Below are positions 1-42,599 of a DNA stretch of 42,599 bases, in pieces. Location of the stretch: the NCBI RefSeq assembly GCF_017377655.1, contig NZ_JAFREL010000091.1:1-42599 (forward strand), given 5' to 3'. This DNA comes from Candidatus Enterococcus ferrettii (lineage in GTDB: Bacteria > Bacillota > Bacilli > Lactobacillales > Enterococcaceae). The notes under the pieces were generated by a model. It saw only the letters and a list, made by a program, of their open reading frames with translations. It had not been told where the DNA came from and made no database searches. A program made the position numbers and the translations under genes. Position 1 is the stretch's first letter. Each line of letters begins with the position of its first letter.

Positions 1-42
1 CTTTTGGGGGTCGGTACAGGTACAGTGTGCAGCAGACTTTTT

Positions 43-396
43 TTAATTGGCGGGTGTTATTGGCAATGAAGCATCGTCCGCTTCATCGTATAGCGTAGTG
101 GGGATGCCGTTTTCAGTTTTTATGATTAGATGATAGCCGAATTGATCTTGAATTGTGAGTTTATTTTTAGTCAACTCTATTAATTGGTAGACAATTTCTT
201 TTCCATCAATCATAATAGACAAATCGGGATAAATAGTGAGCACATGGTTTTTGGCTTCTTTTGGATGAAAGAACGACCAAGAGCCGACATAAAGTGGACC
301 AGGATCTTCTGACAAAGCCTCCTCTTTACGCAAGAACAATCCAAGAGCCCCAGCAATTACGGAGGCGCCTACAAAAACATGCCATTTTCTTTTCAT
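43..396 (-). CDS. Small membrane-anchored or exported protein, DUF4828-like
   Basis: This is a 117-residue protein of unknown function. The start is the ATG at 396-394. A TTG directly before it would only add one Met, and AAGGAG lies 7 bases upstream of the ATG. Residues 1-22 form a short basic then hydrophobic segment (MKRKWHVFVGASVIAGALGL) followed by RK, which looks like a signal anchor or uncleaved signal. The remainder is a compact beta-rich domain with GSWSF near residue 39 and the pair LTIQDQFGYHL / IIKTENG. From memory this resembles the lactobacillales family DUF4828, an assignment made without a search. It is transcribed divergently from sfsA. No function can be assigned. Confidence 0.7.
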   Translation of the reverse strand: MKRKWHVFVGASVIAGALGLFLRKEEALSEDPGPLYVGSWSFFHPKEAKNHVLTIYPDLSIMIDGKEIVYQLIELTKNKLTIQDQFGYHLIIKTENGIPTTLYDEADDASLPITPAN

Positions 397-399
397 CAA

Positions 400-502
400 A
401 AAGCTCCTTCCCTACAATCTTTCATTTTACTATATAATAAAGAATGTCTGATGACTATCGGACTTAAGTACTATTTAATAATTTTAAAGGATTTTGATAA
501 AG
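400..502. promoter_or_regulatory. Divergent promoter region between the DUF4828-like gene and sfsA
   Basis: This AT-rich intergenic stretch separates two divergent genes. A TATAAT lies at 433-438 on the plus strand, but no convincing -35 box is seen at 16-18 bases upstream. It is proposed as the shared control region mainly from its position. Confidence 0.3.
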
Positions 503-1234
503 ATGCAGTATACAAATGTTCAGCTCGCGTATTTTTTAGAACGACCAAATCGATTTATCGCTCATTGTCGGTTATTAAAGACTGGTGAAATAGTAGTAGC
601 TCATGTAAAAAATACGGGAAGAGGAAAAGAGATTCTGTTACCTGAGGCGTTAGTGTCGCTTAATTACCAACCCTCTCCTAAACGAAAAACCGATTACGAC
701 CTGATTGCTGTAAAAAAAGGAGATATGTGGATTAATATAGATTCACAAATCCCTAATACTTTGGCAGCGAACGGACTGTTACAAGGAAACATTACCCTGC
801 CTCATCTAAGAGGTCAATTATCTTTTCTAAAAAGAGAATATCAATATGGTCATTCAAAGTTCGATATCTATTTTGAAACTGATGTTGGGGAGAAGGGATT
901 TGTGGAAGTAAAAGGGATGACTTTGGAAAACCATGGAATTGGTGCCTTTCCTGATGCACCTACTATCAGAGGAAAGAAGCATGTTTTGGAATTAACTGAA
1001 GCAGTATTTGAAGGTTATCACAGCTATTTATTATTTATTGTGCAGTTTTCTAAAATTAAAGCTGCTACTATTCATCGAACTATGCAGCAAGATTTTTTTC
1101 AAGCTGTTAAAAAAGCAGAGCAAGACGGCGTGACTATTTTAGCGTATAATTGTGAAGTAGATGAATCAACGATTGAGTTGCTAGGGGAGATTCCTTTTGA
1201 TTTAACTCAAGCGTTTATCGATCCTAATCTGTGA
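503..1234 (+). CDS. sfsA: SfsA family protein (sugar fermentation stimulation protein)
   Basis: SfsA-family proteins have an N-terminal OB-like domain and a C-terminal PD-(D/E)XK nuclease-like fold. Their biochemical role is still unclear; in E. coli the gene was linked to maltose metabolism. This 243-residue protein is of normal length. Typical signatures are visible: an N-terminal LERPNRF segment, the FDIYFE then GFVEVKGMTLE block that would carry the nuclease-like acidic residues and lysine, and FPDAPTIRGKKHVLEL. The ATG at 503 is preferred because AAAGGA ends 11 bases upstream. A TTG at 494 lies too close to that site. The next gene begins 15 bases after the stop, so the two are probably co-transcribed. 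Confidence 0.9.
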   Translation: MQYTNVQLAYFLERPNRFIAHCRLLKTGEIVVAHVKNTGRGKEILLPEALVSLNYQPSPKRKTDYDLIAVKKGDMWINIDSQIPNTLAANGLLQGNITLPHLRGQLSFLKREYQYGHSKFDIYFETDVGEKGFVEVKGMTLENHGIGAFPDAPTIRGKKHVLELTEAVFEGYHSYLLFIVQFSKIKAATIHRTMQQDFFQAVKKAEQDGVTILAYNCEVDESTIELLGEIPFDLTQAFIDPNL

Positions 1235-1249
1235 AAGGTGGAAATGAAC

Positions 1250-2251
1250 ATGATCAATTTAGGAATTATCGGAACGAATTGGATTACACATCAATTTGTA
1301 GAGGCAGCTTTAGATACTGGTAAATATCAATTAGCAGCGGTTTATTCTCGAAGATTAGAAACAGCACAAGAATTTGGCGGGCGTTATGGAGATGTGGAGT
1401 ATGCAGTGGATCTTCCAACATTCTTCGACATAGCGCATCTCGATACCATTTATATTGCCTCACCTAATAGCTTGCATTTCGAGCAAACTAAAATGGCTAT
1501 TTTAGCTGGCAAAAATGTAATTGTTGAAAAACCGGCATTTTCGACGCCAAAAGAAATGGATGAAATTATTAAACTTGCTAATGAGAAACGGGTATTTTTC
1601 TTTGAGGCAGCTAGAAACATTCACGAGAAAGCATTCAAAACAGTTGCGGACTTCTTACCTTTAAAAGATCGTATTTTAGGAGCTGATTTCAGCTTTGCTA
1701 AATATTCTTCACGATATGACCTTGTATTAGATGGGGAAGAACCAAATATTTTTTCACCTCATTTTTCTGGAGGAGCGTTAGTTGATTTGGGGGTATATCC
1801 TATCTATGCAGCTTTGGCCTGGTTTGGGATGCCTAAAGAAAGCCATTATTTTGGCAATCTGATTTCAACTGGAGTTGATGGACTAGGTATTGGTGTCCTG
1901 CGTTATGACAATTTTGATGTGTCTATCCGTACTGGCAAAATTAACGACAGCTATCAGAAAGCTGAAATTTACTTGGATAATGGAACACTTGAAATGAATG
2001 CGATTAATTCAATTGATGAAGCTGTTTTTCATGATCGGAATCACAAGAATCGAGAAAAGCTAACGGTGCAACAATTAGAAAATCCAATGGTTGAAGAAGC
2101 AGAAATATTTGCGCAAGTTTTATTGAATCCAGAAGATCGTGATTTAGGCTTGCTCTATGAAGAATGGGTAGAGTTGGCGCGTAACGTAAATCAAGTATTA
2201 TATGACATGAGAAAAAGTGCAGGTATCGTTTTTGATGCCGATGAAAAGTAG
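1250..2251 (+). CDS. Gfo/Idh/MocA family NAD(P)-dependent oxidoreductase
   Basis: This is a predicted cytosolic dehydrogenase of 333 residues with an N-terminal Rossmann domain (GIIGTNWI at the start) and a C-terminal alpha/beta domain. The catalytic-type EKP motif is present (VIVEKPAFSTP), as is the GGALVDLGVYP motif, where the usual His is Tyr. The substrate is unknown; family members oxidise sugars, inositols or trans-dihydrodiols. The start is the ATG at 1250, giving 8-base spacing from AAAGGTGG. A GTG at 1238 and an ATG at 1244 sit on or next to that site. The gene is wedged between sfsA and a DEAD-box helicase gene with very short gaps, which suggests an operon without an obvious functional link. 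Confidence 0.85.
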   Translation: MINLGIIGTNWITHQFVEAALDTGKYQLAAVYSRRLETAQEFGGRYGDVEYAVDLPTFFDIAHLDTIYIASPNSLHFEQTKMAILAGKNVIVEKPAFSTPKEMDEIIKLANEKRVFFFEAARNIHEKAFKTVADFLPLKDRILGADFSFAKYSSRYDLVLDGEEPNIFSPHFSGGALVDLGVYPIYAALAWFGMPKESHYFGNLISTGVDGLGIGVLRYDNFDVSIRTGKINDSYQKAEIYLDNGTLEMNAINSIDEAVFHDRNHKNREKLTVQQLENPMVEEAEIFAQVLLNPEDRDLGLLYEEWVELARNVNQVLYDMRKSAGIVFDADEK

Positions 2252-2259
2252 AGGATTTT

Positions 2260-3432
2260 ATGAGTAATCAACAACTAGTAACTTTTTTGCAAAAAAATTG
2301 GGAAGCTGCAGGTTTTTCTACACCGTCCTTAATTCAATCGGAAGTGTATGAGCCTATTACTGACGGGAAAAATTTAGTTGGTGTAGCTCCAACTGGAAGT
2401 GGAAAAACTTTGGCGTACCTGTTACCACTGCTAAATAAATTAAAACATAAAGAAGCAAATCAGCTGTTAATTCTAACTTCTTCACAGGAATTGGCGATGC
2501 AGGTAGTAGAGGTAACTCGAGTATGGCTTAAGGGCTCAGATTTGCAAGTCCTGCCATTAATTGGTGGAGCCAATATCAAGAGACAACAGGATGGACTAAA
2601 GAAAAAGCCAGAAGTAATAATTGGTACGCCAGGACGAGTTATGGAACTAATGACTAGTAAAAAGCTGAAAAGTCATCAGTTTAAAACAGTTGTATTTGAT
2701 GAAGTGGATCAGCTAATTCAAGGACAAAACTTACAGCTTATTCAACGGATATTAAAGAGCGTACCTCAAACTGTTCAGCGACTGTATTTCTCAGCAACGG
2801 CTGACAAGGTTCTTTCTGAAATTCAACAAATTGATAACGACTTAGTTGTTGTAGACGTCAGTAAAACTGATAAAAGCCAGGGAGAAGTTACTCACTTTTA
2901 TCTAGAAATCAGCGAACGAAAAAAAGTAGACAGCCTGCGCCGTTTATTAAATCTTCCGGCATTTTGGGGATTACTATTCTTCAATCAATTAAATGATCTA
3001 GGTGCTGCGGAGCAAAAACTTTTATTTCACAAACTTCCAGTAGCCAGTTTGGCATCTGATCAAAACAAACAATTGCGTAAACAGGCAATTGATAAGTTAA
3101 AAAAACATCAGCTAGTAGGCTTATTAACTACTGATATTGCCAGTCGCGGGTTGGATGTTGAGGCCATGCCTTTTGTTGTAAATGTAGATTTTCCGAAAAC
3201 AGAAGAGAGCTACCTTCATCGAGCAGGGCGTGTTGGTCGAATGGGGAATGAAGGAATTGTCATCTCTTTTGTTACCACCCAAGAGTTAGCGGGAGCTAAG
3301 AAGATAGCTAAGAAATTAGGAATCACTTTAGAGGAAGTTTATCTTTATGGTGGGATGCTGACTACAGAAAAACCTGAAAAAACCGAAATAAAAAATAAAA
3401 AGAAAAAAAGCAAAGTAAAAAGGCGCAAATAG
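2260..3432 (+). CDS. DEAD-box RNA helicase with a DEVD motif II (YfmL/CshC-like)
   Basis: This is an ATP-dependent RNA helicase, probably acting in ribosome assembly or RNA turnover. Its 390 residues show the standard motifs in order: Walker A APTGSGKT at 43-50, SSQELA in place of PTRELA, GTPGR, motif II DEVD at 147-150, SAT at 178-180, ASRGLDV and HRAGRVGRMG from 320. Motif II is DEVD rather than DEAD. The tail is lysine/arginine rich (IKNKKKKSKVKRRK) and would suit RNA or ribosome binding. From memory, small Firmicute helicases such as B. subtilis YfmL have a similar length and act on the large subunit; that equivalence is inferred. AGAGGA lies 4 bases before the ATG. The stop codon lies inside a terminator. 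Confidence 0.88.
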   Translation: MSNQQLVTFLQKNWEAAGFSTPSLIQSEVYEPITDGKNLVGVAPTGSGKTLAYLLPLLNKLKHKEANQLLILTSSQELAMQVVEVTRVWLKGSDLQVLPLIGGANIKRQQDGLKKKPEVIIGTPGRVMELMTSKKLKSHQFKTVVFDEVDQLIQGQNLQLIQRILKSVPQTVQRLYFSATADKVLSEIQQIDNDLVVVDVSKTDKSQGEVTHFYLEISERKKVDSLRRLLNLPAFWGLLFFNQLNDLGAAEQKLLFHKLPVASLASDQNKQLRKQAIDKLKKHQLVGLLTTDIASRGLDVEAMPFVVNVDFPKTEESYLHRAGRVGRMGNEGIVISFVTTQELAGAKKIAKKLGITLEEVYLYGGMLTTEKPEKTEIKNKKKKSKVKRRK

Positions 3433-3442
3433 TGCCTTTTTT
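3417..3442 (+). terminator. Rho-independent terminator of the helicase operon
   Basis: AAAAAGGCGC (3417-3426) pairs with GTGCCTTTTT (3432-3441) around a 5-base loop, with one G-T pair, and ends in a run of T. The arms overlap the last codons and the stop of the helicase gene. Confidence 0.85.
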
Positions 3443-3444
3443 CC

Positions 3445-3473
3445 TTGCGTAACGCTCATTAAATCGCTAAAAT
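3445..3473 (+). promoter_or_regulatory. Promoter of tRNA-Arg
   Basis: A -35 box TTGCGT (3445-3450) and a -10 box TAAAAT (3468-3473) are separated by exactly 17 bases. The tRNA starts 10 bases after the -10 box, so transcription would begin a few bases before the mature 5' end. Confidence 0.7.
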
Positions 3474-3483
3474 GTAATAGTAT

Positions 3484-3557
3484 GTCCTTGTAGCTCAGCA
3501 GGATAGAGCAATCGCCTCCTAAGCGATAGGTCGCTGGTTCGAACCCAGTCAAGGACG
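3484..3557 (+). tRNA. tRNA-Arg, anticodon CCT
   Basis: A full cloverleaf of 74 nt can be folded by eye. The acceptor is GTCCTTG/CAAGGAC with discriminator G, the D stem is GCTC/GAGC, and the anticodon stem is ATCGC/GCGAT around loop CTCCTAA (anticodon CCT, reading AGG). The variable loop is AGGTC, and the T arm GCTGG/CCAGT closes around TTCGAAC with one G-T pair. The 3' CCA is not encoded. The gene stands alone between its own promoter and a strong terminator. Confidence 0.96.
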
Positions 3558-3560
3558 TTA

Positions 3561-3600
3561 AATAATCCCTGTTAGAGTTGATCTAACAGGGATTATTTTC
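3561..3600. terminator. Terminator between convergent tRNA-Arg and the aminopeptidase gene
   Basis: A perfect 15-bp stem is formed by AATAATCCCTGTTAG (3561-3575) and CTAACAGGGATTATT (3583-3597), with a 7-base loop. TTTTC follows on the plus strand. It lies just after the tRNA and 13 bases beyond the aminopeptidase stop, so it could serve both convergent units. Confidence 0.85.
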
Positions 3601-3612
3601 TTGTATCAAATA

Positions 3613-4854
3613 CTACTGCGCCCAATCGCCATCTCTAAATACTGGAACCCGGCTCCCGTCCTCACGAATACCATCAATTGACATCTTATTTGAGCCAACC
3701 ATAAAGTCCACATGAGTTTGACTGTTGTTTAAGCCAGCTTGTGTTAGCTCTTCTTCAGACATTTCGGTGCCGCCTTCAACGCTAAATGGATAAGCTGCTC
3801 CTAAAGCTAAATGGTTTGAAGCATTTTCATCAAATAATGTATTATAAAATGTAATCCCTGATTGAGAAATAGGTGATGGATCAGGAACCAAAGCTACTTC
3901 TCCTAAATGTTTGGCGCCCTCATCAATATCAAGTAAAGAGGCTAATACTTCTTGGCCTTCTCTCGCAGAGAAATCAACGACCTGGCCATCTTTAAAAGTA
4001 AATTTCATATCTAATAAAGTGGTTCCAGCATAGCTCAATGGTTTAGTACTTGTAATGTAGCCATCTACACGGTTTCGATCAGGAGCAGTGAACACTTCCT
4101 CTGTAGGCATATTTGCCATGAACTCGTTGCCATCAGCTGCAAAACTACCAGCACCTTCCCAAATATGATTTTCGGGCAGACCAATTAATAAATCTGTTCC
4201 TGGAGCAGTGTAATGAAGTGCAGAAAATTGCTCCTTATTTAATTTTTCCGCCTGTGCTCGCATGTTATTATCGTGTTTGCGCCAAGCCTTAATGGGATCA
4301 TCATTATAAATACGAGTAGTTTTGAAAATTTCATCCCATAAAGCGTCAAGCTGCTCTTCGGACGTATCAAGCTTTGGAAAAACTTTTTCTGCCCAAGCAG
4401 GACTCGCTGCTGCTACGACCGTCCATCGCAATTTATTCGCTTGAGTAGCCTGCATAACCGATTTCAATGCTTTTCCACGTGACTGTTGATACGTCGCAAC
4501 CCGGTTTGTGTCAACCCCCAGCAAAGCATCTGGATCAGAAGAAACAATGCTAACCCGGCTAACACGCTTTTTAGCATAATCCTCCGCTTCCGCTTTTTTA
4601 TACTCTGGAATGGTTAAAAGGTGATCCTCTGCGGCATTCATTAAAAACTCACGTTGAATAAAATCGTCATTCCATTGAACAATGACCTGAGCTGCTCCCA
4701 ATTGATAAGCATGGGTGGTTACGAGACGTGCCAATGGTGCTTGATCAACGCTAGCATATACAACTACTGTCTCTCCCTGCTGTGTATTAATTCCAACCTC
4801 AGCGATTAATCGTGCATATTTTTTTAAATTGTCTAAGAAGTTCGGTAATACCAT
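3613..4854 (-). CDS. pepS: Aminopeptidase, M29 family (PepS/AmpS type)
   Basis: This is a cytosolic dinuclear-metal exopeptidase that removes N-terminal amino acids from peptides. Its 413 residues are normal for the family. Metal-ligand positions are all in place: a Glu in TEEVFTAP (252/253), E319 in HLGEV, H348 in NASNHLALG, and H381 with D383 in HVDFM. This order matches Staphylococcus aureus AmpS as I remember it. The ATG has GGAGGA 6 bases upstream, and an extended -10 (TGCTATGAT) precedes it. The gene is transcribed on the minus strand downstream of flavodoxin but has its own promoter. Its role is probably general peptide use and is unrelated to the polysaccharide genes. Confidence 0.92.
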   Translation of the reverse strand: MVLPNFLDNLKKYARLIAEVGINTQQGETVVVYASVDQAPLARLVTTHAYQLGAAQVIVQWNDDFIQREFLMNAAEDHLLTIPEYKKAEAEDYAKKRVSRVSIVSSDPDALLGVDTNRVATYQQSRGKALKSVMQATQANKLRWTVVAAASPAWAEKVFPKLDTSEEQLDALWDEIFKTTRIYNDDPIKAWRKHDNNMRAQAEKLNKEQFSALHYTAPGTDLLIGLPENHIWEGAGSFAADGNEFMANMPTEEVFTAPDRNRVDGYITSTKPLSYAGTTLLDMKFTFKDGQVVDFSAREGQEVLASLLDIDEGAKHLGEVALVPDPSPISQSGITFYNTLFDENASNHLALGAAYPFSVEGGTEMSEEELTQAGLNNSQTHVDFMVGSNKMSIDGIREDGSRVPVFRDGDWAQ

Positions 4855-4880
4855 TTTTATTCCTCCATTCCTTTAAAACT

Positions 4881-4889
4881 ATCATAGCA
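4881..4889 (-). promoter_or_regulatory. Extended -10 promoter of the M29 aminopeptidase gene
   Basis: On the minus strand TGCTATGAT gives a TGn extended -10 element. The -35 position 17 bases upstream is a T run from the flavodoxin terminator. The site lies 27 bases upstream of the start codon. Confidence 0.5.
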
Positions 4890-4903
4890 TTTCTTTTTCA
4901 TAC

Positions 4904-4934
4904 AAAAAAGGAATCTTCCTTATTGAAAGATCCC
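4904..4934 (-). terminator. Rho-independent terminator of the flavodoxin gene
   Basis: On the minus strand GGGATCTTTC pairs with GAAGATTCC (about 9 bp with one bulge and one G-T pair), followed by TTTTTT. It starts 8 bases after the flavodoxin stop codon. Confidence 0.75.
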
Positions 4935-4941
4935 TCGGAAA

Positions 4942-5385
4942 TTACGAAGCAGCTTCAACTAATTTTTTAGCGAATGCTTCTAAATTTTTAATGTCCTCTT
5001 CTTCTGCGGCCATTTCAACTTTGACGTTCTCAGCGCCTTTTGAAGCACCTGCCTTGGCAAATGCGTTATCAAAATCATCTACAGATTTACAATATTGTTC
5101 ATAAAACGTGTCTCCCGAGCCGCAAACGCCGTAAACTTTACCAGATAAATCCAACTCTTGCAATTCGTCATAAAAATCAACAATCTCATCAGGTAAATCG
5201 CCCTCGCCATATGTGTAGGTAGCGACAATACATATATCAGCAGCTTCAAAATCTTCTGCATCAACTTGGGTGCATTCGTCAATTTCTACTTCAACATTCA
5301 AGTTCTCAAAAGCTTCAGATACGATATCGGCAATTTCTTCTGTATTTCCAGTCATGCTTGCGTAAACAATTTTTGCTAGTGTCAA
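4942..5385 (-). CDS. Flavodoxin, short-chain
   Basis: This is a small FMN-binding electron carrier of 147 residues. The phosphate loop is SMTGNTE at 10-16. The two isoalloxazine-contacting loops are visible as TYTYGEGDLPDE and GSGDTFYEQYCKSVDDFD, the latter with its aromatic residue. The protein is strongly acidic, as usual for flavodoxins. The start is a TTG at 5385, because AAGGAGGA ends 7 bases upstream and the product then begins MTLAKIVYASMTGNT. A second in-frame TTG at 5391 abuts the ribosome site. The partner reductase is not in this window. The gene has its own promoter and terminator, so it is a single-gene unit. Confidence 0.92.
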   Translation of the reverse strand: MTLAKIVYASMTGNTEEIADIVSEAFENLNVEVEIDECTQVDAEDFEAADICIVATYTYGEGDLPDEIVDFYDELQELDLSGKVYGVCGSGDTFYEQYCKSVDDFDNAFAKAGASKGAENVKVEMAAEEEDIKNLEAFAKKLVEAAS

Positions 5386-5418
5386 AAACAATTCCTCCTT
5401 GAAATTATATGTGGGCTG

Positions 5419-5427
5419 ATTATACCA
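5419..5427 (-). promoter_or_regulatory. Extended -10 promoter of flavodoxin
   Basis: On the minus strand TGGTATAAT is a perfect extended -10 (TGn plus TATAAT). No good -35 box is seen. It lies 33 bases upstream of the flavodoxin TTG start, with AAGGAGGA between them. Confidence 0.65.
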
Positions 5428-5474
5428 AAAGTCTATGAAAAAGGAAATGCTTCTTTTATGGATTTGTTAAGCAT

Positions 5475-5503
5475 TTGTTCGCTTAATAGGGTTATGTTAA
5501 AAT
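5475..5503 (+). promoter_or_regulatory. Promoter of map and the YihY-family gene
   Basis: TTGTTC (5475-5480) and TAAAAT (5498-5503) are separated by 17 bases. They lie about 28 bases upstream of the map start codon. AAGGAG lies between the promoter and the ATG. Confidence 0.5.
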
Positions 5504-5530
5504 GGAAAGGATGAAAAAGGAGACGAGAAC

Positions 5531-6295
5531 ATGATCACATTAAAATCACCGAGAGAAATTGAAATGATGAACGAGTCAGGCGAATTGTTAGCGGATGTTC
5601 ATCGACATTTACGTACATTTATTAAACCAGGTATTTCTAGCTGGGATATTGAAGTTTTTGTTCGGAAGTTTATTGAAAGTCATGGTGGCAAGGCCGCTCA
5701 AATTGGTTTTGAAGGATATAAATATGCGACTTGTTGCAGTATTAATGATGAAATTTGTCACGGTTTTCCTCGAAAGAAGCCTTTGAAAAATGGTGATCTG
5801 ATCAAGGTAGACATGTGTGTAGAATACAAAGGTGCAATGTCCGACTCTTGCTGGTCTTACGCTGTTGGTGAGGCTTCTCCTAAAATTCAACGATTGATGG
5901 AAGTTACTAAAAAGTCTTTGTATATTGGTATCGAACAGGCTCAGGTGGGTAATCGCATCGGTGACATTGGGCACGCTATCCAAACATATGCAGAAGGTGA
6001 AGGATTTTCGGTCGTACGCGATTTTGTTGGTCATGGTATTGGACCAACTATCCATGAAGAACCTGCAATTCCTCACTATGGTGAAGCTGGTAAAGGTCTT
6101 CGCTTAAGGGAAGGTATGGTTATTACAATTGAACCAATGATCAACACAGGTGATTGGCAAATGAAAATGGATCCGAATGGTTGGACCGCGTATACTCGTG
6201 ATGGTGGTTGGAGCTGCCAATATGAACATACCTTAGCGATTACAAAAGAAGGACCTAAATTACTAACTTCTCAAGGGGAAGAAGGAACTTATTAG
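5531..6295 (+). CDS. map: Methionine aminopeptidase, type I
   Basis: This enzyme removes the initiator Met from nascent proteins as they leave the ribosome. Its 254 residues form a single pita-bread domain without an N-terminal extension. Metal ligands are visible: D94 and D105 (KVDMCV, AMSDSC), H168 (GHGIG), E201 (IEPMI) and E232 (YEHT). Substrate-contacting H77 (CHGFP) and H175 (IHEEP) are also present. AAGGAG sits 8 bases before the ATG. A YihY-family gene follows after 13 bases and is probably co-transcribed. All key residues are present, so activity is expected. Confidence 0.95.
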   Translation: MITLKSPREIEMMNESGELLADVHRHLRTFIKPGISSWDIEVFVRKFIESHGGKAAQIGFEGYKYATCCSINDEICHGFPRKKPLKNGDLIKVDMCVEYKGAMSDSCWSYAVGEASPKIQRLMEVTKKSLYIGIEQAQVGNRIGDIGHAIQTYAEGEGFSVVRDFVGHGIGPTIHEEPAIPHYGEAGKGLRLREGMVITIEPMINTGDWQMKMDPNGWTAYTRDGGWSCQYEHTLAITKEGPKLLTSQGEEGTY

Positions 6296-6308
6296 AAAAG
6301 GAAACACT

Positions 6309-7235
6309 ATGCTAGAAAAAATAAAAAGCAATGAAAAATTGATGCGACTGATTGAATCTATCCAAACCCACGTGAAAGAAACTGAAATAGGCGACCGCTC
6401 TGTTGTAGTCGCCTATTATTTATTGCTATCTTTTTTTCCACTACTTATTGTTATCGGAAATTTGCTTCCTTATTTGAGTGTTACTCCCGAAACGGTTTTA
6501 CCTTATGTTCGAGAGATTATTCCTAAAGAAATTTATGAATTTTTAAAACCGGCGATCGAAAGTTTGCTTTCTAATAACTCTGGGAGCTTATTGTCTATTT
6601 CTGTGTTAGCGGCAATCTGGTCTTCCAGTAAAGGGGTTAACGCCTTGCAAACTGCCTTAAATCGTGCATATGGTGTAGAAGATCGAGGGAATTTTGTCAT
6701 TAGTCGAATCGTTTCCGTAGGAATGGTAGGCGTCTTATTGATGGCAGTGATTGCTATTGCTTTATTCTTTAGTGTGGGGCAACTGATTATGGACAGTTTG
6801 CAACCCTTGCTAGGTTTTTCAACCACGTATATTGATATTTTTACTCGACTGCGCTGGCCGGTTACTTTGTTAGGTTTGCTTATCATTTTAAGTGCAATTT
6901 ATATGGTAATTCCCAATGCCCGCATTCGATGGAAATATACACTTCCTGGTACCTTTTTTGCTACTTTGGGCTGGATGGTTTTGGCACAGGGGTTTGGTTT
7001 GTATGCGAGTACTTTTGCTAGAAGTATTTCCGGTTATCAAATTATCGGGAGTTTCATTGTACTAATGTTGTGGCTTAATTTTGCAGCAACAATTGTTATC
7101 TTTGGCGGAATCATTAACGTTACTCTTGAAGAACTTCACACTGGTCGTGAGGTTCGTGAGGGAAGCAATAGGATTAACAAGCTTTTAAAATTTTTCCAAA
7201 AAAAGTCATCAAAAAGTGATAAATCTGACCAATAA
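6309..7235 (+). CDS. YihY/BrkB (formerly Rbn) family integral membrane protein
   Basis: This 308-residue membrane protein has about six hydrophobic helices. The first helix carries VVAYYLLLSFFPLLIVIGN, a typical family block, and later segments include SSKGVNALQTALNRAYGV and a conserved Gly-rich helix near GSFIVLMLWLNFAATIVIFGG. The cytosolic tail is basic. E. coli YihY was once thought to be RNase BN, an assignment since withdrawn, and the function remains unknown. AAAGGA lies upstream of the ATG. The gene follows map closely and precedes the promoter of the polysaccharide locus. Confidence 0.88.
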   Translation: MLEKIKSNEKLMRLIESIQTHVKETEIGDRSVVVAYYLLLSFFPLLIVIGNLLPYLSVTPETVLPYVREIIPKEIYEFLKPAIESLLSNNSGSLLSISVLAAIWSSSKGVNALQTALNRAYGVEDRGNFVISRIVSVGMVGVLLMAVIAIALFFSVGQLIMDSLQPLLGFSTTYIDIFTRLRWPVTLLGLLIILSAIYMVIPNARIRWKYTLPGTFFATLGWMVLAQGFGLYASTFARSISGYQIIGSFIVLMLWLNFAATIVIFGGIINVTLEELHTGREVREGSNRINKLLKFFQKKSSKSDKSDQ

Positions 7236-7259
7236 CTTGGGTAACCTTTGTTTAGATGG

Positions 7260-7287
7260 TTGTAAAGCAGAAGAAATTCGATATAAT
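7260..7287 (+). promoter_or_regulatory. Promoter of the epa-type polysaccharide operon
   Basis: A consensus -10 TATAAT (7282-7287) is preceded 16 bases upstream by TTGTAA (7260-7265). The initiator-transferase gene starts at 7315 with AAAGGTGG 9 bases before its ATG. No operator-like repeat is obvious. Confidence 0.65.
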
Positions 7288-7314
7288 ATTTTTTGAGAAA
7301 GGTGGGATGGCAAA

Positions 7315-8433
7315 ATGATAGTTTCGTTTGGATTGATTATCAAGTATTTTCTGACGTTTTTAATGGCAGTTGTTTTAACGCCTATTTTCAAAATTATTTC
7401 TGTTCAAACGGGGATGGTTGATAAACCAAACGCACGACGAATCAATCGGGTGCCCATGCCAAGTGCAGGTGGTTTACCTATATTCATTACTTTTGCCTTC
7501 TCTACACTTTTTTTCTTTCGGCATGTTATTCCACATACATATTTATTACCTATTTTGATAGGTGGAACAGTGATTGTTATCACTGGTGTATTAGATGATA
7601 AATTTGAGTTGAATCCGAAACAAAAGAGTTTAGGGATTTTAATTGCGGCTTTGGTTATTTATTTTGGCTCGGATATTCATTTCAGCTTTTTGACTATTCC
7701 AGTAATTGGTCATGTGGATCTTGGATGGCTCAGCTTGCCAGTAACTATATTTTGGATTTTTGGTATTACAAATGCAGTGAATTTGATTGATGGTTTGGAT
7801 GGTTTGGCTGCAGGAGTTTCTATTATCGGTTTAACAACAATCGGTGTAATCGGTTATTTCTTCCTTCATGCTTCCACCACCTATATTTCTCTGACTATTT
7901 TTTGTTTGGTTGCTAGTATTATGGGCTTTTTTCCTTACAATTTTCATCCAGCAAAAATATACTTGGGAGATACCGGGGCGCTCTTTCTAGGTTTTATGAT
8001 AGCTGTATTATCTTTGCAAGGACTTAAAAATGTTACATTTATTACTTTGGTTACGCCTTTGATCATTTTAGGGGTACCGGTAACAGATACTTTTTTTGCT
8101 ATGGTTCGACGCAAAGCAAAGAAGTTACCAATCTCTGCTGCTGATAAGCAGCATCTGCATCATCGGTTAATGAATTTAGGATTTGGTCACCGCGGCGCTG
8201 TGTTAACAATATATGCCATAGCGACACTTTTTTCGTTTACTGCTTTGTTGATTAATTATACTAGTCGGATTGGAACGATTGTATTAATCATTGCTATGGG
8301 ATTTGCTTTGACCTTTCTACTAGAACTTATCGGGTTAATCAGTGAAAAGTACAGCTTTATTACTAAGACTTTTCGTTTTTTCGGAAACAAAGAATACCGT
8401 TCGCAAGTCCTCAAGAAATATTTTAAGAAATGA
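7315..8433 (+). CDS. epaA: Undecaprenyl-phosphate GlcNAc-1-phosphate transferase (TagO/WecA/EpaA-like)
   Basis: This membrane enzyme transfers GlcNAc-1-phosphate from UDP-GlcNAc to undecaprenyl phosphate, the first step of rhamnan or wall polysaccharide assembly. The 372 residues contain about ten or eleven transmembrane helices. MraY/WecA motifs are clear: PNARRIN and PSAGGLP near the N-terminus, an Asp pair in GVLDDKFELNPKQK, NLIDGLDGLAAG, the GDTGALFLGF loop and the HHRLMNLGFGHR cytosolic loop. An ATG at 7306 leads at once to a stop and is not the start. It is the first gene of the epa-type locus and overlaps the next gene by 4 bases (ATGA). Confidence 0.93.
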   Translation: MIVSFGLIIKYFLTFLMAVVLTPIFKIISVQTGMVDKPNARRINRVPMPSAGGLPIFITFAFSTLFFFRHVIPHTYLLPILIGGTVIVITGVLDDKFELNPKQKSLGILIAALVIYFGSDIHFSFLTIPVIGHVDLGWLSLPVTIFWIFGITNAVNLIDGLDGLAAGVSIIGLTTIGVIGYFFLHASTTYISLTIFCLVASIMGFFPYNFHPAKIYLGDTGALFLGFMIAVLSLQGLKNVTFITLVTPLIILGVPVTDTFFAMVRRKAKKLPISAADKQHLHHRLMNLGFGHRGAVLTIYAIATLFSFTALLINYTSRIGTIVLIIAMGFALTFLLELIGLISEKYSFITKTFRFFGNKEYRSQVLKKYFKK

Positions 8434-9239
8434 GCTATCTGATGAATAAAAATACAGAGATTGTCACTATTAGCATTGTTACACATAATAGTGACAAAAT
8501 TTTTTTAAGTTTAGATACTTTAATTGACAAATTAGGTAAAAGTCCAGCTGTTCGCATTATGATTTTTGATAATCATTCCGATCCAAAGTATCAGCAAAAA
8601 TTAATGGACTATCAGCAATACTCATTTGTTCACGTGACTCTTCATAAAGAAAACAAAGGTTTTGGTTTTGGTCATAACTATAATCTGTTTCCCAAGCCTT
8701 CTGACTATGCAGTCATTTTTAATCCCGACATAATTTTAGAGCAGGATGTTTTAACTGGCTTGGTTTCTTTAATAAAAGAACACCCAGAAGTCGCGTTATT
8801 AGCCCCTAAAATTTTAAATGAAGATGGTTCTACGCAATATTTAGTCCGTGAAAAACTAGATGTTTTTGATTATATGTTGCGCTTCATCCCTTTTTCTTTC
8901 GTGAAGAAATTGTTTAATGAACGGTTAGCTAAATTTGAATGTCGAGACCTTTCAGATGAGAAAGACAGTTATGTTCGGATGATTTCCGGTAGTTTTATGG
9001 TAGTGGATGTATCGAAGTTTATAGCAGTAGAGGGGTTTGATGAACGCTATTTCATGTATTTTGAGGATAACGATCTCTGCCAGAAGGTGGAGGCTGCGGG
9101 ACATAAAATCTTGTATACGCCTAGATTTCAAGTAATACATTTATATGAACGTGGGGCAGTAAAAAGCCGGAAACTTTTTCTAGTCTTTCTGCAATCAATG
9201 AGAAAGTATTTTAGTAAATGGGGTTGGCAATTTTTCTAA
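8430..9239 (+). CDS. epaB: GT2 glycosyltransferase, probable rhamnosyltransferase (EpaB-like)
   Basis: This is a predicted cytosolic, membrane-associated GT2 enzyme of 269 residues. The GT-A fold is shown by TISIVTHNS, the nucleotide-site IFDNHS, KGFGFGHNYN and the metal-binding-type FNPDI. The later half matches WbbL-like rhamnosyltransferases (PKILNEDGSTQY, then GFDERYFMYFEDNDLC). It probably adds an early L-rhamnose to the lipid-linked GlcNAc made by the preceding enzyme. The start is the ATG at 8430, which overlaps the epaA stop by four bases and implies translational coupling. An ATG at 8442 is a possible alternative. The symbol rests on position and type. Confidence 0.8.
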   Translation: MSYLMNKNTEIVTISIVTHNSDKIFLSLDTLIDKLGKSPAVRIMIFDNHSDPKYQQKLMDYQQYSFVHVTLHKENKGFGFGHNYNLFPKPSDYAVIFNPDIILEQDVLTGLVSLIKEHPEVALLAPKILNEDGSTQYLVREKLDVFDYMLRFIPFSFVKKLFNERLAKFECRDLSDEKDSYVRMISGSFMVVDVSKFIAVEGFDERYFMYFEDNDLCQKVEAAGHKILYTPRFQVIHLYERGAVKSRKLFLVFLQSMRKYFSKWGWQFF

Positions 9240-9249
9240 GGAGGATTAC

Positions 9250-9993
9250 ATGCACGAAAAACATGGATTGTCTGTCTCTGTTTGTATGGCGACATACAAT
9301 GGGAGAGCCTTTATCGAAGCACAGCTAGATAGTATCTTGCCACAGCTAAGTAAATATGATGAACTAGTTGTTTCTGATAATTCTTCTACAGATGGTACCT
9401 GGGAATTATTGCAAGCTTACCAAAAAAAGGATCAACGAATCCAACTCTTCAAAAATGAGCAACCTGGAGTTATCGGGAATTTTGAAAAGGCTATTAGGTT
9501 AGGACAAAAGGAACTAATTTTCTTGTGCGATCAGGATGACCTCTGGCAGACAAATAAAATAGAAGTGATGAGAGCTTATTTTCAAGAACACCCAGAAGTA
9601 ACCGTAGTTATTTCTGACTTAATCATTGTTGATAATGATTTTCAAATTTTGGTTCCCTCTTATCAGGCAATGCGGCATACAAAACCGGGATTCTGGCATA
9701 ATTTGCTTCGTAGCAGCTACATTGGCGCTGGGATGGCTTTCAGAAAAGAACTGAAAGATTTAATCTTACCGATTCCTAAGGAGGTACCGATGCATGATAT
9801 GTGGATTGGATTGCTTGCTGATCACACAAAAGGTGTAGCTTTTATACCAAATAAATTAGTGTACTATCGGAGACATGGGTTGAATACTACTGAAATCAAA
9901 ACAACTGCTTCGAAAGTTCAGCAATTTAGTTGGCGCTGGAAAGCTTGGCAGTTGGTTAGAAAAAGGCTAAGAGAAAATAAAAAAAAAGCGTAA
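9250..9993 (+). CDS. GT2 glycosyltransferase, probable rhamnosyltransferase (EpaC-like)
   Basis: This is a 247-residue GT-A enzyme of family 2. Motifs in order are SVCMATYNG, VVSDNSSTDGTW, FLCDQDDLW (metal-binding-type DxDD), then MHDMWIGLL and VYYRRHGLNTTE. These resemble the alpha-1,3-rhamnosyltransferase group (RgpB-like), which extends rhamnan chains using dTDP-L-rhamnose. The ATG follows AAGGAGG that overlaps the upstream stop. It sits between epaB and rmlA, where E. faecalis carries epaC and epaD as I remember. Only one gene is present here, so the exact orthologue is not settled. Linkage specificity cannot be read from sequence. Confidence 0.8.
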   Translation: MHEKHGLSVSVCMATYNGRAFIEAQLDSILPQLSKYDELVVSDNSSTDGTWELLQAYQKKDQRIQLFKNEQPGVIGNFEKAIRLGQKELIFLCDQDDLWQTNKIEVMRAYFQEHPEVTVVISDLIIVDNDFQILVPSYQAMRHTKPGFWHNLLRSSYIGAGMAFRKELKDLILPIPKEVPMHDMWIGLLADHTKGVAFIPNKLVYYRRHGLNTTEIKTTASKVQQFSWRWKAWQLVRKRLRENKKKA

Positions 9994-10022
9994 AGTACTT
10001 CCTCCTTTAGGAAGACATCATG

Positions 10023-10028
10023 TATAAT
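10023..10028 (+). promoter_or_regulatory. Possible internal promoter (-10) before rmlA
   Basis: A perfect TATAAT preceded by TG lies 38 bases upstream of the rmlA ATG. No good -35 box is seen at 16-18 bases. A weak inverted repeat (CTTCCT at 9998-10003, AGGAAG at 10009-10014) covers the expected -35 area. Confidence 0.4.
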
Positions 10029-10065
10029 GAACAACGTATGTATAGATAAAGTTAGGAGCGTAAAT

Positions 10066-10938
10066 ATGAAAGGAATTATTTTAGCGGGCGGGAGCGGTAC
10101 TCGTCTGTATCCATTAACTAAAGCAACATCTAAGCAACTAATGCCCGTTTATGACAAACCGATGATCTATTATCCAATGTCAACTTTAATGTTGGCAGGG
10201 ATTAAAGAAATCTTAATCATTTCAACGCCTCAGGATACACCACGTTTTGAAAATTTATTTGGCACGGGTGAAGAGTTAGGTATTCATATTGAGTATGCTG
10301 TCCAAGAAAGTCCTGATGGATTGGCTCAAGCATTTATTATTGGCGAAAAGTTTATTGGTGAAGATAGTGTTTGCTTAGTGTTAGGGGATAATATTTATTA
10401 TGGGGATGGCTTATCTCGTATGTTGCAACGTACTGCGGCGAAAGAAGATGGAGCAACCGTATTTGGTTATCATGTAAATGATCCTGAACGTTTTGGAGTG
10501 GTGGAGTTTGATGAGAATATGCAGGCTGTATCCATTGAAGAAAAACCAGAAAACCCAAAATCCAAATATGCTGTAACTGGACTTTACTTTTATGATAATG
10601 ATGTAGTAGAAATCGCTAAAAACATTAAGCCGTCTGATCGTGGTGAGTTAGAAATCACCGATGTAAACAGAGAATATTTGGAACGTAACAAACTTTCTGT
10701 TGAGGTAATGAGTCGTGGCTTTGCTTGGCTAGATACGGGGACGCATGAATCTTTGTTGGAAGCTTCAACGTTTATTTCAACTATTGAGAAACGTCAAAAT
10801 CTGAAAGTTGCTTGTCTGGAAGAGATTGCTTTCCGTATGGGATATATAACGAAAGAACAATTAGTTGAACTTGCACAACCACTGAAGAAAAATCAATATG
10901 GACAATATTTATTACATCTAGCAAAAGAGGAAGCCTAA
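10066..10938 (+). CDS. rmlA: Glucose-1-phosphate thymidylyltransferase
   Basis: This enzyme makes dTDP-glucose from dTTP and glucose-1-phosphate, the first step to dTDP-L-rhamnose. The 290 residues are the usual size. Signatures are [16 protein letters not shown] at the N-terminus, [15 protein letters not shown], a Gly-Asp metal site in [17 protein letters not shown] and [10 protein letters not shown]. The start is the ATG at 10066, with AGGAG 7 bases upstream. An upstream in-frame ATG at 10027 overlaps the TATAAT box and lacks a ribosome site. It corresponds by position to epaE. The stop overlaps the start of the next gene by one base (TAATG). Confidence 0.95.
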
Positions 10939-11519
10939 TGGGAAAATTAGTCGTAACTGAAACTAAGTTAACGGATGTAAAAATCGTGGAACCAGCTGTT
11001 TTTGGCGACCATCGCGGTTTTTTTACTGAAAGTTACTCAGAAAAAGATTTTAAAGAAGCTGGAATTGAAGCTGATTTCATTCAAGATAATCATTCATTGT
11101 CTACTCAACCAGGTGTGTTGAGAGGACTGCATTTTCAAAAAGGTAAGTCCGCCCAGACGAAACTTATTCGTGTAATAACAGGCGCTGTACTAGATGTTAT
11201 TGTAGATATTCGTAAGGGGAGCCCTACTTATGGAGAATGGGAAGGATATATTTTATCCGAATACAATCATCGTCAATTGTTGGTTCCTAAGGGATATGCT
11301 CATGGATTTATGACATTAACACCAGATGTAAATTTTCTGTACAAATGCGACAATTACTACGACGCAGATGCTGATGGCGGAATTGCTTTCAATGATCCTG
11401 AATTGAACATTCAATGGCCCATGGCAATGGACAAAGCAATTACTTCAGAAAAAGATCAGAAGCATCCAACATTAAAAGAATTTGAAGCAGAAAATCCGTT
11501 TATTTACGGTGAAATCTAA
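10938..11519 (+). CDS. rmlC: dTDP-4-dehydrorhamnose 3,5-epimerase
   Basis: This epimerase acts at C3 and C5 of dTDP-4-keto-6-deoxyglucose, the third step of dTDP-L-rhamnose synthesis. The 193-residue cupin protein shows GDHRGFFTESYS, QDNHSLS, GVLRGLHFQ with the catalytic-type His, and LLVPKGYAHGF. Its start shares one base with the rmlA stop (TAATG), so the two are translationally coupled. It corresponds by position to epaF. Gene order here is A-C-B-D, as in other enterococcal loci. Confidence 0.95.
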   Translation: MGKLVVTETKLTDVKIVEPAVFGDHRGFFTESYSEKDFKEAGIEADFIQDNHSLSTQPGVLRGLHFQKGKSAQTKLIRVITGAVLDVIVDIRKGSPTYGEWEGYILSEYNHRQLLVPKGYAHGFMTLTPDVNFLYKCDNYYDADADGGIAFNDPELNIQWPMAMDKAITSEKDQKHPTLKEFEAENPFIYGEI

Positions 11520-12560
<1,041 letters not shown>

Positions 12561-12566
12561 TTCTAT

Positions 12567-12590
12567 AGGCAGGGAAACCTGCCTTTTTTT
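12567..12590 (+). terminator. Intra-operon terminator or attenuator between rmlB and rmlD
   Basis: AGGCAGG (12567-12573) and CCTGCCT (12578-12584) form a perfect 7-bp GC-rich stem with a GAAA loop, followed by seven T. It lies 6 bases after the rmlB stop and 20 bases before the rmlD start. No new promoter is evident, so partial read-through is likely. Confidence 0.75.
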
Positions 12591-12610
12591 GAGAAAAGGA
12601 GAGATACACA

Positions 12611-13450
12611 ATGATCTTATTAACAGGTGGTAACGGACAATTAGGAACTGAGTTAAGAAAACTGTTAGATGAAAAAGGTTGGGATTATATTTCAACAGAT
12701 GCAGATGTTTTAGATATTACAGATGCTGAGAAAACCATGGAATATATAACTGACTTGAAGCCAGAATTAATTTATCATTGTGCAGCCTATACAGCAGTTG
12801 ATAAAGCTGAAGATGAAGGTAAAGAACTAGATGAAAAAATCAATGTAGAGGGCACTCGTAGTGTGGCTAAAGCAGCTAAAGCTGCAGGTTCCAAATTAGT
12901 GTATATTAGTACTGACTATGTATTCGATGGTACAAGAAAAGACGGTATGTACCAAGTGGATGATACAACTAATCCGCAAAGCGAGTACGGGCGTACAAAA
13001 CTGCTAGGTGAGCAAGCCGTTCAGGAAGTTATGGAAGATTATTACATTATCCGTACCTCTTGGGTATTTGGTATTTACGGACATAATTTTGTTTACACGA
13101 TGCAACGGTTAGCAGAAACTCATAAACAGCTGACAGTAGTAAATGACCAGTATGGTAGACCAACTTGGACTCGTACTTTGGCTGAGTTTATGACTTTTGT
13201 AATTGAAAACGGAGCACCATTTGGTGTTTACCATTTATCTAACGAAAATAGTTGTTCATGGTTCGAGTTTGCCAAAGAGATTCTAAAAGATACGGATGTA
13301 GAAGTTTTGCCAGTTACTTCTGAAGAATATCCTCAGAAAGCAAAACGTCCACAATACTCAGTTATGGATCTAAGTAAAGCGAAAGAATTAGGTTTTGCTA
13401 TTCCTACTTGGCAAGAAGCTCTAGAGCATTTTCTAAAGCTAGAAAAATAA
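12611..13450 (+). CDS. rmlD: dTDP-4-dehydrorhamnose reductase
   Basis: This enzyme performs the last step of dTDP-L-rhamnose synthesis, NAD(P)H reduction of the 4-keto group. The 279-residue SDR has LLTGGNGQLGTELRK at the N-terminus, HCAAYTAVDKAE, ISTDYVFDG, YGRTK (YxxxK), RTSWVFG and DQYGRPTWT, all typical of RmlD. AAGGAG lies about 9 bases before the ATG. It corresponds by position to epaH. It follows the hairpin at 12567 and is spaced 21 bases before a TTG-initiated glycosyltransferase gene. Confidence 0.95.
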   Translation: MILLTGGNGQLGTELRKLLDEKGWDYISTDADVLDITDAEKTMEYITDLKPELIYHCAAYTAVDKAEDEGKELDEKINVEGTRSVAKAAKAAGSKLVYISTDYVFDGTRKDGMYQVDDTTNPQSEYGRTKLLGEQAVQEVMEDYYIIRTSWVFGIYGHNFVYTMQRLAETHKQLTVVNDQYGRPTWTRTLAEFMTFVIENGAPFGVYHLSNENSCSWFEFAKEILKDTDVEVLPVTSEEYPQKAKRPQYSVMDLSKAKELGFAIPTWQEALEHFLKLEK

Positions 13451-13471
13451 AATAGAAAAGAGGAAAAGGAT

Positions 13472-14338
13472 TTGTATGATATTGTCATTGTGTTGTATCA
13501 AATAAAAGCATCTGAGTCCCCAACAATACAAACTCTGCAGCAAATCCTTACCTCTAATGAATTGCCTGAATTACGACAAGTTATTGTGTTTGATAATAGT
13601 GTATCGGAAGATAATCCCGTTTTTACAGATGAACGGTTTGTTTATCATTTTGCTGAAGGAAATCAAGGTTTAGCAAAGGCTTATAATTATGTATGGCCGA
13701 AAAGTCTTTCAAAGGGGTGCCATTGGTTAATTACTTTAGACCAAGATACTAGTTTGACCAATGATTATTTTTCTGCCGTTGCAGATGAGATCAATCAAGC
13801 AGATAAAAATATTGCGATTATTGCGCCAGTTATCTATGATAAAGAGAAACAAATTTCACCCGTACAAAGTAATACACTGCGTCCCTTACATACCTTCCTG
13901 CCAAGGGGAGGAAAAATATATTATAATCAGGTCATGGTAATTAATTCAGCGGCTATGATTTCACTAGATTTCTTACAAGCAATTGGTGGCTACAACGAAA
14001 CTTTCTCGATGGACTATTTAGACCACTGGCTTTGTTGGAGAATATTCCAAGAGAAAAAGCAAATAAAGATTTTATCAGGCGCTTTGCATCATCAGTTATC
14101 AGTTCTTGATTACAGAAACAGTATGAATACAGCAAGATATCAACAAATATTAAATGCTGAAAGTCGATTTTATAAGGACTATGCGACTGAAATGTTTACG
14201 GAGTACAAAAAGCAGTTATTATTACGCAGTATGAAACAAATTTTCAGAGGGCTTTTCCCCTATGCTGGAAAAACCTTATCACAGTACAAAATGATTTCGG
14301 GGGAAAAAAATGGAGACAAGGTTACAACAAAGAAGTAG
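13472..14338 (+). CDS. GT2 glycosyltransferase, rhamnosyltransferase-like
   Basis: This 288-residue GT2 protein resembles rhamnosyltransferases of the WbbL/RfbN group. Motifs are YDIVIVLYQ, VIVFDNS, EGNQGLAKAYN and the metal-site LDQDTSL, with a later MDYLDHWLCWR. The start is a TTG at 13472 with GAGG 8 bases upstream; no closer ATG fits the N-terminal strand. The C-terminal 29 bases overlap the next gene. The donor is probably dTDP-L-rhamnose, judged from the rml genes just upstream. It lies where E. faecalis carries epaI, but orthology is not established. Confidence 0.8.
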   Translation: MYDIVIVLYQIKASESPTIQTLQQILTSNELPELRQVIVFDNSVSEDNPVFTDERFVYHFAEGNQGLAKAYNYVWPKSLSKGCHWLITLDQDTSLTNDYFSAVADEINQADKNIAIIAPVIYDKEKQISPVQSNTLRPLHTFLPRGGKIYYNQVMVINSAAMISLDFLQAIGGYNETFSMDYLDHWLCWRIFQEKKQIKILSGALHHQLSVLDYRNSMNTARYQQILNAESRFYKDYATEMFTEYKKQLLLRSMKQIFRGLFPYAGKTLSQYKMISGEKNGDKVTTKK

Positions 14339-16406
14339 AGAAAGAGTGAGAGAGAAAAAAGAAGGACCCCTGACAAAAGTGGTCAACTTTATTGTTCGAT
14401 TTCGATATATAATTGGACTAATTTTTCTTATTCTAATCGTTGCTTTTAACTTAAATGGTAGTTCAATTGGTGAGTGGGACAACACTGTTTCTCAAAGAGA
14501 TGATGGAAAAAAGTCAGATGTAATTTTTGGTCAAAGCCGAGCCATTCGTTCTGATGAATGGATGGTTCAGACACCTTTTTATTTATCTCAGGCTGAGGAT
14601 AATTTTCCAGTATTAAATAAGAATTATGGGATATCTGGTCAGAATATGATTATTGCCTATAATTCTCCTGTAAAAGATATTACACAAATTGGTAAGCCTT
14701 TTAATTGGGGGTTCTTTTTTCTAGATAAAGATCGAGCACTTTCTTTTTATTGGGGCTTTAAAATAATTTGCATGATTCTTTTGGGCTTTGAACTCTCTAT
14801 GATTTTGACTAAAAAGAATAAGTACGTTTCTTTACTAGGTTCACTTATGATTACTTTTTCTCCCGCTGTTCAATGGTGGTTTATGCAACATGTAGGCGAC
14901 CTTATTTTCTTTACTTTAGGTTTAATGGTTGCTTTTTATCATTATTTTGCTAATCATGATAAAAAGATTTTGCGAAGTTTAATGATGTTGTTAGTGGTAA
15001 TATTTGGAATTGGATTTGTTTTAGTTTTATATCCGGCTCATCAGGTAGTTTTAGCTTACTTCATTTTATTCTGGTTTATAGGTCTTTTGATCCATTATCG
15101 TAAAAGAATTGATTGGGATAAATTAGATATAGTCTTAATTATAGGGGCATTACTGTTTATTGGTTATGTTTTATTTCATTTTTATCAGGAGTCCAAAGAT
15201 GCGTTGGAAGCTACCATGAATACTCTCTACCCTGGTAGGCGTGTATCAACTGGTGGTGGCTTAGGACTGTGGCAAATGCTGCTATTTCTAACAAACTGGA
15301 AAACCCCTTTTTCTAATGGTATTGATATAGCTAATGAGGCTGAAGTAGCGGGTTTCTTCAACTTATATATATTAGTAGTCCCGTTCATGCTTATTGCTTT
15401 TATGAAAAAGGAATTAAGAAAAGAAAATTATTTAGGCTTAAATCTTTTGATCTCCTCAATACTTTTATTAGTTTTTATGGTTTTCGGACTGCCTGAAAGT
15501 CTAGCAAAATTGACACTTTTGTCTTACGTTCCAACAACTAGAGCTATTTTTACATTTGACTTTATAGCATTATTACTAACAATTTGGTTTATAGGCTTTA
15601 TTTTTGAACAAAAAAGACTGCCTCGTTGGTTGAGAGGAATTATTGTCCTTTTTTCTGGAGTATCCATTTATATTGTTGTGAATAACTCTGCAATCATGGA
15701 CTATTTCAATCAACTTGACCTGATTCTAACAGCATTAGTTATTGCGCTGATTATTTGGTTTATTTTATCTTTAAAAAAGAAAATAGCTATTACATTGATG
15801 TTGTTATGTACGATTGCTAGTGGTTTCTTTGTTAATCCCGTTGTTCATGGAACAGGAGCAATTTATGAAAAAACTTTAGCTAAAGCTATAATGAAACAGA
15901 ATCAAGAAGATCCTGGACAACTTTGGATAGCCGAAAATCGTTTATACAATTTCTTGCCTGCATTGGGCGTAAAGACCTATAATACTGTTCGTTTTTACCC
16001 CGATGCCAAGATGTGGAAAGACATTGATCCGAAGAAAGAAAATGAAAAAATATACAATCGATATTCCCACATTGATGCTTATGTTACAAATGGGGATACC
16101 AAGTTTACTCTAACTAATCCAGATGCCTTTGTGGTGAACATTAATTTCGATCCTATCAAAGAGCTTGGTGTCAAATATGTAGTTAGCAAAAGGTCTTTAG
16201 AGGATTACAATGTATTTAATTTTGCTCATTTTACTCGGATTTACGGACCAGAAAAAGGCAAATGGCAGATTTTTGAAGTGAGTTTCCCTGAAGATTCAGA
16301 AGGCACAAATACAGAAGGCCCGTCAGCTACTCCTGAACCAGATCCAATCTTACCTAACCCGGCTGAAAATAATTCACCTGTAAATCCATACAGTTACTAC
16401 CAATAG
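14310..16406 (+). CDS. Large polytopic membrane protein, possibly GT-C-like
   Basis: This 698-residue protein is not firmly recognised. It has a basic cytosolic N-terminus, a first helix near residues 34-51, an extracytoplasmic loop of about 100 residues (including GQSRAIRSDEWMVQTP), about ten further helices to residue ~515, and an outer C-terminal domain. The layout resembles GT-C polyprenyl-phosphate-sugar transferases or YfhO-type proteins. The tail is proline and asparagine rich (PEPDPILPNPAENNSP). GGGGGA precedes the ATG, which overlaps the previous gene by 29 bases. Location suggests it adds a sugar to the rhamnan outside the membrane; that is inference. Confidence 0.7.
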   Translation: METRLQQRSRERVREKKEGPLTKVVNFIVRFRYIIGLIFLILIVAFNLNGSSIGEWDNTVSQRDDGKKSDVIFGQSRAIRSDEWMVQTPFYLSQAEDNFPVLNKNYGISGQNMIIAYNSPVKDITQIGKPFNWGFFFLDKDRALSFYWGFKIICMILLGFELSMILTKKNKYVSLLGSLMITFSPAVQWWFMQHVGDLIFFTLGLMVAFYHYFANHDKKILRSLMMLLVVIFGIGFVLVLYPAHQVVLAYFILFWFIGLLIHYRKRIDWDKLDIVLIIGALLFIGYVLFHFYQESKDALEATMNTLYPGRRVSTGGGLGLWQMLLFLTNWKTPFSNGIDIANEAEVAGFFNLYILVVPFMLIAFMKKELRKENYLGLNLLISSILLLVFMVFGLPESLAKLTLLSYVPTTRAIFTFDFIALLLTIWFIGFIFEQKRLPRWLRGIIVLFSGVSIYIVVNNSAIMDYFNQLDLILTALVIALIIWFILSLKKKIAITLMLLCTIASGFFVNPVVHGTGAIYEKTLAKAIMKQNQEDPGQLWIAENRLYNFLPALGVKTYNTVRFYPDAKMWKDIDPKKENEKIYNRYSHIDAYVTNGDTKFTLTNPDAFVVNINFDPIKELGVKYVVSKRSLEDYNVFNFAHFTRIYGPEKGKWQIFEVSFPEDSEGTNTEGPSATPEPDPILPNPAENNSPVNPYSYYQ

Positions 16407-16427
16407 CAGATTTAAGAGGAGAGAAAA

Positions 16428-17678
16428 ATGCGAGATAACGATACAAATATTTTAAATACCATAAGCCTTTTCATTCTTTTTGTAATGATTTGTGCGTGCT
16501 ACTTTCTCTGGACGCGAGGTATTGGTACTCAACCGATGCTAGACCTCTATACTGCAATGGTTCGTTATGTAACATATGGTGCAATTTTCGTATTACTTTT
16601 GAATATTTATCGTTTAAGTATTGCTGATTGGTTTTGGGTAATACTAGCAGTAGCGAGCGTTCCTTTTTATTCTCTGTTTTCTGATTTACGAGGTGCTGGT
16701 TTTTTTCAAAATGTGATACCTGCTTTAATCATAGTAGTAGTTATCGATTTTAAAATTGTATACTTCAATAAGTGGATTCGTACCTTACTTGCAAGCATTC
16801 TATTACTGATATTATTGATTACAATGTATCGTATTTTTACGGAGATGCCACCCCCAGTCGATGGGGATTCTATCTGGGCACCAACGAATAAACTGAAAGA
16901 AATCTGGATTAACACGAACACAATAGGTGCATCGGTTATGACAGCCAGTTTATTGTCAGCCTGCCTGTTTAAGTCTTTAAGAACAGGATGGAGTGATTGG
17001 GTTATTTATCCAATTTATTTGTCAGGATTGGTGGGTACTTGGGTAGTCCAATCAAAAGCTTCTTTTGTGGCAATGGTCTGCTTTGTCTTTTTGGATGTAT
17101 TCCCAGAGAATATTAAAGAAAAATTAAAATATTTTTACGCTGGAGCATATACCATTTTTCTAACCGCAATTTTTCCAGTATCCTATTTTGTTGCTTTTTC
17201 TGATGAAGTCAATATTTTTACAGGCAGGGAAGAGATTTGGCGGGAGTTTTACGAAAAATTATTTGAAACAGGTCAGCAGGTTTTAGTCGGTATGTATCCT
17301 TTTACTTATCATAGGGGAAGTGAAGTTTTAGGCTACCACAACAGCTATAACTCAATTCTAGGACAGTACGGTATTATTGGCTTAATTTTGGTCTGTCTAT
17401 TTATTTTGTATAATGTCTGGTCAATTATCTTAAAAAAAGATTTTGTGGTTGCTCGTTATAGTTTTCTGATTGCTTTTTTCGGAATTTTACTTCAATCTGT
17501 CATGGAGGATACGCTCAATGCTGGTTTCTGGATCCCCTTAACGTTCAGTTTATTAGGTTTTGCTGGTCAACAAACACTTGAAGATGAAGAATACGAGTAT
17601 GATGATTACTATGATTATCAAGAATACTATGATGTGATTAATGAACAAACTAGAAGTCGTAGCTCACGTCATAAATAA
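16428..17678 (+). CDS. O-antigen polymerase/ligase-like membrane protein
   Basis: This is a 416-residue protein with about ten transmembrane helices. A larger outer loop holds FTGREEIWREFYEK and a YHNSYNSILGQYGIIG block. An H-N-S-Y plus Q-x-G-I-I-G arrangement is typical of Wzy/WaaL-like polymerases and ligases. It may polymerise or attach a polysaccharide precursor at the outer face. AGAGGAG lies 6 bases before the ATG. The last 36 residues form a cytosolic tail with many Asp, Glu and Tyr (EDEEYEYDDYYDYQEYYD) and a basic end RSRSSRHK, unusual for the family. A 16-bp palindrome follows the stop. Confidence 0.78.
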   Translation: MRDNDTNILNTISLFILFVMICACYFLWTRGIGTQPMLDLYTAMVRYVTYGAIFVLLLNIYRLSIADWFWVILAVASVPFYSLFSDLRGAGFFQNVIPALIIVVVIDFKIVYFNKWIRTLLASILLLILLITMYRIFTEMPPPVDGDSIWAPTNKLKEIWINTNTIGASVMTASLLSACLFKSLRTGWSDWVIYPIYLSGLVGTWVVQSKASFVAMVCFVFLDVFPENIKEKLKYFYAGAYTIFLTAIFPVSYFVAFSDEVNIFTGREEIWREFYEKLFETGQQVLVGMYPFTYHRGSEVLGYHNSYNSILGQYGIIGLILVCLFILYNVWSIILKKDFVVARYSFLIAFFGILLQSVMEDTLNAGFWIPLTFSLLGFAGQQTLEDEEYEYDDYYDYQEYYDVINEQTRSRSSRHK

Positions 17679-17684
17679 TCTTAA

Positions 17685-17721
17685 GAATAAGCTTAGATAT
17701 TTCAAATATCTAAGCTTATTC
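17685..17721. terminator. Perfect 16-bp inverted repeat, probable terminator
   Basis: GAATAAGCTTAGATAT (17685-17700) and ATATCTAAGCTTATTC (17706-17721) are exact reverse complements around TTCAA. The tail is CTTTAGG rather than a T run, so termination may be weak. It could also be a protein-binding palindrome. It separates the first epa segment from the ABC exporter segment. Confidence 0.6.
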
Positions 17722-17733
17722 CTTTAGGTAAAC

Positions 17734-17762
17734 TTGCTTTTAAACTTTGAATTCTGTAGAAT
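17734..17762 (+). promoter_or_regulatory. Promoter of the ABC exporter segment
   Basis: TTGCTT (17734-17739) and TAGAAT (17757-17762) are separated by 17 bases, with TG immediately before the -10. A 5' leader of about 75 bases would precede the permease gene. The site is just downstream of the 16-bp palindrome. Confidence 0.6.
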
Positions 17763-17844
17763 AATACCGTTAATCAACTTAATGATACTCGTTCAATTGT
17801 GTATCTAAATAAATAGAAAATCTAGTGTAATGAAGGGAAATACA

Positions 17845-18657
17845 ATGATTAAAGATTTGATTAGTTTCTTTAAAGAGATTTATAGTAACCGAGTACTCCT
17901 GAAACAATTTTCAGTGAATGATTTTAAGGCAAGATATGCTGGTTCAGCGTTTGGGATTTTTTGGGCCTTCGCTAACCCAATTGTTATGGTGTTAACCTAT
18001 TGGTTTGTTTTTGGAGTGGGTTTTAAAGCCGCGATGACAGATGGTAAGTATCCATTTATAGTTTTTCTTTTGACTGGATTAGTTCCTTGGCTTTACTTTT
18101 CTGAAGTATTAGGTGCTGCAACGAATGTTTTTCGCGAGTACAGTTATCTAGTAAAAAAAGTTGTATTTAACATTCGAATATTGCCAAGCGTAAAATTATT
18201 CTCCAATCTTTACATGCATGCTTTTTTTATTGTAATTGCTTTTATTGTGGCGATCTTTAATCAAGCAATGCCTAGTTTATATACTTTGCAAATTTTTTAT
18301 TATCTTTTCTGCATGATGATGTTTTTGACGGGTCTTACGTGGATTACTTCTTCCATTCAACCTTTTTTTCCAGATATCAATCAATTTATCGGAGTAATTA
18401 TGCAGGCCTTGATGTGGGGAACTCCCGTATTATGGAGCATTAACCAATTTCAGGCACATCCAACAATTCAATTTATTTTGAAATTGAATCCGATGTTCTA
18501 TGTTGTTCAAGGATATCGGGATGCCTTTTTTAGTGAACAATGGTTCTGGGAAAAACCTTTACTATCTGTTTACTTTTGGATAATTACTTTAATTTTATTA
18601 GTTATCGGCAGTGTGGTATTCAAACGCCTGAAACCACATTTTTCTGATGTATTATAA
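17845..18657 (+). CDS. epaL: Polysaccharide ABC transporter permease (Wzm/EpaL-like)
   Basis: This is the membrane half of an ABC-2 polysaccharide exporter that moves undecaprenyl-linked rhamnan across the membrane. The 270 residues contain six transmembrane helices and the family landmarks FKARYAGSAFGIFWAFANP near the N-terminus, GLVPWLYFSEV, the KKVVFNIRILP loop and LNPMFYVVQGYRD. The start is the ATG at 17845, with AAGGGA 6 bases upstream. An ATG at 17830 lacks a ribosome site. The ATPase gene follows after 13 bases with AAGGAG overlapping this stop. A segment-specific promoter precedes it. Confidence 0.9.
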   Translation: MIKDLISFFKEIYSNRVLLKQFSVNDFKARYAGSAFGIFWAFANPIVMVLTYWFVFGVGFKAAMTDGKYPFIVFLLTGLVPWLYFSEVLGAATNVFREYSYLVKKVVFNIRILPSVKLFSNLYMHAFFIVIAFIVAIFNQAMPSLYTLQIFYYLFCMMMFLTGLTWITSSIQPFFPDINQFIGVIMQALMWGTPVLWSINQFQAHPTIQFILKLNPMFYVVQGYRDAFFSEQWFWEKPLLSVYFWIITLILLVIGSVVFKRLKPHFSDVL

Positions 18658-18670
18658 GGAGATAAAACCT

Positions 18671-19876
18671 ATGACGGAAACAGTTATTCAAATAAAACAT
18701 TTAACCAAAAAGTACGATATGTATCAGAAACCCTCTGATCGTTTGAAAGAGGCTTTGAGTCCTAGTAGAAAGACCTACCATGAAGTATTTTATGCGTTAA
18801 ACGACGTAAATGTTGACGTAAAAAAAGGAGAAATGATTGGCTTTATTGGGGAGAACGGGTCTGGAAAATCTACTATTTTAAAAATAATCACTGGAGTACT
18901 GTCACCCTCTGATGGTGAGATTAACATCAAAGGAAATATCTCTGCGTTACTAGAATTAGGTTCAGGGTTTAATCCTGAATACAGTGGATATGAAAATATT
19001 TTTCTTAACGGAATGGTTCTAGGTTTCTCACGTGAAGAAATGGAAAGTAAAGTAGATGATATTATTAGCTTTGCTGATATTGGAGATCATTTATATCAAC
19101 CAGTAAAAACTTATTCAAGTGGGATGTTTGTTAGATTGGCTTTTGCTGTAGCGATAAATGTTGATCCAGATATTTTGATTGTTGACGAAGCGTTAGCTGT
19201 AGGGGATTTAGAGTTTCAGTTAAAGTGTATGGAGAAATTTACTGAGTTTCGTAATGCTGGAAAAACAGTTTTATTTGTATCTCATGACGTAAATGCAGTA
19301 CGTCGTTTTTGTGACCGCGTATACTGGTTAAAAGATGGTGTGATACGTGCTGAAGGCGATACAATGGAAATAACGGAAGAATACGAAAATTTTTTGAAGA
19401 AAAAGTCTTTGAAAAGTATTGATCGTGATGCGTCCTCTTCTGAAGAGTTTTCGGCGTATGATATTGTAGAGGTGAAATCTGCAGAATTGCTAAATGGAGA
19501 TCTGAATCCATTAGAAATTGTAGAGCAGGATAGTAAGGTAGTTGTCAAAGTAAAATATTATGTAAAAGATGATTCTATTAAGCGCCCCGTTCTAGGTGTA
19601 GCTATTCGCACGGTAGACAACCAATATGTTTGTGGTTTAAATACGCTATTAGATGAAGAAAATATTCCCTGGAAAAAGGGTGAGAATATTTATTATTTAG
19701 AGTATGAAAAGATGGCTTTGTTAGGTGGAGAATATTATTTTGATGTTGCTGTTTTTGAAGAAAATGCAACAGTCCCCTTGGTTTATAAAACACGTTACTT
19801 AACGATGTTTATTACAGGTAAATATGTGGGTGAAGGCATTGTTGTTTTAGATCACACATGGAAGGAAAGAATATAA
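18671..19876 (+). CDS. epaM: Polysaccharide ABC transporter ATPase with Wzt C-terminal domain (EpaM-like)
   Basis: This is the ATPase half of the rhamnan exporter, 401 residues. The nucleotide domain (about 1-245) has Walker A GENGSGKST, signature YSSGMFVRLAFA, Walker B ILIVDEALAVGD and switch FVSHD. Residues about 265-400 form a beta-rich domain (KVVVKVKYYVKDD, GVAIRTVDNQYVCG, GGEYYFDVAVFE) like the Wzt carbohydrate-binding domain that recognises a capped glycan end. The ATG at 18671 follows AAGGAG by 9 bases; an upstream ATG at 18647 lies inside epaL and has no ribosome site. The next protein carries a methyltransferase domain, which would fit a terminal modification read by this tail. Confidence 0.92.
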   Translation: MTETVIQIKHLTKKYDMYQKPSDRLKEALSPSRKTYHEVFYALNDVNVDVKKGEMIGFIGENGSGKSTILKIITGVLSPSDGEINIKGNISALLELGSGFNPEYSGYENIFLNGMVLGFSREEMESKVDDIISFADIGDHLYQPVKTYSSGMFVRLAFAVAINVDPDILIVDEALAVGDLEFQLKCMEKFTEFRNAGKTVLFVSHDVNAVRRFCDRVYWLKDGVIRAEGDTMEITEEYENFLKKKSLKSIDRDASSSEEFSAYDIVEVKSAELLNGDLNPLEIVEQDSKVVVKVKYYVKDDSIKRPVLGVAIRTVDNQYVCGLNTLLDEENIPWKKGENIYYLEYEKMALLGGEYYFDVAVFEENATVPLVYKTRYLTMFITGKYVGEGIVVLDHTWKERI

Positions 19877-19878
19877 CC

Positions 19879-22800
19879 ATGAAATATGATTTTGATCTAT
19901 CTCTCGATGAGCAGACCAGTGTAGGGAAAATAATCAGCCAGATAAATGAAAACAGTCGCGTTCTAGAATTTGGACCTGGTAATGGTCGAATGACAAATTA
20001 TTTAATTCATGAAAAAAAATGCGAAGTATCAATTGTAGAATTTGATACAGTCTTATACGATCATGTAATGAGTGTTGCTCAAAATGGTTTTTTGGGTAAC
20101 ATTGAGGAATACAAATGGGTAGATTATTTTGCAGGGCAAAAATTCGACTACATTATTTTTGCGGATGTCCTAGAACACCTGACGAATTCTGAAGAAGCAT
20201 TACGTCAAGCACGGCATTTTTTGGCTAAAGATGGGGAAATCTTGATTACTTTTCCTAATATTGCTCATAATTCTGTTCTTATTGATTTGTTTAATAACAA
20301 ATTGGATTGGAAACAATATGGTCTGTTAGATAGGACACACAACAGCTTTTATACACAAAACGGTTTTTACGATTTATTTAACCGATTGGATTTACATGTG
20401 AGAAGGGAAGACTATACCTATGCTCAAGTAGGACAAAATGAAATTGAGACATCCTATGATCAATTGCCAACACCAGTGCGCTATTCATTTAAGAACCGTC
20501 CTTTTGGCGAAGTATATCAGTATTTTTTTGTCTTGAGAAAAGAAGCAGTTCCTGTCCCTGAACGCAAGATTCCTGCTAATTCAAATTACAATAAACAAAT
20601 CCAATTAGCTTATTTAATTGCAGACTCTTTTGAAATGGAGCCTTTTATATTAAATAATAGCAATGGAGAAAACAAAATAACTACTCATAAGGCGCCTGAG
20701 GCTACAGAAAGTCTTAGAATTGTTATTGGAAGACTTCCAGCGAATGTAAAATTATCGGTTGTTTGCGAAAATCGATTGTTGACCATCAAGGAAACAAATG
20801 CCAATTGGTTCAAGGATGATATTTTTATGTTTAATCATATCTCGGAAGAACCATACATCACTGTTTCAGGTGAAGACATTGCTGGTAAAGAATATACTCT
20901 ATCAGTAGAAGTTATTGATGAAGAGCAAGGCTCATCAGTAGATCAAGAATTATTCAATGATTTGTACGAAACTAAAAAGATACAGCGATTACTTAATCTT
21001 AAGTTGACTTACTATAATGAGTTTGAATATCAACTGTCACGAATTCCTTATAAAAGGCCGGAAGAATATCTACAAGATCTTCGTATAAACATCGAAACCG
21101 TGGAAAACAATGAAATAGATAAACAGGTCATTATCAAGGGGTGGGGATTCTCGCTAAGCGATCAAAAGCAGTTAGAATTTTTATTGGCTGATAAGACTAA
21201 TGATTATCAAGTAACTCGTTTATTAAGACCGGATGTAAATGAGACCTTTACCCTTCCGTTAGAGGAAAAGTATGGTTTTATCTTGACAATTGAAAACCTG
21301 CAAATTGAAGATGAAATTAACTTATTGTTAGTATCTGCCAATTATGAAGTATTTCCAGTAGTCGTGAGCATGCCTAAAGAAACTAGTACACCATTTATAA
21401 AAAAGGTACGTCGTATTTTAGGTTCAGTAAAACGTGAAGGTGTATCACAAGCTTATAAGAATTATCAATATCGAAAATCAATCAGTGCAAATTATGAAGC
21501 ATGGATTGAGAAAGATGAAGTTGATTTCAAGGAAAGACTATTGCAAGAAACACAGCAGTTAGATTTTGAACCCAAAATATCTTTAGTTGTTCCTGTTTAT
21601 AACGTAGATGAGAAATGGTTACGTGCCTGTGTAGGCTCATTGACTAATCAAATTTATAAAAACTGGGAGCTTTGTTTAGCAGACGATGCTTCTCCTAAAG
21701 CACATATCAAACCACTTCTACAAGAGTTAAGTGCTGCTGATGAAAGAATTAAGGTCGTTTTTCGTGAGCAGAATGGGCATATCTCTGAAGCAACGAACTC
21801 AGCAATAGAAGTAGCAACTGGAGAATACATCGGATTTTTAGATAATGATGATATTTTATCTGAAACGGCTCTTTTAGAGGTAGTTAAGGCAATTAATGAG
21901 GACTCCAACGTTGACTTCATCTATACAGATGAAGATAAATTATCGATGAGTGGTAAACGTTTTGACCCATTCTTTAAATCTAATTGGAACGAAACCTTAC
22001 TTCTGGGGCATAATTACATTACCCATTTTGTAGTAGTTAAGCGCGCAATCGTTGAAAAGGTTGGCGGGTTACGTACAGAGTTTAATGGTAGCCAAGATTA
22101 TGACTTTGTTCTTCGAGCTACAGAAGCAGCACAAAAAATTCATCATATTCCTAGAATTTTGTATCATTGGAGAACAATTGAAACCTCAGTAGCTATGGAT
22201 CCTCAGAGTAAAGAATACGCTTATATTGCTGGTCAAAAAGCAATTGAAGCTGCTTTGGAGCGTCGTAGCTTGGCAGGCCAAGTGTCTATGACGAAAAATT
22301 ATGGTGCTTATAAGGTTGACTTTACTTATCAAAAAAATGGAAAAGTAACAATTGTATACACGAAGCCCCTGAAAGAAAAGAAAGTACTTATTAATTTACT
22401 GGAAATGACAAGTTGGCAAGATTACGAAGTATTGCTTTTTAAGGAAAATAAGCTTGCGATAGAGGACGAGCATATCCGATATGTGGATGCTAAAAACGTA
22501 AACGAGCTTGCTGAAGCTGCCTTAGGTGAATATATAGTGTTTATGGCACCGGATGAGTATCCATCCTCAAAAAATTGGTTAAATGAAGCTATGAATTTTA
22601 TTCGTTTACCTGAAATAGGACTTGTTTCAGGTAAAGTTATCAGTACTCAGGACGCGATATTGAATTGTGGGGTACTCATTAAGCCGAATGAGCAAACGAT
22701 TTACTATGAACAGCAAGGGTTATCCAACAAAACAATTGGAACATATTTCCGTCCGACATTGCCTAGAGAAATTTATACTACTACTGAAGATTGTCTGATC

Positions 22801-23061
22801 ATTGCTAAAAGTGACTTTCAGCAACTTAACGGTTTTGACCTAACATTAAGTGATCAAATTCTAGGAGTAGACTTAAGTATTAGGGTACACCAAGAATTAA
22901 AACGAAAACATATTTTTGACCCATATTTTGAAGTGATCTGTGAACAGACTGTACGTTTCTCTTTACCTAAGGGCGTCTTTGCAGAGTTAGAGTCTAAGCA
23001 TTCTATGAATGTTTTAGAAGATCCTTATCTTAATAGTAACCAATTTAGTATAGGAGGATAG
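19879..23061 (+). CDS. Methyltransferase-GT2 fusion protein (EpaN-like)
   Basis: This is a 1060-residue multidomain cytosolic protein. Residues about 1-240 form a SAM methyltransferase (VLEFGPGNGRM near 28 and ADVLEHL near 95). Residues about 250-540 are beta-rich and not recognised. A GT2 domain starts near 565 (PKISLVVPVYNV) with LADDAS, FLDNDD near 652, YTDEDKLS and GSQDYDFVLRATE. From about 819 a second GT2-like region is degenerate and lacks a clear DxD. The start is the ATG at 19879 with AAGGAAAG upstream; an ATG at 19858 overlaps epaM and lacks a site. It could add and methylate a chain-terminal sugar, coupling length to export through the Wzt tail (inference). Confidence 0.85.
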   Translation: MKYDFDLSLDEQTSVGKIISQINENSRVLEFGPGNGRMTNYLIHEKKCEVSIVEFDTVLYDHVMSVAQNGFLGNIEEYKWVDYFAGQKFDYIIFADVLEHLTNSEEALRQARHFLAKDGEILITFPNIAHNSVLIDLFNNKLDWKQYGLLDRTHNSFYTQNGFYDLFNRLDLHVRREDYTYAQVGQNEIETSYDQLPTPVRYSFKNRPFGEVYQYFFVLRKEAVPVPERKIPANSNYNKQIQLAYLIADSFEMEPFILNNSNGENKITTHKAPEATESLRIVIGRLPANVKLSVVCENRLLTIKETNANWFKDDIFMFNHISEEPYITVSGEDIAGKEYTLSVEVIDEEQGSSVDQELFNDLYETKKIQRLLNLKLTYYNEFEYQLSRIPYKRPEEYLQDLRINIETVENNEIDKQVIIKGWGFSLSDQKQLEFLLADKTNDYQVTRLLRPDVNETFTLPLEEKYGFILTIENLQIEDEINLLLVSANYEVFPVVVSMPKETSTPFIKKVRRILGSVKREGVSQAYKNYQYRKSISANYEAWIEKDEVDFKERLLQETQQLDFEPKISLVVPVYNVDEKWLRACVGSLTNQIYKNWELCLADDASPKAHIKPLLQELSAADERIKVVFREQNGHISEATNSAIEVATGEYIGFLDNDDILSETALLEVVKAINEDSNVDFIYTDEDKLSMSGKRFDPFFKSNWNETLLLGHNYITHFVVVKRAIVEKVGGLRTEFNGSQDYDFVLRATEAAQKIHHIPRILYHWRTIETSVAMDPQSKEYAYIAGQKAIEAALERRSLAGQVSMTKNYGAYKVDFTYQKNGKVTIVYTKPLKEKKVLINLLEMTSWQDYEVLLFKENKLAIEDEHIRYVDAKNVNELAEAALGEYIVFMAPDEYPSSKNWLNEAMNFIRLPEIGLVSGKVISTQDAILNCGVLIKPNEQTIYYEQQGLSNKTIGTYFRPTLPREIYTTTEDCLIIAKSDFQQLNGFDLTLSDQILGVDLSIRVHQELKRKHIFDPYFEVICEQTVRFSLPKGVFAELESKHSMNVLEDPYLNSNQFSIGG

Positions 23062-23063
23062 AT

Positions 23064-25226
23064 ATGTCAGAAAATAAAATTCTTGTCTGTATAGATAGCA
23101 GTGAATATCTTCCAAATCAAAAGAAAACGATTATTAAAGGTTGGACACTTGAAGAAAAGAATAAAGCTGTTCCTGAAATCCATATTGATTCAGAGAACGT
23201 TATTGAGTACTCTTCAAGTTTTCATGTTCGATCTGATGTAGCGGCAGCTCATAAAACAAGTGCAACTTTGCAGATGGGTTTCTTATTAGAGATAATGGTT
23301 AAGGATCAAAATCAAAAGATTCCGGTTATATTTTCAGCAGACAAGACTAGTGTAACTGAAATGATTGATCCTAAGATAAACTTAGGTAGTAATGTCGGCC
23401 AAACCAACCAAATCCAGTCTTTTTATAGAAAAGCCCGAAAAGGATTAGGATATTTAAAACGTAATGGAATAAAAAGCACTTTGAGAAGAGTAAAACTTGA
23501 ACAAAGTAAACAAAGTGATGAGAGCTATCAACAATGGATTAATGAACATGAGCAATGGGACCAATCATTAATTGAAAAAGAAATCTCAGCATTTAACTAC
23601 AATCCGCTTATTTCTATCCTGATGCCTGTTTACAACGTAGAAGAAAAATGGTTAATTAAGTGTATTGAATCTGTTCAAAGTCAATTCTACTCAAATTGGG
23701 AACTATGTATTGCAGATGATTGTTCTACGGATGCCACTGTGCGACCATTGTTAGAAAAGTTTCGAGAGTCTGATAACAGAATTAAAATAGTTTATCGTAA
23801 AGAAAATGGACATATTTCCCGGGCGACAAATTCAGCTTTAGAAATCGCTGCAGGAGACTTTATTGCATTACTTGATAACGATGACGAACTCTCTCCTATT
23901 GCGTTGTATGAGGTTGCTAAGTGCTTAAACGGCAACCCTGACATAGACTTGATCTATAGTGATGAAGATAAGATTGATATGAGCGGCAAACGATTTGATC
24001 CAGCATTTAAACCAGATTGGTCACCAGATTTACTGCTAGGAACCAATTACATTTCTCATTTGGGTGTATATCGTCGTTCCATCATGAACGAGATTGGTGG
24101 GTTTCGAGTCGGTTATGAAGGATCACAGGATTATGATTTAGTCCTACGTTTTACTGAAAAAACTACGGCTGAAAGAATTGTTCACATTCCGGAAGTATTA
24201 TACTATTGGCGGATACTGCCAAGTTCTACAGCAGCTGATCAATCAACGAAAAGCTATGCTTTTGATGCGGGGCTGAAGGCCGTACAAGATGCAATCAAAC
24301 GTAGAAAAATTAAGGCAGAGGTAACTCATGCTGCTGGTAACGGATTGTACGATGTAAATTATGCTGTTTTAAAAGAAGAAATGGTTAGTGTAATTATACC
24401 GACTAGAAATGGTTATGATGATGTTAAGCGATGCGTAGACTCCATAATTGCTAAAACAACATATCCAAATTATGAGATAATCATTGCTGATAACGGAAGC
24501 GACCAGCCTGAAATGCAAGAGCTGTATGATAACTACAAAATACTACTAAATGATCGTTTCACAGTTGAATCAATAGATATTCCATTCAATTACTCTCGTA
24601 TTAATAACTTAGCAGCTAAGAAAGCGGATGGAAAATACTTACTTTTCTTGAATAATGATACAGAAGTGATTACACCAGAATGGATGACTAAAATGGTATC
24701 CTTCGCACAGTTTGAACGAATTGGCTGTGTGGGTGCAAAGCTTTATTATCCTAACAATACGATTCAACACGCAGGAGTAATTTTAGGTATGGGTGGTGCT
24801 GCTGGTCACGGCCATCATACTTTTCCTAGAGGTGATTTTGGATATTTTGGGAAGCTTGAGATCAATGTGGATTACTTAGCTGTAACTGCTGCGTGTATGA
24901 TGATTAAGGCTAAGGACTTTTCAGAGCTGGGTGGTTTTGATGAAGAATTGACTGTAGCTTTTAATGATGTTGATTTATGCCTACGTGAGTATGAAAAAGG
25001 ACATAACAATATATGGTTGCACGGAGCAGAGTTATACCATTTCGAGTCTCAATCTAGAGGATATGAAAATACTCCTGAAAAGCTAGAACGTTTTAAAAAG
25101 GAAACAGCTTATATGGAAAAAACTTGGTCCAAATATATTAAGAATGATCCTTACTATAATCCTAATTTAACTAGGAGCGGTGGAGACTTTTCGGTCAGAA
25201 CAATTACTGAAAAAGCAGTCAACTAG
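23064..25226 (+). CDS. Tandem GT2 glycosyltransferase (EpaO-like)
   Basis: This is a 720-residue protein with a short N-terminal beta region (about 1-110), a linker and two GT2 domains. The first starts near 181 (ISILMPVYNVEEKW) with IADDCSTD, LLDNDDE near 269 and YSDEDKIDMSG. The second starts near 441 (VSVIIPTRNG) with ADNGSD, FLNNDTEV near 527 and AFNDVDLCLREYEKG. Both look catalytically complete, so it could add two residues or alternate linkages in a rhamnan repeat. The first GT2 is clearly related to the GT2 domain of the preceding gene (shared YNV-EKWL, GKRFDP, GSQDYD). AGGAGG overlaps the upstream stop. The stop lies in the loop of a terminator. Confidence 0.87.
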   Translation: MSENKILVCIDSSEYLPNQKKTIIKGWTLEEKNKAVPEIHIDSENVIEYSSSFHVRSDVAAAHKTSATLQMGFLLEIMVKDQNQKIPVIFSADKTSVTEMIDPKINLGSNVGQTNQIQSFYRKARKGLGYLKRNGIKSTLRRVKLEQSKQSDESYQQWINEHEQWDQSLIEKEISAFNYNPLISILMPVYNVEEKWLIKCIESVQSQFYSNWELCIADDCSTDATVRPLLEKFRESDNRIKIVYRKENGHISRATNSALEIAAGDFIALLDNDDELSPIALYEVAKCLNGNPDIDLIYSDEDKIDMSGKRFDPAFKPDWSPDLLLGTNYISHLGVYRRSIMNEIGGFRVGYEGSQDYDLVLRFTEKTTAERIVHIPEVLYYWRILPSSTAADQSTKSYAFDAGLKAVQDAIKRRKIKAEVTHAAGNGLYDVNYAVLKEEMVSVIIPTRNGYDDVKRCVDSIIAKTTYPNYEIIIADNGSDQPEMQELYDNYKILLNDRFTVESIDIPFNYSRINNLAAKKADGKYLLFLNNDTEVITPEWMTKMVSFAQFERIGCVGAKLYYPNNTIQHAGVILGMGGAAGHGHHTFPRGDFGYFGKLEINVDYLAVTAACMMIKAKDFSELGGFDEELTVAFNDVDLCLREYEKGHNNIWLHGAELYHFESQSRGYENTPEKLERFKKETAYMEKTWSKYIKNDPYYNPNLTRSGGDFSVRTITEKAVN

Positions 25227-25241
25227 ACTGCTTTTTCAAAT
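25209..25241 (+). terminator. Rho-independent terminator closing the conserved epa segment
   Basis: GAAAAAGCAGTC (25209-25220) and GACTGCTTTTTC (25226-25237) form a perfect 12-bp stem with a 5-base loop, and the 3' arm contains TTTTT. The stop codon of the tandem GT2 gene is at the loop edge. Confidence 0.8.
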
Positions 25242-25299
25242 ACTGTTTCTTTCATTTTTATTACTTTTTTTGAGTTTTCTATTTTTTTAGCTATGACTA

Positions 25300-25308
25300 T
25301 GGTAAGAT
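25300..25308 (+). promoter_or_regulatory. Extended -10 promoter of the variable segment
   Basis: TGGTAAGAT is a TGn extended -10. A TTGAGT further upstream (25270-25275) is too far for this -10 but would pair with TATGAC at 25292-25297 (16 bases). The site follows the terminator and precedes the EpaR-like gene by 41 bases. Confidence 0.5.
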
Positions 25309-25349
25309 GTAAAATGGATTATTCTGGAGAGTAGGAGTGTAGTTTACAT

Positions 25350-26741
25350 ATGAATAAGAGTGGCGAATGGGGAATGGCGCGTCGGGTGTTCATAATCGTG
25401 TTGGACGTTTTAGTATATAATTTGTCTATTTATGCAAGTTTTTGGTTTAAGTTTGGTGGAGAGATACCGTTGAGAAATTTTCAGACATTTGAGAATTCTG
25501 CAGTATTTATCTCGATGTTTTTCATCTTGCTAAATATGCTGTTGGGAACATACATATTTTATAATCGTATTAGTAGTGATATTATTTTCGTTACGGTTAT
25601 CGGACAGATTTTGATGTCCCTGATTATAATGATTATTACCTTTGCTGGACGATGGTTTGCTTTTCCTAGATCAGTTATTTTTTATTCCTTTTTGATAGGA
25701 ATAATTTTGTTAAGCATCTATCGAATAGCTGTTTATAAACTTTATATGAGATTAGGCTCAGATAAAAAAGTCGTTATTATAGGGCAAGAAAAAGATGTAG
25801 CTCCAGCTGTGCAAAACTTTAGTACACATAAAAATAATAAGCATAAAGTAAGTGCTGTGATTATCGGAAATTGCTATGAAAATCTAGTTAAGTTGATTGA
25901 TGAGACTGACATAGTTTATCTAGCTTCAAAATTAGAAGAAGCCGAGAAAATAAAAATCTATCAGTTAGTTACCCGAAAAGATAAGAAGCTGTTTTTAAAT
26001 ACAACCTTCGAAAATCTAATTACTATCAATGCTAACATTATGAATTTTGAGGATGAAAGTATTATTGAGTCAACGGGCTTCACTATCCAACCGGAGGATG
26101 CGTTATTCAAAAGGATTTTTGATATTGTAGTATCCTTAGTTTTGTTGGTAATTACTTCACCATTCATGTTGCTGACTGCAATTTTGGTTAAAGCGACTTC
26201 GCCAGGGCCAATTATCTATAAACAAGTTCGAATCACAAAGGGACAAAGGGAATTTCCAATTTACAAATTCCGATCGATGTCAGCTATGGCTGAAGCAAAA
26301 TCTGGACCGGTGCTGGCTAAGAGTAATGACGTTCGAGTCACTCCAGTGGGGAAATTTATACGGGCAGTTCGTTTTGATGAACTACCACAATTAGTTAACG
26401 TTTTAAAAGGAGACATGTCCATTATTGGTCCACGGCCTGAACGACCGTACTTTGTAGATCAGTTTAATGAAGAAAATCCTTATTATTACTTGAGACATAA
26501 TGTTCGTGCGGGTATCACTGGATATGCCCAAGTTTATGGTAAGTATGTTTCTGATTATAATAGCAAGTTGAAGTTTGATTTGTTGTATATAAAGAAGTAT
26601 TCCTTGCTATTAGATATGAAGATTTTACTTCAGACGATTAAGATATTGTTTGACAAGGTTTCTTCGCAAGGGTTAGAAGAAGAAATGATTTCTAAAAATT
26701 TGAAATCTATAAACTTCTCACAAAAAAGAATTTATCGGTAA
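25350..26741 (+). CDS. epaR: Undecaprenyl-phosphate sugar-1-phosphate transferase (EpaR-like)
   Basis: This is a polyprenyl-phosphate hexose-1-P transferase, which loads the first sugar of a repeat unit on undecaprenyl phosphate. Its 463 residues have four or five N-terminal helices, a central CoA-binding-like domain (VVIIGQEKD) and a C-terminal catalytic domain from about 252 (FKRIFDIVVSLVLL, PGPIIYKQVR, YKFRSM, RFDELPQL, KGDMSIIGPRPERP). In E. faecalis EpaR is described as a UDP-galactose or UDP-glucose type enzyme. Here it would prime the variable chain, separately from the GlcNAc-1-P transferase at 7315. AGGAG is 12 bases from the ATG, a long spacing; an ATG at codon 9 is an alternative start. 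Confidence 0.88.
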   Translation: MNKSGEWGMARRVFIIVLDVLVYNLSIYASFWFKFGGEIPLRNFQTFENSAVFISMFFILLNMLLGTYIFYNRISSDIIFVTVIGQILMSLIIMIITFAGRWFAFPRSVIFYSFLIGIILLSIYRIAVYKLYMRLGSDKKVVIIGQEKDVAPAVQNFSTHKNNKHKVSAVIIGNCYENLVKLIDETDIVYLASKLEEAEKIKIYQLVTRKDKKLFLNTTFENLITINANIMNFEDESIIESTGFTIQPEDALFKRIFDIVVSLVLLVITSPFMLLTAILVKATSPGPIIYKQVRITKGQREFPIYKFRSMSAMAEAKSGPVLAKSNDVRVTPVGKFIRAVRFDELPQLVNVLKGDMSIIGPRPERPYFVDQFNEENPYYYLRHNVRAGITGYAQVYGKYVSDYNSKLKFDLLYIKKYSLLLDMKILLQTIKILFDKVSSQGLEEEMISKNLKSINFSQKRIYR

Positions 26742-26753
26742 GCGAGGTATAAC

Positions 26754-27794
26754 ATGTCCAATCTTATATTCAGTATTGTAGTTCCAATCTTTAATGTGGC
26801 ACGAACAATACACACAACAATTAGTTATCTAAAAGAATTAGATTTTGAAGATTATGAAGTGATCTTGATAAATGATGGTTCAACGGATGAAACAAAAGAA
26901 GTAGTTCAAAAATTAATTACGAATAAAAAGAATTTCAAACTATTTAATGCTACTAATGGCGGTCCAGGTGCTGCAAGAAATCTAGGAATAAAAAAATCTG
27001 TGGGCGAATATATACTTTTTTTTGATTCTGATGATTTTCCAGCAAAGAGTATTTTAAAAAAATACAAAAAAATACTTGATAATGATCCTAAAATAGATTT
27101 AATTATCAGCTCATTTTCTTTCACTACTAAAGTTAACAACCAAATAGTTTCAACTAAAGAGTATTTAGTTCCTAAAAAGTATTATCAAGACAGGAATAAA
27201 TTTTTGAACGATATTTATTCACTAATGAATCGTCAACTAATGTATGTTGTATGGAATAAATGCTATCGTAGAGATCTAATAGTAGAAAATGAAGTAACCT
27301 TTCCAAACTATAGAAGTTGTGAAGATCGAATATTTAATCTGAAATATTACAAATGTTGTGAACACGTTTGGCTAGATACTGAAATTGAATATTTTTATCA
27401 GTATGATGGAGGACAAGGAATAACAACCCAATATTTTCCGGATAAATTTAAATCCTTTAAGGAATTTTATGATTTGGCCAACATGGTGACGGAAAATAAT
27501 GCTAAAGCTGGTTTCGCTGCTTTATATCTTAAAGGTATAGTATCAACGGTGATGTCCATACTTAATACAAGTAAGCTATCAAAAAAACAAAAAATTAAAG
27601 AGATCAATTTAATTTTGAGTGATGAATCAGTTATGGAGGCTAAAGAAATTGCACTTACTGATACTAAAATAAAAATAATGACCAAAGCTATATTTAATGC
27701 TCACAGCATAATATTTATAAAATGTGTAAAGATGATTAATCTTATAGAGATTAATTCACCTAAATTGATGTCACACTTTAAAAGAACCTATTGA
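26754..27794 (+). CDS. GT2 glycosyltransferase
   Basis: This is a 346-residue GT-A enzyme with FSIVVPIFNV, LINDGSTDET, NGGPGAARNLG and the metal site FFDSDDF in the first 100 residues, followed by YVVWNKCYRRDL and an E-D-R-motif region SCEDRIFNLKYY typical of capsular or O-antigen GT2 enzymes. The C-terminal part is helical. Donor and acceptor cannot be told. It starts 12 bases after epaR with GAGGT upstream. From this gene on, AGA and ATA codons become frequent compared with the rml genes, the first sign of a different sequence origin. Confidence 0.85.
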   Translation: MSNLIFSIVVPIFNVARTIHTTISYLKELDFEDYEVILINDGSTDETKEVVQKLITNKKNFKLFNATNGGPGAARNLGIKKSVGEYILFFDSDDFPAKSILKKYKKILDNDPKIDLIISSFSFTTKVNNQIVSTKEYLVPKKYYQDRNKFLNDIYSLMNRQLMYVVWNKCYRRDLIVENEVTFPNYRSCEDRIFNLKYYKCCEHVWLDTEIEYFYQYDGGQGITTQYFPDKFKSFKEFYDLANMVTENNAKAGFAALYLKGIVSTVMSILNTSKLSKKQKIKEINLILSDESVMEAKEIALTDTKIKIMTKAIFNAHSIIFIKCVKMINLIEINSPKLMSHFKRTY

Positions 27795-27817
27795 CTATTT
27801 TTTTAATGGAGGAGTTT

Positions 27818-28903
27818 ATGGTTAAAAGAGTATTACACTTTCAAGGTAGAATGGGACTTGGAGGAGCTGAAACATTTATGATGAATCTTTACAGGAAAAT
27901 GGATAGAAGTAAAGTACAGTTTGATTTCCTAATTTATAAAGATTTTGTAAGTGTAAAAGATTACCATAAGGAAGTTGAAAAATTAGGAGGACGTATTTTT
28001 GTCGTAACGAATCCTAAAAAAAATATATTCAAGTATATGTTAGAAGTTAATAGGCTTTTAAAAGAAGAAAAAGTCGATATTGTTCACAATGAAGTTTATT
28101 TTGGTGGTGGTATTAATCTTTGGTTAGCTAAAATAAACGGAATAAGTAAAAGAATTGCTCATAGCCACGCTACTGAAGATGGTAAAGGTAACTCTTTTAT
28201 GACGAGGATCGTTAGAATGATTTTTAGAAAACTGCTTTTAGCAAATGCAACGGATCTTCTTGCGGTGAGTAATGAAGCCGGCGAAAGCCTTTTTGGTAAA
28301 AGAGAATATGTTATAGTTCACAACGGGATTGATCTTTCAAAATACGATAGTCCAGATAATGTAAGTAAAAAGAAAAAATTAAAAGAATTGGGTTTAGATA
28401 ATGATAGTTTTGTTATTGGAAATATAGGGAGACTGGAATCACAAAAGAATCAAGCGTTTTTAATTGATGTTTTCGTTGAAATACTTCGACTGAAAAAAAA
28501 TAGTAAATTGATAATTGTTGGTGAAGGATCTTTACGCCGTTCATTAGAAAAAAAAATTAACGATTATGGGTTGACAAATAGTGTTTTTTTGTTAGGTGAG
28601 AGAAACGATATACCGGAAATTCTCAATACTTTAGATGTTTTCGTAATGACATCTTTATATGAAGGATTGCCAATGGTAGGGATTGAAGCACAAGCGAGCC
28701 AAAAGAAATTAGTGCTTTCTAATAAAATTTCTAAAGAGACAGAATTGACATCTAATGTCACATTTTTGTCTCTGAACTCACCCTTTTCTGAGTGGGCAAG
28801 AGTAATTTGTTCTGAGCCCTTTGAGAACTGCTTTACCGATGCTCTAAAAAAGTATGATGTTGCATATACATTGGAACAGATGAAAAAAGTATATGATATA
28901 TAA
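27818..28903 (+). CDS. GT4 glycosyltransferase (EpsF-like)
   Basis: This is a 361-residue GT-B enzyme. The N-terminal domain starts VLHFQGRMGLGGAETFMMNLYR, a strong marker of the EpsF-like group. The C-terminal donor-binding domain has IGNIGRLESQKN, LIIVGEGSLR, VFLLGERNDIPEIL and the E-x7-E motif in YEGLPMVGIEAQ. The start is the ATG at 27818 with GGAGG 5 bases upstream. An in-frame TTG at 27791 overlaps the previous gene and has no ribosome site. It probably adds a hexose or HexNAc to the repeat unit; the sugar is unknown. Confidence 0.88.
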   Translation: MVKRVLHFQGRMGLGGAETFMMNLYRKMDRSKVQFDFLIYKDFVSVKDYHKEVEKLGGRIFVVTNPKKNIFKYMLEVNRLLKEEKVDIVHNEVYFGGGINLWLAKINGISKRIAHSHATEDGKGNSFMTRIVRMIFRKLLLANATDLLAVSNEAGESLFGKREYVIVHNGIDLSKYDSPDNVSKKKKLKELGLDNDSFVIGNIGRLESQKNQAFLIDVFVEILRLKKNSKLIIVGEGSLRRSLEKKINDYGLTNSVFLLGERNDIPEILNTLDVFVMTSLYEGLPMVGIEAQASQKKLVLSNKISKETELTSNVTFLSLNSPFSEWARVICSEPFENCFTDALKKYDVAYTLEQMKKVYDI

Positions 28904-28944
28904 AATGGTATTTATTTTTACATATTTGAAAGTGGGAGCACTTA

Positions 28945-30444
28945 ATGAATGATAAATTTTCAGCAAGGTTAGTGGAAACATTATTTGATAATAGTTATTT
29001 CAGGATTTTTAATCTAGTCGCATGTTTACTTTATTTTATACCAAGCAGTCTCGGAATTCCTGACATTGTTACTAAAATAGCAGTTGTTTATGGGGGACTG
29101 CTTGCTTTTAACAATTTTTTCATTAAAAGGGATTTTATGAAAATGAAATACTGGTATCTACTTTGTAGTGTTATGATCATATTTTGTATCACCACGTTGA
29201 TGAACTTCGAATACAATTTGATACAGAATTTTTACAATTTCATCTATTTAGTTATTACGTTTACAGTGGTCTTTCCGATCGCTAATACAAATTCCCCTAA
29301 AAAAATTATTAAAGATTTCTTATTGTTTAATAATGTGTTAGTGATTTTTGTTTTTTTAGCGACTTTGATATCACTTGTTCAATTTATTTTGCTATCAAAA
29401 TACCAAGTGCAGACAGCAAATCCTGATATATTGGCTCGTCAAGGCTTTTGGGAATCAAGGTTGTTTGGGGTTTATACAAGTCCTAATATTGGCTCTTTAT
29501 TTGGTTTTATTTCTGTAGCAATGAGTATAATAAATGTTTCATTCAAAACGCCGATATCCAAAAAACTAAAGACGTTGTATACGCTAAATTTCATTGTACA
29601 GTTGCTCTACTTTTTTCTATCTTCATCCAGAGGAACTCAAATATCAATTTCGGTATTCGTTCTTTTCTATTTATTTCTAAAAATTATTTATGTGAAAACC
29701 GCAAAGCATGTTAGGCCCAACGATAATAGGTTACTAAGGAATTCTATTATCATAGGGATAATATTGCTAACCCTTGTAAATTTGGGAGACGTTTATATAA
29801 AAAATGGACTCGGGCATGTTCCTATGATAGTTAAACAAGAAACTAATTTTATAAAAAAAATTGAGGAAAAGAACTATGAAGGTTCAATAGATTCAAAGGG
29901 AATAATTGATCAAAAGAATAAACAAGTGGTTATTGAACATTCTGGCGAAGGTGCTGAAGTTTCTTCGGGACGCTTTACAATATGGAAAGCAGCAATAAAA
30001 GCTTTTAAAGAGAAACCGATTTTAGGTTATGGGGATTTATCGTTTTACAGAAATAACCAGGTTCCACCTTTTGATGAAAAAAAAATCACAGAATTTGATA
30101 AAAGTGAGTTGACTCGCGCAAATGGGTATATGCATAATGGCTATTTACAAGTATTACTGTCTATTGGTGGAATTGGGTTCTTGTTAATTTTTATATTTTA
30201 TATATTGAATTTGAAAGATATCATCTTTACTTATTTTACTCATGTGGAGAAGTGGTACCCTGACAGCTTGTCAGCTGATACTATATTTTTGTTGTTATCC
30301 CTGCTAGTTTCTATTTTTGCAAATGAACTAGTTGAAGCACATATTCTATTTAACAATAGAGATGTGGTATCGATTGTTTTTTGGTATAGTTTAGGAGTAA
30401 TTTCTTTTTTTGTACCCGTTCAGAGAGGAATAAATAGAACATGA
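28945..30444 (+). CDS. Wzy-like polysaccharide polymerase
   Basis: This is a 499-residue integral membrane protein with about eleven or twelve helices. Landmarks are RLFGVYTSPNIGSLFGF, SSSRGTQISISV and an outer loop with SSGRFTIWKAAIKAFKEKPILGYG followed by YMHNGYLQVLLSIGGIGF. The R-G-T, G-R and H-N-x-Y-L motifs are those of the O-antigen ligase/polymerase superfamily. It would polymerise undecaprenyl-linked repeats on the outer face after flipping by the Wzx protein at 31501. GTGGGAG lies 6 bases before the ATG. Its end overlaps the next start by four bases (ATGA). Confidence 0.83.
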   Translation: MNDKFSARLVETLFDNSYFRIFNLVACLLYFIPSSLGIPDIVTKIAVVYGGLLAFNNFFIKRDFMKMKYWYLLCSVMIIFCITTLMNFEYNLIQNFYNFIYLVITFTVVFPIANTNSPKKIIKDFLLFNNVLVIFVFLATLISLVQFILLSKYQVQTANPDILARQGFWESRLFGVYTSPNIGSLFGFISVAMSIINVSFKTPISKKLKTLYTLNFIVQLLYFFLSSSRGTQISISVFVLFYLFLKIIYVKTAKHVRPNDNRLLRNSIIIGIILLTLVNLGDVYIKNGLGHVPMIVKQETNFIKKIEEKNYEGSIDSKGIIDQKNKQVVIEHSGEGAEVSSGRFTIWKAAIKAFKEKPILGYGDLSFYRNNQVPPFDEKKITEFDKSELTRANGYMHNGYLQVLLSIGGIGFLLIFIFYILNLKDIIFTYFTHVEKWYPDSLSADTIFLLLSLLVSIFANELVEAHILFNNRDVVSIVFWYSLGVISFFVPVQRGINRT

Positions 30445-31508
30445 TAGCTTTTGTTGCGTGGACACCGTTACATCTAATTAACGCCTTAAATGTCTATATG
30501 AATTATTATCCCACGGTCGAGGCAGACCTTTATATATATGATGAGTTTACTGACTCGCATAAATATTATAATAAAATTTCAGCCATGGGATTGTTTAAGA
30601 ACACTATACTTATTGATCATGATGACATCTCGAGTGGGATAAGTAAATATATTAATATATTGATTAGTAAAAATACTTTTACTGATCAGCGGAGGTTTGA
30701 ATATGAAGAATTGTTTGTTTATGGAGGAAATTATTTTTCTAAGGTATTGTTTAGCAACGCTCTCAAGGTAAATACCGGTCTCAAACTGAACTATATTGAA
30801 GATGGTATTGCTCCTTATCTTGATGGAAGAATATTTCCTACATCTCGGATTAATCGATTGGTGTATAATTGTTTTAATAAATATTCAATGTTGAAACAAG
30901 AAATAAATAAATACTTTGTTTATGAACCTGACTTAGTAAATTTTCCGATTCAAAATACTTTAAAGATGCCTAAAATTGAAAAATGTAACCCCGCATACAA
31001 ATATATTTTAGAGGTGTTTGACGATGTCCAAGAAGTAAAGAATATATTATTGTTTATTGATCAGCCATTGAATGATGATGGGTATGGTATTGATGAAGTA
31101 GAAATCGCTAAAAAAATTAATGCTGCAAACAAAACTAATAAAACATTCGTTATAAAAAAGCATCCCCGAAGTAAAAGAGTTTATGAAGGGTTTGAAATAC
31201 TTAAAAGTAATAGTCCATTTGAGATAATTGCATTACGTGGTCAATTTGAAAAAAGCATAATAATAAGTCCTGCTTCCACAATTGCTTTTTCTTCGTATAT
31301 GATGTTTGGTATTGAGTTTGAGACTATCTTGCTATCACAGCTCATATTGAATGAGTATGATGGATATGACAAAAAACATAGAGAAATATTTGGCGCACTC
31401 AGTTCTTTCACTGATAGATTTAATAGAGTTGCGGAGAATCAGATCTATTTACCGAATAATTTTGTAGAATTAGAAAAGAAATTAGGTGAGTTGAAATATA
31501 ATGGATAA
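30441..31508 (+). CDS. Candidate sialyl/legionaminyl transferase (GT52-like motifs)
   Basis: This is a 355-residue soluble protein without helices. It begins [16 protein letters not shown], as in capsule sialyltransferases that open with a TP-x-H motif. It contains E120-D121-G122 in [12 protein letters not shown]241-P242 in IKKHPRS and a Ser/Thr motif in SPAST (276-280). Bacterial sialyltransferases of several families share a D/E-D/E-G motif (catalytic base) and an HP motif (phosphate contact), so a CMP-nonulosonic acid transferase is proposed. The CMP-sugar genes downstream support this. The start overlaps the polymerase stop, and its own end overlaps the flippase gene by 8 bases. The exact CAZy family is not certain. 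Confidence 0.62.
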
Positions 31509-32925
31509 GCTTTTAAAAAAGCTCTTTTCTTCCAAACTAGTAAAATCTAGTTTTTGGTATACAATCGGAAATTTTTTTATTAAAGGAATTTCTTTTATAA
31601 CAATACCTATTTTTGTTAACATAACAACTCAAGCAGAATATGGGCTAATTAATAACTTTACTTCTTTTGTATCTATTTTTTCGATACTTGTTGGTTTAAG
31701 CTTAAATTCAGCGATAAATAATGCGAGTTTTGATTACAAAGAAAAAATTAATGAGTTCATGTCGTCAGTACTCTTTCTTTCAACTATATCGTTATGCTTA
31801 TTTTTATTGTTGGGAAATATTTACTTTCTTTTTTCAAATACCTTTTTTGATTTGAATCAAGTAGTTTTCAACTTGATGCTAATTCAAAGTTTTTCTACAT
31901 TCGTTATTTCTTATATCCAGGCATATTTTACAATAAATTTTAGTCATTTCAAGTTCCTAATTTTATCATTTGTATCCACAGTGATAAACGTTGTTTTTTC
32001 GGTATTACTTATGCTGACACTTTTTACTCAAAATAAATATATGGGCAGAGTAGTAGGAGGAACTATATCTTTTGTAATTATAGCTGCAGTTATTTATTGG
32101 ATAATAATGTTCAAGGGAAGGCATTTTATCGATAAAGGGTATTGGAAATACGCCTTGAGGATATCTATGCCGTTAATACCACATTCATTAGCTAATATAA
32201 TACTTTCGCAATTTGATCGGATTATGATTAACTCTTATTTGGGTCCTGCTGCTGGAGGTATTTACTCATACATCAGTAATATAGGAATAATTTTAAGTGT
32301 TGTTTGGGTATCTACAAATAATGCTTGGGTCCCATGGTTTTATGGGGAAATGAACAAAGAAAATTATTCGACTATAAAAAAAGTAAGTAATTATTATCTG
32401 GTGGCTTTTACTACGATAGCTATAATGGTAATGATTATTTCTGTAGACCTAGCGAGAATAATGGCTCCGGAAGAGTACTATTCTGGTTTAGCACTAGTTA
32501 TTCCTATTTCGTTAGGATACTTCTTTCAATTTTTATATAGTTTACCTGTAAATGCAGAGTTTTATGAAAAAAAGACGAATTTTATCGCTATAGGAACGGT
32601 TGCTAGTGCGTTAATAAATATAGGATTGAATGCACTTTTTATTCCTAAATATGGTATTATTGCTGCAGGCTACACAACGGTGTTTACTTATTTTTTATTG
32701 TTCATGTTCCACTACTTTATTGCTAAAAAGATCACTAGTCGACAATTATTTGATACGGTTAGAATTTGGAGTATTGTAATTTTCATGTTAGTGTTTTCTG
32801 CGGTTTTACACATTTTTATTGACTATGTCATCATACGATATATTTTATTATTTGGAATTTTGGGTATATTAGTTTGGTATTTTTTCAAAAACAAAAATAG
32901 AATAATGAATGAATTCAATTCTTAA
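31501..32925 (+). CDS. Wzx-type flippase (MOP/PST superfamily)
   Basis: This is a 474-residue membrane protein with about 12-14 helices and very little hydrophilic sequence. It starts with an amphipathic region then [21 protein letters not shown], and contains [24 protein letters not shown] and [16 protein letters not shown], typical of PST-family flippases. It would move the lipid-linked repeat to the outer face for the Wzy-like protein at 28945. This is a second export route besides the ABC pair at 17845-19876. AGGTGAG lies 10 bases before the ATG. The next gene's ribosome site overlaps this stop. Confidence 0.88.
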
Positions 32926-32938
32926 GGAGAAGGTAAGT

Positions 32939-33943
32939 TTGTTTGAAAACAAGACTATTTTAGTTACTGGTGGTACGGGCTCCATTGGCAGTGAAATTGT
33001 AAGACAGTTATTAAAAGAAAAACCTAAGGCAATCCGTATTTTTAGTAGAGGTGAAGAAAAGCAATTTTACATGCAACAAGAACTTTCCAAACATTCTAAC
33101 ATTCGTTTTCTTATTGGTGATGTCAGAGATTATCGCAGGGTGGAGTATGCTTGCAAAGATGTGGATATTATTTTCCACGCCGCAGCAATGAAACATGTTC
33201 CTGCCAGTGAATATAATCCAATGGAAGCTGTAAAGACTAATGTAATGGGAACTCAGAATGTAATAGAGGCAGCTATCATTAACGATGTTGAGAAGTTTGT
33301 TGCAGTTAGCACAGATAAAGTGGTTGGTCCTACAAATACTATGGGTGCTACAAAATTGTTAAGTGAAAAAATAGTAATGGCTGCTAATCAATATAAAGGA
33401 AATACAAAAACTCAATTTTCTTGTGTTAGGTTTGGAAATGTTATGGGCTCAAGCGGATCTGTTATCCCTTTGTTTTGCAAACAGATAGAAAATAATACGG
33501 ACATAACTATCACTGATATTGAGATGACGAGATTTATGATGTCAATACCTCAAGCAGCCAAATTAGTTCTTTCAGCAGCTAAAAACTCAATGTATGGAGA
33601 GACATATGTTCTCAAAATGCCAGCAATAAGAATACTAGATTTAGCCGAAGCATTAATCACTAAGTTCAATCATACGCATGTAGAGAAATACGATGGAAAA
33701 TTAAAAGTAATTGGTCCTCGACCGGGTGAAAAACTGTACGAGGAACTCATGTCGAACGATGAAATCGAAAGATCTTATGAAAATGATAAAATGTATATTA
33801 TTCCTCCTATTTATTATTGTGAGGAGGACTATAAACATCTAGAGCATATTAAGATTACCTCTTATTCGTCCGATGACACTTCTCTTATGACACAGAATGA
33901 ATTTTTAGATATAGTCAAGAAATATAATGTAATATCTTGGTAG
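32939..33943 (+). CDS. legB: UDP-GlcNAc 4,6-dehydratase, short CapD/PglF type (LegB-like)
   Basis: This is a 334-residue NAD-dependent extended SDR that would convert UDP-GlcNAc to its 4-keto-6-deoxy form. The N-terminus has VTGGTGSIGSEIV, followed by GDVRDYRR, HAAAMKHVPASEYNP, T125-D126-K127 in VSTDK, and M135-x3-K139 (MGATK). Met at the usual Tyr position is, to my knowledge, the mark of PglF/WbpM-type retaining dehydratases, whereas the C5-inverting PseB keeps Tyr. That favours legionaminic acid or bacillosamine over pseudaminic acid. The start is a TTG at 32939 with AAGGAG 10 bases upstream. An in-frame ATG at 32909 would overlap the flippase gene without a clear site. Confidence 0.82.
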   Translation: MFENKTILVTGGTGSIGSEIVRQLLKEKPKAIRIFSRGEEKQFYMQQELSKHSNIRFLIGDVRDYRRVEYACKDVDIIFHAAAMKHVPASEYNPMEAVKTNVMGTQNVIEAAIINDVEKFVAVSTDKVVGPTNTMGATKLLSEKIVMAANQYKGNTKTQFSCVRFGNVMGSSGSVIPLFCKQIENNTDITITDIEMTRFMMSIPQAAKLVLSAAKNSMYGETYVLKMPAIRILDLAEALITKFNHTHVEKYDGKLKVIGPRPGEKLYEELMSNDEIERSYENDKMYIIPPIYYCEEDYKHLEHIKITSYSSDDTSLMTQNEFLDIVKKYNVISW

Positions 33944-33957
33944 GAGGTCATTTGTAA

Positions 33958-34965
33958 ATGCACGAGAAATCAGTTTATATTATTGCGGAGATTGGTGTTA
34001 ATCACAATGGAAGTCTTAAACTGGCATTAAAAAGTATTGACGCTGCAAAAGTGGCGGGAGCAGATGCCGTAAAGTTTCAAACTTTTAAGACGGATAGATT
34101 GACTACGAGAAAAGCTGAAATGGCCACTTATCAAAGGGCTAATACAAAAAAAGATGAATCTCAATATGATATGTTGAGTAGATTAGAGTTATCAGAGTCA
34201 GATTTCAAAGAAATTAAGGACTATTGCGATAAGTTAGGAATAGGTTTTCTTTCGACCCCTTTTGATGCCGAAAGTGCTTCTTTCTTAAAGAAAATTGGGA
34301 TTAACGGATTTAAAATAGGATCAGGTGATTTAAATAATTTACCTTTTCTGAGAAAACTAGATATGTACGGTTTGCCCATATTATTATCAACCGGGATGTC
34401 AACTTTAGAGGAAGTAATTGAAGCTACAAAGTGTTTTATCAACAGCCCGATCACTATTCTGCATTGTACTTCAAATTATCCAGCGGATTTAGAAGATATT
34501 AATTTAATGGCTATGAACACAATGAGAGACACTATAGGATTACCTATTGGCTACTCGGATCATTCTTTAGGCTATGATGTTGCGATATGTGCAGTGGCAA
34601 TGGGAGCAAAAGTAATTGAGAAACATTTTACTCTAGATAAAAAATTGCCAGGGCCTGACCACAAAGCTTCACTAGATCCTGTTGAATTTAGTGAGTTCAC
34701 TCACCACATACGTAATACTGAATTATTTTTAGGAGATGGAATAAAACGTCCAATGCCTTCAGAAAAAAATACAAGAAAAGTTGCTAGAAAAAGTGTTGTA
34801 TTAATAGAGGATATTGAATCGGGAAATATAATTACTGAAAAGGATATAGGTATAAAAAGACCTGGAACAGGAATTCCTCCAAAATATTATTATGAAGTGA
34901 TCGGGAAAAAAGCAACTAGAAATCTTTCAAAAGATGATGTTCTGAAGGAAGAAGATATAGAATGA
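33958..34965 (+). CDS. legI: NeuB-family nonulosonic acid synthase (legionaminic acid synthase candidate)
   Basis: This enzyme condenses phosphoenolpyruvate with a 6-carbon amino sugar to make a 9-carbon acid. Its 335 residues have the NeuB TIM barrel (IAEIGVNHNGSL, AVKFQTFKTDRL, STPFD, KIGSGDLNN, LSTGMST, HCTSNYPA, GYSDHS, EKHFTLD, GPDHKASL) and a C-terminal SAF antifreeze-like domain from about 275 (ARKSVVLIEDIESG, KRPGTGI). AGGAGGT overlaps the upstream stop, 9 bases before the ATG. LegI, NeuB and PseI cannot be separated reliably by eye. The gene set around it points to 2,4-diacetamido-2,4,6-trideoxymannose as substrate. Confidence 0.9.
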   Translation: MHEKSVYIIAEIGVNHNGSLKLALKSIDAAKVAGADAVKFQTFKTDRLTTRKAEMATYQRANTKKDESQYDMLSRLELSESDFKEIKDYCDKLGIGFLSTPFDAESASFLKKIGINGFKIGSGDLNNLPFLRKLDMYGLPILLSTGMSTLEEVIEATKCFINSPITILHCTSNYPADLEDINLMAMNTMRDTIGLPIGYSDHSLGYDVAICAVAMGAKVIEKHFTLDKKLPGPDHKASLDPVEFSEFTHHIRNTELFLGDGIKRPMPSEKNTRKVARKSVVLIEDIESGNIITEKDIGIKRPGTGIPPKYYYEVIGKKATRNLSKDDVLKEEDIE

Positions 34966-36110
34966 ATAAAATAATTATTGTTAGTGGTACAAGAGCTGAT
35001 TATGGTATATTTATTCCGGTAGCGAAACTATTAAGTATAAATAATTGGGACGTTTCTTTTGCTGTATCAGGAATGCATCTTAGCCATAAGTTTGGTTATA
35101 CTAAGCAAATTATAGAAAATGACGGATTTCGTATATGTGGAGAAGTCCAAAGTATTTTTCTAGAAAATTCTAAAGGTAATATGGCTCGATCAGTAAGTTT
35201 AGAGATATCAGGTTTTACTAACATTTTTGAAAAGGAAAAACCAGATTTCATTTTATTATTAGGTGATCGTGGTGAAATGCTTGCAGCGGCAATTTCGGCA
35301 ATGTATTTAGGAATAAAAACTGGTCATATACACGGCGGAGAAGTATCGGGGACAGTGGACGAATCTATTAGACATGCTATCTCAAAGCTATCCTCTATAC
35401 ATTTTACTTCGACTGAAAAGAGTTCCGATCGATTATTGAAAATGGGTGAAGATAATTGGCGCATATTTCGAGTAGGAGCCCCGAGATTAGATTCAATTAT
35501 ACATTCAAACCTTCCAGATTTTGAGAGTATTAATAAAAAATATGGTTGGAACTTGGTTGAGAAAGAATATATACTACAGTTATTTCACCCAGTGGTAACT
35601 GAATTGGCTGAAATCAGATATCAAGTTATGGAACTGATTTCAAGCATAAAAAAAACAGAATTACCAGTTCTGTGTATTTTACCTAATGCCGATGCTGGTG
35701 GAGATATTATTAGAAGTGAGTACAAAAAATGGAAAGGCCACGCTGTATTTTTTTCCAGTAACTTAGATCCAGATGAATATCTTCGAATACTGAAAGAGTG
35801 TTTATTCATGATAGGGAATTCATCTTCTGGAATTATTGAAGCTGCTTCTTATAATGTTCCTGTAGTAAATTTGGGAAGTAGGCAAGCGGGTCGGGAGCAA
35901 TCTGAAAACACCATTAATTCTGAGTTTATTCAGAAAGATATTGATACAGCAATACAGACGGTGTTGTCTGAAAAATTTCAGTGTAAAATTAGAAATTCAC
36001 CCAATGTTTATGGAGACGGAACAGCTTCTGATCATATTGTAAAAGTATTGAATAATATCTCGAAGGATAAGGATTTAAAAAGATGGATTCAAAAGCAAAT
36101 AGCCTATTAA
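34962..36110 (+). CDS. legG: Hydrolysing UDP-sugar 2-epimerase (NeuC/LegG-like)
   Basis: This GT-B-fold enzyme both epimerises C2 and releases UDP, giving a free mannose-type amino sugar for the synthase. Its 382 residues show SGTRADYGIFIPVAK at the start, LLGDRGEMLA, HIHGGEVSGTVDESIRHA, RVGAPRLD and IGNSSSGIIEA, all characteristic. Hydrolysing behaviour is expected from the NeuC-like group; pseudaminic acid loci use an unrelated hydrolase (PseG) instead, so this gene argues against pseudaminic acid. Its start overlaps the synthase stop by four bases (ATGA). Its end overlaps the acetyltransferase gene by 28 bases. Confidence 0.9.
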   Translation: MNKIIIVSGTRADYGIFIPVAKLLSINNWDVSFAVSGMHLSHKFGYTKQIIENDGFRICGEVQSIFLENSKGNMARSVSLEISGFTNIFEKEKPDFILLLGDRGEMLAAAISAMYLGIKTGHIHGGEVSGTVDESIRHAISKLSSIHFTSTEKSSDRLLKMGEDNWRIFRVGAPRLDSIIHSNLPDFESINKKYGWNLVEKEYILQLFHPVVTELAEIRYQVMELISSIKKTELPVLCILPNADAGGDIIRSEYKKWKGHAVFFSSNLDPDEYLRILKECLFMIGNSSSGIIEAASYNVPVVNLGSRQAGREQSENTINSEFIQKDIDTAIQTVLSEKFQCKIRNSPNVYGDGTASDHIVKVLNNISKDKDLKRWIQKQIAY

Positions 36111-36763
36111 CAGATGAAAATGATATCCCATATATATTAATTGGAGCTGGGGGACACGCTAAAGTTATAGTGGACATTCTCAATGAAGAAAAAAAGAAAA
36201 TTGCTGGTTTTTTCGACGATAATAAAAGTGATTTTGAAAATCTGGAATACTTGGGAACAACAGACGATTTGTTAGAAAAAAAAGCAGAGTACACAGGTCA
36301 ATACTACTTTATCATAGCAATTGGAAGCTGCTCTCGGAGAAAAGCTATATATATAAAAGTAAATTTGACAGACGATTGCTATGGCACAGCAATCCATCCC
36401 AAATCCTATATCTCTAAAAATATTAAAATTGCTGAGGGAACAGTTGTTATGGCAAATGTAGTTGTAAATAGTAGTACAACTATTGGAAAACATTCAATTT
36501 TAAATAGTGGTTCAGTGATTGAGCATGATAATGACATAGGAGATTTCGTCCATATTTCACCTGGGTGTAATTTAGCCGGTGAAACATCAGTTGGTGAAGG
36601 TACGCATATAGGTATTGGTACAAATTGCATTCAACAAATTAATATAGGTAGTTGGTGCAATGTTGGCGCAGGAAGTGTAATTTTAAAAGATATTCCAGAT
36701 AATACTTTATCTTATGGGGTGCCTGCTAAAATAAGGAAAGAAGGAATTAACTGTGAACTCTAG
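36083..36763 (+). CDS. legH: NeuD/PglD-family sugar acetyltransferase (LegH-like)
   Basis: This is a 226-residue acyl-CoA-dependent N-acetyltransferase. The N-terminal Rossmann-like part binds the UDP-sugar (PYILIGAGGHAKVIVDIL). The C-terminal part is a left-handed beta-helix with hexapeptide repeats (IGKHSI, IGDFVH, VGEGTH, IGSWCN). The catalytic-type His is in SVIEHDNDIG, as in PglD. In the proposed pathway it acetylates the 4-amino group made by the downstream aminotransferase. NeuD in true sialic acid loci O-acetylates instead, so this is the alternative. AAGGAT lies 8 bases before the ATG, within the end of the 2-epimerase gene. Confidence 0.85.
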   Translation: MDSKANSLLTDENDIPYILIGAGGHAKVIVDILNEEKKKIAGFFDDNKSDFENLEYLGTTDDLLEKKAEYTGQYYFIIAIGSCSRRKAIYIKVNLTDDCYGTAIHPKSYISKNIKIAEGTVVMANVVVNSSTTIGKHSILNSGSVIEHDNDIGDFVHISPGCNLAGETSVGEGTHIGIGTNCIQQINIGSWCNVGAGSVILKDIPDNTLSYGVPAKIRKEGINCEL

Positions 36764-37895
36764 GATTCTATTATCAAGCCCACATATGGGTGAAAATGAA
36801 CAAAAATATGTTAAGCAAGCTTTTGATGATAACTGGATTGCTCCACTAGGTGAAAATGTTGATAAATTTGAGGAAAGTATTGCTGAATATGTAGGATCAG
36901 AAGGTAGTGCTGCTGCTTTAAGTTCAGGGACAGCTGCGATTCACCTTGCTCTAAAAATACTAAATGTAGGTAGAGGTGATGTTGTCTTTGCACCTACGTT
37001 TACATTTATTGCTTCTGTCAACCCCATTCTATATCAAGGTGCTAGACCAGTATTTATTGACTCAGAACCCGATACTTGGAACATGAGTCCACGAGCTTTA
37101 GAAAAAGCATTGATGGATGCCGAAAGAAATAACCAGCTACCTAAAGCAGTTATTGTAGTAAATTTGTACGGCCAGATGGCAAAATATGATGAAATTATTG
37201 CATTAACGAATAAGTACAATATTCCAATTATTGAAGATGCTGCAGAGTCCTTAGGATCGACTTATAAGGGGAAGCAATCGGGAACCTTTGGGGACATTGG
37301 TATATTTTCTTTTAATGGGAATAAAATTATTACTACTTCTGGAGGTGGAGCACTTGTTTCTTCAGACCAATCATTTGTTAATAAATCTAGGTTTTTAGCT
37401 ACACAAGCTAGAGACGACGCTCCTTATTATCAACATAGTGAGATAGGGTATAATTACCGTTTGAGTAACGTTTCTGCTGGTATTGGACGTGGTCAAATGG
37501 AAGTATTGCCGATACGTGTGGAAAAGAGAAAATCAATCTTTGAACAATATAAAAAAGAATTTTCTACAGTATTGTCTGTAGATATGATGCCTGAGATTGA
37601 AGGAATGTCTCCAAATAGATGGTTATCTACATTAACATTAAGCAATATTACTGATATAGGCGAAATCGTAGATATTATTAAACAATTCAACGAAAAAAAT
37701 ATCGAAACGAGAGCGTTATGGAAACCGCTACATCTCCAGCCTTTATTTTCAGGGACACTTGTCTATTTTCATGATGATAATTCTAGTGTTTCAGAGAAGT
37801 TATTTAACTCTGGTTTGTGTCTTCCATCAGGTAGTAATATGAGTAGCGAACAACAAGAATATGTGATTAGAGAATTCAAAAAGATAATTAGTTAG
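36753..37895 (+). CDS. legC: DegT/DnrJ/EryC1 family sugar aminotransferase (LegC/PglE-like)
   Basis: This PLP-dependent enzyme would aminate C4 of the 4-keto-6-deoxy UDP-sugar. Its 380 residues include SSPHMGENEQKYV, ALSSGTAAIHLAL, PTFTFIAS, VNLYGQMA, EDAAESLGSTY and the PLP lysine K191 in FSFNGNKI, followed by TTSGGGALV. The opening and SFNGNKI block match the LegC/PglE/PseC-like group. The start is a GTG at 36753 with AAGGA 7 bases upstream, overlapping the acetyltransferase stop by 11 bases. It is placed after rather than before the acetyltransferase gene in the operon, but acts before it in the pathway. Confidence 0.88.
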   Translation: MNSRILLSSPHMGENEQKYVKQAFDDNWIAPLGENVDKFEESIAEYVGSEGSAAALSSGTAAIHLALKILNVGRGDVVFAPTFTFIASVNPILYQGARPVFIDSEPDTWNMSPRALEKALMDAERNNQLPKAVIVVNLYGQMAKYDEIIALTNKYNIPIIEDAAESLGSTYKGKQSGTFGDIGIFSFNGNKIITTSGGGALVSSDQSFVNKSRFLATQARDDAPYYQHSEIGYNYRLSNVSAGIGRGQMEVLPIRVEKRKSIFEQYKKEFSTVLSVDMMPEIEGMSPNRWLSTLTLSNITDIGEIVDIIKQFNEKNIETRALWKPLHLQPLFSGTLVYFHDDNSSVSEKLFNSGLCLPSGSNMSSEQQEYVIREFKKIIS

Positions 37896-37906
37896 AGGGG
37901 CCATAT

Positions 37907-38887
37907 ATGAGAATAGGTATTATTGGATTAGGTTCCATGGGAAAAAGAAGACTGAGATTAATTCAGGATAACTTTTCTGAAAAAATTGTCTGTGGTATTG
38001 ATACCAACTTAAGTCGCAGACAAGAAGTGAATGCTGAATACAATATTACTGTGTTTGAAAATTTAGAGGAAGCTAAAGAAAAGTTTGATATTGATTCAGT
38101 TTTTGTATGTACTTCTCCGGCTACACACGAGACCATAATTATTCAAGCTTTAAATTTGGATTGCCACGTTTTTACAGAAATCAATTTGATGAATAGTTAT
38201 TATGAAAAGATTACTGATCTCTCAAAAAAACTAAAAAAAGTACTATATTTATCATCTACTTTTTTAAAGCGAGAAGAGATTAACTATATAAAAGCCAGAT
38301 TGAAAAATAAAAATAACTATATTTATCGGTATCACGTGGGGCAATATCTGCCTGATTGGCATCCATGGGAAAACTATCAAGATTTTTTTGTTTCTAATAA
38401 ACTTACTAACGGCTGTAGAGAATTACTCGCAATAGAATTTCCGTGGATTACTGAAACTTTTAGTGACATTGAAAAAGTGGAAAGCTATTCAAGGAGTATT
38501 AGTAATCTCCAACTAGATTTTCCGGATACTTATAGTTTATTATTAAGACATTCAAACGGAGTGATAGGTACCATTACCGTAGACATTGTTTCTAGGACTG
38601 CTAAGAGAGATCTAACGATAATAAGTGAAGAGGACCAAATTGAATGGGGTGGAAATCCTAATAATTTGTTAGCGTGGGATATGAATAGTAGTACAATGAA
38701 AAAAATTGAATTGTACAAAGAAATACAACACGATGATAATTACTCCCATACAATAATAGAAGATGCATATTTAGAAGAAATCAGAGAGTTTTTTGATGTT
38801 GTCTCTGGAGATACGATTAGTGAGTATACCTTTGAAAAAGACGATAAAATAATAAATTTGATAAATCAGATTGAAGGGTTAGCATAA
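37907..38887 (+). CDS. Gfo/Idh/MocA-like protein with degenerate catalytic motifs
   Basis: This 326-residue protein has a good nucleotide-binding start (IGIIGLGSMGKRR) but lacks the EKP motif. The aligned position reads E91-I-N (VFTEINLM), so the usual catalytic Lys is missing. The second-domain GGxxxDxGxH motif is also replaced (GCRELLAIEFPW, 169-180). It carries YLPDW at 147-151, shared with the next gene. It may be a non-catalytic partner in a heterodimer, or may act on an unusual substrate. It lies within the nonulosonic acid operon, 11 bases after the aminotransferase, and couples to the next gene through TAATG. Campylobacter ptm loci also carry an oxidoreductase of this kind, as I remember. 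Confidence 0.78.
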   Translation: MRIGIIGLGSMGKRRLRLIQDNFSEKIVCGIDTNLSRRQEVNAEYNITVFENLEEAKEKFDIDSVFVCTSPATHETIIIQALNLDCHVFTEINLMNSYYEKITDLSKKLKKVLYLSSTFLKREEINYIKARLKNKNNYIYRYHVGQYLPDWHPWENYQDFFVSNKLTNGCRELLAIEFPWITETFSDIEKVESYSRSISNLQLDFPDTYSLLLRHSNGVIGTITVDIVSRTAKRDLTIISEEDQIEWGGNPNNLLAWDMNSSTMKKIELYKEIQHDDNYSHTIIEDAYLEEIREFFDVVSGDTISEYTFEKDDKIINLINQIEGLA

Positions 38888-39798
38888 TGAAGATTATTTT
38901 TTTCGGGTTAGGATCAATAGGTAAAAGACATTTAGAAAATCTTAGGGCATACGGTAAGAAAAATGATCTGAAATTAGATATTACTTCTTTCAAGAATACA
39001 GAATTACAAACTTCTGAAGAATTAATTGACATGAAGTATATAAGGTCGTTTTCTGAATTGGAGAAAGAGTATGATGTTGCATTTATTACTAATCCAACGT
39101 ATAAGCATAAAGAAACTCTTGATGTTATTGCGAAAAAAACTAAACACATATTTTTGGAAAAACCAGCCTTTATTAGATCAGAAAAAATAGAGGAGATTGG
39201 TATAGAGTATAGTAATGTATATGTTGCTGCACCGTTAAGATACAAAAAAATCATGAAATATATTAAGTCTATAATACCTGATATGCATATTTTTTCCGTA
39301 GAGGTTATCTGTTCAACCTATTTACCCGACTGGAGAAGTGGAGATTATCGAAAGCAGTACTCTGCTTTAAAAAAAATGGGTGGAGGAGTTGAATTAGACT
39401 GTATTCATGAAATAGATTATGTAGCTAATCTTTTTGGCTTTCCTGACAAAGTGATTAAATATATGGGGAAATATTCTGATCTAGAATTGGACAGCAATGA
39501 TCTCGCTCTATACATTTTCATCTATTCAAATAAATTAATCAATATCCATCTGGATTACTTCGGAAAAAATCCTAAAAGAAAACTAAAACTTTATACTAAC
39601 GAAGGGAATATTGAAGTAGATTTTTTAGCAAATAAAGTTTTTAAGAATAGTCGGATTTTTGCAACTTTTGAAGAAGATTCTAATCAAATGTATGTTGAAG
39701 AATTAAATTATTTTATGGATGTTGTTATTAACGACAAGGAAAACTGGAATGACTTGAGGTATGCAAACAAGGTGCTTGAATTGGCAGAGGAGAAATAA
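38887..39798 (+). CDS. Gfo/Idh/MocA family oxidoreductase (PtmF-like candidate)
   Basis: This is a 303-residue NAD(P)-binding protein with IIFFGLGSIGKRH, an intact EKP at 91-93 (IFLEKPAF), and GGGVELDCIHEID (165-177) containing the catalytic-type His174. YLPDW is at 145-149, as in the upstream paralogue. It therefore looks catalytically competent. Position between the aminotransferase and the CMP transferase suggests a role in making or modifying the nonulosonic acid, for example an amidino, lactyl or deoxy change, or a precursor step like that proposed for PtmF in Campylobacter. The reaction is unknown. Both ends overlap neighbours by one base (TAATG), so translation is tightly coupled. Confidence 0.8.
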   Translation: MKIIFFGLGSIGKRHLENLRAYGKKNDLKLDITSFKNTELQTSEELIDMKYIRSFSELEKEYDVAFITNPTYKHKETLDVIAKKTKHIFLEKPAFIRSEKIEEIGIEYSNVYVAAPLRYKKIMKYIKSIIPDMHIFSVEVICSTYLPDWRSGDYRKQYSALKKMGGGVELDCIHEIDYVANLFGFPDKVIKYMGKYSDLELDSNDLALYIFIYSNKLINIHLDYFGKNPKRKLKLYTNEGNIEVDFLANKVFKNSRIFATFEEDSNQMYVEELNYFMDVVINDKENWNDLRYANKVLELAEEK

Positions 39799-40538
39799 TG
39801 AATATTCTATTCACAATATGCGGAAGAGCTGGATCAAAAGGTTTGGCGAATAAGAACTTAAAAAAGTTAGCAAATAAACCTTTGGTAGGGTACGCATTAT
39901 CTTTAATAAATTTATTTGGTGAGGCAAATCCTGCTGTTAACTACGAGATAGGATTAAATACTGATAGCGAAGCTTTGATAAATTTGGTTGAATCTATAAA
40001 CGAAAATGTTAAATTAGTTCAACGAAAGCCAGAGTTAGCCACAGATGTTGTAGGAAAGATAGAAGTAATTAGAGATACTTTTATTAACCTAAGTGAGAAC
40101 AAAGATTCCTATGATTTTATCATTGATCTTGATATAACGTCACCACTGAGAACGTTATGTGATTTAGAAAACTTAGTTTATTCTCATTCTAATAATCAAG
40201 ATAAAGATGTATATTTTTCTGTAGTACCTTCTAGGAGAAATCCTTATTTTAACATGGTAAAAGAAGTAGGAGATAAAGTATCAATAGTAAATAAATCTAC
40301 ATTTACTGCAAGACAACAAGCACCTAGAGTTTTTGATATGAATGCTTCAATGTATTCATTCAAACCAGATTTTCTTCTAAATAGTCATTACATATTTAGT
40401 GGTGAAGTAGGCATGATACAAATGAAAGATTACTTGATACTGGACATTGATAGCGAAGAAGATTTTGAATGGTTAAATTTTTTATTCCCAAAATTTTTAG
40501 AGGATTCTCATGAATTATTAAAAGTTTATAAAAATTGA
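39798..40538 (+). CDS. legF: CMP-nonulosonic acid cytidylyltransferase (NeuA/LegF/PtmB-like)
   Basis: This enzyme transfers CMP from CTP to the 9-carbon acid, giving the activated donor. Its 246 residues have the nucleotide loop CGRAGSKGLANKN near 8-20, LVGYAL, GLNTDSE, RKPELATD, the metal-site DLDITSPLR and ARQQAPRVFDMNASMY. The last block matches the substrate-binding region of the CMP-sugar synthetase family. It starts on the stop of the upstream oxidoreductase (TAATG). It is the final step of the block that begins at 32939, and its product would be used by the candidate transferase at 30441. Confidence 0.9.
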   Translation: MNILFTICGRAGSKGLANKNLKKLANKPLVGYALSLINLFGEANPAVNYEIGLNTDSEALINLVESINENVKLVQRKPELATDVVGKIEVIRDTFINLSENKDSYDFIIDLDITSPLRTLCDLENLVYSHSNNQDKDVYFSVVPSRRNPYFNMVKEVGDKVSIVNKSTFTARQQAPRVFDMNASMYSFKPDFLLNSHYIFSGEVGMIQMKDYLILDIDSEEDFEWLNFLFPKFLEDSHELLKVYKN

Positions 40539-40558
40539 GTTAGGAAAGTGGGTTGTAA

Positions 40559-41512
40559 ATGGGAAAGTATTTAATTACTGGTGGGGCTGGTTTTATAGGG
40601 TCAACTTTGGCTAATTACGTGTCGAAGCAAAATGAAGTTATCATTATTGATGATCTTTCGATGGGAAAACTAGAAAATTTATCATTAGGTGAGACTACTG
40701 TTTTTATTGAGGGATCTGTTACTGACCAAACTTTATTAGAAAAAGTTCTTTCTGAAAATGAATTCGACTACATTTTCCATTTAGCTGCTGTAGCAAGTGT
40801 TGCGGATTCTGTTAAGCGCCCGTTAGAGACTCATGAGGTGAATTTCGAGAGTGTTTTGATGCTTCTTGAATTAACACGTAAGTACCAAGGGAACCTTAAG
40901 CGGTTAGTATTTAGTTCTTCAGCGGCTGTTTATGGAGATGAGCCTACCTTGCCCAAAAAAGAGGAATCGGTTATTCGACCTTTAACTCCTTATGCTGTTG
41001 ATAAGTTTGCTGCGGAACAATATGTGCTGAATTACAACCATTTATATGGTATTCCTACAAGTGCAGTTCGTTTTTTTAACGTTTATGGACCAAATCAAAA
41101 TCCTGAATCTCCATACAGTGGCGTGATCTCTATTTTAATTGATCGGTATAAAAAACTTCTTTCTGGTGAGAATGTTAATTTTACATTATTTGGGGATGGT
41201 TCTCAATCTCGAGATTTTGTTTTCATAGATGATGTGATTCAAGCATTATTGCTAGTAGCTAATGAGGTAAGCGCAATTGGTACACAATTTAATGTAGGTA
41301 CCGGAAAATCAATTGCTTTAAATAAGTTAATAAATACTATTGATAAAGAATTAGACTTAAAGTTACCTATTGATTATGGTAATGAACGTATTGGTGATAT
41401 TAAAGACTCTGTAGCAGATATTTCTCGATTGAAGGAACTAAATTATAAACCGCAAAACGGAATACAAGACGGAGTAAAAAAATATTTGATATCTAAAGGA
41501 TTATGTACTTAA
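40559..41512 (+). CDS. NAD-dependent sugar-nucleotide epimerase (GalE/WbpP-like)
   Basis: This is a 317-residue extended SDR. The N-terminus [18 protein letters not shown] binds NAD. HLAAVASVADS, FSSSAAVYGD and Y-x3-K in PYAVDKFAAEQY give the catalytic triad, and RFFNVYGPNQNPESPYSGVI and DGSQSRDFVFIDDV are typical of 4-epimerases. It probably interconverts UDP-Glc/UDP-Gal or UDP-GlcNAc/UDP-GalNAc for the repeat unit. A dehydratase is less likely. It follows the CMP transferase by 20 bases with AGGAAAG upstream. The substrate cannot be fixed from the sequence. Confidence 0.82.
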   Translation: MGKYLITGGAGFIGSTLANYVSKQNEVIIIDDLSMGKLENLSLGETTVFIEGSVTDQTLLEKVLSENEFDYIFHLAAVASVADSVKRPLETHEVNFESVLMLLELTRKYQGNLKRLVFSSSAAVYGDEPTLPKKEESVIRPLTPYAVDKFAAEQYVLNYNHLYGIPTSAVRFFNVYGPNQNPESPYSGVISILIDRYKKLLSGENVNFTLFGDGSQSRDFVFIDDVIQALLLVANEVSAIGTQFNVGTGKSIALNKLINTIDKELDLKLPIDYGNERIGDIKDSVADISRLKELNYKPQNGIQDGVKKYLISKGLCT

Positions 41513-41557
41513 ATTACAATCGTTTTATACTTAAAGAGCTACTTAGGAGGAACTTAG

Positions 41558-42586
41558 GTGGAATCGAAGACGGCGAAACTAAAAGAAAGAAATTACAGTA
41601 TAGATTATGTGAAATTAGTAGCTTGTATTTCGGTGATAGCTGTACATTTTCGACTCAACTTGATTGAGTTAATCCCTTTAGATACTTTTGGTCCCACAAC
41701 TTCGTTTTCATTGGCTGTTATCTATCAATTTTTTATAACTTGTGTTCCACTATTTTTAATATCTACCGGTTTTTTGACTTATGGGAAAAGTTATAGTATT
41801 AGCTACTACAAAAGAATAATGAAATTTTTCAGTCTATACGTATTATGTTCTTTGGTGACGTATTTTGTGATGAATCGATATTTTGGTAAAGTGCTTCCAA
41901 TTTTGGATATTGTAAAGGCTATTGAGTTTTATAATTTGATTCCTTATTCTTGGTATATTGAGATGTATTTAGGATTCGCATTGATAATTCCGTTTTTAGG
42001 TCTGTTAATGGAAAGAGTAGATAAGAATGAGGCATTCTATTTTCTTGTAACATTACTATTCCTTGTAAGTTTACCTTTGCTGATTAACAGCAATCCTAAA
42101 CTGAATTCCTATATTCATTTACCAGCATCTTGGACTAGCCTATTTCCTTTCGTATATTATGTTATTGGTGCTATTATTAAAAAGTATTATCAGGAAATAA
42201 AGCTAAAATCCAGTCAAGTTACATTCTTAATGGGGATCTATTTCTTAGTTATTATGCTTGGGATATACATAAATTATATCAACGCGACACCAATGGTTGG
42301 TGGGGCTGAAGGCGGATACGGGTCTCTAATAATTGTAGTGCAATCTACTTCATTGTTTCTATTGATATCTCATTTTTTTAAAAGTAAAAATAGTTTTGTA
42401 GCCCATATTTCAAAACTAACTCTACCTATTTACTTAATGTCATACCTAGTGGATCAGATTGTTTATCGTCTTTTTATAAATCTTCTAGGCAATCCTAAAA
42501 GTCTCTTTTTTTTTCTTTATTCCTATAGTTATATGTGTCTTTATACTGAGTGTATTATTTGCATTCACTCTAAACTATATAAATGA
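41558..42586 (+). CDS. Acyltransferase 3 family membrane protein, 3' end frameshifted at a T9 run
   Basis: This is a polytopic membrane O-acyltransferase with about nine helices in the readable part (RNYSIDYVKLVACISVIAVHF at the start, SWYIEMYLGFALIIPFLGLL in the middle). It begins with GTG; AGGAGG is 7 bases upstream. As read, the frame ends at 42586 after an unlikely hydrophilic tail (CLYTECIICIHSKLYK). A run of nine T at 42506-42514 precedes this tail. With eight T the frame becomes FFFFIPIVICVFILSVLFAF, a normal final helix, and stays open to the window end. So the gene is either slipped off, phase-variable or miscalled at the run. Its likely role is O-acetylation of the polysaccharide. 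Confidence 0.75.
   Translation: MESKTAKLKERNYSIDYVKLVACISVIAVHFRLNLIELIPLDTFGPTTSFSLAVIYQFFITCVPLFLISTGFLTYGKSYSISYYKRIMKFFSLYVLCSLVTYFVMNRYFGKVLPILDIVKAIEFYNLIPYSWYIEMYLGFALIIPFLGLLMERVDKNEAFYFLVTLLFLVSLPLLINSNPKLNSYIHLPASWTSLFPFVYYVIGAIIKKYYQEIKLKSSQVTFLMGIYFLVIMLGIYINYINATPMVGGAEGGYGSLIIVVQSTSLFLLISHFFKSKNSFVAHISKLTLPIYLMSYLVDQIVYRLFINLLGNPKSLFFFLYSYSYMCLYTECIICIHSKLYK
42506..42514 (+). repeat. Homopolymer T9 tract inside the acyltransferase gene
   Basis: Nine consecutive T occupy three Phe codons. The downstream reading frame fits the protein family only if the tract is 8 (or 11) long. Tracts of this kind are prone to slipped-strand change and also to sequencing error. Confidence 0.8.
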
Positions 42587-42599
42587 TATGATTTTTTAT

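Follow-up and report, generated by a model that had tools for sequence, protein, structure and literature searches.

An operon carried on a contig of Candidatus Enterococcus ferrettii probably makes, by a UDP-linked route, a CMP-activated 5,7-diamino nonulosonic acid of the legionaminic (Leg) family, which would be transferred to a repeat unit that is polymerized and decorates the enterococcal Epa polymer. The window, meaning the whole stretch of DNA analyzed (42,599 nucleotides), holds the operon together with repeat-unit genes and both flanks of a variable slot (NCBIfam scores are given with model cut-offs):

25350..26741, + strand: initiating sugar-phosphate transferase (PF02397), conserved left flank of the slot, present in 17 of 20 genus genomes, its own included
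26754..28903, + strand: two variable-unit glycosyltransferases (26754-27794 and 27791-28903)
28945..30444, + strand: Wzy-like polymerase (PF04932)
30441..31508, + strand: likely CMP-nonulosonic acid transferase, polysialyltransferase-like GT-B (structure match)
31501..32925, + strand: Wzx-like flippase (PF01943)
32909..33943, + strand: UDP-GlcNAc 4,6-dehydratase, FlaA1/CapD short family (STDKVVGPTNTMGATK; PF02719, 377 bits; motif)
33958..34965, + strand: NeuB/LegI-type nonulosonic acid synthase (TIGR03569, 450 bits, cut-off 400; SAF domain)
34962..36110, + strand: hydrolyzing NDP-sugar 2-epimerase, NeuC/LegG type (TIGR03568, 417 bits, cut-off 236)
36083..36763, + strand: NeuD/PglD-type left-handed β-helix N-acetyltransferase, LegH role (TIGR03570, 217 bits, cut-off 161; PglD_N, Hexapep)
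36753..37895, + strand: DegT-type aminotransferase, LegC/PglE-like (best model TIGR04181, 374 bits, cut-off 420)
37907..38887, + strand: GfoA, Gfo/Idh-fold protein without the canonical catalytic residues (E-[IL]-N replaces EKP; fold)
38887..39798, + strand: GfoB, canonical Gfo/Idh oxidoreductase, PtmF-like (EKP in 43 of 43 aligned)
39798..40538, + strand: CMP-nonulosonic acid cytidylyltransferase, LegF-like (LFTICGRAGSKG; PF02348; motif in relatives; tree)
40559..41512, + strand: GalE-like SDR bounding the slot on the right (copies in pathway-free genomes)

The six pathway genes and the two Gfo/Idh genes are all open and co-directional, in the order dehydratase, NeuB, NeuC, NeuD, aminotransferase, GfoA, GfoB, and CMP transferase. 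Because the intergenic gaps across 32909-40538 span only −28 to +14 nt, the block appears to behave as a single transcription unit. Orthologous runs that keep this order occur in genomes G019, G034, and G521, so the gene set is not a product of chance; the G019 locus lacks both Gfo genes. The dehydratase ORF starts at ATG 32909; the 32939 start of the first-pass annotation corresponds to an in-frame TTG codon that lies 30 nt into this ORF.

Judged by gene content, the operon fills the variable slot of an Epa-like rhamnan locus, and the content of the slot's flanks bears out the earlier placement of the pathway in an epa-like locus. The gene set that characterizes an enterococcal Epa locus—rmlABCD, rhamnan glycosyltransferases, an ABC exporter, a second initiating transferase, and variable decoration genes—was found, the comparison being one of gene content. 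The SDR at 40559-41512 was dropped as a pathway gene: copies 73–75% identical lie in all three genomes read that have no pathway in the slot.

The pathway set is complete within this one locus: 4,6-dehydratase, LegC/PglE-type aminotransferase, β-helix acetyltransferase, hydrolyzing epimerase, NeuB-family synthase, and CMP transferase. That the genes cover every step toward a CMP-nonulosonic acid had been proposed from the letters alone, and the six ORFs, with TIGR03569, TIGR03568, and TIGR03570 above cut-off, agree with it. We read the product as Leg-family because the enzyme families, the gene order, and the cytidylyltransferase tree favor it; the earlier preference for a Leg-type over a pseudaminic (Pse) sugar is likewise supported by the PglE/LegC-like aminotransferase, the β-helix acetyltransferase, and the NeuC-type epimerase. 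In the PDB, the aminotransferase matches 1o61/4ztc at 337/334 bits vs. 100 bits for 2fn6. The best models of the aminotransferase, dehydratase, and CMP transferase score under cut-off, which would count against the Leg-family reading.

In a tree rooted on KdsB, the CMP transferase falls in a Gfo-linked clade (support 91/83), apart from NeuA, and its placement points to a LegF-like rather than a NeuA type. The LegF label rests on the LegB/LegC neighbors of one tree row (L074) together with loci L022 and L052, the tree holding no experimentally named LegF; LegB and LegC score above their NCBIfam cut-offs in both related loci tested (L022 and L052). A Rhizobium plasmid has the order LegB-LegC-NeuC-NeuB-acetyltransferase-nucleotidyltransferase-Gfo-CMP-SDR. 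The first-pass annotation had named clustering of the synthase and CMP transferase with Neu5Ac enzymes as evidence against its reading. The CMP transferase does not group with NeuA, and the synthase forms a separate lineage, inside neither the Neu5Ac-type clade nor the Leg-locus group, where the three groups simply meet (an earlier NeuB tree comprised 42 of 44 rows, L006 and L007 being left out for branches of length 10). Since the synthase and the epimerase each fall into an Enterococcaceae lineage of their own, their trees give no proof of substrate.

Two other products have to be weighed against the Leg-family reading. The PDB structure nearest to the dehydratase is 6bwc (318 bits), which we take to be Pen, an enzyme needing the partner Pal, and this kinship would speak against the Leg-family reading. 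If the GalE-like SDR, which scores 130 bits against the Pal chain 6bwl, served as that partner, the two could act as Pen/Pal toward pseudaminic acid. We consider this very improbable: the SDR scores higher against other epimerases (up to 213 bits) and exists without the pathway, no PseG-like or GNAT protein was found among the ten ORFs scanned (32909-42586), and the PseC, PseI, and PseF models score 242, 279, and 70 bits against cut-offs of 423.5, 340, and 206. PseB, too, reaches 351 bits under a cut-off of 408, and in place of the Pse set (PseC, PseH GNAT, PseG, PseI, and PseF types) the locus has NeuC and NeuD types. The Met-for-Tyr exchange in the dehydratase motif (MGATK) had been taken as the sign of a retaining enzyme; with 6bwc as nearest structure that argument falls away, because CapE, in the part of PMC7439481 available, carries the Met motif yet also epimerizes C5.

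The genes could instead serve two products, with the dehydratase, aminotransferase, and acetyltransferase supplying UDP-diacetylbacillosamine to the initiating transferase and NeuC, NeuB, and the CMP transferase making Neu5Ac. The top PDB chain of the epimerase, the UDP-GlcNAc 2-epimerase/ManNAc kinase 4zht (192 bits, slightly above the 187 bits of the GDP/UDP-diacetylbacillosamine 2-epimerases 5xvs/5zlr), favors this division, as do the synthase's score above the NeuB model cut-off and a compatible synthase tree. It nevertheless seems improbable to us, given that the dehydratase, NeuB, NeuC, NeuD, and aminotransferase genes alternate in one operon, that the initiating transferase is present in 17/20 genus genomes vs. 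2/20 for the CMP transferase (G019 being the other carrier), and that the closest grouping of the CMP transferase is with a counterpart in a LegB/LegC operon rather than with NeuA. Nor, in contrast to L012 and L013, is the locus a Neu5Ac-only set of NeuB, NeuC, and NeuA alone: dehydratase and aminotransferase genes are interleaved in it.

Under the Leg-family reading, the dehydratase, aminotransferase, and acetyltransferase would convert UDP-GlcNAc to UDP-diacetyl-bacillosamine, on which the hydrolyzing epimerase, the PEP-condensing synthase, and the CMP transferase would act in turn to give a CMP-activated 5,7-diamino-3,5,7,9-tetradeoxy-nonulosonic acid. The enzyme encoded at 30441-31508 would then attach this sugar to the repeat unit begun by the initiating transferase at 25350, and Wzx would flip and Wzy polymerize the unit, which would decorate the Epa rhamnan.

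The candidate transferase has no Pfam match of its own. Its predicted structure has a GT-B sialyltransferase fold and, among the best 1000 chains in Foldseek, best matches polysialyl- and sialyltransferase structures; it therefore probably transfers the nonulosonic acid sugar. Of the 26 family members, 17 match PF07388 at E values of at most 10, the window protein not among them, and the domain is precomputed in 11 of 25 homologues (window protein excluded). No family member (0/26) has an NCBIfam match, and Escherichia coli K1 NeuS gave no convincing match to the family: the 46 columns that hhalign aligned, around KHP, have a probability of 0.8%.

GfoA and GfoB are paralogues. A canonical Gfo/Idh/MocA oxidoreductase is defined by the catalytic Lys of EKP and a D/H pair; GfoB has both (43/43), whereas GfoA has lost the lysine, with E-[IL]-N in 37/37 aligned proteins and in 120/120 homologues among the matches listed, and a subset of 14 of the 37 rows, aligned at the Asp and His positions, lacks these residues too (14/14). 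GfoA is strongly conserved despite this loss, and its predicted structure (AF2 pLDDT 93) has the Gfo/Idh fold. Of the "two oxidoreductases" of the first-pass annotation, GfoB alone thus has the canonical residues for catalysis. GfoB lies within 300 nt of a CMP transferase of this kind in 38/43 loci, and its relatives adjoin CMP transferases in plasmid operons; from such neighborhoods, the two proteins appear to be an accessory pair kept with the LegF-like CMP transferase subfamily. GfoA relatives occur in named Enterococcus species, including Enterococcus faecium, and in three plasmid records; none was found in phages. Succinivibrio DNA (L028) had no match in E. coli genomes.

What the pair does can be read in two directions, each of which we hold tentatively. 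In Campylobacter-type operons, PtmA and presumably also PtmF have a proposed role upstream, in making the amino-sugar precursor, and GfoA and GfoB may possibly act there too instead of modifying the nonulosonate. GfoB and PtmF occupy syntenic positions: a Gfo gene sits between the nucleotidyltransferase and CMP transferase in Rhizobium WL3 and aligns with GfoB (24% identity, E 1e-31); in the portions of the sources available, Campylobacter jejuni cj1330 lies between cj1329 and ptmB (PMC7245135) and a Plesiomonas PtmF "oxidoreductase" lies beside LegF (PMC4481668). Against an upstream role, the window's genome has only partial matches (23–35% identity) to the PtmE-like protein of L022, with no GDP segment evident, and in G019 the pathway locus contains neither Gfo gene.

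The reading that we favor, although weakly, is that the pair might modify the nonulosonate, free or CMP-linked, through a transient oxidation that changes the isomer, with GfoB as the catalyst and GfoA offering a site for substrate or partner. A nonulosonate substrate is suggested because the best PDB match of GfoB is YjhC (6o15), the two share IHExD, and oxidation of a sialic acid at C4 has been proposed for RgNanOx, a homologue of YjhC (PMC7535918). The identity between GfoB and YjhC, 23% over 214 columns, would count against such a role, as does the assignment of PtmA, whose position GfoA occupies, to the GDP-GlcNAc segment rather than to tailoring in the accessible part of PMC4481668. The open-licence PMC literature on Gfo/Idh proteins, covered in part, held no description of a GfoA-like protein in a Leg pathway. 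A more specific form, which we think unlikely, is that emptied GfoA and active GfoB are an obligate pair that changes the stereochemistry of (CMP-)legionaminic acid, such that Enterococcus and many Clostridia would carry an epimer and G019-like strains plain Leg. To our knowledge, such an epimer has not yet been reported from Gram-positive bacteria.

Among known systems, the Campylobacter/Plesiomonas GDP-route operon (legB-C-H-I-G-F, ptmE, ptmF, ptmA) shares LegC-, LegH-, LegG-, LegI-, and LegF-like genes and an oxidoreductase gene beside the CMP transferase; the present operon has no TIGR04180 LegB-kind dehydratase and no PtmE, and GfoA replaces the SDR PtmA. YjhC/NanY has the Gfo fold, EKP, and IHExD of GfoB (YjhC compared; RgNanOx known by description), but YjhC/NanY and RgNanOx are catabolic, and GfoA has neither motif. 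The Bacillus subtilis spore sps system uses SpsG and SpsD, which we take to be PseG-like and GNAT-like, where the window has a NeuC-type epimerase, a NeuD/PglD-type acetyltransferase, and the Gfo pair. It is likewise Gram-positive, with a T-x9-M-x3-K dehydratase, UDP-linked intermediates, and a NeuB-family synthase (PMC7439481, in part). Acinetobacter 8-epilegionaminic (ela) and acinetaminic (aci) modules also join extra oxidoreductase genes to a Leg pathway, although AciB and AciE are SDR proteins, unlike the Gfo pair (PMC9676051, PMC5595891; partial texts).

A surface glycan with legionaminic acid has been reported before from an Enterococcus: E. faecium TX16 is described as having a Leg-containing heteropolysaccharide (Kodali 2015, via PMC12413058 and PMC13317340), and the species E. 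faecium has a GfoA relative. New here are the likely transferase at 30441-31508, the analysis of GfoA and GfoB, and the placement in the variable Epa slot. If the Leg-family reading is right, several Enterococcus species would have a host-sialic-acid-like sugar as an optional addition to their Epa polymer, together with a likely transferase dedicated to it. The window strain (G000), with Gfo genes in this locus, and G019, without them there, form a natural pair that would allow a direct test of how the widespread PtmF-type oxidoreductase and its emptied partner affect the sugar.

The window sits at G000:C149, in a genome of 5.4 Mb and 157 contigs. Positions 32909–40538 hold eight head-to-tail ORFs with intergenic gaps of −28 to +14 nt, in this order:

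32909 onward (not 32939, as first annotated): FlaA1-family dehydratase
NeuB-type synthase
NeuC-type epimerase
NeuD/PglD acetyltransferase
LegC/PglE-like aminotransferase
37907–38887: GfoA, a Gfo/Idh-fold protein
38887–39798: GfoB, a second Gfo/Idh-fold protein
39798–40538: cytidylyltransferase (CMP transferase)

The six genes of the proposed legionaminic acid (Leg) pathway are thus all present in one run. Synthase, epimerase, and acetyltransferase score above NCBIfam cut-offs, whereas aminotransferase (374 vs. 420), dehydratase (PseB model, 351 vs. 408), and CMP transferase (PseF model, 70 vs. 206) score below them. G+C content is 29–31% for GfoA, GfoB, and the CMP transferase vs. 34–36% for the five preceding genes, and this lower value fits a separately acquired unit.

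A pseudaminic acid (Pse) product is unlikely, because the PseC, PseI, and PseF models score under cut-off, the epimerase is NeuC-type, the acetyltransferase is NeuD/PglD-type, and the aminotransferase lies near 1o61/4ztc (closest PDB sequences, 337/334 bits), which we take to be C. jejuni PglE, and far from 2fn6 (only 100 bits), presumably H. pylori PseC. The nearest solved structure to the dehydratase in a PDB sequence search is 6bwc, which we take to be Pen. In excerpts of Dubois 2020 (PMC7439481), Pen is paired with Pal; CapE, WbjB, and PseB, with an added C5 epimerase step, have T-x9-M/Y-x3-K, with Met in CapE; and B. subtilis SpsM, bearing the same Met motif as here, is the first enzyme of a UDP-route Leg pathway. 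The first-pass annotation's case against Pse therefore keeps its NeuC-like epimerase and loses its Met-for-Tyr argument, since CapE has Met yet adds the C5 step. Given that motif and 6bwc, the dehydratase alone is not decisive, and the downstream enzymes decide. Plain Neu5Ac as the product would give no role to the dehydratase and aminotransferase, whose genes are mixed in among the others of the operon. The epimerase's top PDB chain, the UDP-GlcNAc 2-epimerase/kinase 4zht (192 bits; diacetylbacillosamine epimerase 5xvs/5zlr, 187), counts against a clean Leg reading.

A CMP transferase tree rooted on E. coli KdsB (29 rows chosen from a larger available set) placed the window's enzyme in a Gfo-linked clade (91/83), together with the CMP transferase from a LegB/LegC operon of Rhizobium and apart from NeuA of E. 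coli K1 and of related loci L012 and L013. Enterococcaceae synthases (trees of 27 and 42 rows) and epimerases (24 rows) each formed their own well supported lineage, outside the Neu5Ac-type clade and not nested among Leg-locus rows. The anticipated separation from Neu5Ac enzymes was thus seen for the CMP transferase; the synthase and epimerase trees favor neither substrate. A pattern scan that missed some ORFs (in L038, e.g.) detected 47 cytidylyltransferase-like ORFs. Four belong to the IPARSGSKG type, namely those of L012 and L013 plus a second copy each in L029 and L037; of the remaining 43, 41 have an LFTIC start. These second copies (L029:6657-7424, L037:2574-3356) sit next to the other cytidylyltransferase of their cluster, which would fit the production of two CMP-nonulosonates. 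L013:6000-19000 carries neuA-neuB-neuD-neuC and no aminotransferase; close by are relatives of the window's Wzx (58%) and polysialyltransferase-like enzyme (36%), so that similar export genes accompany a Neu5Ac-type set there.

The Epa-like setting recognized earlier was supported: 5′ of the operon lie rmlABCD-type genes, more glycosyltransferases, and a Wzm/Wzt-type exporter, and a glycosyltransferase at 23064 and an initiating transferase at 25350 recur in 18/20 and 17/20 genus genomes, own counted. The nonulosonate CMP transferase occurs in 2/20. Three of the genomes without it (G005, G001, and G010) have other genes between the initiating transferase (mostly outside the fetched stretch in G005) and a GalE-like SDR 73–75% identical to the window's (40559–41512). 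Because the flanks are common and the contents vary, the operon fills a variable decoration slot of the Epa-like locus, with the SDR as right flank.

A similarity search with the CMP transferase yielded 43 named loci, which differ in length and sometimes end within the cluster. GfoB occurs in all 43 and, in 38, no more than 300 nt from the CMP transferase; GfoA occurs in 35, within 300 nt of GfoB in all 35. NeuB was detected in 37, NeuC in 36, and aminotransferase in 26. GfoA-based searches were positive in 3/398 and 3/98 genomes, own counted in each, leaving four others; GfoB adjoins GfoA in all four, and their fetched stretches hold NeuB and NeuC in 3/4 (absent from L070), the CMP transferase likewise in 3/4 (absent from L069). 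On plasmid records with a GfoB relative, a CMP transferase relative adjoins it in 9/10 (exception, Halorussus); on a Legionella plasmid the CMP transferase is present and GfoB has no match. GfoA relatives in named records from E. avium, E. faecium, E. mundtii, E. devriesei, E. hulanensis, and E. malodoratus suggest similar loci in these six species. P0072, an E. faecium GfoA cluster of 1060 member sequences, is listed as a partial protein of 255 residues that lacks the NAD-binding start; a relative of full length, P0004, is also present in E. faecium.

Outside Firmicutes, GfoB has another partner: an SDR precedes it in loci L038 and L052 (L052 vs. PtmA model, 160 bits, under the cut-off of 350). 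Both Leg operons carry an extra formyltransferase-like gene (best NCBIfam models under cut-off in L052) and, between epimerase and nucleotidyltransferase, a gene whose HPDDE motif resembles that of deacetylases, presumably LmbE/PIG-L; their content suggests an N-formylated Leg. L043 and L051 have GfoB together with a LegF-like gene and no NeuB in the stretch; beside the LegF-like gene, both encode a 254-aa protein, alike in the two loci and of unknown family. Rhizobium WL3 has the order LegB-LegC-NeuC-NeuB-acetyltransferase-nucleotidyltransferase-Gfo-CMP-SDR, which the Plesiomonas order from LegB to PtmA matches (PMC4481668 Table 5, in excerpt) and with which C. jejuni cj1329-cj1330-ptmB-ptmA is consistent (PMC7245135, in excerpt). 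From these orders, GfoB can be called PtmF-like by position, and GfoA occupies the place held by PtmA in other operons.

GfoA is a paralogue of GfoB (24%, E 3e-15). GfoB keeps EKP, GGG, D171, and H174 in 43/43 aligned rows (window, L011, and 41/43 loci; L028 and L055 fell below the score filter). In GfoA, E-[IL]-N replaces EKP in 37/37 aligned rows and in all of the best 120 of 7384 homologues; the Asp and His positions hold L/F/M and a gap in 14/14 rows, drawn from the 37, that were aligned with YjhC. Among the same best 120 of 7384, N168 is kept in 118, G169 in 105 (otherwise A), R171 in 119, E172 in 120, E177 in 119, P179 in 120, and W180 in 120. GLGSMG is retained, and the model (38 sequences) has a confident Gfo/Idh fold (pLDDT 93) with WlbA as top Foldseek match. 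Such strong conservation despite the absence of the usual catalysts suggests that GfoA changed function rather than lost it; of the two oxidoreductases first annotated, only GfoB has the canonical catalytic residues. A further Gfo/Idh protein with EKP lies at 1238–2251, outside the sugar operon.

Tentatively, GfoA and GfoB would tailor the nonulosonate. This is favored by the likeness of GfoB to YjhC (best PDB sequence, E 1e-8; IHExD common to both), whose homologue RgNanOx is proposed to oxidize sialic acid at C4 (PMC7535918, in excerpt), and by extra oxidoreductases adjoining Acinetobacter Leg genes that excerpts of PMC9676051, PMC5595891, and PMC4345345 link to 8eLeg, Aci, and 8eAci. We rate as about equally possible, and no firmer, that the pair instead supplies precursor upstream of the nonulosonate, as the excerpted Plesiomonas paper assigns PtmA to the GDP-GlcNAc segment (PMC4481668). 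That segment is not evident here: an NCBIfam model search found no TIGR04180 LegB in the operon, and a sequence search found no clear PtmE in the window's genome. The locus of compared genome G019 also lacks both Gfo genes, with no GfoA elsewhere in that genome at E 1e-20; for GfoB the result covers the locus.

Leg was already reported in E. faecium TX16 (Kodali 2015, via excerpts of PMC12413058 and PMC13317340). Plesiomonas and Campylobacter Leg operons likewise have an oxidoreductase by the CMP transferase, and have PtmA where GfoA stands here. What is new is a Leg-type operon of the UDP route that comes with a polysialyltransferase-like enzyme (30441–31508) and a conserved, emptied Gfo partner.
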